In this document: positions 1 through 55,601 of the stretch, in pieces
Position numbering within the stretch: position 1 is the first letter of the stretch
Layout: every line of letters begins with the position of its first letter
Assembly (NCBI GenBank): GCA_013151015.1
Contig: JAADJA010000096.1
Coordinates: forward strand, 1-55,601
DNA from: Chlorobiota bacterium
GTDB taxonomy: Bacteria; Bacteroidota; Bacteroidia; Bacteroidales; JAADJA01
DNA length: 55,601 bases
Direction: 5' to 3'
Program-made: the position numbers and the translations under genes
Notes under the pieces: generated by a model
What the model was told of the DNA's origin: nothing
Databases searched by the model: none
What the model saw: only the letters and a program-made list of their open reading frames with translations

Positions 1-1
1 G

Positions 2-508
2 AACGATGAAATTGAAAATTGGGTGGACAATTTTATCAACACCTATACTTATGACGAAAATGGAGCCCTTTTGCTGTTATTTGGTCAATATTGGAATGTT
101 GAAGCCGGTGAATGGATAAACAGCAGTCAAATGTCGATTGCTTATAATGAAAATGGAAATATGATCGAAAACTATTCTCAAATATGGGACGAGCTGGCAA
201 ACGAGTGGTCAAACTCTTGGAAATATGATTATTTTTGGTCGGAGCATGAACTCACCGCAATTGTAAATAATCCGGTTGAATCAATAAATATCTACCCGAA
301 CCCAACACAAGGTAAAATAAAAATCAATGTCAATATCCCACTTCAAAATACAAGCGTCAGGGTAGTCTCTGTCTCCGGAAAATTATTGAAAACAATTTCG
401 TTAAAATCTCAAAATGAAATAGATATTAGTGATTTTCAAAAAGGCATCTATTTTTTACATTTCCAAACCCCAAAGGGTTATTTTATCAGGAAAATAATTA
501 AAAACTAG
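2..508 (+). CDS. T9SS type A sorting-domain protein, C-terminal part
   Basis: The reading frame is open from the first complete codon of the window, so the gene starts upstream and only about the last 168 residues are seen. The middle part has short repeats rich in Tyr, Trp, Asn and Glu of the 'YDENG / YNENG' kind found in secreted Bacteroidota surface proteins. The last 75 or so residues form a Por secretion-system tail: a 'YPNPTQGKIKI' start, a 'VRVVSVSGKLLKTI' strand, a 'GIYFLHF' strand and a basic end 'RKIIKN'. Such tails direct export through the outer membrane by the type IX system. The function of the missing N-terminal part cannot be told. Confidence 0.85.
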   Translation, partial: NDEIENWVDNFINTYTYDENGALLLLFGQYWNVEAGEWINSSQMSIAYNENGNMIENYSQIWDELANEWSNSWKYDYFWSEHELTAIVNNPVESINIYPNPTQGKIKINVNIPLQNTSVRVVSVSGKLLKTISLKSQNEIDISDFQKGIYFLHFQTPKGYFIRKIIKN

Positions 509-655
509 AACGATTTTGAATATCACACAAACCGAACAAAGATTTATTTAGAATTACTTTTAACGGTTCCATTTCACATATTTTTACTTCTTGAACCTAA
601 TTCCGAAATTACTCAGGAATTGACATAAAGCTATACCCTAACTTCTGATTTTATC

Positions 656-663
656 TACCTTTG
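656..663 (+). promoter_or_regulatory. TAnnTTTG -7 promoter box before ccoI
   Basis: TACCTTTG fits the Bacteroidota sigma-A -7 consensus TAnnTTTG. It overlaps an in-frame TTG at 661, which argues that this TTG is promoter DNA and that the ATG at 679 is the real start. I see no clear -33 TTTG. Confidence 0.45.
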
Positions 664-678
664 CCAAAAATTATTTCG

Positions 679-3075
679 ATGGGATTAGCTTGTGTTCACT
701 GTGGCGAAGATTGCGGGAAACACCCGGTAATGTGGGATGACAAGCCTTTTTGCTGCCACGGCTGTAAAACCGTTTACCATATCCTCAACCAGAATGGGAT
801 GACGCAGTATTACAAGATCGGGAAGATGCCGGGGATCAAGGTAGAAACTGCCGAAGTTGGCGATAAATATGCTTTTCTCGATTTGGAAGAGATAAAATCG
901 AAGCTGCTCGATTTTTCGGATGGAGGTGTGAACAAAGTCACCTTTTTTGTTCCGGGCATCCATTGCGCTTCCTGCATCTGGTTGCTCGAAAACCTGAACA
1001 CGCTCAATCCCGGGATCGTCCATTCCTCGGTGAACTTCCCAAAAAAAGAAGTCTATATCACTTTTAAGGACGATGAAATATCCATCCGGCAATTGGCCGA
1101 ACTTTTGGCATCCATCCATTACATCCCGGAAATCACCCTTGACAAACTGGACAAAAAAACCGATGGGAAAAGCAACAAAACCTTGTTGATAAAACTTGGC
1201 ATAACCGGTTTTGTACTGATGAATGTTATGTTTTACAATGTTCCTGAATATCTACCCGGAGGCGAATTCCTTGGTGATGACTTCAAGGTTTTCTTTGGCT
1301 GGATGAGCCTTGTTTTGTCCATTCCGATTATTGCCTATTCGGGGAACGATTATTTTTTATCGGCCATTAAAGGGCTACGGCATAAAATCGTCAGCATCGA
1401 CATTCCCATTGCGCTCGGCATGGCCACACTCTTTTTGCAAAGTGCATATGAAGTTATCTCCGGGCAAGGGATAGGCTATCTCGATTCGTTGACGGGCCTG
1501 GTCTTTTTTCTGCTGATCGGCAAATGGTACCAGGGGAAAACCTATCAGGCACTTTCTTTTGAGCGGGACTACAAATCCTATTTCCCGGTTGCGGTCACCA
1601 AAATCGAAAACAAAAAGGAAACTGTTATCCCCTTGGAAAAACTTAAGGCCGGTGACCATATCCTGGTGCGCAACATGGAGTTGATCCCGGCGGATTCCAT
1701 CATCCGAAAAGGGGAAGGCAACATTGATTACAGTTTTGTGACAGGCGAATCCCTGCCCGTTGGCAAATTACCCGGAGAACCCATTTTTGCAGGGGGAAGG
1801 CAAGTGGGCAGCTCCATCGAGCTGGAAGTCTCAAAAGATGTGGAACAAAGCTACCTCACCCAACTCTGGAACCAAAAAAAAGACCCCCTTGATTCGGGGG
1901 CACACCTGAATGATCTTGTGAACAAGATAAGCCAGTATTTCACGGTCATCATCCTGGTCATTGCCTCGGCTGCAGGTGTTTATTGGCTTTCCCATGATAA
2001 ATCGACTGCATTGTTCGCTTTCACTTCCGTGTTGATCATTGCATGTCCGTGTGCGCTGGCTCTTACTGTACCCTTTACTTTTGGGAGCACCATGCGCCAT
2101 TTTGGGCGCAAAGGTTTTTATCTAAAGAAAACCGATGTTGTCGAAAAATTGCATAAAGTAACTTCCATTGTTTTTGACAAAACCGGGACTATTACACACA
2201 GCAAATCAATGAAAATTGAATTTATCGGGGAAGACCCGGGAAATGAAAAATTTTTACTGATAAAGTCACTGGTCCGTCATTCGACCCATCCCTTAAGTGC
2301 AGCCCTGTTCCAAAACCTGGACGGTGACGATCTTTTTCCCGTTGAAAACTTCAAGGAAATGCCATCGCTTGGGATAAGCGGTGAAATCAATGGCATTAGA
2401 ATAAACATCGGCTCGCGAAAATTCATCACTGGAAAAGAAGATACCGACAAAGGTTTAAAGACCGAAGTATTCGTGTTTTTCAAAGATTCGATCCTGGGTC
2501 ATTTCCAATTGGAAAACAGCTACCGGGACGGATTGAAAGAGGTCATTCAAAGCCTGAAAGGAAAATATGACCTCCATTTGCTCACCGGCGACAATGAATC
2601 GGAAAAAGAAAACCTGCTCAAACTTTTTGGAACGGATACACAACTGCTTTTCAGGCAATCCCCAACGGACAAACTCGAATACATTAAACAACTAAAGGGA
2701 AATGGGAAAACTGTTTTGATGATAGGTGACGGGCTTAACGATTCCGGGGCACTCAACGAAAGCGATGTGGGGATTTCGATTGCCGATGATGTTTACCATT
2801 TTTCACCCGCTTGCGATGCTATCCTGGAATCGGGAAAATTCCGCAACCTGCATAAATACCTGAAATTTACGAATACAAGCATCTCTATAGTCTATGTGAG
2901 TTTCGCCATTTCGTTCCTGTACAATGTATTTGGGATATATTTTGCCGTACGGGGAATGATGACACCGGTTTTTGCCGCTGTACTAATGCCCATCAGTTCT
3001 GTTTCGGTGGTGGCCTTTGCCACTTTTATGGTTTCGTGGTCTGCAAGGAAAATAACGAACAAAGCCACCGCCTAA
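679..3075 (+). CDS. ccoI: Copper-translocating P1B-type ATPase for cbb3 oxidase assembly (CcoI/FixI)
   Basis: The 798-residue membrane ATPase is expected to export copper and supply the CuB site of cbb3 oxidase. In order it has an N-terminal cysteine-rich metal-binding domain (CVHCGEDC, CCHGCKTVY), an HMA-like domain with GIHCASC near residue 95, transmembrane helices, an actuator TGES motif, the ion-site CPCALAL, the phosphorylation site DKTGTIT and the hinge GDGLNDSGAL. This N-terminal cysteine domain followed by HMA is typical of CcoI/FixI rather than CopA. The start is set at ATG 679 because the upstream TTG lies in a promoter box. It stands convergent to the fnr pair with only 14 bp between, and away from the rest of the cco genes at 15.7-21.9 kb. 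Confidence 0.93.
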   Translation: MGLACVHCGEDCGKHPVMWDDKPFCCHGCKTVYHILNQNGMTQYYKIGKMPGIKVETAEVGDKYAFLDLEEIKSKLLDFSDGGVNKVTFFVPGIHCASCIWLLENLNTLNPGIVHSSVNFPKKEVYITFKDDEISIRQLAELLASIHYIPEITLDKLDKKTDGKSNKTLLIKLGITGFVLMNVMFYNVPEYLPGGEFLGDDFKVFFGWMSLVLSIPIIAYSGNDYFLSAIKGLRHKIVSIDIPIALGMATLFLQSAYEVISGQGIGYLDSLTGLVFFLLIGKWYQGKTYQALSFERDYKSYFPVAVTKIENKKETVIPLEKLKAGDHILVRNMELIPADSIIRKGEGNIDYSFVTGESLPVGKLPGEPIFAGGRQVGSSIELEVSKDVEQSYLTQLWNQKKDPLDSGAHLNDLVNKISQYFTVIILVIASAAGVYWLSHDKSTALFAFTSVLIIACPCALALTVPFTFGSTMRHFGRKGFYLKKTDVVEKLHKVTSIVFDKTGTITHSKSMKIEFIGEDPGNEKFLLIKSLVRHSTHPLSAALFQNLDGDDLFPVENFKEMPSLGISGEINGIRINIGSRKFITGKEDTDKGLKTEVFVFFKDSILGHFQLENSYRDGLKEVIQSLKGKYDLHLLTGDNESEKENLLKLFGTDTQLLFRQSPTDKLEYIKQLKGNGKTVLMIGDGLNDSGALNESDVGISIADDVYHFSPACDAILESGKFRNLHKYLKFTNTSISIVYVSFAISFLYNVFGIYFAVRGMMTPVFAAVLMPISSVSVVAFATFMVSWSARKITNKATA

Positions 3076-3089
3076 CATTTTCAAACACA

Positions 3090-3815
3090 TTAGTTTGAGA
3101 AAGGGGCATATTGGTAATGGTTGAATTTTTGGCAAAGTTCTTTTAGGCCATGTATATTTAAAATCCTTATTTCCTTTGCTTCCAGGTGTATTATTTTTGA
3201 TTGTTCAAGTTTGCTCAAAGCCCTGATAACGGTTTCATAAGTAGTTCCTGCCAGGCTGGCAAGGTCTTTTCTTGAAGGGGTAAAGCCCAACAAAGTCGCA
3301 TCATCATGTTTAAACCCAAAAGCATTCACTACCAATATCAAGGCCAGGGCAACTTTTTCCTTGGCCGACATCAGGGATGAATAGCGCATCCTGGCATCAG
3401 CCTCTTTCAATTTTTCCGCATAAAACAATATCAGGTGCATGGCCATATTTGGGCTGGCCATAACGGCCTTATAAAAAATGTCGATGGGAATAAAAGTAAC
3501 TTGTGATTTTTCAAGTGTTACGGCAGAAACAGGATATACCATGTTTTTCCCAAGGCCCTGGTAGCCTAATATTTGTTCGGTTGTGGCAAGGCTTACTATC
3601 CTCTCGTTTCCAATTCCAAAATTCGAAACCAATTTTACCCTCCCCGAGTATATTTCATAAATACCCGAAACCTGCTCGCCTTCGGAAAAAATGGTGGCGC
3701 CAACAGGGTAATCCGTTGTGGTCTTGTTCAGGGTTATCACTGGTTTCCATTCAGGGGAGCAGTATTTATTGATAAAACAATTGTGGTGGCTACATGTTTC
3801 GCACTTTCTTTTCAT
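3090..3815 (-). CDS. Crp/Fnr-family regulator with four N-terminal cysteines (second of tandem pair)
   Basis: This 241-residue protein has an N-terminal C-x2-C-x4-C-x5-C motif (C5, C8, C13, C19, within 'CFINKYC'), a cyclic-nucleotide-binding-like beta-roll, a dimerisation helix and a C-terminal winged helix-turn-helix. The recognition helix reads TYETVIRAL, keeping the Glu-x3-Arg spacing that contacts the FNR/CRP half-site. Four N-terminal cysteines suggest an Fe-S or other redox cofactor, but the spacing is not that of E. coli FNR. The start codon overlaps the upstream regulator's stop (ATGA), so the two are translationally coupled. As the last gene of the nar unit it is likely co-expressed with nitrate reductase. 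Confidence 0.9.
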   Translation of the reverse strand: MKRKCETCSHHNCFINKYCSPEWKPVITLNKTTTDYPVGATIFSEGEQVSGIYEIYSGRVKLVSNFGIGNERIVSLATTEQILGYQGLGKNMVYPVSAVTLEKSQVTFIPIDIFYKAVMASPNMAMHLILFYAEKLKEADARMRYSSLMSAKEKVALALILVVNAFGFKHDDATLLGFTPSRKDLASLAGTTYETVIRALSKLEQSKIIHLEAKEIRILNIHGLKELCQKFNHYQYAPFSN

Positions 3816-4504
3816 AATTCCATTTTTGCAAGGGTCTTTAACGCCAAATAATCAAGTATGTACAACTCGCCCTTATCCCTCCTGATCATCCCATCTTGCT
3901 CCAAATTGCTCAAAGCAATTGACAAGGACCTATATGAAATCCTTGCAAAATTTGCCAGATCCCTTGAGCTTATGCACAAATCAACAAGCTTTGTCCTTCT
4001 GTCTTTATACCCAAACGCTTTGGTTATCAGCAATAGTGATGCAGAAAGTTTTTCCTCGGGGGAGCTTAGTTCATTTACCTTAAGTTTGGCTTCCGACTTC
4101 AATAATTCATCGGCAAAAAACATCATCATATAAAAAGCCAGATCTTTATTCGCCCTTATCAACCTGAAAAAGTCTTCGTTTGGAATATATGCAATTTCTG
4201 AGTCATCCAAAGTTTTTGCCGTGATAGGATAAATCATATCATCGCTGAAACCACGATGCCCGAGCACTTGCCCTCTTCCGGCCAGCCTTATGATTTTTTC
4301 TTCTTGACTTGTTTTCAGAAGGATTTTCACCTTCCCCGAACAGATAACAAATATCCCGCTTACATAGTCCCCCTCGCTGAAGATCGTTTCCGAAGCAGAT
4401 AAGAATTTCCTGGTTTTTCTTTGTTCTGTATATTCCAGCCAGCCCGACAGACAATATTTGTTGATAAAACACTCTAAGTTTTTACAATTCCTGCAATCCA
4501 TCAT
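3812..4504 (-). CDS. Crp/Fnr-family regulator with four N-terminal cysteines (first of tandem pair)
   Basis: A 230-residue paralogue of the next gene with the same C-x2-C-x4-C-x5-C N-terminus (C4, C7, C12, C18) and the shared CFINKYC block. The effector domain and winged helix are present. The recognition helix reads SYRSLSIAL, so Arg replaces the usual Glu and Ile replaces the usual Arg, implying altered DNA specificity. A longer frame begins with a TTG at 4537 inside the narK-like gene. I prefer ATG 4504, one base after the stop of that gene, because it gives tight coupling and places the first Cys as in the paralogue. It probably reports oxygen, NO or nitrogen oxides; the ligand is not known. 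Confidence 0.88.
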   Translation of the reverse strand: MMDCRNCKNLECFINKYCLSGWLEYTEQRKTRKFLSASETIFSEGDYVSGIFVICSGKVKILLKTSQEEKIIRLAGRGQVLGHRGFSDDMIYPITAKTLDDSEIAYIPNEDFFRLIRANKDLAFYMMMFFADELLKSEAKLKVNELSSPEEKLSASLLLITKAFGYKDRRTKLVDLCISSRDLANFARISYRSLSIALSNLEQDGMIRRDKGELYILDYLALKTLAKMEL

Positions 4505-4505
4505 T

Positions 4506-6134
4506 TTATGGGTTTTTAAATTCTGCTTTCGGGCCAAGGTAATACCACCAGTTCAACACGGCACATACTGCATAAAATACCGCAAATCCATACATGGCAA
4601 ATTCAGGTGTTGTGGCTTTCATTTGCTCACTTATGATTTTTGGGATCAAAAATGCGCCATAAGCGGCAACTGCCGAAGTCCACCCAAGAACAGGGCCTGC
4701 CTGTTCAACATTGAAAACCATGGAAATTGTCCTGAAAGTGGATCCGTTCCCAATTCCGGTAGCAGCAAAAAGGATGACAATCAGAATAAAAAAGGGCATG
4801 AAATAATCTTGCGGTGTTGCGGATTGGTAGGCCAGTGATGAATAATAACCAACTCCAACCGAACAAATAACCATTACGATGGCTACAATCTGGGTAACAA
4901 TTGCCCCTCCAACTTTATCGGCGATTTTCCCTCCTATCGGCCTGATCAAAGCCCCGACAAATGCGCCTACCCAAACATACATGAAAGTGGCCGGCCCATC
5001 GGGGTTTGCCAAATTATGTGTCATTACACCATCGACCATTACGTGTTTCACGCCAAAAATAAATTTTATTGCCAATCCAACAGCTGCGGCAAACCCAATG
5101 AACGAACCAAAGGTCATGGTATAAATTACGGTCATTACCCAAGTGTGCTTATTATTGAAAATTTTGTACTGCCGTTCCAAATTTGACTTAATTTCCTTTG
5201 GTGACAGCCTTTTCATCATAAATACGACCATTGCGATGATAACAGGTAAAACAATCCATTTGACCCAGGTAATGGATTTAAAGGTCAAGATGAAATAAAG
5301 CCCAATTGCGGCACAAACAAAACCGATAAGCAACAACCAACTGATCCTTCCAAACGACACCAAAGGGCTTTTTAAATTTGGGGTTACACTTTCGGTTTTG
5401 ATATTGTTCATCTTGAACCAGCCAAGAAAGGCCAAAGGGACAAGCCAGAGTATCCATACCCAGCCCGCATTTGAAAGCCAGGTATCGGAGCCTGCCGCAA
5501 TCCTTTTAAAAATAGTACCGCTCGGGCTCGACAAAACCATCGGATCGCCACTAAGGAAACCGAGCATTGGAACCGTCATTGCAAGTGGGATAAGGATTTG
5601 CATGGTAGTAACACCAAAATTCCCAAGCCCTGCGTTCATCCCAAGGGCATAGCCTTGTGTTTTTTTAGGATAAAAAAAGCTGATATTGCTCATGGAAGAA
5701 GCAAAGTTCCCACCACCAAAACCAGATAAAAATGCCATCGCCATAAAAAATTCAAACGATGTATTGGGGTTTTGCAAGCCAATGGCCGTCCCAAAAGCAG
5801 GAATCATCAATAGGACGGTCGTAAAGAAAATTGTGTTCCTGCCCCCGGCAAGGCGGATGAAAAACGTACTTGGTATCCTTAGGGTCGCACCTGTAAGGCC
5901 CGCTATGGCGGGAAGCATGAACAACAGTCCCATGGCTTCCTCTGGTGATTTCCCAAAAGTGAACCCCAGGTTTTTCATTTGAACCGTAATGATGCCCCAC
6001 ATCAACCAAACCGCAAACCCAACCAATAGGCTCGGTATCGAAATCCATAAATTCCGGTTGGCTATTTTTTTCCCTGTTGAGTTCCAAAAACTTTCGTTTT
6101 CAACATCCCATTTTGTAAGATCTGCTTTTGACAT
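4506..6134 (-). CDS. narK: MFS nitrate/nitrite transporter, NarK family (second copy)
   Basis: This 542-residue inner-membrane protein has about twelve hydrophobic helices and belongs to the nitrate/nitrite porter group of the major facilitator superfamily. The glycine-rich stretches 'FLSGFGGGNFASSMSNISFF' and 'ALGMNAGLGNFGVTTMQ' are the nitrate signature segments of NarK proteins. It would exchange nitrate for nitrite or import nitrate with protons for cytoplasmic-facing NarG. It follows the first narK by 66 bp and is followed after one base by the fnr pair. The two porters are clearly divergent, so they may split the symport and antiport roles known for NarK1 and NarK2, but which is which is not decided here. 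Confidence 0.9.
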   Translation of the reverse strand: MSKADLTKWDVENESFWNSTGKKIANRNLWISIPSLLVGFAVWLMWGIITVQMKNLGFTFGKSPEEAMGLLFMLPAIAGLTGATLRIPSTFFIRLAGGRNTIFFTTVLLMIPAFGTAIGLQNPNTSFEFFMAMAFLSGFGGGNFASSMSNISFFYPKKTQGYALGMNAGLGNFGVTTMQILIPLAMTVPMLGFLSGDPMVLSSPSGTIFKRIAAGSDTWLSNAGWVWILWLVPLAFLGWFKMNNIKTESVTPNLKSPLVSFGRISWLLLIGFVCAAIGLYFILTFKSITWVKWIVLPVIIAMVVFMMKRLSPKEIKSNLERQYKIFNNKHTWVMTVIYTMTFGSFIGFAAAVGLAIKFIFGVKHVMVDGVMTHNLANPDGPATFMYVWVGAFVGALIRPIGGKIADKVGGAIVTQIVAIVMVICSVGVGYYSSLAYQSATPQDYFMPFFILIVILFAATGIGNGSTFRTISMVFNVEQAGPVLGWTSAVAAYGAFLIPKIISEQMKATTPEFAMYGFAVFYAVCAVLNWWYYLGPKAEFKNP

Positions 6135-6200
6135 GATTTTTTATTTAATTATTGTTTTGAATTTTAATGACAATATCTGTTTCTGAAAACAACAGTACCG

Positions 6201-7739
6201 TTACAACCTATCAACAAATGCATCTTTAGGTTCTTTCAGCATAACGAAACAATATACAAGGCTGACCAGTGCACCGCCTGACAACATGAACAAGAATGAT
6301 TTGTCGTCCATGAAATTGTACAGGAACAAATAGGTAACTGCACCCACATTTCCAAAAGCCCCCGCCATTCCTGCAATCCTTCCGGTCATGTCTTTTTTAA
6401 TTGATGGGATCATGGCGAAAGTGGCCCCTTCGGCACCCTGCACAAAAAAAGAAGCAAACATGGTTATTGCAATAGATACGATTAACCAGGAAATGGTATT
6501 GAATTGTGGCAGAAGGGTCGTTTCCCCATTTCCATCAACCGGTCCATATTTTGAAATCAGGGCCATTAGGAAAAACCCAATGGTAATACCTGTCATATAA
6601 AGTAACATAGTTTTCTTCCTGCTTCCCATTTTATCTGACAGCAAGCCGCCTAAAGGCCGGGCCACCAAATTCATAAAAGCAAACGAACCGGCAACGGAAC
6701 CCGCCATGGTCAAAGTCATTATAGGAGAACCATCATCGTACAATAAATTGCTGAACACCTCATAAAAGAACATGGGAAGCATTGAAACAATGGCCAACTC
6801 AGCACCAAAATTCGCAAAATATGTTGTGTTCAACGCACCCACACTCCCAAAAGGAAATTTCTCAGATTCAGGGACACCGGCTTTCAACCTAGGCAGGTTG
6901 GCCTTTAATATCCTTATGACATCCACCAGATAAACCGCCCCAAGGATGAACCAAGAGATCCATACATTTGTCCAGCTTATCATGTTCACACCATGTATCA
7001 TTTGCTTGTGCAATACAAAAACGACCAGGCCAAGTGCCCCATATAACGGCAATTCCCAAACAATATATTGTACAAGGTCAACATAGGAGGATACGGGCAT
7101 TGCACCGCCTTTTTTCTTTTTTGCAGGGGGTTCGTGGCCTTCAGGATTGTCTTTAACCGCAAAGAAATAAAAAACACCATAAACCGCAGTTATGATACTG
7201 GTTATGGCCAATGACCATCTCCAATCGCCACCTAAAACATTTACGGCGATGAACGGAACCATTGCTGCAGCGGCAGCAGAACCAAAATTCCCCCATCCTG
7301 CATAAAAACCTTCGGCACGGCCAATGTATTTAGGAGTGAACCAGTTAGCGGTCATTTTTATTCCGATTACAAAACCGGCACCAATTGCACCCAAAGCCAA
7401 CCTGGACAAAACCAATTGTGTAAGGTCATCGCCAAAAGCGAAAGTAAGCCCTGGGATCAGCATAATCACCATCAAACCTGCAAATATCCTTCTTGGCCCA
7501 TATTTGTCAATTAAGCCCCCAACTATGATCCTCGCCGGGATCGTGAGGGCCACGTTGGTCACCAACAGTGCTTTCACATTGGATTTTGAAAGCCAATCGA
7601 ACTGTTCGATCATTTTTGAAAGGACCCCGGCCATATTGAACCAAACCACAAATGTGAGGAAAAAGGCAATCCATGTAAAGTGCAAAGTTTTTATACTGGG
7701 ATTGCTTAAATCAAATAAAGAAGGTGCTTTTTGAGACAT
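6201..7739 (-). CDS. narK: MFS nitrate/nitrite transporter, NarK family (first copy)
   Basis: This 512-residue twelve-helix major facilitator protein carries the nitrate-porter segments 'GAIGAGFVIGIKMTANWF' and 'FYAGWGNFGSAAAAAMVP' and, near the C-terminus, 'IAGMAGAFGNVGAVTYLF'. It moves nitrate or nitrite across the inner membrane. It lies 39 bp after narI and heads the two-transporter block of the nar unit. It is more like the compact NarK1/NarU-type proteins than its 542-residue neighbour. Its ATG 7739 begins MSQKAPSLFDLSNPSIK, a hydrophilic N-terminus before the first helix. Confidence 0.9.
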   Translation of the reverse strand: MSQKAPSLFDLSNPSIKTLHFTWIAFFLTFVVWFNMAGVLSKMIEQFDWLSKSNVKALLVTNVALTIPARIIVGGLIDKYGPRRIFAGLMVIMLIPGLTFAFGDDLTQLVLSRLALGAIGAGFVIGIKMTANWFTPKYIGRAEGFYAGWGNFGSAAAAAMVPFIAVNVLGGDWRWSLAITSIITAVYGVFYFFAVKDNPEGHEPPAKKKKGGAMPVSSYVDLVQYIVWELPLYGALGLVVFVLHKQMIHGVNMISWTNVWISWFILGAVYLVDVIRILKANLPRLKAGVPESEKFPFGSVGALNTTYFANFGAELAIVSMLPMFFYEVFSNLLYDDGSPIMTLTMAGSVAGSFAFMNLVARPLGGLLSDKMGSRKKTMLLYMTGITIGFFLMALISKYGPVDGNGETTLLPQFNTISWLIVSIAITMFASFFVQGAEGATFAMIPSIKKDMTGRIAGMAGAFGNVGAVTYLFLYNFMDDKSFLFMLSGGALVSLVYCFVMLKEPKDAFVDRL

Positions 7740-7778
7740 AACAATATTCTTAATGTGGGTATTAAAATCTAATTAACA

Positions 7779-8501
7779 TTAATTGTTTTTTGATCGCACA
7801 CCATTGACCAATTTCCTGGATGACCTGATTTTCTTACGGTCCCAGTTCCAGATTACATATTGGTATGGCCTATAAAAATACCGGAAGGGATACACAAGGA
7901 AGTGCATAAAACGGGTAAACGGGATCATGCCAATCAAGGTGAACGCTGACACGATATGGATTTTAACGGACAATGGCATGGCGGCAACCCCTGCAATATC
8001 GGGGTCAAAAAGGAAAATGGATTTAAGGTAGGGTGTGAGCACGGCAGGGAACCAGGCAGATCCCCACCTCACAAAATAAGCAACCCATAGGCCTGAAACA
8101 ATCTGAGTGAACAATAGCACATAAACAAATACATCCATTTTGCTCGTTACCATTATCAGCCTTCTGTTCTTTGCCCGCCTAACCACAAGTATCAGCAAGC
8201 CAAATAAGGCAGAGAGCCCAAAACCCAATGCCGAAACCTCAAGGATGAGCAAACGTACCGGAACACTGTTCCAGGCAATCACACTTCGCGGGAACAAGAA
8301 GGCCACAAGATGACCAAAAAACAGAAAAACCAATCCCCAGTGAAAAGGCCGGCTTCCATAAAACAATTCTTTTCCTTCCAAAAACTGGGAAGAGAGCGAG
8401 GATATTTTAAACCCTAAGTTCATATACCTCATAATGGAACCTACCAGCAAAACTACCAGGGCAGCATAAGGTAAACCGATAAAGAAGAAATTGTTGCTCA
8501 T
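7779..8501 (-). CDS. narI: Respiratory nitrate reductase gamma subunit (cytochrome b, NarI)
   Basis: This 240-residue membrane protein has about five transmembrane helices and is the di-haem b quinol oxidase subunit. It anchors NarGH and passes electrons from menaquinol to NarH. The N-terminus runs straight into helix 1, followed by 'FHWGLVFLFFGHLVAFLFP' (histidine ligand region) and a later 'KIHIVSAFTLIGMIPFTRFMHFLVYP' segment, which holds the C-terminal histidine ligands of NarI. It starts 3 bp after narJ, as in classical narGHJI operons. Confidence 0.93.
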   Translation of the reverse strand: MSNNFFFIGLPYAALVVLLVGSIMRYMNLGFKISSLSSQFLEGKELFYGSRPFHWGLVFLFFGHLVAFLFPRSVIAWNSVPVRLLILEVSALGFGLSALFGLLILVVRRAKNRRLIMVTSKMDVFVYVLLFTQIVSGLWVAYFVRWGSAWFPAVLTPYLKSIFLFDPDIAGVAAMPLSVKIHIVSAFTLIGMIPFTRFMHFLVYPFRYFYRPYQYVIWNWDRKKIRSSRKLVNGVRSKNN

Positions 8502-8504
8502 ATT

Positions 8505-9146
8505 TTAAAATCTTTTTTGTTTGCAATTCGCATCACAGACTGTCATTTTAGGGGAAGGTGCCAGAAATTCATTGTTTGCAGTAAATGATTCTTCTGCAAA
8601 TGCATATTCTTTTAGGCCGTTGCCGGAAAAGTCGTTTTGCAGCATTTCAAGCAATATCCCTAACAAGTCTTTATAATAATTATCGATATTATTGAATTTC
8701 GTGAGCATAAAGCGTACTGCCGGTGCAGTAATTATAAAGCCCAGTTCAGTGGCAAAACCCTCATCGGAAGTTTGGGCAAGCAAGCAGAGCACGTTCGGCA
8801 AATGATCGGCAAGTTCGCTCCCGCAATCGACACCGGCTTTTTTATGTTCATTTTGAAGATTGACAAGCAGTTGCCCTCTTTTGTAATCTTCCCCAAACAT
8901 CACGTAACCAATATCCAAATAGCAAACCGCATTCACATCAAAGGTCTTTAAATAATACTCCTGCTGCTCTTTTGTTGATTTCTGTCCGATCATATCAACA
9001 AATTTGGACAGTTTTCCTGCTTGTCCGGGAAACCGGGTTTTCACCTCCCCATAAAAAACTTTTGCATTGGGCAATAATTTTTCGTCCGGATACCTGAAAA
9101 GTTCGGCGAACAGTTTATAATGTTGTAATTTATTCATGGATGCCAT
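8505..9146 (-). CDS. narJ: Nitrate reductase assembly chaperone NarJ (TorD/NarJ family)
   Basis: This 213-residue cytoplasmic protein occupies the narJ position between narH and narI. It has the all-helical TorD/NarJ look: 'LFAELFRYPDEKLLPN' at the start, then 'CYLDIGYVMFGEDYKRGQLLVNLQNEH', which matches the conserved 'D-x-G...RG-x-ML' region of NarJ proteins. NarJ binds apo-NarG, permits molybdenum cofactor and Fe-S insertion and membrane docking, and is not part of the final enzyme. A second ATG three codons downstream could also be used. The tail is cysteine-bearing (VCDANCKQKRF), which is unusual for NarJ. Confidence 0.85.
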   Translation of the reverse strand: MASMNKLQHYKLFAELFRYPDEKLLPNAKVFYGEVKTRFPGQAGKLSKFVDMIGQKSTKEQQEYYLKTFDVNAVCYLDIGYVMFGEDYKRGQLLVNLQNEHKKAGVDCGSELADHLPNVLCLLAQTSDEGFATELGFIITAPAVRFMLTKFNNIDNYYKDLLGILLEMLQNDFSGNGLKEYAFAEESFTANNEFLAPSPKMTVCDANCKQKRF

Positions 9147-9189
9147 ATTGTCAAAATTTTCTTTTGGGTCAATTGTATATTCAGTTTAC

Positions 9190-10683
9190 CTACAATCCCC
9201 TAACCGGGGGCTCCTTAAACCCAAACCCACTGTTACCTTTAACATCCGCAGTGCTTTCCAGCATTTCCATGGCTTCTTCGCGGTGTGCGGGCGGTATAAC
9301 AAACCTTTGGTCGAACAAGGGCAAGGAAGTCAACCTGAAAATTGCATCGGCCATTTCCTTATCCATAACGGCATCTTTCATTGCGCCCATTGCCTCCTCT
9401 TTCGGAAGGTCGCCAACGGTTTCCTCCCTACGGTGCAGGCGTACCGCCATTAGTTTTTTCAGGACGGTTTTAATTGTTTCTTCATTCCCGGCACTGAACA
9501 AGCTGGCCATATAACCCATTGGTAAGCGCGATTTTTCAATTGCGCCCCAAAAATTCTCGCTCGTGGTTTCGTAAGTTCCTTCTTCGTTCACAAAGGCCAT
9601 GGTGGGCAGCAATGGTGGAACATAAAACAAATTGGGGAGTGTCCTGAATTCCGGGTGCAAAGGCAGGGCCAATTCCCACTCTTTTACGAATTTATACACA
9701 GGTGATTTTTGGGCACATTCAATCGTTGAGTCATGTATGCCGTTTTCTTTGGCCGCTGCAATTACCCTTGGGTCGTTCGGGTCAACATAAATATCCAATT
9801 GGTTTTGGACCAAATCCTCATCATTGCTTGCTGCTGCCGCTTCTATTTTATCAGCATCGTAAAGCATTACACCAATATACCTGATGCGCCCCACACATGA
9901 ATGATGGCAGGCCGGTGCTTGCCCTGCTTCAAGACGAGGGTAACAAAGCACACATTTCTCGGATTTACCGGTATTCCAATTATAATAGCTTTTCTTATAT
10001 GGGCAAGCGGTGACGCACATCCGCCAGGCGCGGCACTTTTTCTGGTTGATAAGGACAACCCCATCTTCCCCCCTTTTATAAATTGCCCCCGAAGGGCAGG
10101 CAGCTACGCAAGCCGGGTTAAGGCAATGGTTGCACATCCTGGGCAAATAGTGTAATGTAATCCGTTCCAACTGGAACATTGCTTCCTGTTCGGCAGGCGA
10201 TAAGTTCTTGAAATTGACATCATTTTTGGCATAGTCCTCTGATCCGGCAAGGTCATCGTCCCAGTTAGGCCCTGATTTTGGCGTGATGTACTCACCCGTA
10301 ATCAATGATACTGGCCGTGCTATAGGTTGATCGTCCCCCTCCTTGGCCTCAAACAGGTTTTCATATTTATAAGTCCAGGGTTCATAATAATCATCGATTA
10401 CCGGCATATTGGAATTATGGAACAAGCTTTTCATCCCTTTGAATTTACCGGCGCCCTTGAGCGAAATTGAATTGCCATTTTTTTCCCAACCCCCTTTATA
10501 TGTATCCTGGTCTTCCCATTTGGAAGGATAACCTGTGCCGGGTTTTGTTTCCACATTGTTCCACCACATATATTCTGCACCCTTTCTGTCGGTCCAGATA
10601 TTCTTGCAGGCAATGGAGCACGTGTGGCAGCCTATGCACTTGTCAAGATGAAACACCATTGAAATTTGTGATCTTATATCCAT
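9190..10683 (-). CDS. narH: Respiratory nitrate reductase beta subunit, Fe-S (NarH)
   Basis: This 497-residue electron-transfer subunit carries four ferredoxin-like cysteine groups: C16-x2-C19-x2-C22-x3-C26 at the N-terminus, CNHCLNPACVAACP, CRAWRMCVTACP and CVLC with PACHHSC. The tryptophan in CRAWRMC is the residue that gives a [3Fe-4S] in place of a [4Fe-4S] cluster in NarH, so the set is three [4Fe-4S] and one [3Fe-4S]. Length is close to E. coli NarH. It lies 14 bp after narG and 43 bp before narJ. Confidence 0.95.
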   Translation of the reverse strand: MDIRSQISMVFHLDKCIGCHTCSIACKNIWTDRKGAEYMWWNNVETKPGTGYPSKWEDQDTYKGGWEKNGNSISLKGAGKFKGMKSLFHNSNMPVIDDYYEPWTYKYENLFEAKEGDDQPIARPVSLITGEYITPKSGPNWDDDLAGSEDYAKNDVNFKNLSPAEQEAMFQLERITLHYLPRMCNHCLNPACVAACPSGAIYKRGEDGVVLINQKKCRAWRMCVTACPYKKSYYNWNTGKSEKCVLCYPRLEAGQAPACHHSCVGRIRYIGVMLYDADKIEAAAASNDEDLVQNQLDIYVDPNDPRVIAAAKENGIHDSTIECAQKSPVYKFVKEWELALPLHPEFRTLPNLFYVPPLLPTMAFVNEEGTYETTSENFWGAIEKSRLPMGYMASLFSAGNEETIKTVLKKLMAVRLHRREETVGDLPKEEAMGAMKDAVMDKEMADAIFRLTSLPLFDQRFVIPPAHREEAMEMLESTADVKGNSGFGFKEPPVRGL

Positions 10684-10697
10684 AATATGATTACTCT

Positions 10698-13600
10698 TTA
10701 AAATTCAACTTTTTCCATTTTTTGGACCAGAACGTGCGTATCACGGTTTACGCCGACCGGGCCCCAATAATTAAAGTGGTAAGTAAATTGTCCATATCCC
10801 CCGACCATCAAGTTTGGCTTAAGGTGGATACGGGTAAAACTGTTGTTCATACCAGAGCGTTTTCCTCCCCTTATATGGGATTTTGGTGTGGAATAGGTTC
10901 GTTCTACTGCATGGTAAACAAAACAAATACCTTTCGGGATCCTTGCACTTACACACGCCCTTGTGGAATATACCCCATTATCGTTGAACACTTCTACCCA
11001 ATCATTGTCCTGTATCCCCAGTTCAGCCGCATCCTCCACACTTAACCAACACGGTTCCATGCCCCTCGAAAGTGTGAGCATCCGCAATGTATCGCCATAA
11101 GTGGAGTGGATATGCCATTTTCCATGGGGCGTTAGCACATTCAACACTTTTGCCCTGCCCGTGGCAACCGATTTGCGCAATTCACCATAAGCTTCAGGCC
11201 TCGGCGAAGGCTTATAGGTTGGCAAATGCTCTCCAAATTTGATATAACCTTCGTGATCCAAATAAAAATGTTGACGCCCTGTCAATGTCCTCCATGGCAC
11301 AAGGCGTTCAACATTATATGTAAAAGCAGAATAAGCACGGTCATCATTCATCAAACCCGACCAAACCGGTGATTGGTTGTACCGGTGTATCTTGGCTTGA
11401 AGGTCTTTATAATTGATACGGACATCCTTGGCGCCCTCAGAAATATCGGCTAATTTAAGCCCGGTCCTTTTCTCGGCATTTTGGTAAGCACGGTGGCTCA
11501 ATTCGCCATTGGTCAGGCTTGATAAATAAAGCACCGCATTGGCAGCTTCCTCATCTTCGTAAAGCGATGGATAAACCTTTCCGTCCACTACTTGCAAATG
11601 ATCTTTATCATCCAGCATTTTTTCATAGAAATCAGCACATTGGTATCCATTCCCATGGGCGGCAAGGCCATTTCTCACATTTGGGCCAAGACTTATGAAC
11701 TTATCATAAATTTTGGTATAGTCGCGGTCAACTATTACCATATCGTGCATTGTTTTCCCAGGAATGGGTTCACACTCCCCTTTGCTCCAGTCTTTTATTT
11801 CTGTTTGCGAAACCTCGCCTGCACTATCATGTAAAATGGGCACGTTCACCAAGTCCCTTATGGGTTCTGGGAAATGGGTTTTTGCCAGTTCACTGGTGGC
11901 TTTGGCAATCTCCCTGAAAATCACCCAATCACTTTTTGATTCCCAAACCGGTGCAATGGCCGGTGAAAGTGGATGGATAAAGGAGTGCATGTCGGTACTG
12001 TTCAAATCGGTTTTTTCGTACCAGGAAGCAGCAGGAAGAACTATATCGGAATAAAGTGCGGAAGAATCCATCCTGAAATTCAGGTTTACGATCAAGTCCA
12101 TCTTCCCTTCCGGGTTTTCGCTCCTCACCTTAATGTCCTTGACAAATTGATCGGCTACCTCTTCGGCTATTGAGTTGTTGTGCGTTCCAAGATAATGCTT
12201 CAAAAAGAATTCATGGCCTTTGGCGCTACCAGCTATTGCATTTCCCCTCCAAATATACCATACCCTTGGGAAGTTCACTTCTTCGTCAGGTTCGACCACA
12301 GAGTGCACAAGTTCCTTTTTCTTTAATTGGCCCACAACATAATTCTTGATTTCGTCATCGGTTTTTGCACCTGCTTTTTCTGCATCTTTTACAATATCAA
12401 TGTTACTCTTGTTATATTGGGGATAAAATGGCATCCAGCCATTTCTCACTGCCTTAACGGCCATATCCGCCGAGTGCATCGACGACAAATCATTTTTAGG
12501 TACTGTGTTATAATCGGCTTGGTTGCCATCGTACCTCCATTGGTTCGAGTTTATATAATGCCATATAGGTGCTTGTTGTAGCCTAACGCCTTTTTGCCAA
12601 TCTTTCCCCGACATAATTGTCGCCCATGAATCCGATGGGGCAAGTTTTTCCTGACCCACATAATGGTTCATCCCGCCACCGTTTACACCAATGCAACCAG
12701 TAAGCATCAAGGCCATTGTCCCGGCACGGTATATCAGGTTATTGTGGTACCAATGATTAATGCCGGCCCCAATGATAATGGAACATTTTCCATGGGTCGT
12801 TTCGGCAGTTCTGGCCCATTCGCGGGCAAATTGCAGTACGGTTTTAGGGCCGATGCCGGTAAGTATTTCCTGCCAGGCAGGTGTATAGGCAGCTTCTTTT
12901 TCATCATAGGTTTTCGGATAATCGCCACCGAGTCCGCGATCGACACCATATTGTGCCATAATAAGGTCATAAACGGTCGTTACTTTTACCTTACCGTTCA
13001 TGGTATCGATATGTTTTACGGGAACGCCCCTTTGTGCCGTATTGTTTTTTCCGTATTCAACAAATTCAAGTTGGAGGGTTTCATCATTGTTTTCCAACAA
13101 AGTAAGTACGGGGTCGTATGCCTTTCCGGTTTCGGCATCTTCGAACTTCAGGTTCCAATTACCGTCTTTTCCATCCCAACGATGTCCCGAACTTCCGCCT
13201 GGACAAACCAAATTACCAGATTTGCTATCGATGTTCAGGAATTTCCATTCCCCTTTCTCGATATCTTTGTACTTTTTGACCGAACCGGCCCTCAGGAGCT
13301 TACCGGGGACCAATTTGCCATCTTCCTCAACAACTTCGACAAGGAATGGGCTGTCGGTATATTTCTTTGTATAATCAATGAAATACGGAGTTTGCTTATC
13401 GTAATGGTACTCCTTTAGAATTACATGGGTTACGGCCATCCAAAAAGCCCCATCTTGCCCGGCATGGACAGGGACCCACTTATCAGCATATTTTGCCACC
13501 ATGTTAAAGTCAGGTGCAAAGACCACCGTTTTGGTGCCATTGTGCCTCGATTCCGCAAAAAAGTGCACATCGGGGGTCCTTGTCATTCCAAGGTTGGCGC

Positions 13601-14309
13601 CCATACAAGCAATAAATTTGGAATTGTACCAATCAGCACTTTCGGCAACATCTGTTTGCTCTCCCCAAATTTCGGGGAAAGAATTTGGCAGATCGCAATA
13701 CCAGTCGTAAAAACTGAGGTTAACACCGCCCATCAATTGCAAAAAACGTGAACCTGCGGCATAACTGAGCATCGACATGGCAGGGATAGGCGAAAAACCC
13801 GTGATCCTGTCGGAGCCATATTTTTTTACGGTATAAATATTCGATGCTGCAATTATCTCTTTTGCTTCGTCCCATGTTGCTCTCCTAAAACCACCTTTTC
13901 CCCTTGCTTTTTGGTATTTCCTTCGGGCTTCGGGATTTTCCTGAATGTTCGCCCAGGCTTTTAAGGCGTCACCGGTTTTGGCTTTTTCCGCATTGAACAA
14001 ATCTATCAGTGCACCTCTGATCATAGGGTATTTCACCCTTATCGGACTATATAGGTACCATGAAAACGAGATTCCCCGTTGGCAGCCCCGGGGTTCGTAC
14101 GGAGGCAGTGTCTTATCAAGTATCGGGTAATCCAGGGCCTGGGTTTCCCATACCACGATTCCATCTTTCACATGGATGTTCCAGCTACATCCCCCTGTAC
14201 AATTTACACCATGTGTGCTCCTGACAACTTTATCATGTTGCCATCTATTTCTGTAAAACTCCTCCCATTTTCTGGTTTTGGGGGAAATTAAATCCTTGAT
14301 CCAACTCAT
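10698..14309 (-). CDS. narG: Respiratory nitrate reductase alpha subunit, molybdenum (NarG)
   Basis: This 1203-residue catalytic subunit reduces nitrate to nitrite at a Mo-bis-MGD centre. The N-terminus holds the His-Cys ligands of the FS0 cluster (H33-x3-C37-x3-C41, then C76 in PRGCQRG). The '[10 protein letters not shown]' stretch near residue 200 contains the aspartate that ligates molybdenum in NarG. '[17 protein letters not shown]' and the C-terminal '[21 protein letters not shown]' are also NarG hallmarks. There is no twin-arginine signal, so the active site faces the cytoplasm, consistent with the nitrate porters in the same unit. It follows the cytochrome c gene by 13 bp. Confidence 0.97.
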
Positions 14310-14322
14310 AGAATGATTTTGT

Positions 14323-15150
14323 TTATGACTGTCTGCTAAATATTTTATGATTTACGGCTTCCTTTTTTCTCCCGAAATAGAGGAAAATCGTACTCAGGAT
14401 TATGAGCACGAAAACAAAAGACCCCAATCCTACAAAGGCAACATCGATATCTTGTGGATGCTGATAAAAACGTTGTTCGCTAACATGCCTTAGGTAAGCG
14501 GTAAGATCGACAACCTCTTCTTTGGTTATTGCATGGTTTTGATAGGCTTGGTTCATTACGGGGAACGGGGCGTTTTTCAAAATGCCCGAAACCCCTGTGC
14601 TGCCCATCATTTCGTATGTTTCGGAAAGTTCTTTTGCCAAGGTGCCACTGTTATATGTACTTTCATCTGCCAAGGTATGGCATGAAGAACAGGCAGGGCC
14701 ATTATTCGTAAGCCTAGCAAGGCCGGAGAACAGTTTTGCACCAGAATCGATATTTTCTTGCGATACACCACTTAAGATATCCTTGACCCCGGTTTTAACA
14801 GCAGTTGAATTTTCAAGTGAACCTGAACCGGTGTTTTCAATATAGGTGAGGATTGATTTTATTTGGTCATCTGACAAATCATTGTCGGGCATTGCAATTT
14901 TGCTGAACTCTTCAAAAATGGCAACCGCATCACTGTCACCCTCTTTTATCATTGTTTGAGATGCCCGTATAAACCCAATCAACCATTCTGTATCCTGTTT
15001 ATTATGGATATCTTTTAAGTCAGGCCCGACCAACCTGCCCTTTCCGATAGTATGACATGCCACACAGCTAGCGTTAAATAGCTCTTCACCGTTTTGCGCA
15101 TTTGCAATTGCACCGATGCTTATACCAATTATTAAAAACAGATATTTCAT
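14323..15150 (-). CDS. Membrane-anchored dihaem cytochrome c (NarC-like), first gene of nar unit
   Basis: This 275-residue protein has a signal peptide (cleavage after ANA near residue 18), two c-type haem sites (C29-V-A-C-H and C154-S-S-C-H) and one C-terminal helix at about 236-259 with a short basic tail. Candidate axial methionines are in 'AMPDNDLS' and 'PFPVMNQ'. It should be held in the inner membrane with both haems in the periplasm. Nar operons of Thermus begin with an analogous dihaem cytochrome, NarC, needed for quinol oxidation and assembly, and I infer a similar role. As first gene it is preceded by a structured leader. Confidence 0.88.
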
Positions 15151-15163
15151 TTTGTTTCATTTT

Positions 15164-15220
15164 CACCACAAAAAACAGGGATTAAGTTCTCCCCCTGTTT
15201 ATCGTATCACAATTGTGGTG
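15164..15220 (-). promoter_or_regulatory. Two-part stem-loop in the leader of the nar unit
   Basis: The outer arms CACCACAA (15164-15171) and TTGTGGTG (15213-15220) and the inner arms AAACAGGG (15173-15180) and CCCTGTTT (15193-15200) are all perfect complements. Together they could form a long two-tier hairpin beginning 14 nt upstream of the start codon of the cytochrome gene. No U-tract follows, so it does not look like a terminator. It may affect translation or mRNA stability. Confidence 0.5.
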
Positions 15221-15317
15221 GTTTTATTAAAAAATCAATAATTAACCTGAATAATTTTATTGCCTTGCCCCTTTGAAATTTCCAAACCCACAAATAGCAG
15301 AGCAATTTTTTAGATGA

Positions 15318-15325
15318 CAAAAATA
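15318..15325 (-). promoter_or_regulatory. Candidate -7 box for the nar unit
   Basis: The minus strand reads TATTTTTG, matching TAnnTTTG. A start a few bases downstream would give a leader of about 160 nt that contains the stem-loop. No -33 element is obvious. Confidence 0.3.
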
Positions 15326-15396
15326 TAATTTTTTTATGATTGCTGTCATATTTTTGCGTATTTAGAATCATTTTAAATAATGCTGTTTTTGCATTT

Positions 15397-15412
15397 GTGC
15401 CAACATTGGCAC
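15397..15412. promoter_or_regulatory. Perfect operator-like palindrome in the nar/cco divergent region
   Basis: GTGCCAA-CA-TTGGCAC has 7-bp arms with a 2-bp spacer. It is the most symmetrical short element in the divergent region and lies about 250 bp from nar and 325 bp from ccoS. Its regulator is unknown; it does not match the FNR consensus. Confidence 0.4.
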
Positions 15413-15667
15413 TTTTATCGAGCCCTGTAGGCAAAAACAGAGCAATGCCTTTGTTCATAAGTATTAAACGCATACAAAGAAACTGCAGGAATTTCATGTT
15501 TTTGTCATCTGCAGGTACAATTTAGGACGATATGAAAGAACTTAGCGGAAACAAGGAAATGGACAATACTGTTTTATATCATATTTTTGGAAATCCACCG
15601 AAGTTTGCAGAAACCTAAACACCGCACTATTCAATACATACAGATATATATTGTTTAAAACTTAATG

Positions 15668-15709
15668 TGTTAATTATTTGTTAATTTTATTGTTAATTAC
15701 CTATTTTTG
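15668..15709 (+). promoter_or_regulatory. ccoS operon promoter with three TGTTAATT direct repeats
   Basis: TGTTAATT occurs at 15668, 15679 and 15691, spaced 11 and 12 bp, about one helical turn. A -33 TTTG (15677-15680) and a -7 TATTTTTG (15702-15709) are 21 bp apart, a good Bacteroidota promoter. The start codon is at 15736. The repeats overlap the -33 region, where a repressor or activator could bind on one DNA face. Confidence 0.5.
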
Positions 15710-15735
15710 TATCGAATTACCTGAATTATAATTTC

Positions 15736-15954
15736 ATGTCGATTATATTTTTATTAGCAGTTGTTGGAATATTGGTAGCAGGCGGATTTCTGTTTGCGTT
15801 TATCTGGGCCGTAAAATCGGGCCAATATGAAGACAGCTACTCCCCTTCGGTAAGGGTGCTTTTCGATGACCATATAGAAGTACCTGAAACGGAACCGTCC
15901 AAAAATGAAAACACCAATCCTACGAAAGACAACAAAAACAATAATACGGATTAA
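15736..15954 (+). CDS. ccoS: cbb3 oxidase maturation protein CcoS
   Basis: This 72-residue protein has one N-terminal helix (IIFLLAVVGILVAGGFLFAFIWAV) followed by 'KSGQYEDSYSPSVRVLFDD', the invariant hallmark of CcoS, and a polar tail. CcoS is needed for cofactor insertion into cbb3 oxidase. It opens the cco operon, 23 bp ahead of ccoNO. Confidence 0.93.
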   Translation: MSIIFLLAVVGILVAGGFLFAFIWAVKSGQYEDSYSPSVRVLFDDHIEVPETEPSKNENTNPTKDNKNNNTD

Positions 15955-15977
15955 GATTTTATTAATTAATTAAAACA

Positions 15978-18122
15978 ATGTCTATGGCACTTGAAAAATT
16001 TACTTATGACAACAAATTAGCGAAGAATTTCGCTGTAATTACCATTGTGTGGGCGATAGTGGCTTTCCTGGTAGGGCTTATCGCCGCCTTTGAGCTGCTT
16101 TACCCATCGGTTAACCTGGGTCTGGAATACCTCACCTTTGGAAGGTTAAGGCCACTCCACACAAATGCTGCGATTTTTGCATTTGTAGGAAACGGGATTT
16201 TTACGGCTGTGTATTATTCAATGCCCCGTCTGTTAAAAACACCGATGTGGAGCAAACTACTCGGGCAGATTAATTTCTGGGGTTGGCAATTGATAATTGT
16301 TCTCGCCGCCATTACTCTTCCCATGGGCCTTACATCGGGTAAAGAATATGCCGAATTGCAATGGCCGATCGACATCCTTATCGCCCTTATCTGGGTAGCT
16401 TTTGGGATCAACATGATCATGACAATGGTAAAAAGACGGACAAAGCATATCTATGTGGCCATCTGGTTTTACATCGCCACGTTTGTAACCGTTGCCGTCC
16501 TTCACATTTTTAATTCTTTTGAACTGCCCTATTCATTTTTCGGGAGCTACTCTGTGTTTCACGGCGCACAGGATGCTATGGTACAATGGTGGTACGGACA
16601 TAATGCGGTAGCTTTTTTCCTTACGACACCTATGCTGGGCCTGATGTATTACTTTATCCCCAAAGTTTCAAACAGGCCAATTTATTCATACAAGTTGTCC
16701 ATCATCCATTTCTGGACACTGATATTCTTATATATCTGGGCAGGCCCACACCACCTTTTATATCAAGCTATCCCTGATTGGGCACAAGCTGTTGGAATTG
16801 TGATGTCGATTGCCTTGCTGGCCCCATCCTGGGGAGGTATGATCAATGGACTTCTAACGCTGCGCGGTGCATGGGACAAAGTTAGGGAAGACCCTGTTTT
16901 GAAACTTTTTGTCGTGGGCGTTACCGCTTACGGTATGTCAACATTTGAAGGCCCGTTGCTTTCCTTGAAAACCGTGAACGCCATCAGCCATTTTACCGAC
17001 TGGACAATTGCCCACGTACATATTGGCACCCTTGGATGGAACGGTATGATGATATTCGGTATGCTCTATTGGCTGTTCCCTAAATTCTATGGTGTAAAGC
17101 TTTATTCGCGTTCGTTGGCAAATACGCACTTTTGGCTGGCAACACTCGGAATGCTTTTCTTTGCCATTCCCCTTTACTTTGCAGGTTTCACACAAGCACT
17201 GATGTGGAAACAATTTACCGCTGAAGGATACCTGAAATATCCCAACTTCCTTGAGACCTACATCCAGATCAGGCCCATGCACATGTTAAGGGCAGTGGGC
17301 GGAACCCTGTACCTCACAGGTGCGTTGATTGCTGTTTACAATTTATTTAAAACTGCCAATGCAGGTAAATTTATCCGCTTTCAGGATGCTGAAGCTGAAA
17401 ACGAAGTCAAACATGTGGAACATCATAAAGGCTGGTTGAACCACAGGAAAATTGAAGGAAAACCCGTTACTTTCACAATTTGGGCTCTTATCGTAATTAT
17501 GATCGGTGGATTGGTTGAATTTGTCCCCATGTTCATCGGGCCGTTTAACAACCACCCCGAACTGACGATCAACGTTAAACCATACACACCCCTGGAATTG
17601 GCAGGTAGGGACATTTATATTAAAGAAGGGTGTTTTAATTGCCATTCACAAATGATACGACCTTTCCGTTCTGAAGTAGAACGCTATGGAGAGTATTCCA
17701 AAACAGGGGAGTTTGTCTATAACCATCCTTTCCAATGGGGATCGCGCCGTACAGGGCCCGATTTGGCACGGGAAGGGTTGCCCTTTGACAAAGGCGGCAA
17801 GCTCAAGAAACCAGATGCCTGGCATTATGAACATATGATCAATCCGCAAAAAACCAATATCCAGTCCATCATGCCCCCTTATCCGTGGCTCGCGACAAAG
17901 GATATCGATATGGATATCATCCCGGCCAAGATCAGGGCCATGCAAACGCTCGGAGTCCCTTATCCCGAAGGATATGACCAAAAAGCCGTGGCCGATCTGC
18001 AAAAGCAGGCACATGGAATTGCCGAAGGCTTAAGAAAATCGGGCATCGAAGTGGAAGACCAAAAAGAGATTATTGCAATGATTGCCTATCTACAAAGACT
18101 GGGGACCGATATTGCGAACTAA
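15978..18122 (+). CDS. ccoNO: cbb3-type cytochrome c oxidase, fused subunits I and II (CcoNO)
   Basis: This single 714-residue chain joins two subunits that are separate in proteobacteria. Residues 1 to about 470 form CcoN: a low-spin haem His in 'HTNAAIFAFVGN', the CuB region 'WWYGHNAVAF' and 'AGPHHLLY', the 'TAYGMSTFEGP' segment bearing the active-site tyrosine, and 'HVHIGTLGWNG'. After a further helix, residues of about 530-714 form the CcoO domain with one c haem (CFNCH) and the conserved 'RPFRSEVERYG' and 'RRTGPDLAREG' stretches. The complex reduces oxygen with high affinity at the inner membrane. ATG 15978 could be replaced by the next ATG two codons later. Confidence 0.96.
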   Translation: MSMALEKFTYDNKLAKNFAVITIVWAIVAFLVGLIAAFELLYPSVNLGLEYLTFGRLRPLHTNAAIFAFVGNGIFTAVYYSMPRLLKTPMWSKLLGQINFWGWQLIIVLAAITLPMGLTSGKEYAELQWPIDILIALIWVAFGINMIMTMVKRRTKHIYVAIWFYIATFVTVAVLHIFNSFELPYSFFGSYSVFHGAQDAMVQWWYGHNAVAFFLTTPMLGLMYYFIPKVSNRPIYSYKLSIIHFWTLIFLYIWAGPHHLLYQAIPDWAQAVGIVMSIALLAPSWGGMINGLLTLRGAWDKVREDPVLKLFVVGVTAYGMSTFEGPLLSLKTVNAISHFTDWTIAHVHIGTLGWNGMMIFGMLYWLFPKFYGVKLYSRSLANTHFWLATLGMLFFAIPLYFAGFTQALMWKQFTAEGYLKYPNFLETYIQIRPMHMLRAVGGTLYLTGALIAVYNLFKTANAGKFIRFQDAEAENEVKHVEHHKGWLNHRKIEGKPVTFTIWALIVIMIGGLVEFVPMFIGPFNNHPELTINVKPYTPLELAGRDIYIKEGCFNCHSQMIRPFRSEVERYGEYSKTGEFVYNHPFQWGSRRTGPDLAREGLPFDKGGKLKKPDAWHYEHMINPQKTNIQSIMPPYPWLATKDIDMDIIPAKIRAMQTLGVPYPEGYDQKAVADLQKQAHGIAEGLRKSGIEVEDQKEIIAMIAYLQRLGTDIAN

Positions 18123-18142
18123 ACTTTTTAAACCTGTTCACC

Positions 18143-18355
18143 ATGTCAAAAATCGCTTACGAATTCGCAAAAAACATCCCGTGGTTAGATGAGGTCTCGA
18201 CCATAAACACCGTGTTTTTCTTCATCATGTTCGTTTTAATAATCATTTGGGTCTTGCGGATGAAAAAGAAAGATGTGGACGAGTATAAGAATATGCCATT
18301 GGATGATGGCAATGAAAAAAATTCGGTTAATAACTTAAAAAATACTTTACTATGA
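18143..18355 (+). CDS. ccoQ: cbb3 oxidase small subunit CcoQ/FixQ
   Basis: This 70-residue protein has one membrane helix (TVFFFIMFVLIIIWVLRM) followed by a charged tail 'KKDVDEYKNMPLDDG', the size and layout of CcoQ. It stabilises the CcoP interaction in other bacteria. Its stop overlaps the ccoP start in an ATGA, so they are coupled. Confidence 0.85.
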   Translation: MSKIAYEFAKNIPWLDEVSTINTVFFFIMFVLIIIWVLRMKKKDVDEYKNMPLDDGNEKNSVNNLKNTLL

Positions 18356-18978
18356 GTAATGAAAAACATTCAAATTATTCAGTCAACGAAGACTCACAAT
18401 ACGAAATTGACACGTTAACAAATGACCGCCTGCTGAAAGACCATTCATACGATGGCATCCAGGAATTGGACAACGACCTTCCGCCTTGGTGGAAGTGGCT
18501 TTTTTATCTGACCATTGTATTTGGCATTATCTATCTCGTCCGTTTATGGGTTTTTGAGGCCGATGACCTCGTCCAAAATACGGAATATAAAATTGAAGTG
18601 GATGAAGCAAATAGATTATATCAGGCATCTACCCTTTCACAGAACACTGAACTTGAAATGAAGGTACTTACCGATGCCAATTCTATTGCAGCGGGCAAGG
18701 ACATTTATGACAAAAGTTGTGCGGTTTGCCATACTGCTGATGGCGGTGGATTGGTAGGCCCTAACTTCACCGATGACTATTGGATACACGGCAATACCAT
18801 GGAAGAAATGTTCCAGATTGTAACCAATGGGGTCTTGGAAAAAGGGATGACACCTTTCAAGGATCAGCTATCTCCCCAAAAACGACTGGAAGTGTTGAGT
18901 TATATTGTAACCTTGCACGGAACGACACCTGCCAACCCGAAAGCTGCCGAGGGGGATAAACTGGATTGGCCATATTAG
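18352..18978 (+). CDS. ccoP: cbb3 oxidase cytochrome c subunit CcoP, monohaem form
   Basis: This 208-residue protein has an N-terminal cytoplasmic segment, 'LPPWWKWLFYLTIVFGIIY' as the single membrane helix (about 43-68), and one class I cytochrome c domain with C123-A-V-C-H127 and a likely axial Met in 'GMTPFKDQL'. Proteobacterial CcoP has two c haems, and this one has a single haem. It accepts electrons from a donor such as a bc-complex partner or soluble cytochrome and passes them to CcoO. Confidence 0.93.
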   Translation: MSNEKHSNYSVNEDSQYEIDTLTNDRLLKDHSYDGIQELDNDLPPWWKWLFYLTIVFGIIYLVRLWVFEADDLVQNTEYKIEVDEANRLYQASTLSQNTELEMKVLTDANSIAAGKDIYDKSCAVCHTADGGGLVGPNFTDDYWIHGNTMEEMFQIVTNGVLEKGMTPFKDQLSPQKRLEVLSYIVTLHGTTPANPKAAEGDKLDWPY

Positions 18979-19036
18979 CTCTTTGTTTTAAAACTTTTCG
19001 ATATGTTATTTGCATTTTTTCCCGGTGATGAAGATC

Positions 19037-19094
19037 AAGTAGGCAGTTTGCAATATGCAAACACACAAACTATCTACTTGCAAATTGCCTACTT
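19037..19094. repeat. Inverted heptamer-periodic repeat between ccoP and ccoG
   Basis: The arms AAGTAGGCAGTTTGCAA (19037-19053) and TTGCAAATTGCCTACTT (19078-19094) match at 16 of 17 positions. Inside sits a second palindrome, GTTTGCA-ATA-TGCAAAC (19046-19062). The left half reads as 7-bp units GCAGTTT, GCAATAT, GCAAACA. Similar heptamer units occur at 25948. Confidence 0.6.
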
Positions 19095-19140
19095 TGGCTT
19101 TCTGGCTTATTCTGGTTAGAAATGTTATGGATTAATACTA

Positions 19141-19179
19141 TTTGGCTATGGTGGTTTTTTTACCATAGCCAAATTTTTT
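19141..19179 (+). terminator. Rho-independent terminator after ccoP
   Basis: A perfect 12-bp stem (TTTGGCTATGGT at 19141-19152 with ACCATAGCCAAA at 19162-19173) and a 9-nt loop are followed by six T residues. It separates ccoS-NO-Q-P from ccoG, so ccoG probably has its own promoter in the 42 bp that follow or depends on read-through. Confidence 0.85.
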
Positions 19180-19221
19180 GACAAACATGCTACATATTGA
19201 ACACAATTAAATATTATAGAT

Positions 19222-20619
19222 ATGAGTGAAAAAAACCTTAAAGAAGAACATCATTCATCATATAGGGACAAGCTCTCGACTGTAAGCGAGGAAGGGAAAC
19301 GGGTCTGGGTCTATCCTAAAAAACCCAAAGGAAGGCATTATAATTACAGGAAGCTTGTTTCGGTTTTCCTGTTGGCCTTGTTTTTTGTAACACCATTCCT
19401 TAAATATAAGGGAGACCCTATTTTCCTTTTTAATATCATTGAACGGAAATTTATCCTTTTTGGAATGATTTTCTGGCCTCAGGACTTCCATCTTGTCGTA
19501 TTGTCACTTATTACATTTGTAGTCTTTATTATATTGTTCACCGTTGTTTACGGCAGGGTTTTTTGCGGATGGATATGCCCGCAAACCATTTTTATGGAAA
19601 TGGTATATCGGCAGGTGGAGTATATGATCGAAGGGGATTTCATGAAGCAAAAAAAACTTGACAAACAAGATTGGGACTTTGAAAAAACCTGGAAGAAAAG
19701 CCTGAAACACGTTCTCTTTTATATGATGTCGTTTGTTATCACAAACATATTTGCTTCGTATGTGCTTAGCATGGATAAACTATTGGGCTTATACCGGGAT
19801 GGATTCACTGCCCATGCAAAGTTTTTTATTGGCATAACGATCTTTTCGGGCGTTTACTACTTTATATATGCTTTTTTCAGGGAGCAGGTTTGCACCATAG
19901 CTTGCCCCTATGGAAGGTTGCAAGGGGTTTTCCTCGATGACAAGTCCATCGTGGTGGCCTATGATTACGTAAGGGGCGAACCCAGGGGAAAGAAGGAAAA
20001 GGGAGACTGCATCGCTTGTAACAGTTGCGTAAATGTTTGCCCTACGGGAATCGACATCCGCAATGGCACCCAACTGGAATGTATCAACTGTACTGCTTGT
20101 ATCGATGCCTGTGATGCCGTCATGGACAGGATTAAAAAACCCCGCGGCCTTATCCGTTATGATTCCGAAAAAGGGATAACCGAGAACGAACACAAAATAA
20201 TGAACCCCAGAACCATTGCCTATTCGGTGGTCTTGCTTATCCTTCTTGGTGTTGTGAGCACAATGCTGTTTTTAAGAACCGATTTTGAAACAACGATCTT
20301 AAGGCAAAGGGGAACATTGTTCCAAAAATACGGTGAGGACAGTTATAGCAATATTTATGAAATCGAATTTGTGAACAAAAGCCGAGAGAGGCATAAAGTG
20401 GGAATAAAACTGATTGAACCAAAAGGCAAGATTGTGATGATGACAGAAGACATTGTGGTAGAAAAAGGGCAAATCGGAAAGGGCAAATTCCTGACCGTAT
20501 TAAAAACATCGGAGTTAAAATCTTCACGGACTATTTTGAAATTCGGCCTTTATTCTGACAACAGACTTGTGGAGGAATATGAAGTAACTTTTGTAAGCCC
20601 ACGTAAAAAGGAGAGATAA
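19222..20619 (+). CDS. ccoG: Cytochrome c oxidase accessory protein CcoG
   Basis: This 465-residue polyferredoxin has about five membrane helices in its N-terminal 330 residues. It has the FixG-type cysteines 'CGWICPQT', 'CTIACPYGRLQG' and a two-cluster ferredoxin 'CIACNSCVNVCP ... CINCTACIDACD'. An IgD-like domain follows a further helix at about 335. CcoG is a copper reductase that helps load CuB of cbb3 oxidase. It heads the second cco transcription unit. Confidence 0.94.
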   Translation: MSEKNLKEEHHSSYRDKLSTVSEEGKRVWVYPKKPKGRHYNYRKLVSVFLLALFFVTPFLKYKGDPIFLFNIIERKFILFGMIFWPQDFHLVVLSLITFVVFIILFTVVYGRVFCGWICPQTIFMEMVYRQVEYMIEGDFMKQKKLDKQDWDFEKTWKKSLKHVLFYMMSFVITNIFASYVLSMDKLLGLYRDGFTAHAKFFIGITIFSGVYYFIYAFFREQVCTIACPYGRLQGVFLDDKSIVVAYDYVRGEPRGKKEKGDCIACNSCVNVCPTGIDIRNGTQLECINCTACIDACDAVMDRIKKPRGLIRYDSEKGITENEHKIMNPRTIAYSVVLLILLGVVSTMLFLRTDFETTILRQRGTLFQKYGEDSYSNIYEIEFVNKSRERHKVGIKLIEPKGKIVMMTEDIVVEKGQIGKGKFLTVLKTSELKSSRTILKFGLYSDNRLVEEYEVTFVSPRKKER

Positions 20620-20637
20620 ACCTTGTAAATTTGCATT

Positions 20638-21087
20638 ATGAAAATTAATTGGAATTGGGGAACAAAACTTTTTATTGCCACGGCCATTTTTATGCTGTTC
20701 CTGTTGGGGATGGTTTACATGACCACCTTACAGGACAGGTCGATGGTGGAGGATGCGTATTACCAGAAATCGATGGTTTACCAGGAAACGATGGACAAAA
20801 AAAACAATACGAAACAGCTTGAAGAACAGGTGCGGATCAATATGGGAAACGAATATTTATCAATTATGTTCCAGGACTTTTTCAAGCCTGAAAACATATC
20901 AGGGGAGATAAAAATATACAGGCCATCCGATATAAAACTGGATGTACATATCCCCATCAGGTTGGATTCCACCAGGGGTTTCCTTTTCCCAAAAAACAAA
21001 TTGGCCAAAGGGAAATATATCGTAAAGATTGACTACAAGGTTCGGGGAAAGGGATATTACCAGGAACAGGTGGTTTTTGTCGATTAA
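20638..21087 (+). CDS. ccoH: FixH/CcoH family cbb3 oxidase assembly protein
   Basis: This 149-residue protein has one N-terminal membrane helix (WGTKLFIATAIFMLFLLGMVYM), then 'DRSMVEDAYYQKSMVYQETM', which matches the FixH 'Y-x-x-L/M-x-Y' region, and a beta-sandwich end. It lies 18 bp after ccoG, as in ccoGHIS clusters. Here ccoI and ccoS are encoded elsewhere in the window. Confidence 0.88.
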   Translation: MKINWNWGTKLFIATAIFMLFLLGMVYMTTLQDRSMVEDAYYQKSMVYQETMDKKNNTKQLEEQVRINMGNEYLSIMFQDFFKPENISGEIKIYRPSDIKLDVHIPIRLDSTRGFLFPKNKLAKGKYIVKIDYKVRGKGYYQEQVVFVD

Positions 21088-21145
21088 ACGAGAATCTGCT
21101 TTCACACATTATATTAGTAACAGAACCGACATAAGTATTTATCAC

Positions 21146-21865
21146 ATGACCGGAATCCTCGAATTTTACATCGCTGCCCTTATCTTTGGGTTTTTCACCA
21201 GCTTCCATTGTATCGGGATGTGTGGCCCCATTGCCATCGCTTTGCCTTTAAAAAAGAACAACTGGGTTTCGAAAGTTATCAGTAGCCTGCTTTACAATTT
21301 TGGCCGCACTATTACCTATGGTGTCCTTGGGGCTGTTTTTGGCTTGCTTGGCAAGGGCTTTAAGATGTCGGGATTTCAGCAATGGGTTTCCATAGCCGTG
21401 GGAATACTAATGATACTTTCAGTCCTTTTCCCAATGATGTTCAAACAAAAACAGGTTTTCGACCGGATCATGTACGGTTTTGTTGGGAAAATGATCTCGG
21501 CATTCCGGAAACTGTTCCAGAAAAGCTCCTACCCTTCCCTGTTTTTTATCGGGCTGCTAAACGGTTTGTTGCCATGTGGCCCGGTATATGCGGCCATTGC
21601 ACTGGCCATAGTTGGCGGCGGGGTTATCTCCGGCTCTATTTATATGATCCTGTTTGGGATCGGGACAATCCCAATTATGCTCAGCCTAAACCTCATAGGC
21701 CATACCATCAGCCTAAGCATGAGGAACAAGATCAGGAAAATTGTCCCTGTATTTATTGTAATTATTGGACTTCTTTTTATCCTTCGGGGTTTGGAACTTG
21801 GGATTCCCTTCATCAGCCCTCCCGGAAAAATGCTGGTACCGCATGAAAAGATGATGATGCCCTAA
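21146..21865 (+). CDS. TauE/SafE (UreH-like) membrane protein of the cco cluster
   Basis: This 239-residue protein has about six membrane helices and the paired motifs 'FHCIGMCGP' near the N-terminus and 'GLLPCGPVY' in the middle. Both motifs are typical of the UreH/SafE-like transporters that sit next to cbb3 genes. The Cys/Met/His composition suggests metal, probably copper, handling for oxidase assembly, but the substrate is not proven. The frame is open further upstream, overlapping ccoH. I take the ATG at 21146 because the hydrophobic domain and conserved motif begin there. Confidence 0.85.
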   Translation: MTGILEFYIAALIFGFFTSFHCIGMCGPIAIALPLKKNNWVSKVISSLLYNFGRTITYGVLGAVFGLLGKGFKMSGFQQWVSIAVGILMILSVLFPMMFKQKQVFDRIMYGFVGKMISAFRKLFQKSSYPSLFFIGLLNGLLPCGPVYAAIALAIVGGGVISGSIYMILFGIGTIPIMLSLNLIGHTISLSMRNKIRKIVPVFIVIIGLLFILRGLELGIPFISPPGKMLVPHEKMMMP

Positions 21866-22103
21866 AGGGAAACTATGTTAAGCACAATTATACACCCATG
21901 CAAATAGAAAACAACCATAGGATAATTAATATCCTTTAAGTTGACTTTAAACCTTACCTAATTTATCGCTTTTTTTTTTCATTCAATCAAATTGCAGAGG
22001 TTTCAATTTCAAAAAAAAATAAATTCCCGCTACCCATTTTTATTGAAAATTCTTTATAAATTAGCCCGTTGAATCGAATTAATAAATTTAACATAAAAAC
22101 ATA

Positions 22104-23123
22104 ATGGAAAATATAGATTGGGGGAACTTACCCTTTGGTTATTTCAAGACAGATTACAACGTAAGGTGCTATTACAGAAATGGAAAATGGGGGGACATTG
22201 AGGTTTCCGATTCGGAATATATCAATATCCACATGGCAGCTACGGCTTTGCATTACGGACAAGAAGCCTTTGAAGGGATGAAGGTTTTCAGGGGAAAAGA
22301 CGGCAAAATCCGTGTATTTCGTTGGGAGGAAAACGCAAAACGGATGCAACGTTCCTGCAATGGGATCATGATGGCCGAACCCCCTGCCAAACTCTTTAAG
22401 CAGATGATGCTGAAAGTGATCAAGCTCAACGAAAAACACATCCCACCCCCTGGTTTGGGGGCTGCTTTATATATAAGGCCTTTGACAATTGGAAGTGGCC
22501 CACAGGTTGGCGTAAAACCGGCCGAGGAATATTTGTTCATGATATTTGTTGGCCCTGTTGGCCCTTATTTTAAGGAAGGTTTCAGCCCGGTGAATGTCCA
22601 GATCGTGACCGATTACGACCGGACCGCCCCCAACGGGACAGGCCATATCAAAGTTGGCGGGAATTATGCTGCAAGCCTCCGTCCTGCTGACAGGGCACAT
22701 AAAGAAGGCTTTTCGACCGTTTTGTTCCTCGATTCAAAAAACCACCAGTATATTGATGAGGCCGGCCCAGCCAATTTCTTTGGGATAAAGGGGAACACAT
22801 ATGTTACACCAGATTCGCACACTATCCTGCCCTCCATCACCAATATGAGTTTGCGTCAGATTGCAAAAGACCTGGGAATGACCGTTGAAAAAAGACCTGT
22901 CGCTCTGGATGAGCTGGAAAGTTTTGACGAAGTAGGCGCATGTGGAACAGCCGCAGTAATTTCTCCCATTAAGAAAATCGTGAACAGGGAAAGTGGCAAA
23001 GAATATAATTATTGCCTGAACGGGAAAGCCGGCCCAATCTCGACCAAATTGTACCAAACACTAAAAGGGATACAGGAAGGTGAAATCGAAGACAAACACG
23101 GATGGAATTTAATTGTTGAATAA
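22104..23123 (+). CDS. ilvE: Branched-chain amino acid aminotransferase (IlvE, class IV PLP fold)
   Basis: This 339-residue enzyme transfers the amino group between Leu/Ile/Val and 2-oxoglutarate. It has the type II BCAT features 'HYGQEAFEGMKVFRG', 'LYIRP', the PLP lysine in 'GHIKVGGNYAASL', 'DEAGPANFFGI' and the phosphate-binding 'GACGTAAVISPI'. Length fits the family. It is preceded by a 238-bp AT-rich gap with a T10 tract and is convergent with rlmN. Confidence 0.95.
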   Translation: MENIDWGNLPFGYFKTDYNVRCYYRNGKWGDIEVSDSEYINIHMAATALHYGQEAFEGMKVFRGKDGKIRVFRWEENAKRMQRSCNGIMMAEPPAKLFKQMMLKVIKLNEKHIPPPGLGAALYIRPLTIGSGPQVGVKPAEEYLFMIFVGPVGPYFKEGFSPVNVQIVTDYDRTAPNGTGHIKVGGNYAASLRPADRAHKEGFSTVLFLDSKNHQYIDEAGPANFFGIKGNTYVTPDSHTILPSITNMSLRQIAKDLGMTVEKRPVALDELESFDEVGACGTAAVISPIKKIVNRESGKEYNYCLNGKAGPISTKLYQTLKGIQEGEIEDKHGWNLIVE

Positions 23124-23158
23124 TCCCGGCCTTCAGTAATTCTTGATTTGCTGTCAAA

Positions 23159-24184
23159 CTAAACCGATTTCTCAATCTCTTTTGTGGAAAGCAAACCACA
23201 AGCAGCATCGATATCCTGTCCACGGGAGGCGCGCAATGTGGTACGGAGGCCTTTTTTGTTCAGGGCCTCCATAAAAGTGTTCAGTACGGGAAAGTCCGGG
23301 GAAACCCACTCGGAACCGGGAACGGGATGAAAACGGATAAGGTTGATACGGCAACGGATACCGTTTAAAAGTTTTGCCAGCTGGTTAACATGACGGGAAG
23401 TGTCGTTCAAACCCTTAAAGACAATGTACTCAAAGGAAACCCTTCGTTGTTTTCCAAAATCAAACTTACGGATGGCACTTATCACATGTTCGATGGGATG
23501 GTTGTTCTGTACAGGCATTAAATTTTTCCGCTCTTCATCAAAGGGAGTGTGCAGGCTTATTGCCAGATGGCATTCACTCTCCACAAGGAATTTCTCCATG
23601 GCAGGGATGACCCCAATAGTAGAAACCGTGATCCTGCGGGGGCTCATGGCAAAACCCCAATCGGAAGTGAGTATCTCTAGGCTTTGCATCACATTCTGGT
23701 AATTATCAAAAGGCTCGCCCATGCCCATATAAACAATGTTGGTAAGGTTTTCCCTTTCGGGCAGGCTCCTGACCTGGTTCACGATTTCACCTGCTGTCAG
23801 GTTTCCCTGAAAGCCTTGTTTCCCGGTCATACAAAACCTACAACCCATACGGCAACCCACCTGCGAAGATACGCAAAGCGTTGCCCTGCTTTTATCGGGG
23901 ATATAAGCGGCCTCCACAAATTTTCCGTCATGTACGGGAAATAGGTATTTTTTTGTCCCATCATTTGAAACCTGAACGGTTTTAAAAGGGGAAATACCCA
24001 AATCGAAATTATTCTCCAAAAGTGCACGTGCTTTCAGTGAGAGGTTCGTCATCTCCTCTATGGTAACAATCTCTTTTTTGTACAGCCAATCAGCAATTTG
24101 TTTTGCCGTAAAACCCGGAAGACCGAGGTGTTTCACTACTTCCTTTAACTGATCGAACGTTTTTCCAAATAATACCTCTTTCAT
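23159..24184 (-). CDS. rlmN: Dual-specificity rRNA/tRNA adenine C2-methyltransferase RlmN
   Basis: This 341-residue radical SAM enzyme methylates A2503 of 23S rRNA and A37 of some tRNAs. The cluster motif C-x3-C-x2-C reads CRMGCRFC. The SAM-binding 'GMGEPFDN' follows, and the C-terminal mobile catalytic cysteine is in 'DIDAACGLL'. A helical N-terminal RNA-binding part precedes the barrel. The -7 box TATCTTTG lies on the minus strand at 24217-24210. Confidence 0.96.
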   Translation of the reverse strand: MKEVLFGKTFDQLKEVVKHLGLPGFTAKQIADWLYKKEIVTIEEMTNLSLKARALLENNFDLGISPFKTVQVSNDGTKKYLFPVHDGKFVEAAYIPDKSRATLCVSSQVGCRMGCRFCMTGKQGFQGNLTAGEIVNQVRSLPERENLTNIVYMGMGEPFDNYQNVMQSLEILTSDWGFAMSPRRITVSTIGVIPAMEKFLVESECHLAISLHTPFDEERKNLMPVQNNHPIEHVISAIRKFDFGKQRRVSFEYIVFKGLNDTSRHVNQLAKLLNGIRCRINLIRFHPVPGSEWVSPDFPVLNTFMEALNKKGLRTTLRASRGQDIDAACGLLSTKEIEKSV

Positions 24185-24209
24185 ACATATACCACTTTGA
24201 ATACGGGCA

Positions 24210-24217
24210 CAAAGATA
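24210..24217 (-). promoter_or_regulatory. TAnnTTTG -7 box of rlmN
   Basis: The minus strand reads TATCTTTG, 26 bp upstream of the ATG, a normal spacing in Bacteroidota. No clear -33 element is seen. Confidence 0.45.
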
Positions 24218-24379
24218 AACAGCTTATTAGTACATTGGGGAAGTATTCTATTCGAGGGTACAAGAGATATTAAAACCGGAATATGGAAAGCAAATCCGTA
24301 CAGTTTTGTTGCCGCTATAAAAACACAAGGACCGCCCCTGTTAAAACATTTCCATTAATGGTTCATTATATGATTGACA

Positions 24380-24412
24380 AAAAAAGCAAAGTGATCCCTC
24401 CCTTGCTTTTTT
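24380..24412 (+). terminator. Hairpin with T-rich 3' arm, terminator-like
   Basis: A 10-bp perfect stem with a 13-nt loop has six Ts in its 3' arm. No plus-strand gene lies just upstream, so it could end a short untranslated RNA. It could instead be fortuitous. Confidence 0.35.
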
Positions 24413-24575
24413 GCACACAAGCAGAACTCCAAAAACATGGATCAGGGGAGCAAATTGCCCTTCATCATAAAATCGTTTTCCCTGTTCAAACTTAATTTAT
24501 TCCCGTTCAGCAAAATTTTGTTTGAATTACCTATAAGCCTATGTTTATTTGCCAAAAAACAGAATAGCACGGCTT

Positions 24576-25889
24576 ATGAAACTCAAACATCTTTCTTACG
24601 GATTATTTCTTTTTCTTTCGTTTTTATTCATTTACTCGTGTACGCACACACCTGAGGAAATCATCAAGCCCACACCACCGGGCAACGGGAATATAGACCC
24701 TCCAATCGATACCATTGCCTGCGACTCGTCCAATGTTACCTATCCGGGGACTGTTGTTCCATTGATGGATGCATACTGCTTTACTTGTCACAGTGGCCCA
24801 ACACCTTTGGGTGGCCTGGACTTTACGGATTATAGCCAATTATCATTTGTGGCCGAGAATGGAGCTTTGATCGGATCATTAAAACACTTTGAAGGATTTG
24901 AACCCATGCCACAGGGAGGCAAGCAGCTTTCGGATTGTGAAATTTCCCTGATTGAAATGTGGGTAAACGATACAACATTTACGACACCACCGGACACAAC
25001 CATCTGCGATTCGTCTTTTGTGACCTATCCCGGAACCGTGGTCCCCATTTTTGAAGCCCATTGTATTGGTTGCCATGGTCCACCAACACCTTTGGCCGGA
25101 ATTAATTTAACGAAGTTTGAAGATGTAGCTGTTATTGCCCAGAGTGGCCAGCTCATGGGATCCATCCTTCATTTGCCCGGATATTCGGAAATGCCCAAAA
25201 ACGGGCCTGCCCTCACGGATTGCGAAACGGCATTGATACAAAAATGGATAAACGACACGACCTTTACCACTGGTGGTGGTGGATCGCCCTGCGACCCGGA
25301 CACGGTTTACTTCCAAAATACCGTTTTACCTTTATTGCAATCAAGTTGCGCAATTACAGGTTGCCATGATGAAATCTCCCATGAGGAAGGGGTGATATTG
25401 ACCACCTATCAGAAAATAATGCAAACTGCCGAAATAAGTCCGTTTCAGCCCCTTAACAGTAAACTTTACGATGTGGTCAAAGATGATTTCCAGTCGGATA
25501 GGATGCCGCCAACTCCCGCCCCACCCTTTACGCAAGACCAAAAGGACATAATCTATGACTGGATTTTGCAAGGGGCTTTAAACAACTATTGCGAGAGTGA
25601 AGATTGTGATTCAGTAAATGTAACATTTTCGGGAACGGTTTTCCCAATTATCCAGAACAATTGCTACGGCTGTCATAGCGGCTCAAACCCAAGTGGTGGA
25701 ATAAGTCTCGCAAATTACAACCAGGTTAAAAATGCGGGAAGTATTCCCCCGGGAACAAGTGGCAGCCTTTTGGGGTCAATAACATGGGCCAGCGGGAATT
25801 CGCCCATGCCGAAAAACGGAAATAAATTATCGGATTGCAAAATTGCTCAAATCAATAAATGGATAGAGGATGGGATGCCTAACAACTAA
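24576..25889 (+). CDS. Lipoprotein with four c-type cytochrome modules
   Basis: This 437-residue protein has a signal peptide with lipobox 'IYSC' (C22), a Pro-rich linker and four repeats of about 95 residues. Repeats 1, 2 and 4 share 'CDS-x2-VTYPGTVVP', a CXXCH (CFTCH, CIGCH, CYGCH), 'GGI/L' near the haem, 'PMP' as likely axial Met, 'LSDCE' and a final 'WIND'. Repeat 3 has CAITGCH (CX4CH) and ends with 'RMPPTP'. Each full repeat has an extra cysteine pair outside the haem motif. It should be anchored in a periplasm-facing or surface membrane leaflet as a tetrahaem electron carrier. The ATG at 24576 begins a proper signal peptide; an earlier in-frame start does not. Confidence 0.87.
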   Translation: MKLKHLSYGLFLFLSFLFIYSCTHTPEEIIKPTPPGNGNIDPPIDTIACDSSNVTYPGTVVPLMDAYCFTCHSGPTPLGGLDFTDYSQLSFVAENGALIGSLKHFEGFEPMPQGGKQLSDCEISLIEMWVNDTTFTTPPDTTICDSSFVTYPGTVVPIFEAHCIGCHGPPTPLAGINLTKFEDVAVIAQSGQLMGSILHLPGYSEMPKNGPALTDCETALIQKWINDTTFTTGGGGSPCDPDTVYFQNTVLPLLQSSCAITGCHDEISHEEGVILTTYQKIMQTAEISPFQPLNSKLYDVVKDDFQSDRMPPTPAPPFTQDQKDIIYDWILQGALNNYCESEDCDSVNVTFSGTVFPIIQNNCYGCHSGSNPSGGISLANYNQVKNAGSIPPGTSGSLLGSITWASGNSPMPKNGNKLSDCKIAQINKWIEDGMPNN

Positions 25890-25947
25890 CATTAAACCTT
25901 TTGGGTCGGAGTTGGCTTCGGGCAGTGGCGACCAAGGTTGAAAAAAA

Positions 25948-25968
25948 GCAGTATGCAGTATGCAGTTG
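25948..25968 (+). repeat. Heptamer tandem repeat (GCAGTAT units)
   Basis: Three consecutive 7-bp units GCAGTAT, GCAGTAT, GCAGTTG lie in the spacer before the single-module cytochrome. The unit is related to those at 19043. Confidence 0.6.
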
Positions 25969-26010
25969 GCAAAATGACAAAAGCAATTATCAGAAACAAG
26001 AAAATACACG

Positions 26011-26382
26011 ATGCAAAGAATTATTAAATTAACACTTTTCATAACCGGGATATTTGTTTTCCATGCCTGTTATTTCGACAAGGAGGAACTTTTGTACCCT
26101 TCGGGGAACGGATGCGACACGACGAATGTGACATACTCGGGAACTGTTGCCCCCATCCTTGAAAACAACTGCAATACTTGCCATAGCGGAACAGATCCTT
26201 TTGCAGGGATTTTGACAGATAACTACGATGATTTGAAAACCATTGTGGACAATGGAAGGTTTTGGGGCGCAACTTCACATGACCCCAACTTTTCGCCCAT
26301 GCCAAAAGACCGGCCACAGCTTTCGGAATGTTCGCTTTTGCAAATTGATATCTGGATCAAAAACGGGGCATTGAATGATTGA
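26011..26382 (+). CDS. Single-module c-type cytochrome lipoprotein
   Basis: This 123-residue protein has lipobox 'FHAC' (C20) and one haem module C54-N-T-C-H58 with 'VTYSGTVAPIL' before and 'SPMPKDRPQLSECS' after. It is the same module as in the tetramodular lipoprotein 120 bp upstream, including the extra Cys pair ('GCDTTN' and 'SECS'). It probably arose by duplication and acts as a small electron carrier in the same chain. Confidence 0.87.
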   Translation: MQRIIKLTLFITGIFVFHACYFDKEELLYPSGNGCDTTNVTYSGTVAPILENNCNTCHSGTDPFAGILTDNYDDLKTIVDNGRFWGATSHDPNFSPMPKDRPQLSECSLLQIDIWIKNGALND

Positions 26383-26508
26383 TCGGAAAAAATGCACCAA
26401 GACACATCCCGCCACCTCATTACCAATCGCACCTTCTTCCCTGCTTTCGCATAGTTTTAGCGGAGCAAAGCCAAGAGGGTAGCTTAAAAAACAAAATTCG
26501 AAAAAAGA

Positions 26509-27414
26509 ATGAAACTGAAACTGATTAACGTACTCTTTATCTTTTTGGGGATCGGCAATGTTGCCGTTTCACAAGACGACCTGATGGATCTGCTCGGGAG
26601 CGATGAACCGACAACGAATTACACCTATGCAACCTTTAAGACCACACGGGTAATCAATGCCCAATCCGTGGAGAACCCGGCAAAAGGCGTATTGCTCTTT
26701 TTGATCCAGCACCGCTTCGGAAGGTTGAATTCCGGGGCTTATGAACTGTTTGGACTCGATCAGGCAACACTCCGCCTTGGCTTTGAATACGGTATTACTG
26801 AGAGGCTGGCCATTGGGATTGGAAGGAGCACTTACCAAAAAACCTTTGATGGTTTTGTGAAATACAAAGTACTGCAACAAAGCACCGGTTTGAAAAACAT
26901 GCCCATAACGCTAACCTATATCGCAACTGCCGACATCATTTCCTTGAAATGGGAAGATTATACCGACCCTGTCCGCAACAATTATTTCAGTTCACGGGTT
27001 TCATACACCCACCAACTTTTGCTTGCGCGGAAATTCAACAAAAGCCTGTCGTTGCAACTTATGCCAACAGTGGTCCATAAAAACCTGGTGAAATATGAAA
27101 ACGACAAAAACAACATCTATTCCCTGGGGCTTGGCGGCAGGTACAAAATCACCAACCGAACTTCCATCAATGCCGAGTATTTCTATGTTTTCCCTGACCA
27201 GGTCCATTCCGATATCGACAATTCCCTTTCCATTGGTTTTGATATTGAAACGGGCGGTCATGTTTTCCAATTGGTCTTCACGAATTCAAAAGCCATGTTC
27301 GACAGGGGGTTTATTACCGAAACGCAAGGAAAATGGGGGTTGGGGGATATTTATTTCGGGTTTAATATTTCCCGGGTCTTCACCTTACGTAAACCCGAGT
27401 CATTTAAAAAATAA
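26509..27414 (+). CDS. DUF5777-type outer-membrane beta-barrel protein
   Basis: This 301-residue protein has a signal peptide (cleavage near 'VAVSQ') and then an N-terminal 'DDLMDLL' segment followed by 'ATFKTTRVINAQSVENPAKGVLLFLIQHRFG'. I recognise these as the start of the DUF5777 family, which is annotated as a beta-barrel. The rest alternates aromatic and glycine-rich strands ('LRLGFEYGITERLAIGIGRS', 'SLGLGGRYKITNRTSINAEYFYVFP') and ends with a barrel-like strand. No enzymatic motif is visible. It follows the two haem lipoproteins, so it may be the porin part of a porin-cytochrome system. Confidence 0.8.
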   Translation: MKLKLINVLFIFLGIGNVAVSQDDLMDLLGSDEPTTNYTYATFKTTRVINAQSVENPAKGVLLFLIQHRFGRLNSGAYELFGLDQATLRLGFEYGITERLAIGIGRSTYQKTFDGFVKYKVLQQSTGLKNMPITLTYIATADIISLKWEDYTDPVRNNYFSSRVSYTHQLLLARKFNKSLSLQLMPTVVHKNLVKYENDKNNIYSLGLGGRYKITNRTSINAEYFYVFPDQVHSDIDNSLSIGFDIETGGHVFQLVFTNSKAMFDRGFITETQGKWGLGDIYFGFNISRVFTLRKPESFKK

Positions 27415-27543
27415 TGAAGTGCATTGACAATTGGATTTTGTGTAATTTTGAACGTTGATGTCTTTCGCGTCCAACAACTAATCAATTACCTGCATTTGCA
27501 AGCTACGGCCGGGCAGGCAACTAATTACCATTATTCCAAATCC

Positions 27544-28479
27544 ATGAAAACCATCCACATATCCATTGTTCTTTTTATCCTAACTATTCTAACATTTCCT
27601 GTTTTTTCCCAAAGGCTTGATTTTGAAAAGATAGATGTTGGCCCCGGACCAGAAGATATTGTCCTTGACACGCTGGGCGCCGAAAGGCTGTTGATTTCCT
27701 GTGCCGAGAGACGAAAAGGCCCAATAAAGGGAAACGGGATTTGGGAATATGATTTGAAAACAAAAAAAGCCAGGAAACTTGAGGTCAACCTTATGGCCGA
27801 CAGGCCTTTCAATCCACATGGGATTTACCTGATTTATGAAAATGGCGGAAAATACCTTTTCGTGATCAACCACATTTCAAAAAAGCAAAACGAGATTATC
27901 CGGTTCAGGGTACTCACGAATTCATTGGCTGAGGAAAAATCTTTCCGGGACAAACTTGTGAAACACCCGAACGATATTTATGCTGCCAACAAAAACGAGT
28001 TTTATTTTACCAACGACAGGCCGTTCTGTGGAAGCATTACAAAATACGACCAGGGAAATTATTCGTTGATCGCAAAACACCTCCATTTCCCAAATGGCAT
28101 CCAGGGATTGGACGACACGCTTTATGTGAGCACAACCATTTCCAATAAGGTTTTTCAAATTTACAAAACCAAATCGGCATATAAACGGAAGAAACTGCTG
28201 AAGGTGAAAGGGGGCGATAATTTTTCGGTAAACGGGAAAAACAGCCTTTTGCTCACTTCCCACCCAAAGCTTGTGAAATTTCTGAATCATGCCAAAAACC
28301 CTGAAAAAAAATCCCCCTCACAGGTATTTGAAATAGACACACAAACAGGTAAAAAGAAGTTGGTTTTTTCATCTGAAGGAGATGATATAAGTGCTGTTTC
28401 GGTGGCGCTTGAATACAAAGGTTTTCTTTACCTCGGACAGGTGTTTGATGGGTTTATCCTCAAAATACCCATAAAATAA
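27544..28479 (+). CDS. Secreted SMP-30/paraoxonase-like beta-propeller protein
   Basis: This 311-residue protein has a signal peptide (cleavage near 'PVFSQ') and a six-bladed propeller of the arylesterase/gluconolactonase type. 'GPGPEDIVLDT', 'FNPHGIYLI', 'HPNDIYAANKNEFYFTND' and 'FPNGIQGLDDTLYVST' resemble the calcium- and substrate-site loops of PON enzymes (His/Asn pairs). A lactone or ester hydrolase role is possible. A longer frame exists, but the signal peptide begins at ATG 27544. It ends at a hairpin shared with the convergent octahaem gene. Confidence 0.75.
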   Translation: MKTIHISIVLFILTILTFPVFSQRLDFEKIDVGPGPEDIVLDTLGAERLLISCAERRKGPIKGNGIWEYDLKTKKARKLEVNLMADRPFNPHGIYLIYENGGKYLFVINHISKKQNEIIRFRVLTNSLAEEKSFRDKLVKHPNDIYAANKNEFYFTNDRPFCGSITKYDQGNYSLIAKHLHFPNGIQGLDDTLYVSTTISNKVFQIYKTKSAYKRKKLLKVKGGDNFSVNGKNSLLLTSHPKLVKFLNHAKNPEKKSPSQVFEIDTQTGKKKLVFSSEGDDISAVSVALEYKGFLYLGQVFDGFILKIPIK

Positions 28480-28504
28480 AAAGGCTCCATCCCTGAAGCC
28501 TTTT
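28479..28504. terminator. Bidirectional hairpin between convergent genes
   Basis: AAAAGGCT (28479-28486) pairs perfectly with AGCCTTTT (28497-28504) across a 10-nt loop, between the convergent PON-like and octahaem genes. The minus-strand reading is followed by TATTTTA, the plus-strand reading by As, so it would work better on the minus strand. Confidence 0.55.
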
Positions 28505-28539
28505 AAAAAAATTTAATAAACTTTACTAATTGTGATCGA

Positions 28540-30057
28540 TTATTTCATAAGTACCAGCTTTTGTACCGATGATTGGTTACCGGCCGAAACTTTAACAAAA
28601 TAATATCCTGAACTTACATCTACCCCTGTATTGCTATTGCCGTCCCACAAAATAATTTGGTTACCGGACGACCTGTTGTCATTCGTCCTCGAATATACCA
28701 TCTGCCCGGTAGCATTGAATATCTTTACGTCAACACTTGCGGGGTTCATAAGCAGGAAATTGATTTTTACCGGTCCGTTTGATGGGTTTGGGTACAGTCC
28801 AAAATTCAGGAGGCTCATTTCTTTTACTGCTGTTTCGCCATGCATATTGGCCGCTTCACTTGCAGCTTGTACAATGGTTTTATCTGGAATATCGTCATTT
28901 GGGTCATCATTGTGGCAGCCAAGGCAAGAAAAACGGGGGCTCAATGCAGCTTCCCTTTCCTCATCATCTTTTACTGCACTTCCATCTTCATTGAACATGG
29001 AATTGGTATCGGCAATAATCGTAAACAAGTGAGACCTTACATCCCCTTTGTATCCACTCTCGCCCCTTGTTGTCCCTGACTTTGCGGCAAAAGGCATATG
29101 ACAATCTATACAGGTGGCATCATTAGAGTGGTTTGTCAATGCGGCCTGATCGGGATGACAAGTGGTACAGTTCATTGTAATTCCGTCTCCGTCCCAGATC
29201 ACGCGCTTATGTGGATCGTGGCAAGTGGCACAACTAAAACCATTCTCATAATGTTTTGTTGAAACAAATTCGTCCCATTGCTCGTGGTGCTTGATAAAAC
29301 CTCCACTTGAGTTGATCGGGCTGGTATAGCTACGGTTGTGGCAGGTACCACACAAAAAGTTAATGTCATTGCCATTGGGATCAGGTGTTTGCACCACCCC
29401 ATCAATTGTCAATCCACCGCTTGCATTGTCTTGATGGGCAAATTCATAGACTTTGTCGATATTGGAAGTAGTTGGGCTGGCAACGTGCTCGCTTCCCGGA
29501 CCATGGCAGCTTTCGCAACCCACACCGCCTTCGGTAAATGTCCCAAGGCCTGCAACACCGTCCAACCATGTCCCAAGGGTATCACCGCCGGTCGTATGGC
29601 ATTTAAAACAACTGTAGTTATAAATTTTAACGTCACCCGGATGATAATCGACCCAACCATAGTCAACCCCTCCGTAGAAATTAAATTGGTTATGTCCATA
29701 TCCGGGACTGTACAAGCTTCCTGCTGTCCCAACAATATGCCCGTCGTTCCCGACAAAGCGCGCTTTCCATCCATAACCACCAATGACCCCGGCAATCTGG
29801 CTCCAGTCATGGGATCCGTCACCAAGGTTCGTCATCCACGAATCTTCAAAATTAATGGCCTCAGGTGGGTAAACCGGCGGTTGACCATTTTCGACGACCG
29901 AAAACTTGTAAGGGTGTCCCGATGCCAGCCAATTGTTATAATTTTCAGGATGGCAGGCAGAGCAAGCTTCGGAACCAACAAAACTTTGCGACTGGACATA
30001 AGCATACGAACCCATGAACAACGCAAACGCAACGATTAAAAGTAGATGTTTTTTCAT
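28540..30057 (-). CDS. T9SS-secreted octahaem cytochrome c
   Basis: This 505-residue protein has a signal peptide and eight CXXCH motifs (CSACH at 32, then CFKCH, CESCH, CGTCH, CATCH, CTTCH, CIDCH, CLGCH). The 'GSEACSACHPENYNNWLASGHPYKF' opening is the pattern of the cytochrome c554/multihaem family. The final 85 or so residues are a type A T9SS tail ('LYPNPSNGPVKINFLL ... SSGYYFVKV ... KLVLMK'). Export through T9SS would put a multihaem electron carrier outside the cell or on its surface. Divergently placed is an Fnr-type regulator, with an FNR box between them. Confidence 0.93.
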   Translation of the reverse strand: MKKHLLLIVAFALFMGSYAYVQSQSFVGSEACSACHPENYNNWLASGHPYKFSVVENGQPPVYPPEAINFEDSWMTNLGDGSHDWSQIAGVIGGYGWKARFVGNDGHIVGTAGSLYSPGYGHNQFNFYGGVDYGWVDYHPGDVKIYNYSCFKCHTTGGDTLGTWLDGVAGLGTFTEGGVGCESCHGPGSEHVASPTTSNIDKVYEFAHQDNASGGLTIDGVVQTPDPNGNDINFLCGTCHNRSYTSPINSSGGFIKHHEQWDEFVSTKHYENGFSCATCHDPHKRVIWDGDGITMNCTTCHPDQAALTNHSNDATCIDCHMPFAAKSGTTRGESGYKGDVRSHLFTIIADTNSMFNEDGSAVKDDEEREAALSPRFSCLGCHNDDPNDDIPDKTIVQAASEAANMHGETAVKEMSLLNFGLYPNPSNGPVKINFLLMNPASVDVKIFNATGQMVYSRTNDNRSSGNQIILWDGNSNTGVDVSSGYYFVKVSAGNQSSVQKLVLMK

Positions 30058-30199
30058 AATTTGATTATTTTGTAAATATTAAACTAAGATTGAATACTAT
30101 TGAATACCCATTAAATTTCGCATTTTTTTTAGTTGGCTATATTAAATAACATTCATAAAATTACCTACATTTGTGCATTGATTGATTTCCATGATTTAA

Positions 30200-30234
30200 T
30201 TGATATAGATTAATATTATATTGATAAATATCAA
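30200..30234. promoter_or_regulatory. Tandem FNR-type boxes between octahaem cytochrome and fnr-like gene
   Basis: TTGATAAATATCAA (30221-30234) is a perfect FNR consensus (TTGAT-N4-ATCAA). TTGATATAGATTAA (30200-30213) matches 9 of the 10 consensus bases. The centres are 21 bp apart, two helical turns. They probably bind the product of the adjacent fnr-like gene, which keeps the Glu-x3-Arg recognition residues. Confidence 0.75.
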
Positions 30235-30270
30235 TTTATTTTCGATTAAATCCCTTAACTCATTGATTTT

Positions 30271-30966
30271 ATGGCTAAATTTTCAAAAAATTCAATTTGT
30301 TATACCTGTAACCTCAAACACAACCTCTTCCGGTTTTTAACAGATGACGAATTAAAATACATCAATGAATCCCGCTATGAAGTACATTACAACAAGGGGG
30401 AGAACATTTTCAAACAGGGGGACGCATTTACCCATATTGCCTGCCTTACCTATGGCATGGCCAAGGTGTACCTCGAAGGCGAAAACGATAAAAATGTTAT
30501 ACTCAGATTGCTAAAGCCCGTTGAATTGATCGGTAGCCCGGGTTTCCAGGTTGACAACAGGCATCATTTTTCCGTTGTCACGATCCAGGATTCCAGGGCT
30601 TGTTTAATTGATGCCAATGTGTTTGAACAGGTCTTAAAAAGCAACTCATCTTTCAACCTTGAGTTTATCAAATACATTAATAATGCAACCATACGGCTGT
30701 TCAATAAATTGACGGGGCTCACCGGGAAACATATGCATGGAAGGATTGCAGATGCCCTTTTATACCTCTCTGACCAGGTTTACAAAAAATCATCTTTCAC
30801 CACAAATCTTTCGAGACAGGATATTGCCGATATGACGGCACTAACAAAAGAAAGCTGTATAAGGATACTCAAAGAGTTCAAAGATGAAGGGATAATTGAA
30901 TATGGTTCAAACTCGTTCAACTTGCTGGACAAGGAAAAGTTAGAAATGATAAGCAGGGTTTCCTGA
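30271..30966 (+). CDS. Crp/Fnr-family regulator (third copy)
   Basis: This 231-residue protein has an N-terminal C10-x2-C13, an effector beta-roll ('NIFKQGDAFTHIACLTYGMAKVYLE'), a long helix and a winged helix-turn-helix with recognition segment TKESCIRIL (Glu-x3-Arg as in FNR/CRP). It differs from the pair at 3090-4504 by lacking the four-cysteine block. Additional cysteines occur at about 67 and 111, but a cluster site is not obvious. It is divergent from the octahaem cytochrome, with FNR boxes 37-70 bp upstream of its start, so autoregulation and control of the cytochrome are likely. Confidence 0.9.
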   Translation: MAKFSKNSICYTCNLKHNLFRFLTDDELKYINESRYEVHYNKGENIFKQGDAFTHIACLTYGMAKVYLEGENDKNVILRLLKPVELIGSPGFQVDNRHHFSVVTIQDSRACLIDANVFEQVLKSNSSFNLEFIKYINNATIRLFNKLTGLTGKHMHGRIADALLYLSDQVYKKSSFTTNLSRQDIADMTALTKESCIRILKEFKDEGIIEYGSNSFNLLDKEKLEMISRVS

Positions 30967-31135
30967 TTATGGCATTTCACCCTTTTCGGGAGATTGACCA
31001 AAACCAAACACTGCGCCAGTCGAAGTGGTCAGGTCAGAATCTTCCCGGGAAAATACTTTCGTTGATTGCCGGTTAAAAAGGGGGCCAACAACCAAAAGAT
31101 TTATGTCAGCAAAGATTTGACAAGCTGTTTTCAAA

Positions 31136-32152
31136 TCAAATTGCGTTTTCTTCCCTCCCATCGCCATGAAGCGCAAACCTCCCCTTCCCTACTGGATGAA
31201 CCGGTTCTTTGTCGTTCCAGGGCCAGCCCCCAAATTCCGTTTTCCGGTAATCGTCGAAAGCTTGTTGGATTTCTTTTTGGGAATTCATTACAAAAGGGCC
31301 ATACTGAACAACCGGCTCCCCGATTGGTTTGCCTTCGAGGATAAGCATAAAGCCTTCTTCGTCCCCATTCTGGAACGAGATGTCTTCGTCTGCTTTAAGG
31401 TGGGCCAAATGGTTTTCTTTTATTGCTTCACCATCGACCGCTATCGTGCCCCCTTTATAAAAATAAATCGTACGCCTTGCCCCAGACAGGGTTGCGGGCA
31501 ATATCCATTTGGCATTTGCTTCCATCTTTACCGTAAAAACACCCACGGCATTTTCAGGGTTTGACGCCCACGAGTTGGGAGTTGGGGCAGGGGCTTTTGT
31601 TCCGTGTAATTTTCCGGCAACTACCTCAATGCTTGTGGCATGTCCGTTCCCATCTTTTAACCGAAGAACCGGAATTGCCTCTTTCCATAACATTTTGAAG
31701 TGGGGTTCCACAAATTTTTTCGCTTTTGGCAAATTCAACCAAACCTGGAATATCTCCAAAGGATTGGGATTGTCGCGGTGGACAAGCGGGAACATTTCGG
31801 AGTGCTGTATCCCTTTCCCTGCCGTCATCCATTGCACATCTCCTGCCTTAAACCGGCCCTTTGCCCCAAGGGAATCCGAATGGTCCACCACACCCTGTTT
31901 GTTGATGGTGATGGTTTCGAAACCCCGGTGCGGATGATACGGGAAACCGGGGATATTGCTTCCATGGTACATCCGCCAACCATCTTTAAGGGTAAAATCG
32001 GAACCAATGTTCCGACCCCTCAGTTTATTCAAATCAATCCCCATTTGCGGATTCCCCGCCGGATAATCATCTTTGTGGTAAGCACAAAACAAAAAAGGGT
32101 CTTGCGTTTCCCAGGGAAACCCCAATGGTTTTATTTGTATTGTTTTTCTCAT
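31136..32152 (-). CDS. Pirin-family protein
   Basis: This 338-residue bicupin has the pirin metal ligands H73 and H75 (in YHPHRGFE) and H117 and E119 (in GIQHSEM), and the C-terminal pirin domain ('PIGEPVVQYGPFVMNSQKEIQQAFDDY'). Pirins bind iron; some oxidise quercetin, others act as redox-sensing regulators. It starts 3 bp after the methyltransferase gene and is last in a marR-led operon. Confidence 0.92.
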   Translation of the reverse strand: MRKTIQIKPLGFPWETQDPFLFCAYHKDDYPAGNPQMGIDLNKLRGRNIGSDFTLKDGWRMYHGSNIPGFPYHPHRGFETITINKQGVVDHSDSLGAKGRFKAGDVQWMTAGKGIQHSEMFPLVHRDNPNPLEIFQVWLNLPKAKKFVEPHFKMLWKEAIPVLRLKDGNGHATSIEVVAGKLHGTKAPAPTPNSWASNPENAVGVFTVKMEANAKWILPATLSGARRTIYFYKGGTIAVDGEAIKENHLAHLKADEDISFQNGDEEGFMLILEGKPIGEPVVQYGPFVMNSQKEIQQAFDDYRKTEFGGWPWNDKEPVHPVGKGRFALHGDGREENAI

Positions 32153-32155
32153 TGC

Positions 32156-32752
32156 TTATTTCCTTCCTATTAAGCGGATGACATTTGCCTTTCCAAAATG
32201 ACCTTTGCCTTCGTCCAAAAAGACTTCGTCTTCCCATATTTTCTTTTCGGCCAGCCCGCTGAAATCTTCTTCCAACTCTTCTATCGAAAACAACATTTCA
32301 AGTCTGGGCGGGCCTCCTGTTGCATTGTTGATTTGTTTCTTTGAAAAGGCTTCGAGCAATACCACACCACCCGGCTTTACAAACCGTATCAACTTTTGAT
32401 GGTTGTTTTTTCGGTTCATTGCATGTACAAAAAACAGGGCCATAAGATCGAATGAGTTTTCTTCAAAATCGGCATCATCAATGGAAATTACCTGATAGTT
32501 TATTTCCACATTGTTTTCCCTGGCCAGTTTTTCAGCTTTCTTTTTGCCCTGCCCGCTTGAATCAAAAGCCGTTACCTGCCATCCCATTTTAGCCGCAAAA
32601 ACCGCATTTCGTCCCTCGCCTTCCGCAGGCAACAAAATCTTTCCGGGCCGAAAACTCAAGAGTTGCTCCCTGAAAAAATCATTTGGGCGTTTCCCATACA
32701 TATATTCTTCGCTTTTATAGCGTTGGTCCCACATGTTCATAACGCCAGACAT
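32156..32752 (-). CDS. Class I SAM-dependent methyltransferase (TehB-like)
   Basis: This 198-residue protein begins 'MSGVMNMWDQRYKSEEYMYGKRPNDF', close to the TehB-like methyltransferases. It has a SAM motif 'LLPAEGEGRNAVFAA', an acidic strand end 'VTAFDSS', then 'FDLMALFFVH'. A longer frame runs upstream into the CDGSH gene. I choose ATG 32752 because it overlaps that gene's TAA by one base and has GAAGGA just before it. The substrate is unknown; thiol, metalloid or small toxic-compound methylation is typical. Confidence 0.85.
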   Translation of the reverse strand: MSGVMNMWDQRYKSEEYMYGKRPNDFFREQLLSFRPGKILLPAEGEGRNAVFAAKMGWQVTAFDSSGQGKKKAEKLARENNVEINYQVISIDDADFEENSFDLMALFFVHAMNRKNNHQKLIRFVKPGGVVLLEAFSKKQINNATGGPPRLEMLFSIEELEEDFSGLAEKKIWEDEVFLDEGKGHFGKANVIRLIGRK

Positions 32753-32970
32753 TATCCTTCGAAATTGATTTTCCGGTGCGATCCATCGCAATACGGCTTG
32801 TTGGCTGAAGCACCACAACGGCAAAAGGCAGTGGTTTTTTCTTTGGTTTCGATGTTTCCGTCTTTACCCGTAAGGCTTATCGTTCCATGGACCAAAAGAG
32901 GCCCGTTTGCCATTACCTCCACTTTTACCCCAGTGGATTGGGTTCCGTCATTTTTAGTTTCATTAGTCAT
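32752..32970 (-). CDS. Small CDGSH iron-sulfur protein
   Basis: This 72-residue protein has the ligand set C50-x-C52 and C61-D-G-S-H65 (CRCGAS, PYCDGSH), which binds a redox-active [2Fe-2S] cluster with three Cys and one His. It overlaps marR by ATGA and the methyltransferase by one base. The likely role is redox or iron signalling within the marR operon. Confidence 0.93.
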   Translation of the reverse strand: MTNETKNDGTQSTGVKVEVMANGPLLVHGTISLTGKDGNIETKEKTTAFCRCGASANKPYCDGSHRKINFEG

Positions 32971-33398
32971 ATCTTTATTTTGTTCAATAGTTTATAAAAT
33001 GTTTTTGATTCGCTTTCATTCAAAAAATCACTGAAAAAATTGCCTACGGCCTCTTTCCCTTTTTTATGTGACAGTTCAAAAACCTGTTTTCCTTTTTCGG
33101 TAATCCCAATATCCACCTTTCGTCTGTTTTCCTTGCAGGTTTCCCTGTAAACCAGGCCTTTCTTTTCCAGCCTGTCCATCAATCTTGTAATATCGGGCTG
33201 ATTGACAATTAAACTTTCCTTAATGTCTTTTGGGCTCAATACTTTAGGGTTTTTATGGTACAAAAGGTAAAGCACGTTCAGTTGGGGATGTGTCAGTTCC
33301 AAAGGCTTCAATGCCTTTTTGACTTTGTCTTCCACTTTGTGCGAAAGCCCCAAAAACTTATAGTAAACAAGTTCATATTTATTTTCTGAAGTTTCCAT
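32967..33398 (-). CDS. MarR-family transcriptional regulator
   Basis: This 143-residue winged-helix regulator has 'LTHPQLNVLYLLYHKNPKVLSPKDIKESL' as the start of the DNA-binding region and 'DITRLMDRLEKKGLVYRE ... DIGITEKGKQVF' as recognition helix and wing. It leads the operon marR-CDGSH-methyltransferase-pirin and should bind the palindrome that covers its promoter. Ligand is unknown; a phenolic or oxidant would suit pirin. Confidence 0.93.
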   Translation of the reverse strand: METSENKYELVYYKFLGLSHKVEDKVKKALKPLELTHPQLNVLYLLYHKNPKVLSPKDIKESLIVNQPDITRLMDRLEKKGLVYRETCKENRRKVDIGITEKGKQVFELSHKKGKEAVGNFFSDFLNESESKTFYKLLNKIKI

Positions 33399-33421
33399 AT
33401 ATCCTATAACAGTTTAAAACA

Positions 33422-33443
33422 ATATTTGTTTACAACAAATATA
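33422..33443 (-). promoter_or_regulatory. Candidate MarR operator over the marR promoter
   Basis: ATATTTGTT-TAC-AACAAATAT (33422-33442) has perfect 9-bp arms. It overlaps the minus-strand -7 box TATATTTG (33443-33436), with the ATG about 38 bp further on. Its size, symmetry and placement fit autorepression by the adjacent MarR. Confidence 0.6.
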
Positions 33444-33499
33444 AAAAAACAAAAATAAAGTCCTTTTATGTACGGCTTAAACCATTTTATTGGAAATCG

Positions 33500-35122
33500 C
33501 TATTGTTTCACGAATTTCGTCCACCGGACAATCCCGCTTGAAGTTGAAATCCGCAAAATATAAACCCCTTTATTTAATTGCCTGACATCAATGCTGGATT
33601 CTTTAAGGTTTATACCGTGTTTTGTGATCAACAGTTTCCCTTCCAGACTGGTGATACGAATATTGACTTTCCCCGAACTTTTGCTTCCCGGATTCAGGAT
33701 CGTGATTCGATCGACAGCAGGATTTGGGAAAACAGTAAATCCTGAAAGGGGATTATCGGGAATACGTGTTTGGATATCATTTCCAATTTTGACCACAAAG
33801 GCATAAAGCCCTTCATCCGGTGTTATCATGCTTGTATCCACGGTGATCGTTCCGTGAGCCGTCCCCGACAAATAGCAGTTCCCAATGCCATCGACAAATG
33901 AAGATGTGCCTGCATCATAGCCTTCACCTCCCAGGGATCTAGCATATAGGAGCTCCCCTTCAGAATCATATTTCAAGGCAAGGAAATCATAATAATTACT
34001 GGTGGAATTGGTGACAAGCCCATTTCCCCAGTCAATGTCCCCCCGGATAAAACCTGTTATGTAAACATTTTTTTGTTCATCGGTGCCCAGGGAATTGTTA
34101 ATTCCGATAGTGGCATCGCCCAAATTGATTTCAGGGACTTCCCTGACCCATAAAAAATCACCATCTTCATTCAATCTCGCCAGGTAAAAATCATAAACCC
34201 ATGAAGGGCCTGTAGTTTGGATCGTGTCAAATAAAGCGGGAAGTTGCAATGGCCCCGACAAATAAACAAAACCAGGGTCTTTGGCAACAACTTTTGGCCT
34301 GGGACAAGTTACGTCCTCAATGAACTTGACCCATTGCACCTCTCCAAAACTGTTGTATTTGGCGAGATAGGAACTGTAGGAAAACCCCGGATCATATGGT
34401 GTCCCACCAAAAACCGCATCGGCATCCGCACAAGATCCGGCAGAATAGATATTCCCTTCACTGTCCACCGAAACCGAAGAAATTACAGGTACATTGTTTT
34501 GTCCTATCTGCAAAAGCTGGTTTCCTTCCGTATCATACTTCGTGACAAAGGATTGGTTTGTGAAGGAACCGTGTCCCAGATAAATATTGTTTTCAGCATC
34601 CAGGGCCATTTCAAAACCCTTCAAACCCGATGAATTATAGTCTTTGGAAATGAACCAATCCAATTCCATGGAGTCGTTCATTTTAATGAATACTGTATTT
34701 GAGAAACCGCCCAAATATGGAATTGTATCTTCGGTATTTGAAAAGTTTATTTCGGATTTGGTATCAAGGGAAACCATGAGATTTCCATTCCCATCGCTTA
34801 AAATTGCAAAAACCCTACATTCCCCCAAAAAAACAATTTCATCCATGAGATTAAATTCATTATCATATTTCTTTAGGAAAACATCCCCATAAGTACCTGA
34901 TACCTGGTTTTGCAGGCCACTGAAATAAATGTTGTTATTGGGGTCGGCACAAACCGAACTTCCCAATTCGGCGGGGTTGGAACCGTAATCAAGGGGATGT
35001 GCATCAATCCATTCAAAGGATTGCGCCGGGAGGCTTCCCGTTGAAACAAATATCAATATGGCAATGAACAGGTCCCGTAATCGGTGTTCAAATGATCGTG
35101 AGTAAAAATTAGTGGTTTTCAT
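33500..35122 (-). CDS. T9SS-secreted beta-propeller (SBBP-like) protein
   Basis: This 540-residue protein has a signal peptide ending near 'LPAQ', then about eight repeats of the 'KYD-x-EG-x2-L' or 'KYNSFGEVQWVK' kind that build SBBP propellers, and a type A sorting tail ('VFPNPAVDRITIL ... GVYILRISTSSGIVRWTKFVKQ'). It is a surface or secreted protein of unknown function. It follows the tlpA-like gene by 13 bp and is probably co-transcribed with it. Confidence 0.85.
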   Translation of the reverse strand: MKTTNFYSRSFEHRLRDLFIAILIFVSTGSLPAQSFEWIDAHPLDYGSNPAELGSSVCADPNNNIYFSGLQNQVSGTYGDVFLKKYDNEFNLMDEIVFLGECRVFAILSDGNGNLMVSLDTKSEINFSNTEDTIPYLGGFSNTVFIKMNDSMELDWFISKDYNSSGLKGFEMALDAENNIYLGHGSFTNQSFVTKYDTEGNQLLQIGQNNVPVISSVSVDSEGNIYSAGSCADADAVFGGTPYDPGFSYSSYLAKYNSFGEVQWVKFIEDVTCPRPKVVAKDPGFVYLSGPLQLPALFDTIQTTGPSWVYDFYLARLNEDGDFLWVREVPEINLGDATIGINNSLGTDEQKNVYITGFIRGDIDWGNGLVTNSTSNYYDFLALKYDSEGELLYARSLGGEGYDAGTSSFVDGIGNCYLSGTAHGTITVDTSMITPDEGLYAFVVKIGNDIQTRIPDNPLSGFTVFPNPAVDRITILNPGSKSSGKVNIRITSLEGKLLITKHGINLKESSIDVRQLNKGVYILRISTSSGIVRWTKFVKQ

Positions 35123-35135
35123 GGTTTCAGTTTAC

Positions 35136-35669
35136 TTAATTCAACAATTCTTCAATCTTCTCCTTCATGGCCTCAAACTCCTCAGTATCGTAAAGACGCG
35201 TGAGAAAAACGATTTTCCCCTCCCGGTCAATGACAACATTTCGGGTAACACCGCTTTTTTTGTGTGCAAACAAACTGAATATCTTTGCTTCAGGATCCAG
35301 TGCCATAGGATATGTTATTTTCATGTCATTGACAAAACCTTTCACTTTTTCCAGGGGTTCGTCATAATCCACACCAATTAAAATAAAATCCTTGTCCTTA
35401 TTGGGCAGCCACACTTCTTCTTCAAGATGTGGCATCTCTTTCCGGCAAACAGAACACCAACTGGCCGTGAATTGCAATACCACGATTTTCCCTCGCAAAT
35501 CCTTTAAGGTAACCGATTCACCGGTTGTTAGCTGCATCGTAAACCCAGGAGCCATGTCGCCTGTTTTTACGATATAACCACGGTCTTTGTCTTCTTCCCG
35601 CTGTCCACAAGAAGTGAGGGTGCTCAGTATTGGCAATGAAAGGAACAATATCAGTATTGATTTTTTCAT
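35136..35669 (-). CDS. TlpA-type thioredoxin-like lipoprotein
   Basis: This 177-residue protein has lipobox 'LTSC' (C21) and a redoxin fold with active site W71-C72-S-V-C75 and cis-Pro region 'GVTRNVVIDREGKIVF'. It is a periplasmic membrane-tethered disulfide reductase, the class that keeps haem-binding or metal-binding cysteines reduced. The nearby haem-motif and YceI genes suggest a link to cytochrome maturation, which is inference. A 17-bp hairpin lies 45 nt upstream. Confidence 0.88.
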   Translation of the reverse strand: MKKSILILFLSLPILSTLTSCGQREEDKDRGYIVKTGDMAPGFTMQLTTGESVTLKDLRGKIVVLQFTASWCSVCRKEMPHLEEEVWLPNKDKDFILIGVDYDEPLEKVKGFVNDMKITYPMALDPEAKIFSLFAHKKSGVTRNVVIDREGKIVFLTRLYDTEEFEAMKEKIEELLN

Positions 35670-35713
35670 TTGATCAAGTTTTCCTAATAAGGTTGTTTCG
35701 CATTTATTATATT

Positions 35714-35751
35714 GCCGCTAATGTGGGAATTGTTATTCCCACATTAGCGGC
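35714..35751. repeat. Long perfect hairpin upstream of tlpA-like gene
   Basis: GCCGCTAATGTGGGAAT (35714-35730) and its exact complement (35735-35751) form a 17-bp stem with a TGTT loop. No U-tract follows on either strand. It could be a structured leader, a transcription barrier or the trace of a mobile repeat. Confidence 0.6.
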
Positions 35752-35816
35752 CTTATTTCAATCATCCCCTTATGCCTGCGCTTATAGTGCTTTTTCACAA
35801 AGGTGTGTGTTTCAAG

Positions 35817-35841
35817 TCAATCATAGATATTTTATGATTGA
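35817..35841. repeat. Palindrome in the tlpA-yceI spacer
   Basis: TCAATCATA (35817-35825) and TATGATTGA (35833-35841) are perfect complements with a 7-bp spacer, between yceI and the 17-bp hairpin. It is operator-like, but no regulator can be assigned. Confidence 0.4.
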
Positions 35842-35905
35842 TCATTTGGAACTGTCCACCTTAAAAACAAGTTGTCCGAAAATTAGTTCATGTTGAAAAT
35901 AAAAA

Positions 35906-36460
35906 TCAATCCATTTTATCCAATCTCACATCAACGGTAATTTCCAGGGAATCGGCGATTTTCTTTGAAACGGCATTCGGTATCCTGATTTTATAATCGG
36001 ACGGTTTTACATTAAAGACGGCCAAACCGTCAATCTTCCCCCCTATTACCGTAAAGGTACCGCTGTGCTTCACTTTGTTGGTGACACCGTGTATTGTAAG
36101 ATCGCCTTCGATCGTAGCGGGGTATTTGCCATCCACCGAAAAATCAATATCCGCAATGTTGGTCACTTTCCCTTTGAACATGGCATTGGGATATTTATCC
36201 GACTCTGCATAGTTTTCGTTGAAATGTTCCTGCATCAGGGCTTTTTCAAATTCAAAGGATTTCATCAATACCTTGAAAACAAAATCGCCGGTTTGGCTGT
36301 CGAGGGCGCAATTTACCTGTTTGTTGAGCGCATCAATTGTTTCCATGGGTGTTTCGGAATAAAATCGGATATGCCCGTTTTTTGTGATGTATTTTTGGGC
36401 GAAGGAATTTGTTGTCAGTAAGATTATACTTGCGAAAAAGAGTGTTTTTAGAGTTTTCAT
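35906..36460 (-). CDS. YceI-family periplasmic protein
   Basis: This 184-residue protein has a signal peptide (cleavage after 'SFAQ') and a lipocalin-like YceI domain: 'GHIRFYSETPMETIDALNKQV', 'FNENYAESDKYPNAMFKGKV', 'GDLTIHGVTNKVKHSGTFTV'. Members bind polyisoprenoid or other lipophilic molecules and often sit next to cytochromes and DUF5777 barrels. A frameshifted paralogue lies at 42110-42657. Confidence 0.92.
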   Translation of the reverse strand: MKTLKTLFFASIILLTTNSFAQKYITKNGHIRFYSETPMETIDALNKQVNCALDSQTGDFVFKVLMKSFEFEKALMQEHFNENYAESDKYPNAMFKGKVTNIADIDFSVDGKYPATIEGDLTIHGVTNKVKHSGTFTVIGGKIDGLAVFNVKPSDYKIRIPNAVSKKIADSLEITVDVRLDKMD

Positions 36461-36495
36461 GGTGATAGTTTAATGTGCTATAGTGTAAAAGATTT

Positions 36496-36555
36496 ATGTC
36501 GGATGACGTATGTCAGTTGCCAGATGTACAACGGTCATCCGACATCCGACATCGG
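36496..36555. repeat. Inverted heptamer array (ATGTCGG/CCGACAT)
   Basis: ATGTCGGATGAC (36496-36507) pairs perfectly with GTCATCCGACAT (36534-36545). The left side reads as 7-bp units ATGTCGG, ATGACGT, ATGTCAG, TTGCCAG, ATGTACA and the right side as two CCGACAT units (36539-36552). It lies in the spacer between the CXXCH protein and yceI. Confidence 0.6.
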
Positions 36556-36565
36556 TCTTGAATAA

Positions 36566-37390
36566 TTATTTCTTGACAATTCGTTTGGTTACCCGTGTAT
36601 CGTCATCAAAATAAACAACGACGTAATAAATCCCGCTCAACAAACCGGTTGCGGTAATGCCAATGTCTTCATTGTCCAATAAGTTATCCTTGGAGTAAAC
36701 CTGTTTTCCAATGGAATTAAAAACTTTCAAGCTGGAAACCTTTGCATTTTCCCCTGGGATATTTACGGTAAAATAGTTGGTAAATGGATTGGGGAAAACC
36801 CTTACGGAGCTTTTTGCCCCAAAACTATCGCCCACGGAAGTATTTATGTCCTCACCGACAAACATGCTCGTTTTATAAATCACGTCACCCGATGGGCTTC
36901 CGTTTCCATTTGCCGCATTGAAGGCAGCATAAAAGCCCACTTCGCCTGTTCCCGCTTGCGGGGCGATCCAATCAAAAGACCAGCTTTTGGAATCCCCGTT
37001 CGGGGTTGTTCCCGTACTTTTATGGGTTACGGCGGCATCATCGTTCGTAAACCTGTTTTCAACGTCATTGGTAATGATGAAAGTCCCTGTTTTGGCATTT
37101 CCGCTGTCTTCTGCGGTCGCTTCAAAACCAAACCTTGCAGCCCCGGCATGAGAACCAGCAGCAGTAATGGTATAGGTTTCGCCAGGGACATAGCCCGTTG
37201 CCGGTATATTGGAAGTAAGCCAGTCTTCCTGATCAGTGGCCGATCCGCCATGGCATTGTGTGCAGGTTACACCGTTATCGCCGGGTGAGCCCGACTTTGC
37301 CCCGGGAGAGCCGGTAAATTTTCCAAGTTCTGATGTAAGAAGAACAAATGACCCTATGGCCACAATTAATATTAGTAAAGTGTTTTTCAT
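36566..37390 (-). CDS. T9SS-secreted protein with one CXXCH (choice-of-anchor V type)
   Basis: This 274-residue protein has an N-terminal signal helix and then 'TGSPGAKSGSPGDNGVTCTQCHGGSA' with C43-T-Q-C-H47. A beta-rich domain with 'GYVPGETYTITAAGSHAGAARFGFE' is the pattern of the choice-of-anchor V/reeler-like proteins. A type A sorting tail ends it ('VFPNPFTNYFTVNIPGE ... GIYYVVVYFDD'). A single haem c bound by a secreted adhesin-like domain is inferred from the motif. Confidence 0.85.
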   Translation of the reverse strand: MKNTLLILIVAIGSFVLLTSELGKFTGSPGAKSGSPGDNGVTCTQCHGGSATDQEDWLTSNIPATGYVPGETYTITAAGSHAGAARFGFEATAEDSGNAKTGTFIITNDVENRFTNDDAAVTHKSTGTTPNGDSKSWSFDWIAPQAGTGEVGFYAAFNAANGNGSPSGDVIYKTSMFVGEDINTSVGDSFGAKSSVRVFPNPFTNYFTVNIPGENAKVSSLKVFNSIGKQVYSKDNLLDNEDIGITATGLLSGIYYVVVYFDDDTRVTKRIVKK

Positions 37391-37448
37391 GATATTTCTT
37401 TTATTGTTGGATTATTAAATGATTGATTTGTATCTATTTTAAAATTAT

Positions 37449-37886
37449 TTACTGGATTATCGAGCATTTTTCCAAAATGACATCGGTATCATTGTAGCCT
37501 GTACAATAACCTTTTATTTTGACGTAGGTTTCGGGTTTTACTTTCATTAATCCCTGATTATATTTTGGGAGCATTGTACAACGTATGCCCTCATCACCAA
37601 ATATGCCTTCCTGAAACACGAATACGGCTATGACCATTGAGTCTGCCTGCTCTATCTTTTGAACGGCCCCTTCCAAAAGGATAACCTTTCCGTTGAAATT
37701 TGCCTCGGCACTTTCTCGTCCGGAAATATAGGAATCGAACAATTCATAAGCTGACAAGATGAAATCAGGCTTTGCTTTTTCAAAATCCCTGTGCGGTTTA
37801 TTATAAATGAACACATATCCAAGGGTCCCGGCAATAATCCCAATAATTAAAAGCCCTATCCCTATTTTGATGGTTTTTTTCATCAT
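37449..37886 (-). CDS. Membrane-anchored OB-fold (tRNA_anti-like) protein
   Basis: This 145-residue protein has an N-terminal helix (IKIGIGLLIIGIIAGTLGYVFIY) and then a small domain with 'FNGKVILLEGAVQKIEQAD' and 'VKPETYVKIKGYCTGYNDTDVILEKCSIIQ', characteristic of tRNA_anti-like OB folds of Bacteroidota. Start ATG 37886 (or the next ATG) precedes the helix; the longer open frame upstream has no sensible content. Function is unknown. Such genes often sit beside YceI genes, as here. Confidence 0.78.
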   Translation of the reverse strand: MMKKTIKIGIGLLIIGIIAGTLGYVFIYNKPHRDFEKAKPDFILSAYELFDSYISGRESAEANFNGKVILLEGAVQKIEQADSMVIAVFVFQEGIFGDEGIRCTMLPKYNQGLMKVKPETYVKIKGYCTGYNDTDVILEKCSIIQ

Positions 37887-38149
37887 GCAAAGAAATAACA
37901 TCGGGGCATTGAAAAAAAATCTGATTTTGCGAACAGGCAAATTCAGATGTTGAACGGGGATTTGTTTATACTGATTATTTTGCGGACTTGGATAAATGAT
38001 GATGTGAAAACAGGCATTGGGAATTGGATTATGTTTCTTGCTTATTACCCTGCACAATTTTTTAACTTGTTTTTTACAGCCAATATCCTTTGTTCTCAAC
38101 TTTTCAGGTCTTAGCTTCAAAGTCCATCTTCTACCTGAAAGTTTATATA

Positions 38150-38914
38150 TTACTTCGGTTTGCCGGAAAGCCACTTTTTGAAGCTCCCGGAACGATCGGT
38201 GCTGGCAATCACATCAAATTCGCAGGGCGGTATCAGTTCCATTGTCACCCTGGATTTCGAGTAGGAATACATTTCCTGTATTGAATTGAAATTGATGATA
38301 AACTGCCTGTTGATCCGAAAGAAAACAAGTGGGTCCAACAGTGGCTCCAGCTTGTCAAGGCTTTGGTCGATGGGATAGGTATGGTCATCAAAGGTCTTGA
38401 AAAAGATGCCATCTGTCTGTGTGAAAAAGTAGGCGATATCCACCACGGTGATGGCTTTGATGGTTTGCCCAAAACGTATGACAAAACGTTTTTGGTATTC
38501 CTTTTTTGTAATCAGTTTTGCAAGGGAGGCATAATCGAAATCCGGCTTGTCTTCTTTCTGGAATATTTCCCTGAATTTTTCGAAGCTACGTGCCAGTTCA
38601 TCTTTTTTCACAGGTTTCAAAAGGTAATCCACGCTGTTCAGTTTAAAGGCCTGTATGGCAAACTCATTGTATGCGGTAATGAAAATGATGGGCACATCTA
38701 CTTTCACCTCTTCAAAAATTTCAAAACTTGACCCATCGGACAATTGGATGTCCTGGAGAACCAGGTCGGGATGTCGGTTGTTTTTGTACCAATCCACACC
38801 AGATTCAATACTATCGATAATATCACAGATTTGTGCATTGGGCTCCAAATCCAGGACCATCTTTTTCAGTCGGTTTGCGGTGGCTTGTTCGTCTTCAATT
38901 ATTAGTATTCTCAT
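38150..38914 (-). CDS. LytTR-family response regulator
   Basis: This 254-residue protein has a receiver domain with phospho-acceptor D55 (LVLQDIQLSDGSS), the 'ITAYNEFAIQAF' switch region and 'LLKPVKKDEL' lysine. The C-terminal LytTR DNA-binding domain holds 'DIAYFFTQTDGIFFKTFDD' and 'FFRINRQFIINFNSI'. It is the partner of the kinase encoded just upstream on the same strand. The extended 'SYSKSRVTMELIPPCEFDVIASTDRSGSFKKWL' end is standard for the family. Confidence 0.94.
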   Translation of the reverse strand: MRILIIEDEQATANRLKKMVLDLEPNAQICDIIDSIESGVDWYKNNRHPDLVLQDIQLSDGSSFEIFEEVKVDVPIIFITAYNEFAIQAFKLNSVDYLLKPVKKDELARSFEKFREIFQKEDKPDFDYASLAKLITKKEYQKRFVIRFGQTIKAITVVDIAYFFTQTDGIFFKTFDDHTYPIDQSLDKLEPLLDPLVFFRINRQFIINFNSIQEMYSYSKSRVTMELIPPCEFDVIASTDRSGSFKKWLSGKPK

Positions 38915-39040
38915 GAACTATAATTTATTCTTTCTTTTGTTGTTTTATCATTTTTATTATAAATGGCTTTGCCTTTTGTTATTGATTTAAGTCCTTTGGA
39001 CTTATTTGTCGTACATTCCAAATAGTGCAAATTTCATCAA

Positions 39041-41947
39041 TTAATCTATGACCGGGAGTCCAACCTTAAAGATATTTTCAGACGCATCAATAATAACATC
39101 CCTATCCGTAAGCAGCTTAAAACGGCTTACTATATTTTTAATCCCAATTCCAAGGGAAGTATCCTCGCTTTTCTTTCTAAAAACATTGTTCTCAACAAAT
39201 AGTATTTTTGCTTTTTCATCAAAATAAACCTTGATATTTAATGGATGTAGTTTTGAAACCACATTGTGCTTAATGGAATTTTCGATGAGCATTTGCAATA
39301 CCATGGGCGGGATACGGAAATCCAAACGATAGATTTTGTCATCGATATCCAAATGCAGGTTATCGCCAAAGCGTTTCTTTTGCAATTTGAAATAGCTTTT
39401 GGTAATCACAAGCTCTTCCTTGATCGTGATGGTTTGTTTGTCTTTTTGTCCCAAAATATTTCGGAACAAATCGGAAAGCCCTTCCACATATTCCACGGCG
39501 TCCTCGGTATTTGTTTCGATGAGCGCTATGAGCGTACTGAAACTATTGAACAGGAAGTGTGGGTTCACCTGGTTTTTCAGGGTCTCGAACTGGAATTCGA
39601 TTTTCTCACGCAACAATTGCTGTTTTTTCCTGATTTTCTTTTCCCTGTATTTTATGAAAAAATAGATGCCGGAAATTATCAAAACCAAGATTGCAAAATA
39701 GAAAAACCAGGTTTGCCAAAAAGGTTTTTTAATTTTAAACGACCACGAAACCTCATTGCTTTCATCAAAATAATTATCCAGCCCCGCAATCATCCTAAAT
39801 GTATATCTACCAGGGCCGAGATTTGAATAGGCCATTTTCTGGTCTTCGGTCCTTATCCAATCCAGGTCCTGCCCTTCCAGCTTAACCTTATAGGTAACTT
39901 CTTCCGGGTTTTGATACCATAAACCGATATAGGAAAACATAAAGTGGTTTTGGGCATAACCAAAAGTTATTTGGTTTTCCATGTCAATGGGTTCAAAAAC
40001 CACGGACACCGAACGGACAAGCGGTTTCGGTTGCCGGGCTGTATTCCTGAAATTTGTCGAAAACTTCATCATCCCCGATTTTGTCCCTATCCATATGTCC
40101 CCGTTAGGCCCTTTTGTAATATCGTTCAAATCAGGGTGAAATTCAGCAATGCCTTCTTGCCCGGCAATCTTTCTGAAAATATTCTTTTTGAAATCGAGGA
40201 ATCCCCCGGAATGTTCTGTCAAAACAAATAAGACCCCCGAATCGGCACAGATAATCCCCTGGATTTGTTCACTGACTATTTCGGGGATTTCAGGGTACTT
40301 CACAAACTTTTCCCCTTCCAGATAATACAATCCTTTTGTCAATGTATTTGCCCAAATTGTCCCATCGGTATCTTCGGCAATGGAATAAACGATGCGGCTG
40401 TCGAGGCCTTGTGGTTTGGAAAAATTTCGGAACTTCCCGTTTTCAAACATGGAAACCCCATTGCCATCGGTGGCAAACCAAACCCTCCCTTTGGAATCGG
40501 CAAAAACCTGATAAATATAATTGTTGCCAAGACCTTGTTCACGGCCAAAATTCACAAAGTCCGGTTTCCAGTTCAATGACGCGGCATCTTCATCCAAAAT
40601 ACAACGGGAGGCACCGCCCAAAGTCCCAAACCACATCTGTTTGCCCTTTCCCGAAATGGACAGGACATTGTCATTGATAAGGCCATCAGCTTCAGAAAAC
40701 AATTTGAAATTTCCGGTGGAAGGCTCAAGGCGGACAAGGCCGTTCCCAAATGTCCCCAACCAGACAAAGCCAAAATTATCGGGGAATACGCATATGACCT
40801 GTTGGTTTCTATCAAGGACCGAAATCGGGAAATTGGTCAATCTTTTTTCTTGCCCAAATGTATTGGCCAACCTAAAAACACCATCGTCATTTGCAAACCA
40901 GGTCTGCCCCTTTTTGTCCGATGAAATCGCACGTACATTTTCTATGTCATATTCATCTACGGTATGGACTACTTCAATGTTTTTACCGGAGCTTTTAAAA
41001 ATTTCACGGTCGGAAACCAACCAGATATTCCCTTCTGAATCGCGAAAAAGGCTTTTTGTTTTTTTCAGGTTATGCCCATCCGGGAATTCCAATTTGCGAA
41101 AGGCCTCTTTTTTCATGTCATACTCAATGATACCACTGCTATTGGTCACTATCCAAACATAATCGCCAAAGGAAATAATATCCCTTACTGTCCCAAAAGG
41201 CCAGTTTTCGGTACCCCTGGGAATGGACAATTTTTTCGTTTTCCAATTGAACCTGCTCACCCCTTTATCTTCAAAACCAATCCAGATATTGTCCATGTTG
41301 CATTTCGAGAGGCTCTCGACAATAAAATCGTTCAGGCCTTCGTTCACGGTAATCTGCCTGATCTTGACCTTCTCGTTTTCGAGCTTGCAAACACTGATAC
41401 CGTTATCGGTCCCGATCCAAATATCGCCCGCTTCGTCTATTACCATATCATAGCAATAATTTTCGGAAAGGCCCATTTTCATGTTGACTTGGTGCATTTC
41501 ATCTTTATGAAAATAAAAAGCCCCTTCACCATAAGTCGAAATCCACAAAACGCCATTATTGTCTTCCAGGATAGCCGTGATTTTCGATGATGGTTTTTTT
41601 CCATTAAAGCCGAGGAAATGAGCGCTCCCATTTTCAAAATAGGAGATTTCGCCTTTTTGGTGGCCAAACCAAATTTTGTTATCCTTTCCCTCAAAAATAA
41701 AAGTGATCGGAAGTACTTTCCCCGAATCGGCCATGCTCCTCAATTGAAAATCGAAACCGTCAAATGTATATGCCCCTTCGGAGGATGCAAACCACATCAT
41801 CCCTTGAGAATCCTGAAAGGCCATATAAATTGTTTTAAGCTCTTTTTCGGGCAAAAAAGGTTGATGCTCAAAAAGCGGTGTTTGGCCGAATGCCGATATT
41901 GACAAGGCAATCAGGAAAAAGAAAACCTGTATTCGTTTTGGTGACAA
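39041..41947 (-). CDS. Reg_prop/Y_Y_Y sensor histidine kinase of the LytS type
   Basis: This 968-residue protein has a signal peptide, about 14 Reg_prop blades in the periplasm ('GNIWLVSD', 'GFVWLGTFGNGLVRL', 'GDIWIGT'), a Y_Y_Y domain near 650-730, one membrane helix near 740-760 and a cytoplasmic His_kinase plus ATPase. The phospho-accepting H797 is in 'NPHFLFNSF' and the N-box is 'MLIENSIKHN'. No phosphorelay or AraC part is fused. The frame is closed by TAA just before TTG 41947 and no ATG precedes the signal peptide, so a TTG start is implied. The signal is unknown. Confidence 0.92.
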   Translation of the reverse strand: MSPKRIQVFFFLIALSISAFGQTPLFEHQPFLPEKELKTIYMAFQDSQGMMWFASSEGAYTFDGFDFQLRSMADSGKVLPITFIFEGKDNKIWFGHQKGEISYFENGSAHFLGFNGKKPSSKITAILEDNNGVLWISTYGEGAFYFHKDEMHQVNMKMGLSENYCYDMVIDEAGDIWIGTDNGISVCKLENEKVKIRQITVNEGLNDFIVESLSKCNMDNIWIGFEDKGVSRFNWKTKKLSIPRGTENWPFGTVRDIISFGDYVWIVTNSSGIIEYDMKKEAFRKLEFPDGHNLKKTKSLFRDSEGNIWLVSDREIFKSSGKNIEVVHTVDEYDIENVRAISSDKKGQTWFANDDGVFRLANTFGQEKRLTNFPISVLDRNQQVICVFPDNFGFVWLGTFGNGLVRLEPSTGNFKLFSEADGLINDNVLSISGKGKQMWFGTLGGASRCILDEDAASLNWKPDFVNFGREQGLGNNYIYQVFADSKGRVWFATDGNGVSMFENGKFRNFSKPQGLDSRIVYSIAEDTDGTIWANTLTKGLYYLEGEKFVKYPEIPEIVSEQIQGIICADSGVLFVLTEHSGGFLDFKKNIFRKIAGQEGIAEFHPDLNDITKGPNGDIWIGTKSGMMKFSTNFRNTARQPKPLVRSVSVVFEPIDMENQITFGYAQNHFMFSYIGLWYQNPEEVTYKVKLEGQDLDWIRTEDQKMAYSNLGPGRYTFRMIAGLDNYFDESNEVSWSFKIKKPFWQTWFFYFAILVLIISGIYFFIKYREKKIRKKQQLLREKIEFQFETLKNQVNPHFLFNSFSTLIALIETNTEDAVEYVEGLSDLFRNILGQKDKQTITIKEELVITKSYFKLQKKRFGDNLHLDIDDKIYRLDFRIPPMVLQMLIENSIKHNVVSKLHPLNIKVYFDEKAKILFVENNVFRKKSEDTSLGIGIKNIVSRFKLLTDRDVIIDASENIFKVGLPVID

Positions 41948-42109
41948 TTAATAAATGATTTAATTATTCAATGGTTTAATGTTCAGCGCAGCAAAATCCA
42001 GCCATTGCGGGGCGACAATGATCCAATGAAAACGTTCAACAAACAATGTAATTTGCCAATCCCCATAATTTTCCTTCAAGCGTCCTTTGGCTCCATCCCT
42101 CTTGCCCTT

Positions 42110-42657
42110 TCACTCTTTTATGAGGCTCACATCTATCGAAACACTGATTTCCTCTGCAATCTTTTGAAATACCACATGTGGGATTTTTATATTGTAATCT
42201 TCCAGCGAAATTTGAAAATCCGATCGAATCCTCAATTTGTCTTTTCCAATCACAATTGTTGCCTTGATAATTTCCTCCTTCTCAATCCCGTGTATCGAAA
42301 AAATGCCTTTAGCGCGCACCGGGAACTCCCCCATCTGTGAGAAATCAATATGCTCGACCAGTTTCCCCATGAACCGGATATACGGGAATTTGTCGGTTTC
42401 CAAATAGTTTTCGTAAAAATGCTCTTGCTGGAGTTTTGAGTTGAAACCTTTCAGGCTCGTTACTTTTAACCGGAAGACGAAGGTGCGCTTTTCCTGATCG
42501 AGAATCCCTTTCATGATTCGGCACTGATAAGTTCAAGGGGCGCATCGGAAGTAAAAACCACCTTTCCGTTTTCTGTTTTAAATATCCCATCAGAAATATT
42601 TTGCCCAAAAGCATTGATTTGGAAAATGATGAGAAATGTCAATAATATTTTGTTCAT
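42110..42657 (-). pseudogene. Frameshifted YceI-family gene
   Basis: The 5' part (ATG 42657, 48 codons) encodes a signal peptide and 'GKVVFTSDAPLELISAES', the YceI start, and ends in TGA at 42513-42511. The rest continues in another frame from an ATG overlapping that stop (42514) with 'KGILDQEKRTFVFRLKV ... QEHFYENYLETDKFPYIRF' to the end of the domain. Compared with YceI proteins of this subgroup about three residues are missing at the junction, so a small deletion with frameshift is likely. Translational coupling of two pieces through the ATGA is the alternative. Confidence 0.8.
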
Positions 42658-42711
42658 TAATCGAAAATGGAATTTATGGAATTACAACAAAATATTGGGG
42701 CGATGGTTCGA

Positions 42712-42773
42712 TTGCGTCCTTAGGTTTCGTTATTTGCGTTTATTTGCGTTTATTTGCGTCTTTAGGTTTCGTT
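42712..42773. repeat. Composite repeat with TATTTGCGTT microsatellite
   Basis: Three consecutive 10-bp units TATTTGCGTT/C (42731-42760) lie between two copies of TTAGGTTTCGTT (42720-42731 and 42762-42773). It fills the spacer between the YceI pseudogene and the MORN lipoprotein. Confidence 0.65.
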
Positions 42774-42777
42774 TTTA

Positions 42778-43209
42778 CTATTTGGGGTTATCGTAATCAA
42801 TCTCCTTTACCAAATTGCCATCTTTGTCCCAAAACTTCCAGGTGCCGACCCTTTTGCCCATTTTCAGCTTGCCTTCGTAGTATTTTTGGCCGTTTGGGTG
42901 CCAAATGGTTTTCAGGCCATTTTCAACCCCCTTTTTATAAACGCCCTGGCTCCAGAGTTTCCCGTCCGCATACCAGTATGACCATTGGCCTGTCCGTTCG
43001 CCGTCCTTGTAAGCCCCTTCCAGCTTCTTCTGCCCATCTTCATAATATTGCATTTCCTTCAACAGGATTTCTTTCGATTCATCTTTGTATATCTTAACCG
43101 TTTTGGCAATGCTATCGGAATATGTTTCTTCCACAACTTCTACCGGAGCAGAGGTACATGATATGAACCAAAAAGGGACGAGCAGGATTAGGTATTGTAT
43201 GTTTTTCAT
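42778..43209 (-). CDS. MORN_2/YwqK-like repeat lipoprotein
   Basis: This 143-residue protein has lipobox 'FISC' (C18) and five MORN-like units such as 'MQYYEDGQKKLEGAYKDGERTGQWSYWYADGKLWSQGVYKKGVENG'. Similar proteins are often labelled YwqK-family antitoxin because of sequence likeness. Here the lipoprotein signal and the lack of a toxin neighbour argue for an envelope protein of unknown role. Confidence 0.85.
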   Translation of the reverse strand: MKNIQYLILLVPFWFISCTSAPVEVVEETYSDSIAKTVKIYKDESKEILLKEMQYYEDGQKKLEGAYKDGERTGQWSYWYADGKLWSQGVYKKGVENGLKTIWHPNGQKYYEGKLKMGKRVGTWKFWDKDGNLVKEIDYDNPK

Positions 43210-43567
43210 GTGTTTATTTTTGCATAACCAATTATGTTTCTTTCTTTATCGTTTTGTCACGATTTTCGGCTGTGCTTTCGAAAATCTCGCCAAAACTATT
43301 TTTGAACTTCCATTTACCCCCGCCCTTAGGACGGGGTTACCAATATTTCGCCACGATGTGGCTTGACGTCTTTTTAGTTTTTCTGTCCTGTATAACATTA
43401 GTTCGATAGATAATTGCAATGTGTTGATTGTTATGTATTTGCAATTTGATAGGTGTTTTTTAGCATATTGCTGTATATCAATACGTTGCGTTCTTTGTCC
43501 CGCACGTGCGGGATTGCGCGAGAAAAATTTACCGAAGTATTGGTATAAAGTATCTCAGCTAAAAAGC
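43210..43567. other. Gene-free stretch with REP-like hairpins
   Basis: No credible gene is seen. It contains a GC-rich hairpin (43318-43335: CCCCGCCC, loop TTA, GGACGGGG with one mismatch) followed by TACCAATATTTCG and GCCAC-GAT-GTGGC, and a 16-bp perfect palindrome TCCCGCACGTGCGGGA (43498-43513). From memory, this resembles dispersed REP-like intergenic elements of Bacteroidota ('TACCAATATT' beside a GC-rich stem). Confidence 0.5.
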
Positions 43568-44923
43568 CTACCTGTTAAACTTCAACCTTTCCCCTTTCAC
43601 CGATTCATCAAATTTCCCGTTTTCATAAACGAGCCTTCCGTTTACAAAAGTATGTGTAATTTTTGATTGGAAGGTATGCCCTTCAAAAGGCGACCATCCT
43701 ACTTTATAAAGGATATTGGGTTTTTCTACTTTGGTTTTTGAATTTACATCAACAAGTACAAAGTCGGCATGATAACCTTCCCTGACAAACCCCCTTTTGT
43801 CAACCTGGAAACAGATGGCCGGGGCATGGCACATTTTTTCAACGACTTTTTCAATCGAAATTTTATCCTGATGGTAAAAATCCAACATGGCCAGCAACGA
43901 ATGTTGCACGAGCGGCCCACCGGACGGTGCCTTGAAATAAGAATTCGTTTTTTCGTCGAGGGTGTGGGGCGCATGGTCCGTGGCAATTACGTCAAGCTTG
44001 TTTTCCAGGAGAGCTTCAAATAGTTTTTCCTGATCGTTTTTGGTTTTGATGGCCGGGTTCCATTTAATACGGGTCCCACATTTTTCGTAATCCGCATTGT
44101 TGAACCACAAATGGTGGACGCAAACCTCTGCTGTAACCCGTTTATCCTTCAATGGGATCCCCGAATCGAAAAGCTCCATTTCCCTCGCTGTCGAAAGGTG
44201 CAAAATATGCAAACGTGTGTTGTGGAGTTTTGCCAGGCCCACGGCAAGTTTCGAACTTTTATAGCAAGCTTCGCCGCTCCGGATCAGCGGATGGGCTTCC
44301 AAGGGGACGTTCTCACCATATTTGTCCCTGAATATTTTTGTGTTGTTTTGAATGGTTTTCTCATCCTCACAATGAACGGCAACAAGCATCCTGGATTTTG
44401 AAAAAATCTCGTTCAGCACATCAATGTCGTCCACCAGCATATTCCCGGTAGATGATCCCATAAAGACTTTTATCCCACAAACGTTTTTAGGATCTGTTTT
44501 AAGGATTTCTTCAATGTTGTCGTTGGAGGCGCCCATGTAAAAGGAGTAATTAGCCAATGATTTTACAGCGGCCATTTTGTATTTGTCTTCCAGCAATTCC
44601 TGTGTGAGAACATTCGGAATGGTATTGGGCATTTCCATAAAAGATGTTACCCCTCCGGCAATGGCAGCTTTGCTCTCGGTATAAATATCGGCTTTGTGCG
44701 TGAGGCCCGGATCTCGGAAATGGACCTGATCGTCAATGACACCGGGAAGAAGGTATTTCCCTCTGGCATCAATTTGAGGGATACCTTCCATTGGGAAAAT
44801 GCTTTTATTATCTGATTTCTTTCCAATCTTTTCTATTTTGCCGTCCCTGATGAGCACATCGCCTTCAAAAACCTCCCCTTCGTTAACGATTAATGCGTTG
44901 ATTATGTGGTAGCTGTTTTTCAT
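43568..44923 (-). CDS. pyrC: Dihydroorotase-family amidohydrolase with altered metal ligand
   Basis: This 451-residue metal-dependent amidohydrolase is closest to dihydroorotase (carbamoyl aspartate cyclisation in pyrimidine synthesis). It keeps 'FRDPGLTHKADIYTES', 'EMPNTIPN', 'VHCEDE', 'LHILHLSTAREM' and 'IATDHAPHTLDEK'. The first metal motif reads DDQVHF, so Gln (codon 44728-44726) stands where the D-x-H-x-H motif has its first His. I recall DDQVHF in some flavobacterial homologues, so the change may be ancestral in part of the phylum and not damaging. Catalytic status is uncertain. Confidence 0.85.
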   Translation of the reverse strand: MKNSYHIINALIVNEGEVFEGDVLIRDGKIEKIGKKSDNKSIFPMEGIPQIDARGKYLLPGVIDDQVHFRDPGLTHKADIYTESKAAIAGGVTSFMEMPNTIPNVLTQELLEDKYKMAAVKSLANYSFYMGASNDNIEEILKTDPKNVCGIKVFMGSSTGNMLVDDIDVLNEIFSKSRMLVAVHCEDEKTIQNNTKIFRDKYGENVPLEAHPLIRSGEACYKSSKLAVGLAKLHNTRLHILHLSTAREMELFDSGIPLKDKRVTAEVCVHHLWFNNADYEKCGTRIKWNPAIKTKNDQEKLFEALLENKLDVIATDHAPHTLDEKTNSYFKAPSGGPLVQHSLLAMLDFYHQDKISIEKVVEKMCHAPAICFQVDKRGFVREGYHADFVLVDVNSKTKVEKPNILYKVGWSPFEGHTFQSKITHTFVNGRLVYENGKFDESVKGERLKFNR

Positions 44924-45058
44924 TTTTGCAATTTCTTATACACCGCTAAGTTACGAATTAATAATTATTGAGAATGGGAAGATTTTACTGGCCGTCAATT
45001 TATGATTTTAGAATGAAAGATACAGTGACAAAATATGCATTGGCTATGAAATATTTTG

Positions 45059-45066
45059 TATGTTTG
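45059..45066 (+). promoter_or_regulatory. Promoter of the YCF48-repeat protein
   Basis: -7 box TATGTTTG (TAnnTTTG) with a TTG at 45040-45042, 16 bp upstream, and a start codon about 27 bp downstream. Confidence 0.4.
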
Positions 45067-45092
45067 AACATTATTATTTAACCTAATTTATT

Positions 45093-47153
45093 ATGCATAT
45101 CATGAGAATCAAATTAATCATGTTGGGGTTTCTTATAAGCTCGAAACTTTTCTCCCAAGGTAGTTGGGAAATGGTCAGCCCCCAACCAACAATAAACAAC
45201 CTATTCGATGTTTGTTTCGTCTCCGAACAAAAGGGATGGATTGTTGGGGCAAACGGCACTATAATTTCCACAAACAATAGTGGGGAATCCTGGGAATGGG
45301 AATACCAGGACAACAGCAAGTATTTTGAATCCGTTTTCTTTATTGACGAAAACGAAGGATGGGTTGTGGGTTGGGACGATATTTTGCATACTGAAGATGG
45401 AGGGGAAACTTGGGAAGAACAGGATTTACCGGCATATTCGGCTCTTGAAGCGGTGTATTTTATCGATTCGAATACAGGATGGGTAGCCGGCCACCCGGGA
45501 TCGGTTTTTAAAACTATAAATGGCGGAGAAGACTGGACACAAGTACTTAACGCTGGCAATAAATGGCTGTCGGATATTGTATTTACCGATTTACAGCATG
45601 GGGTCGCAATTGGCAGTTACAATAGTACGAATGGCGCTTATACTACAATAACAGAAGATGGAGGGGAAACATGGGAAAACACAAGTCCTCTTGGGCAGGA
45701 ATCACTGAATGCAATTGAGTTTATCTCGGTAGATACTGCATTTGTATGTGGCAATGGCCAAAAGATAATCAAAACTACTGATGGAGGGCATACTTGGGAA
45801 ACAATTTCCAACTTTTATTCAAGTAAAAGCGATATTCATTTTTTCAATTCAAAACATGGGATCATACTCGCCTCCAATTCAGCATATATAACCGATGATG
45901 GAGGAACAAACTGGAATTCCGTTCCGACCCAATACGGATCTTCGCTCAATGCTTTTTCGTTTGTGGGCCCTATTGGTTATGCCGTCGGTTTTAATGGAGG
46001 GATGATAAAAAGCCCTGATTATGGCGAAACTTGGGAAAATACCGGTTCGCCTCAATTTACGAGCATTGAAGATTTGTATTTTTCCGACACGCTTAATGGC
46101 TGGGCAAAACAAATCAGCAGTTCCAAGCTTTCAAGGACATTCGATGGCGGGGTTAGTTGGGAAAGTGTAGATATTGGCTCTCCTGAAATCTTGGGGGGGC
46201 TCTGTTTCACAACAATGGAAATCGGCTATGCGGTTGGTGCGCACCATAAACTTTTCAAAACAGAAGATGGTGGTGAAAACTGGGTATCCACTGATCTGGG
46301 AATTGAGGGTGCAAATATAAATTCCATTTATTTTATTGATGAACTGCGAGGTTTTATTTGTGGGAGTTATGGCCTTTTTTACGCAACAAATGATGGGGGA
46401 AATTCATGGGATGATATTGGCCAACTAGGTTATTTGTATTATACAGACATTTATTTTTCAGATGAAAACAATGGATGGATAATAAGTTATCAAGGAAAAA
46501 CGTACCATACAACAGATGGAGGAAATATATGGGAAGAATCCAGCTTAAACGGAATTTCTGGACTGGATGACATCTTCTTCCTTGACAATGAAAAGGGCTT
46601 TATAACAAGTTTGGAAGGTTTGATACTGATGACTGAAGATGCGGGTATTTCCTGGGTGGAAGTAGGTAGTTTTATTGAATCTGCAAATAGGGCAAAACTA
46701 TCATTTGCCAACAATAGTGAAGGCTGGTTAATTGCTAGCACAAAACTTTATTACACTATTGATGGCGGTTTTACCTGGCATTATCATTCCCATCAGGGTT
46801 ATATGACTGATATTAGTTTCCAAAGCCCAACATCAGGTACAATAACAGGGAGTTACAGCTTGGTCTTAAAGTACGACAATATGGTCACATCCTTAAATAT
46901 ACCGCATGAAAGCAAACTTGAAATATTACCGAACCCTGCTTCCAACTACTTTTCAGTTTCATTGAAAGGATTGGATCTTCATGCCTCCAAAATAAATATT
47001 TATGATATTCATGGCCGATTGTATAAATCGGTGAACATCAAGGGAGACAAAAACAAATTGAACATTGACATTCACACTTTGCCAAAAGGCCTATATTTTG
47101 TTGTTTTGGAAACTAGGGACAACCGCTTTGTAGCCAAATTGATAAAGCAATAA
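45093..47153 (+). CDS. T9SS-secreted YCF48/BNR-repeat propeller protein
   Basis: This 686-residue protein has a signal peptide (cleavage after 'KLFSQ') and thirteen 'T-x-DGG-x-TWE' type loops (TEDGGETWEE, TTDGGHTWET, TNDGGNSWDD and others), each closing a propeller blade. A type A sorting tail ends it ('ILPNPASNYFSVSL ... GLYFVVLETRDNRFVAKLIKQ'). YCF48-like propellers serve as scaffolds, and the secreted ones of Bacteroidota have no known ligand. The start could be ATG 45093 or ATG 45102. Confidence 0.87.
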   Translation: MHIMRIKLIMLGFLISSKLFSQGSWEMVSPQPTINNLFDVCFVSEQKGWIVGANGTIISTNNSGESWEWEYQDNSKYFESVFFIDENEGWVVGWDDILHTEDGGETWEEQDLPAYSALEAVYFIDSNTGWVAGHPGSVFKTINGGEDWTQVLNAGNKWLSDIVFTDLQHGVAIGSYNSTNGAYTTITEDGGETWENTSPLGQESLNAIEFISVDTAFVCGNGQKIIKTTDGGHTWETISNFYSSKSDIHFFNSKHGIILASNSAYITDDGGTNWNSVPTQYGSSLNAFSFVGPIGYAVGFNGGMIKSPDYGETWENTGSPQFTSIEDLYFSDTLNGWAKQISSSKLSRTFDGGVSWESVDIGSPEILGGLCFTTMEIGYAVGAHHKLFKTEDGGENWVSTDLGIEGANINSIYFIDELRGFICGSYGLFYATNDGGNSWDDIGQLGYLYYTDIYFSDENNGWIISYQGKTYHTTDGGNIWEESSLNGISGLDDIFFLDNEKGFITSLEGLILMTEDAGISWVEVGSFIESANRAKLSFANNSEGWLIASTKLYYTIDGGFTWHYHSHQGYMTDISFQSPTSGTITGSYSLVLKYDNMVTSLNIPHESKLEILPNPASNYFSVSLKGLDLHASKINIYDIHGRLYKSVNIKGDKNKLNIDIHTLPKGLYFVVLETRDNRFVAKLIKQ

Positions 47154-47176
47154 AATCGCGCACAAAGTATATTTTT

Positions 47177-48274
47177 TTGAAAACACCCCCCAACATATTA
47201 GTTTGCCCCCTCGACTGGGGAATTGGCCATGCAACCCGGTGTGTGCCGATTATTGACGAACTTCTGGAACAAGGGGCAAATGTGGTTATCGGTGCAGATA
47301 AGCGTCCGTTGGCATTTCTGAAAAGCGAATATCCACAGCTTAAAACCATTGTTTTCCCCGGATATGAATTCAGCTATCCGAAAAACGGGAACATGGTTAT
47401 CAAGATGGGGCTGCAGGTTCCGAGAATCCTGGCCGGGATCAGAAGGGAACATATACTTCTTGATAAAATTATCAACGAAAATAAGATTGATGCGGTGATT
47501 TCCGATAATCGTTTTGGGCTTTGGTCAAAAAGAATTCCTTCCATTTTTATGACACATCAGTTGAAAGTGAAAATGCCGGGGAAAAACCAATTTGGGGAAA
47601 ACTTGCTGTTCAGGCTCAACAAATGGTTTATTGAAAAATACAAGGAATGCTGGATCCCCGATTTCGCAGGTGAAAATAACTTATCAGGTAAGCTTTCCCA
47701 TTTTCAAAATGATATAGGTTCTTTGTATTTCATCGGTCTTTTGTCGCGTTTTTCAAAAATGACAAAAACCAGAAATAAAGGAATTAATTTTACAAATGAC
47801 ATCCTCGTTGTCCTCTCAGGGCCAGAACCTCAACGGACAATCTTTGAAAAAAAGTTATTAAACGAATTGCAAAAATTGGATTTGAAATGTATTGTGGTCG
47901 GTGGCAAAACCGAATTGAAGGAAGAAAAGGAAATAAGTGAAAACATTCTGTTTTATTCACATTTGGATAGCAATGATTTATTTGAGGCTTTTCAAAATTC
48001 GGGATTCATTATTTCCCGGCCGGGATACAGCACCATAATGGATTTGGCCGTTTTGGGCAAAAAAGCGGTTTTTATCCCCACTCCAGGACAAACGGAACAA
48101 GAATACCTGGCCCAACGCTTTCATGAAATGAAAACCCATTTGAAATTGGAACGAGACCAAATCGATTTGACTGAGGCCCTTAAAGAAATAAAGGGTTTTA
48201 AAGGAATTGAACTCAGCCCTGATAATTCCCTTCTTGCTGAAAGAACAAGGAATCTAATTTCTTCATTGAAATAG
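47177..48274 (+). CDS. MurG-like glycosyltransferase-fold protein
   Basis: This 365-residue protein has a Rossmann-type start 'NILVCPLDWGIGHATRCVPIIDELLEQG', which resembles the GT-B transferases that use UDP-GlcNAc. The second half has 'ILVVLSGPEPQRTIFEKKLL', 'CIVVGG' and the donor-site 'FIISRPGYSTIMDLAVLGKKAVFIPTPGQTEQEYLAQ'. It probably acts in envelope glycan synthesis; the acceptor is unknown. The only suitable start is TTG 47177, 23 bp after the upstream gene. Confidence 0.87.
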   Translation: MKTPPNILVCPLDWGIGHATRCVPIIDELLEQGANVVIGADKRPLAFLKSEYPQLKTIVFPGYEFSYPKNGNMVIKMGLQVPRILAGIRREHILLDKIINENKIDAVISDNRFGLWSKRIPSIFMTHQLKVKMPGKNQFGENLLFRLNKWFIEKYKECWIPDFAGENNLSGKLSHFQNDIGSLYFIGLLSRFSKMTKTRNKGINFTNDILVVLSGPEPQRTIFEKKLLNELQKLDLKCIVVGGKTELKEEKEISENILFYSHLDSNDLFEAFQNSGFIISRPGYSTIMDLAVLGKKAVFIPTPGQTEQEYLAQRFHEMKTHLKLERDQIDLTEALKEIKGFKGIELSPDNSLLAERTRNLISSLK

Positions 48275-48331
48275 AATCGTAAATATGTCAACTTCTTTTA
48301 GATTCATTTTTGATATTATTGTTATACCATG

Positions 48332-48376
48332 CCCTAAAATATCCGATAATATAGGGGGTCATACCCCTAAAATATC
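48332..48376. promoter_or_regulatory. Operator-like repeats before the DUF4143 ATPase gene
   Basis: CCCTAAAATATC occurs twice in direct orientation (48332-48343 and 48365-48376). Between them ATATAGGGG forms an imperfect inverted repeat with the second copy. A -7 box TATCTTTG follows at 48388-48395 and the ATG is at 48421. It could be a binding site or a trace of an insertion junction. Confidence 0.4.
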
Positions 48377-48420
48377 AATTATTTGCTTATCTTTGTACCC
48401 AGATCAAAAAGGTAAGTCTG

Positions 48421-49668
48421 ATGGACAAACAAAGATTTATATATGCCAACATTGTTAAACACCTTAGAAGAAAGGAGTTTACAATAGTAACAGGAGCACG
48501 GCAAACAGGTAAGACCACGATTTTAAAACAGCTTTTCAAACATTTAAAAGCAGAAGGAAAAAAAGTTTGGTTGATCACTTTTGAAAAAGAAGAAATATTA
48601 AGGGGGATAAACAAAGACCCTGAAAATATTTTTCAGTTTACATCACGTCCTAAAAACCCTTTGTTCGAACTGCAGGACGAACCATTCTATATATTGGTCG
48701 ATGAGGTTCAGTATGCCAGTAACCCATCCAACTTTTTAAAATACCTGTATGACACCTACCAGCCTCATCTCAAGATAATAGCAACCGGGAGCAGTTCTTT
48801 TTATCTCGATACAAAGTTCAAGGATTCCTTATCGGGCCGGAAAAGGATATTTACTTTGCCCACGCTTAGTTTTGATGAATATTTAATCTTTAAAGAGAGA
48901 CAATATTTATTTGACGAGCTTCAACAAATAAGGGAAACCCCCGAATACAAGTCGCTACAGCACATAGAAATAATGCAGATGTTCGATGATTACATACTTT
49001 ATGGTGGATACCCGGAAGTTGTGTTGGCCGAAACGAGGAAGGATAAATTATTGCTGTTGGAAGAAATAAAGAATTCCTATATCAAAAGGGATATATTTGA
49101 ATCAAAGGTCGAGAACGAACAAAAATTCTATCAATTGTTGGTTGTCCTTGCATCGCAAACGGGTAACCTTCTCAATAAATTTGAACTATCGAAGTCATTG
49201 AGAATCGATGTCAAAACCGTTGATAGATATATTAATGTCTTGCAAAAATGTTTTCATATCACGATTATCAACCCTTTTCACAGAAACTTAAAAAAGGAAT
49301 TGTTGAAGATGCCCAAAGTCTTTTTAAATGATTTGGGCTTAAGGAACTTGCTCATCAATAATTTCATCGACATCCATATTCGATCCGACAAAGGACAATT
49401 ATTTGAAAACTACGTTTTTTTGAGATTAATGCAATTGTACCGGGAAGATGAAATCAAGTTTTGGCGAACTGCCGATCAGAAGGAAGTAGATTTTGTGGTG
49501 AACACATCCACCGGAACTTCATTGGCTTTGGAGGTGAAATTTAGCCCCGATAATTTGAACAGGAAAAAATACAACAAATTCATCCAATCATATCCCGATA
49601 TTCCCCTATCTTACGTTACTTACGAAACAAATGAGATAGGAAATGTATCTTCAGTCCTAAAAATATGA
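48421..49668 (+). CDS. AAA ATPase with C-terminal DUF4143
   Basis: This 415-residue protein has Walker A 'GARQTGKTTIL', Walker B 'YILVDEVQYA', sensor 'IATGSSSFYL' and arginine region 'LSGRKRIFTL'. DUF4143 covers about the last 200 residues, with 'KEVDFVVNTSTG ... ALEVKFS', which looks like a PD-(D/E)xK-type site. Such genes are common and mobile in Bacteroidota; their roles are not established. No toxin or partner gene is adjacent. Confidence 0.92.
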   Translation: MDKQRFIYANIVKHLRRKEFTIVTGARQTGKTTILKQLFKHLKAEGKKVWLITFEKEEILRGINKDPENIFQFTSRPKNPLFELQDEPFYILVDEVQYASNPSNFLKYLYDTYQPHLKIIATGSSSFYLDTKFKDSLSGRKRIFTLPTLSFDEYLIFKERQYLFDELQQIRETPEYKSLQHIEIMQMFDDYILYGGYPEVVLAETRKDKLLLLEEIKNSYIKRDIFESKVENEQKFYQLLVVLASQTGNLLNKFELSKSLRIDVKTVDRYINVLQKCFHITIINPFHRNLKKELLKMPKVFLNDLGLRNLLINNFIDIHIRSDKGQLFENYVFLRLMQLYREDEIKFWRTADQKEVDFVVNTSTGTSLALEVKFSPDNLNRKKYNKFIQSYPDIPLSYVTYETNEIGNVSSVLKI

Positions 49669-49692
49669 TATCCTCAATACTCATTCATTTCG

Positions 49693-49700
49693 TATCTTTG
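49693..49700 (+). promoter_or_regulatory. TAnnTTTG -7 box of lgt
   Basis: TATCTTTG stands 19 bp before the lgt start codon; a clear -33 element is not seen. Confidence 0.45.
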
Positions 49701-49719
49701 CCGCCAAAATAAAAATCCT

Positions 49720-50496
49720 ATGATCCTTGAATCCATTGTTTGGGACGTAAATCCCGACATATTCCATTTGGGCCCACTTACTGTTAGGTGGTACGGTTTG
49801 CTGTTTGCCTCCGGTTTTGTGTTCGGTTACATCATCCTTACGGACGCTTTTAAACGGGAAAAAGTCCCACAAAATGTATTGGACACGCTCACAACTTATA
49901 TGGTGGTTGGAACCGTTATTGGGGCAAGGTTGGGGCATTGCCTCTTTTATGATCCGGCCTATTACCTGAGCCACCCTTTGGAAATCCTGGAAATATGGAA
50001 AGGCGGGCTGGCGAGCCACGGGGCAGCAGTAGGTATTTTAATTGCGATCGGGCTGTTTTCAAGAAAATACAAGAAACCCTATTTATGGGTTGTTGACAGG
50101 GTTGTCATCGTAACTGCACTCGCGGGTTTTTTCATCCGTATGGGAAATTTGATGAATTCGGAAATTTATGGCGACCAAACATCGCTGCCCTGGGGTTTTA
50201 TATTTGTAAGATGGGGAGAGACCGTTCCGAAACATCCCACCCAGATTTATGAAGCCCTTTCCTATCTTTTGATATTTATCCTGCTTTACTCCATTTACCG
50301 AAAAAAATGGCCAAACCTGAAAGATGGTTATATCTTTGGGATGTTCCTCGTAACCTTGTTTTCAGTACGGTTTATTATTGAATTTATCAAGGAACCACAA
50401 GTGAATTTTGAAAACAACATGGTTCTGAACATGGGCCAATTATTGAGTATCCCTTTTGTTATATTTGGTGTTTATTTACTGATAAAGAAAAAGTGA
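49720..50496 (+). CDS. lgt: Prolipoprotein diacylglyceryl transferase (Lgt)
   Basis: This 258-residue membrane enzyme transfers diacylglycerol from phosphatidylglycerol to the lipobox Cys of prolipoproteins. It has the Lgt signature 'FIRMGNLMNSEIYG', 'VRWYGLLFASGF' with the conserved Tyr, 'KGGLASHGAAVGI' and 'HPTQIYEALSYL'. It would act on the lipoproteins encoded in this window. Confidence 0.96.
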   Translation: MILESIVWDVNPDIFHLGPLTVRWYGLLFASGFVFGYIILTDAFKREKVPQNVLDTLTTYMVVGTVIGARLGHCLFYDPAYYLSHPLEILEIWKGGLASHGAAVGILIAIGLFSRKYKKPYLWVVDRVVIVTALAGFFIRMGNLMNSEIYGDQTSLPWGFIFVRWGETVPKHPTQIYEALSYLLIFILLYSIYRKKWPNLKDGYIFGMFLVTLFSVRFIIEFIKEPQVNFENNMVLNMGQLLSIPFVIFGVYLLIKKK

Positions 50497-50502
50497 GTTT
50501 CT

Positions 50503-50542
50503 CCTGAAGATATGCAACTGTCTTTTTATCAGTTGCGTCAGG
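50503..50542. terminator. Terminator hairpin between lgt and KamA-like gene
   Basis: A two-tier stem, CCTGA (50503-50507) with TCAGG (50538-50542) and GCAACTG (50514-50520) with CAGTTGC (50530-50536), lies between two convergent genes. A short AAAA follows on the plus strand, so it may act in both directions weakly. Confidence 0.55.
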
Positions 50543-50557
50543 AAAACCAATAACACC

Positions 50558-51883
50558 CTAATTCAGCTCAAAGAATTTCTCTTCAAGTTTTTCCTCAAAA
50601 AAGAATTGCGGCCTGTCAAAAGCAGGTTTAAGGTCGTCCAGCCAGATGGCTTCAGGGTTGTATTCGGCAAAAAACGGTTTTGCCACCCAATCAGGGTTCC
50701 GACCTTGCATGAAGCGAAGGGTAAAAACTTTTTGCCCCATGATTTCATTCGTGCCCAAAATCTGTACTTTGCCCGGATCGGCTGACATTACCGGGCCCCG
50801 CACCGTTCGCCCGACCCCGCTCAGGTTTTGATAAGCATCCCTAAAAATATTCCAGGCCCTTTCAAGGTTAACGGCGAAGTAATCCTGCGCCCCTGTATTA
50901 CGGGCCAAAAACATATAATAGGGGATCAGTCCCAGTTTAACCTGTTCGGTCCACATTTCTTCCCATACATCAGGAGTATCGTTGATGTGTTTCATAATGG
51001 GCGATTGTGTCCTGATTTGCGCGCCCGTGTTCCTGATCCGTTGAATTGCTTTTCTAACAGCTTCTGTTTGCAACTCCATGGGATGGTTAAAATGTGCCAT
51101 GAAAGCAAGATGGTAACCTTGTTTGACAATCTTCTCAAACAAGCGGAGCATTTCGTCTGCATCATTGTCTGTCAAGAATTTATAAGGCCAATACGAAAGT
51201 GATTTCGTCCCGATACGGATGGTTTTCAAATTTGGGACTTGATGGTTGATCAGCGGTTCGATGTATGCCGAAAACCTTTTTGCCGACATCACCATTGGAT
51301 CGCCACCGGTTATTAAAACATCGGATACCTCAGTGTGTTGTTTTAAATATCCGGCTAAAGAATCTGCTTCCTGCATGGCAAACTTCATATTGTCCATCCC
51401 CACAAACTGGGGCCAACGGAAACAGAACGTACAGTAAGCATGGCAGGTTTGCCCGCTGCCGGGGAAAAAAAGGACGGTTTCCCTGTATTTATGTTGAATA
51501 CCGGGGAGCTCCTCACCGTTCAGCATGGGGATATTTTTCAATTGCCCGGCCGGGTGCGGGTTCAGTTCGGCCCTAATCCGGTTTGCTGTTATTTTTATTT
51601 CTGAACTACTTAGGTTTTGCTGAAGTGCATTTTCCATCTTCCGGAAATGTTCGGTCGAAAGCATCTCTTTTTGAGGAAAAGTAAGCTGATAAATCGGGTC
51701 TTCCGGTATTTTTGTCCAGTCGATCAATTCTTCGATCACATAATTGTTCACCTTGAACGGAAGCACATTCCCCACCACTTCTATTGCATGTCGGTCTTTC
51801 TCTGAAAGGAAATGCCGGATTTGCGGGATCTGTTTAAAATTTCGGAGCGTATATACTTGATATTCTTTCTTTACAATATTCAT
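50558..51883 (-). CDS. KamA-family radical SAM protein (lysine 2,3-aminomutase-like)
   Basis: This 441-residue protein has a radical SAM motif C-x3-C-x2-C (CHAYCTFC), followed by 'FRWPQF', 'VLITGGDPMVMSAKRF' and 'HFNHPMELQTEAVRKAIQRI', the barrel segments shared with lysine 2,3-aminomutase and EpmB. It keeps an N-terminal extension of about 130 residues. Whether it acts on lysine or another amino acid is not clear. A -7 box at 52093-52086 would give a leader of nearly 200 nt. Confidence 0.82.
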   Translation of the reverse strand: MNIVKKEYQVYTLRNFKQIPQIRHFLSEKDRHAIEVVGNVLPFKVNNYVIEELIDWTKIPEDPIYQLTFPQKEMLSTEHFRKMENALQQNLSSSEIKITANRIRAELNPHPAGQLKNIPMLNGEELPGIQHKYRETVLFFPGSGQTCHAYCTFCFRWPQFVGMDNMKFAMQEADSLAGYLKQHTEVSDVLITGGDPMVMSAKRFSAYIEPLINHQVPNLKTIRIGTKSLSYWPYKFLTDNDADEMLRLFEKIVKQGYHLAFMAHFNHPMELQTEAVRKAIQRIRNTGAQIRTQSPIMKHINDTPDVWEEMWTEQVKLGLIPYYMFLARNTGAQDYFAVNLERAWNIFRDAYQNLSGVGRTVRGPVMSADPGKVQILGTNEIMGQKVFTLRFMQGRNPDWVAKPFFAEYNPEAIWLDDLKPAFDRPQFFFEEKLEEKFFELN

Positions 51884-51983
51884 TGTCTATTTTATTTTCT
51901 GAACTTAAAGTGGAAATTCCGACTGATATCACTTATGTCGCGAGTTCCTAAAATTGGGATTTAACTGATTTGGCAGGGATTTG

Positions 51984-52007
51984 AAATCTGTCTGTTCCGT
52001 CAGATTT
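51984..52007 (-). promoter_or_regulatory. Hairpin in the leader of the KamA-like gene
   Basis: AAATCTG (51984-51990) and CAGATTT (52001-52007) are perfect arms of a stem with a 10-nt loop, 100 nt upstream of the start. No known riboswitch consensus is recognised. Confidence 0.3.
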
Positions 52008-52085
52008 TGGATGCCGGCTGGCAAAACCATCGAAAAGGCTACCAGATACTATCAGTCAAAAAAACACTAAGCCTATTTAGTAGTG

Positions 52086-52093
52086 CAAAGGTA
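52086..52093 (-). promoter_or_regulatory. Candidate -7 box for the KamA-like gene
   Basis: The minus strand reads TACCTTTG, fitting TAnnTTTG. It lies 203 bp upstream of the start codon. No clear -33 element is seen. Confidence 0.35.
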
Positions 52094-52124
52094 AGCAATT
52101 TTGCAGGACTGTAAAAGAAAACGA

Positions 52125-52454
52125 TTAAGATTTTTGGGAAATGTCGGGAATTAGGAAAAGTAAAGTTCCAACTGGAAAAGAGCAAATTTGAATTTTGGAA
52201 ATTTGTCGTACACCCATTGGGATTGGCACTATGGCAAATTTGTCATTTTTCCCGTTGATGAAAAAATCGGATTCAATCCGGTAAATCCCTTCATGTTTTG
52301 AGTGGTACTTATCATACAACAATTCGTCCTGGACAAATAAAAGGATAAAAATAGCGGCTGCCATTCCAACCGAAAGCCCAATAATATTCAGGATAGAATA
52401 AAATCGGTTCCTGATGATATTCCGATAGAGGCTTATGAGATAGTTTTTGAACAT
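52125..52454 (-). pseudogene. Truncated MacB/FtsX-type ABC transporter permease
   Basis: From ATG 52454 the frame encodes 'MFKNYLISLYRNIIRNRFY ... NIIGLSVGMAAAIFILLFVQDELLYDKYHSKHEGIYRIESDFFINGK', the well-known N-terminus of an 800-residue permease. Similarity stops after about 80 residues and the frame ends after 109. The remainder is absent, so this is a deletion remnant. Confidence 0.75.
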
Positions 52455-52592
52455 ATTTACTGTTTTCGTGCGGTTGTACAGATTTGAGCACCGGGAAGCA
52501 TGTATCTTAAAAACAATGATCAATGCCATTGGAATTTGGGAAACCAATTTGTGTTGCAGGCAACGGGTTCAATGTTGACAAAAACACCCGCT

Positions 52593-53288
52593 TTACAACA
52601 AGCCTCTAATCTCAATCAACTCACTTATTTCAAAAGTGATTTTGCCATTATGTGGTGTTTTTTCAATATTGAAGAACATCTGGTCCATGCCCACATTTTT
52701 TGCCCCGAGGATATCCACTTCCAGGTTATCGCCTATCATCAGGCTTTCTTCGGGAACAGCCCCGGCCTTTGATAATGCATAATGGAAAATGGCCGGATCG
52801 GGTTTTTTGACCCCGGCCTCTTCCGAAGTGGTAATGGTCTTGAAATACTTTCGCAAACCGGTTGTATTCAACTTTTTCTCCTGGACTTCCTCAAAACCAT
52901 TTGTGATCAGATGAAGGATATACTTGTCTTGCAAATATTCAAGTGTTTCATGTGCACCGGGGAAAAGGGTGTTTTTCAAAGGTGCGTTTTCAACATATTC
53001 AGTAGCAAATTTTCCGGCAAAATCCCGGTCATCGATCCCAAATTCCTGAAATGTAACATGGAAACGCTCCACATTTAAAAATGGTTTTTCGATTTTCCCT
53101 TTGCGGTATTGTCCCCAGAACCGGTCATTTATTTCGAGATACCTGTTGTAGAAATACTTGAAAACAGGAATACCTTTGTCTGTCAAATTATATTTATCGC
53201 ATAATTCTGAAAGGGTTTCAAAAGTACTCCTTTCAAAATCGTAAAGGGTGTGGTCGAGGTCAAAGAATATATGTTTGTACTTTTTCAT
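52593..53288 (-). CDS. yjjG: HAD-superfamily pyrimidine nucleotidase (YjjG)
   Basis: This 231-residue phosphatase has motif I 'FFDLDHTLYDF', motif II 'LITNGFEE', motif III Lys in 'KKPDPAIF' and motif IV 'MIGDNLEVDILGAKNVG', as in YjjG, which dephosphorylates non-canonical pyrimidine nucleotides. -7 box TACTTTTG lies on the minus strand at 53316-53309. Confidence 0.92.
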   Translation of the reverse strand: MKKYKHIFFDLDHTLYDFERSTFETLSELCDKYNLTDKGIPVFKYFYNRYLEINDRFWGQYRKGKIEKPFLNVERFHVTFQEFGIDDRDFAGKFATEYVENAPLKNTLFPGAHETLEYLQDKYILHLITNGFEEVQEKKLNTTGLRKYFKTITTSEEAGVKKPDPAIFHYALSKAGAVPEESLMIGDNLEVDILGAKNVGMDQMFFNIEKTPHNGKITFEISELIEIRGLL

Positions 53289-53437
53289 CCGGGAAATATT
53301 TGAGAAAGCAAAAGTATGAAAATTCGGAAGGTGAATCTTTTTGACTTTTCGATTTTACTCAAACAAAATTTTAATTGAAATTAACAACACATTATTTTTT
53401 ACTTTAGCACCTTGTTACAGAATATCTTTGAGCTTAA

Positions 53438-54407
53438 ATGGAAGTCCTACTTCAAATAATCGCCATACTTATATTCATCTTTATGATGGTTTCAGCGATT
53501 GTTTCTTATGGGGAAAAAGAAGCACTTGCCACAAAAAGGTTTATCCTGGTTTCCATCCTTCTGCCCCTGCCCTTTTTGTTTTTGGCTTTTGTTGAATTCG
53601 GTTTTCAATATGAAATTAGTTTGGCTTTGCTTGCAATCACTTTAATTTTTATAGTAATCGGGCTAATCCCTTTTGGACAGAACAAAGCATACCGGCAAGT
53701 GATCCCCGCAAAAAGGATTGACGAAAGGGATACCATGTTTTCGAGAAATGAACTGAAACCCGGAACCGGAAACTTTGTTGATTATTACAAACGAAATCCC
53801 GATAAAAAAACAATTGATGATGCCTGGCGGGAAAAGCCAGGACTTATGCACCCCGGGTCTTCGCAATTCGATCCTTTCCAATTTGCATCTGCTGAAGCTG
53901 GCTTCGAAACCATTGAAGCTTTGCGCAATGAAGTAAACGGTCCTGTGAATAATAAAAAGACGGATGTTAATCCGGAAGCCATAACCAATTATGTAAAGAA
54001 CTGGGCCAAGAAACTGGGAGCCCTTGACTGTGGAATCACCGAATTGCAGGATTATCATTTGTATTCCGTTGGTGGGCGTGGCGAGAGATATGGAAAGAAA
54101 TACGAAAGACAGCACAAGTTTGCCATTGCGTTCACGGTTGAGATGGACAAGGAAATGGTTTCGGCCGCACCACAAGGAAGTATCGTGATGGAGTCCGGGC
54201 AGCAATATTTGGAATCCGGGAAGATTGCCATACAGTTGGGAAAATTTATCAGAAAACTGGGCTACGAAGCCAGGGCACATGTGGACGGAAATTACAAAGC
54301 TATTTGCCCGTTGGTGGCCCGTGATGCAGGTTTGGGCGAAATCGGGCGGATGGGAATTTTGATGACACCCAAACTGGGGCCAAGGGTTCGGATTGCCGTT
54401 GTTACTA
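53438..54407 (+). pseudogene. Reductive dehalogenase-like Fe-S protein, cut by IS630
   Basis: About 323 codons remain. Two or three N-terminal membrane helices (residues 1-85) are followed by 'RIDERDTMFSRNELKPGTGNFVDYYKRNPDKK' and 'GYEARAHVDGNYKAICPLVARDAGLGEIGRMGILMTPKLGPRVRIAVVTT'. These match the cobalamin-binding core of the QueG/RdhA family, just before the ferredoxin cysteines. The reading frame then enters the insertion element and stops at 54466 after 19 unrelated residues. The catalytic Fe-S part is lost or lies beyond the window. Confidence 0.8.
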
Positions 54408-55601
54408 CTGTCATGTCAAGCATAGTAATTGTGGTAAAAAGATTATCTTTGTCGAAAAAACGATGAAGAAATATCATGTAAATTTAACACCAGAAGAAAG
54501 AAAAGAGCTTGAAACAATAACAACAAAGGGAAAAAGGAATGCCCGTGTAATTCAAAGTGCTTATATACTGCTTAATTGTGACAACAGTAATCAGAAGAAA
54601 CCACGTAAAGATGCAGACATCGCTCAATTCTTGGGCATAACTGAAAGAACAATTGAAAACATAAGAAAGAAATTTGTTCTGGATGGTTGTGAAATAGCCT
54701 TAAATGGCAAACCAAGTGAGCGGGTTTACAAAAGAAATATTGATGGTGACACAGAAGCACATATAATAGCACTAAGTTGCGGCAAGCCACCAAAAGGTTA
54801 CGCAAGATGGTCTCTGCGGATGTTGGCAGATAAGGCCATTGAGCTAAATTATATTGATACTGTATCACATGAAACGGTTCGTTCCGTTTTAAAAAAACGA
54901 AATAAAACCGTGGAAGAAAAAAGGGTGGGTTATCCCACCTCTACAAAGCAGTGATTTTGTGGCCAATATGGAAAAAGTACTTGATGTATATAAGCGTCCG
55001 TACAATCCCAAAAGACCAGTAATATGTATGGATGAATCACCCAAGCAATTAATAGGGGAAACAAAAAAACCAATTAAAATGAAGCCCGGCAGTGAAGAAA
55101 AATATGATTATGAATACTGGAGAAATGGTGTTTGCAACATATTCATGTCTAATGAACCATTATCTGGAAAACGTTATGTTAAGGTCACTGGCCGGAAAAC
55201 AAAAAAGGATTGGGCCATGTTCATATCTGAAATAGCTGAACAAAATACAAATGCAGAAAAGATTACACTTGTAATGGACAACTTTGGAACACATAAGCCT
55301 GGTGCGCTTTATGAAACATACCCACCAAAGAAAGCTAAAGCAATCCTGGATATGTTTGAATTTGTATTTACACCAAAACATGGAAGTTGGCTAAATATGG
55401 CTGAAATTGAACTAAACGTTTTAATGGGGCAATGTTTAAAAAGACGGATTGAAAATATCGAAACCATTATAGATGAAGTTGATGCTTGGCAAAATGACAG
55501 GAACAACAAGAATGCTAAAATTAATTGGAGGTTTGAAAATGATAATGCCAGGATAAAGCTAAAACACCTTTACCCGAAATTAGAGTATTGACATGACACT
55601 A
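54406..55601. mobile_element. IS630-family insertion sequence with TA target duplication
   Basis: The element spans about 54408-55599 and is bounded by TA (54406-54407 and 55600-55601). The ends share TGTCATGTCAA (54409-54419) and its complement (55588-55598). The outermost base pair is mismatched (C left, G right). The single product is an IS630-type transposase in two frames. The window ends at the distal TA, so the flanking DNA is not visible. Confidence 0.88.
54463..55591 (+). CDS. IS630-family transposase, two frames joined at an A7 run
   Basis: Frame one (54463-54954) holds an N-terminal helix-turn-helix ('KKPRKDADIAQFLGITERTIENIRKKFV') and a 'GYARWSLRMLADKAI' segment. Frame two is open from 54893 to 55591 and holds the DDE catalytic part: Asp in 'VICMDES', Asp in 'LVMDNFGTH', Glu in 'NMAEIEL'. 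The conserved joining segment N-E-I-K-P-W-K-K-K-G-W-V-I-P-P (54896-54940) is found only in frame two. The shift must therefore be made at AAAAAAA (54891-54897), where +1 (or -2) would fuse the frames into about 375 residues. Programmed or slippage-based frameshift is likely; a simple mutation cannot be excluded. Confidence 0.85.

Follow-up and report, generated by a model that had tools for sequence, protein, structure and literature searches.

Two haem lipoprotein genes, hlpA and hlpB, and the gene for a DUF5777 outer-membrane barrel are a conserved unit (24576–27414) in the window, i.e., the whole 55.6 kb stretch of DNA analysed, and this haem-lipoprotein/DUF5777 set is the core of a redox gene set that occurs widely in Bacteroidota, a phylum abundant in sediments, digesters and guts, yet has been little described. 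We hypothesized a Bacteroidota redox relay at the outer membrane, with the haem lipoproteins and the barrel at its core, a reading to which we assign a probability of about 40% and in which electron transfer across the membrane is the inferred part. New here are the gene contexts and the two subfamilies of DUF5777 (PF19089).

Haem lipoproteins, barrel and a convergent second arm

In the source genome the module is arranged as two convergent arms, hlpA-hlpB-barrel on the forward strand and the YceI, Reeler and OB-fold genes on the reverse strand, the latter followed by regulators and a second YceI gene:

24576–25889 (+): haem lipoprotein A, hlpA; lipobox ...YSC-THTPEE; four haem modules
26011–26382 (+): haem lipoprotein B, hlpB; lipobox ...HAC-YFDKEE; one CXXCH (CNTCH)
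26509–27414 (+): DUF5777 outer-membrane barrel (PF19089); modelled with 12 strands; N-terminal segment 36–60 conserved
35906–36460 (−): YceI lipocalin-like protein; conserved partner (68/80 loci, distance up to 7 kb)
36566–37390 (−): Reeler/choice-of-anchor V protein with a T9SS tail; one CTQCH motif
37449–37883 (−): tRNA_anti-like (OB-fold) protein; conserved partner (60/80 loci, distance up to 7 kb)
38150–38914 (−): LytTR response regulator, next in line after the OB-fold gene
39041–41947 (−): Reg_prop/Y_Y_Y sensor histidine kinase, beyond the LytTR gene
42110–42532 (−): second YceI gene; a second YceI follows also in G012, G006 and G011

The barrels fall into two subfamilies, type 1 (80 loci) and type 2 (28 loci, 22 + 6, obtained with two scripts of slightly different thresholds). 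A haem lipoprotein lies upstream of the barrel, on the same strand, in 65/65 GTDB loci with at least 3.5 kb of upstream sequence, and the only type 1 loci without one (4/80) are all cut short. Where at least 5 kb is available on both sides, the lipoprotein is present in 48/48 loci, YceI in 39, the OB-fold gene in 33 and the octahaem cytochrome discussed below in none. An earlier sequence-only reading of this DNA had placed the haem lipoproteins with DUF5777, and this co-occurrence bears it out; the genes it described are real and correctly placed, but its range (24576–30966) leaves the YceI and OB-fold partners outside (35906–37883, −). In addition, 17 of the 18 hlpB-like matches in five genomes fall at a barrel locus, and DUF5777 itself occurs in 115/296 near-complete genomes sampled from the phylum, against 0/14 control genomes.

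hlpA carries the haem motifs CFTCH, CIGCH, CAITGCH (a CX4CH) and CYGCH, i.e., three CXXCH and one CX4CH, and matches the PSCyt1 (4e-18) and Cytochrome_CBB3 (3e-16) profiles. Its orthologues have at least two haem motifs; most members of the hlpB family have one haem, and the family consensus includes a conserved distal MP. Since hlpB aligns with three stretches of hlpA (39–43% identity), the two lipoproteins have a module in common, as had been claimed from the sequence. The source genome also encodes a cytochrome c assembly protein. In Bacteroidetes, surface export is driven by early negative charges after the lipidated Cys (PMC5080379). The mean number of acidic residues at positions +2 to +8 is 3.0 in hlpB-type N-termini (55/71 with a recognised lipobox), 1.0 in other lipobox ORFs from these loci (n = 74) and 1.4 in hlpA. 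This acidic, export-signal-like N-terminus suggests that hlpB is located on the outer face of the outer membrane, although its motif lacks the Lys or Ser found in the export signals tested in that study (PMC5080379).

As for the second arm, YceI is convergent to the barrel in five (G005, G006, G011, G012 and G014) of the seven same-genus loci that have an intact barrel and lack the octahaem gene (G009 and G015 complete the seven, and the fragmentary barrels of the type 1 genus loci G007 and G008 were left out of the count). The Reeler gene is part of the same arm in the genus relatives G005, G011 and G014, and outside the genus set it is near only 1/80 barrels. A literature search on YceI with a barrel, a cytochrome or LytTR gave nothing direct.

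The membership of the LytTR regulator and the Reg_prop kinase is uncertain. They were considered as constant members and rejected, since the counts of 30 and 17 of 81 loci came from a mixed single-linkage cluster, which also held the Crp gene of the window; a direct search for either gene found relatives no more than 7 kb away in 16/80 type 1 loci, as a raw count. Their position beside the OB-fold gene and these 16 loci would agree with a sensory role, in which the haem lipoproteins and YceI report the redox state of the envelope to this pair without respiratory flux. We regard this as very improbable: the pair is missing from 64/80 loci, regulators of this type are common in Bacteroidota, and the type 2 paralogues adjoin bulk electron carriers.

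A narrow barrel in a putative redox relay

The barrel is a member of DUF5777, as had been stated before (6.7e-98; 327.3 bits against a curated cut-off of 23.1), with two further, sub-threshold Pfam matches. The Pfam description of PF19089 states no function, a literature search on DUF5777 found no paper, and the profile gave no match to solved chains at E up to 1. A structure model built on a 109-sequence alignment (pLDDT 90.8), which replaces an earlier 13-sequence model (pLDDT 70), has 12 strands, and its conserved N-terminal segment 36–60 is probably, as inferred from the model, a plug that blocks the pore. Alignment A2 omits four of the 80 type 1 barrels (L070, L075, L076 and L102), which have an internal stop in the matched stretch, and L159 and L175, near-duplicates among 22 type 2 barrels. 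The best fold match is NanC (TM 0.68 by target length), itself a porin of 12 strands, and MtrB is absent among the 50 fold matches listed. By the standard formula, the backbone radius is approximately 11–12 Å for 12 strands and 23 Å for 26, the number in MtrAB (PMC8406198); for another source, the MtrAB-type barrel has a "predicted 28" (PMC7096707). With 12 modelled strands the barrel is too narrow for an MtrAB-type conduit, which goes against the sequence-only reading, whose proposal depended on a barrel able to hold a cytochrome.

Over the 109 barrel sequences, His68 and His251 are invariant and His190 nearly so. A bis-His haem site inside the barrel was considered and dropped, since all three residues are on the more hydrophobic face in a strand-by-strand hydrophobicity count.

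In the relay that we propose, hlpA, with its several haems, would be on the periplasmic face of the outer membrane and hlpB on the outer face, and the small barrel would be a membrane-spanning scaffold or a solute path. Electrons would pass between periplasmic carriers, or a YceI-bound quinone, and the outer surface via contacts at the barrel, with no decahaem wire threaded inside it. The type 2 subfamily may be plugged into quinol oxidation by b561, NapC-like or NrfD/FeS proteins and into multihaem carriers. The conserved gene content, the haem motifs and the lipoboxes are observed, and the barrel fold is taken from the model. Since a barrel of 12 strands, probably plugged, has no room for a cytochrome, the relay leaves the electron path across the membrane unexplained. 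We also note that type 1 loci have no b561 or NrfD quinol dehydrogenase nearby and a multihaem gene in 1/80 only, which counts against the relay. If electrons are indeed moved by the barrel and its haem lipoproteins, either at the outer membrane or across it, MtrB-based surveys miss the route of a whole phylum, and DUF5777, a family without a function, gains a testable role.

The set resembles the MtrCAB, OmbB-OmaB-OmcB and Ext systems of Shewanella and Geobacter in having an outer-membrane barrel gene beside those of haem proteins and haem lipoproteins and, in type 2, inner-membrane quinol oxidation and periplasmic-type multihaem carriers. Nevertheless, it has no large cytochrome-enclosing barrel: a survey of porin-cytochrome porins demands at least 14 strands, and the families named in the part of it consulted are MtrB, OmbB, ExtB/E and ExtI, DUF5777 not being among them (PMC7399161). 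Neither Pfam nor the profile search of solved chains links DUF5777 to a porin of this kind, MtrB is not among the 50 fold matches listed, and its constant cytochrome partner is one-haem. An adjacent multihaem cytochrome is present in 24/28 type 2 loci but in only 1/80 type 1 loci (plus the window), so that 79/80 type 1 loci have no multihaem carrier.

A stronger joint claim, which we put forward only tentatively and consider rather unlikely, is that DUF5777 represents a new class of Bacteroidota electron conduit with two builds, where the place of MtrB would fall to a narrow barrel of 12 strands and that of MtrA to a one-haem lipoprotein. The few-haem, YceI-linked build would be present also in organisms known as aerobes. 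In the multihaem build, quinol would be oxidised at the inner membrane by b561/NapC-like proteins; with a heptahaem carrier and a hexahaem lipoprotein whose stalk is acidic and collagen-like, this would complete an Fnr-linked extracellular electron transfer chain.

The pairing of one small haem domain with one modest barrel also recalls Cyc2, which consists of a one-haem domain and a predicted 16-strand barrel with the cytochrome at the periplasmic mouth (PMC8406198). A split Cyc2-like channel, where Fe(II) or another soluble reductant passes into the barrel and gives up electrons to the one-haem lipoprotein at its mouth (in general form, a small-molecule or metal channel with redox-coupled lipoproteins), would be in line with the fold match to NanC and with the mostly one-haem hlpB family and its conserved distal MP. 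We find it improbable, since the genes are separate rather than fused, the strands are 12 instead of 16, the pore is probably closed by the conserved segment 36–60 and hlpA carries at least two haem motifs. There are, besides, an additional multi-module lipoprotein and YceI and OB-fold partners, and iron oxidation, being a niche trait, is at odds with a presence in 115/296 phylum genomes.

Two DUF5777 subfamilies and their neighbouring redox genes

Type 2 clusters contain a haem lipoprotein in 28/28 loci, multihaem cytochromes in 24/28, a quinol-oxidising module (cytochrome b561, NapC-like or NrfD/FeS) in 22/28 and a Crp/Fnr gene in 19/28. Cytochrome b561 was found in 15/22 + 2/6 of these loci and YceI in 2/22, and 20/28 loci encode a multihaem protein in which a lipobox-like Cys is followed by a collagen-like stretch; a literature search on collagen-like multihaem proteins gave nothing direct. 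This multihaem, quinol-oxidising, Crp/Fnr-linked context makes a redox role of DUF5777 at the outer membrane likely. Near type 1 barrels, multihaem ORFs are present in only 1/80 loci, the window being a further case, and a search for an inner-membrane quinol dehydrogenase gave b561 in 0/80 and NrfD in 0/80. Named isolates with type 1 include Hymenobacter, Pontibacter, Rufibacter and Salibacter. These are aerobes, so that respiration of insoluble acceptors is not needed.

The type 1 context, with YceI near 68/80 barrels and with aerobes among the hosts, can also be read as an envelope antioxidant system. A YceI-carried quinone would quench lipid peroxyl radicals of the outer membrane, as proposed for BcnA, the haem lipoproteins would exchange electrons with YceI, the barrel would be a scaffold or a lipid/quinone path, and electrons would stay in the cell. 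In fact, the YceI lipocalin BcnA, whose likely ligand is ubiquinone-8, and the b561 LcoA protect against lipid peroxyl radicals (PMC9113575), and the genes between the two arms of the window include Pirin, MarR and thioredoxin-like ones. YceI and, in type 2, b561 are thus elements in common with BcnA-LcoA, but no type 1 barrel (0/80) has b561 nearby, and the DUF5777 barrel and the c-type haem lipoproteins have no counterpart in that system. Type 2 clusters, with YceI in only 2/22, look respiratory, and the acidic residues at the start of hlpB point to the outer face. We consider this reading unlikely, though less so than the channel and sensory ones; if right, the same genes would be an outer-membrane counterpart of BcnA-LcoA. 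Under either the antioxidant or the relay reading, the lipoprotein-barrel pairing (65/65 loci with enough flank) provides a clean handle.

Octahaem cytochrome and Crp/Fnr regulator as neighbours

Between the two arms, the following features complete the range covered by the sequence-only reading:

27544–28479 (+): secreted propeller, weakly PON/arylesterase-like (Arylesterase, 2.6e-4)
28540–30057 (−): octahaem cytochrome; eight CXXCH; T9SS tail
30221–30234 (no strand): perfect FNR-type box TTGATAAATATCAA, between the octahaem gene and crp
30271–30966 (+): Crp/Fnr regulator, by profile match; Cys C10, C13 and C111 conserved

The propeller gene is present as described, but its PON-like label is weak, the match being only 2.6e-4 and close to the cut-off (21.6 against 21.3 bits); near the barrel it occurs only in the window and in G016, as a variable gene. 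The octahaem cytochrome is as claimed, with its eight CXXCH and a T9SS tail (TIGR04183, 47.1 bits; cut-off 23). TIGR04183 is above cut-off in the Reeler protein as well, and the source genome (G000) has two matches above cut-off to the model of PorU, the T9SS sortase; by sorting domain and genomic sortase, both proteins are predicted T9SS cargo. A literature search on Bacteroidales multihaem proteins with T9SS gave nothing direct.

The sequence-only reading had joined the lipoproteins, DUF5777 and the octahaem protein in one porin-cytochrome conduit under Fnr control, to be abandoned if the genes did not co-occur elsewhere; this is what we found for the octahaem gene, not for the haem lipoproteins. 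The octahaem gene is near 0/80 type 1 barrels, its orthologues are present in 4/99 relatives (best 15 candidates per genome scored), and in G001 and G008 it is placed among other genes. Together with the narrow modelled barrel, this leaves the single conduit highly unlikely, despite the perfect FNR box and the way the genes are ordered in the window. Also in its favour, the regulator of the window is 59–67% identical to those beside the type 2 clusters of six genus members, and in G030, from another family, the octahaem gene and a type 2 barrel are on one contig, approximately 14 kb apart. The octahaem cytochrome was therefore ruled out as a unit member by distribution and gene context, a rejection against which G030 speaks; it and its Fnr-type regulator, set among the variable genes between the arms, look like local additions, neighbours of the module in this genome rather than parts of it.

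In G001 and G008 the octahaem gene adjoins a two-component pair and a 506-aa gene without a Pfam match, after which come OMP_b-brl_2 and decahaem proteins (in G008 and, for G001, on a separate contig into which the 506-aa gene continues). The 506-aa gene has relatives in 12/31 genomes and was rejected as a haem-specific partner, since the surroundings examined away from the octahaem gene had no multihaem genes.

In the alignment of 22 Crp regulators the three Cys columns are kept in 22, 21 and 21 sequences, and a fourth candidate in only 11/22; E. coli FNR has the fourth Cys. The Fnr-type gene and FNR boxes of the sequence-only reading hold for a Crp/Fnr gene and for TTGATAAATATCAA, the only perfect box in the 55.6 kb, which has a one-mismatch copy at 30200, but one-mismatch boxes are at chance level over the whole window (8 observed, 5.8 expected). 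A perfect FNR box is also present upstream of 8/22 crp-like ORFs.

Genes of the window and the unit around type 1 barrels

The six genes that the sequence-only reading had placed between 24576 and 30966 were all found as described, in their open reading frames, family matches and T9SS tail:

24576-25889 (+), haem lipoprotein A, with four modules (three CXXCH and one CAITGCH, a CX4CH motif)
26011-26382 (+), haem lipoprotein B, a single haem module 39-43% identical to those of lipoprotein A
26509-27414 (+), DUF5777 (PF19089) outer-membrane barrel
27544-28479 (+), weakly arylesterase-like propeller
28540-30057 (-), T9SS-tailed octahaem protein
30271-30966 (+), Crp/Fnr gene

The TTGATNNNNATCAA box at 30221, between the octahaem and crp genes, is the sole perfect copy in the window. 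By eye, ORFs at 15978-20619 resemble a cbb3-type oxidase and a CcoG-like protein.

We searched GTDB with a 13-sequence DUF5777 alignment and kept the best 80 loci, of more, of the subfamily of the window barrel (type 1). All 65 of these loci that extend 3.5 kb or more upstream of the barrel have a same-strand haem lipoprotein gene of the same family there, as do 11 of the 15 that extend less far. Neighbours within 7 kb of the barrel were counted in the 48 of these best 80 loci flanked by 5 kb or more on each side, using lipoprotein, YceI and OB-fold profiles built from members found in the counted loci themselves; the lipoprotein is present in 48, YceI in 39, the OB-fold (tRNA_anti-like) protein in 33, Crp in three, and the Reeler protein and an ORF with at least four CXXCH motifs in one each. 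The octahaem protein, which had been joined with the Fnr-type gene and the conduit into one system, occurs in none of these 48 loci, and that part of the sequence-only reading is not borne out. The usual order is a lipoprotein of about 230 residues (CX4CH plus CXXCH module in 49/51), one of about 125 residues (CXXCH in 60/71), OB-fold, YceI and barrel, and of the 18 lipoprotein B matches in five genomes, 17 stand at a barrel locus. Proteins of the lipoprotein A type have a histidine at +3 after the lipidated cysteine in 42 of the 43 with a recognised lipobox.

In the window the module is split, its second arm lying 8.5 kb past the barrel on the opposite strand:

35906-36460 (-), YceI
36566-37390 (-), Reeler protein, T9SS-tailed, one CTQCH motif
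37449-37883 (-), OB-fold protein
after the OB-fold gene, LytTR regulator, then Reg_prop kinase

Membership of the last two is uncertain, since relatives of each lie near 16 of the best 80 barrels. Five members of the genus without the octahaem gene (G005, G006, G011, G012 and G014) have convergent arms with other or few genes between them, and two more (G009 and G015) have the lipoprotein-barrel arm alone within the stretch examined. The convergent layout thus exists in octahaem-free relatives, and therefore the propeller, octahaem, crp, pirin, methyltransferase, MarR and other genes between the arms in the window, common to the near-identical G016, are variable filling. As exported haem partner, the Reeler protein is more likely than the octahaem protein. 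G005, G011 and G014 also have a Reeler/choice-of-anchor V protein in their YceI arm.

Multihaem clusters with type 2 barrels

The second DUF5777 subfamily (type 2; L157-L176, L194-L199 and L145-L147), about 28-39% identical to the window barrel, is represented by 28 loci, all examined, from 99 relatives and the own genome. All 28 have the lipoprotein; 24 have an ORF with at least four CXXCH motifs, 22 have b561, NrfD or a NapC-like protein as quinol-oxidising module and 19 have a Crp/Fnr-family gene. Most often the genes run crp, hexahaem protein, one-haem lipoprotein, barrel, heptahaem protein, b561 and NapC-like hexahaem protein, and we regard such clusters as candidate extracellular electron transfer chains of Bacteroidales-type genomes. 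Judged by eye, the NapC-like proteins have a membrane-anchor-like N-terminus and the heptahaem proteins a signal-like N-terminal stretch. The own-genome copy (L147, C135:1-20000) instead has EB_dh, FeS, NrfD, cytochrome c, YceI and OB-fold genes alongside.

Multihaem ORFs in which a lipobox-like cysteine precedes four or more G-x-y triplets occur in 20 of the 28 loci. The collagen-like stretch is rich in Asp and Glu, and together with the cysteine it often reads CTKEGPxG; examples are:

L172:8360-9445
L198:2959
L199:4075

This C-x-K-(D/E) start is close to the surface-export signal described for Capnocytophaga, C-x-K-(D/E)2 (PMC5080379), but most of the type 2 proteins have no second acidic residue.

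Of the 9 perfect FNR boxes in 356,760 bases, 8 precede crp-like ORFs (8 of 22 such ORFs); two of six further type 2 loci have a perfect box as well. The window Crp/Fnr regulator is 59-67% identical to those of type 2 clusters in six genus members.

Predicted barrel and its proposed role

The barrel model (109 sequences; pLDDT 90.8, pTM 0.85) has 12 predicted strands, and its first long loop contains a helix; residues 36-60, a conserved segment modelled outside the strands (block means 88-98), probably fold into the lumen. Among solved folds it matches NanC best (TM 0.68 by target), followed by FapF and OmpG; the DUF5777 sequence profile gave no match among solved chains. The usual barrel formula gives a backbone radius of 11-12 A for 12 strands and of ~23 A for 26, the number around the decahaem protein in MtrCAB (PMC8406198; 28 predicted according to PMC7096707). 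DUF5777, with so narrow a modelled barrel, therefore cannot work like MtrB. Residues H68, H251, F253, G284, R289 and others are invariant in the 109 proteins of both subfamilies, and H68, H251 and R289 are on the strand face that is more hydrophobic.

The constancy of a one-haem lipoprotein with the barrel in both types, the respiratory neighbours of the type 2 barrels and the acidic start of lipoprotein B (on average 3.0 acidic residues, where 74 other lipobox ORFs average 1.0) suggest that the pair may act as an outer-membrane redox relay. A serious rival is an antioxidant role of the type 1 set, whose nearest constant partner is YceI, and the aerobic life of the named type 1 isolates strengthens it. 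It draws on the YceI lipocalin BcnA, which with its b561 partner is described as protecting against lipid peroxyl radicals, probably via ubiquinone (PMC9113575); against it, b561 is found near none of the best 80 type 1 barrels.

The proposed relay would share the pairing of barrel and haem protein with known outer-membrane systems, but the DUF5777 barrel is unrelated and narrow, and its partner carries one haem. We found no paper on DUF5777 in the open-licence literature, which is not proof of absence, and no description of the lipoprotein-barrel gene set in its listings and abstracts; specialists would not expect the conserved module or the candidate type 2 chains.

Wider context of the octahaem protein

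Among the 99 relatives, full-length octahaem orthologues occur in G016, G001, G008 and G030 (there in two contig pieces), all other matches covering the T9SS tail only. In G001 (pieced together across two contigs, L143 and L193) and G008, a response regulator and kinase lie upstream; downstream come a 506-residue protein with no Pfam hit, an OMP_b-brl_2 protein and a decahaem protein, with a Crp-family gene nearby:

L144:3424-12460, octahaem locus of G008, with the two-component pair, 506-residue protein gene, OMP_b-brl_2 and decahaem genes

In G030, from another family, a type 2 barrel and the octahaem protein lie ~14 kb apart on a single contig, the one sign of a wider link.
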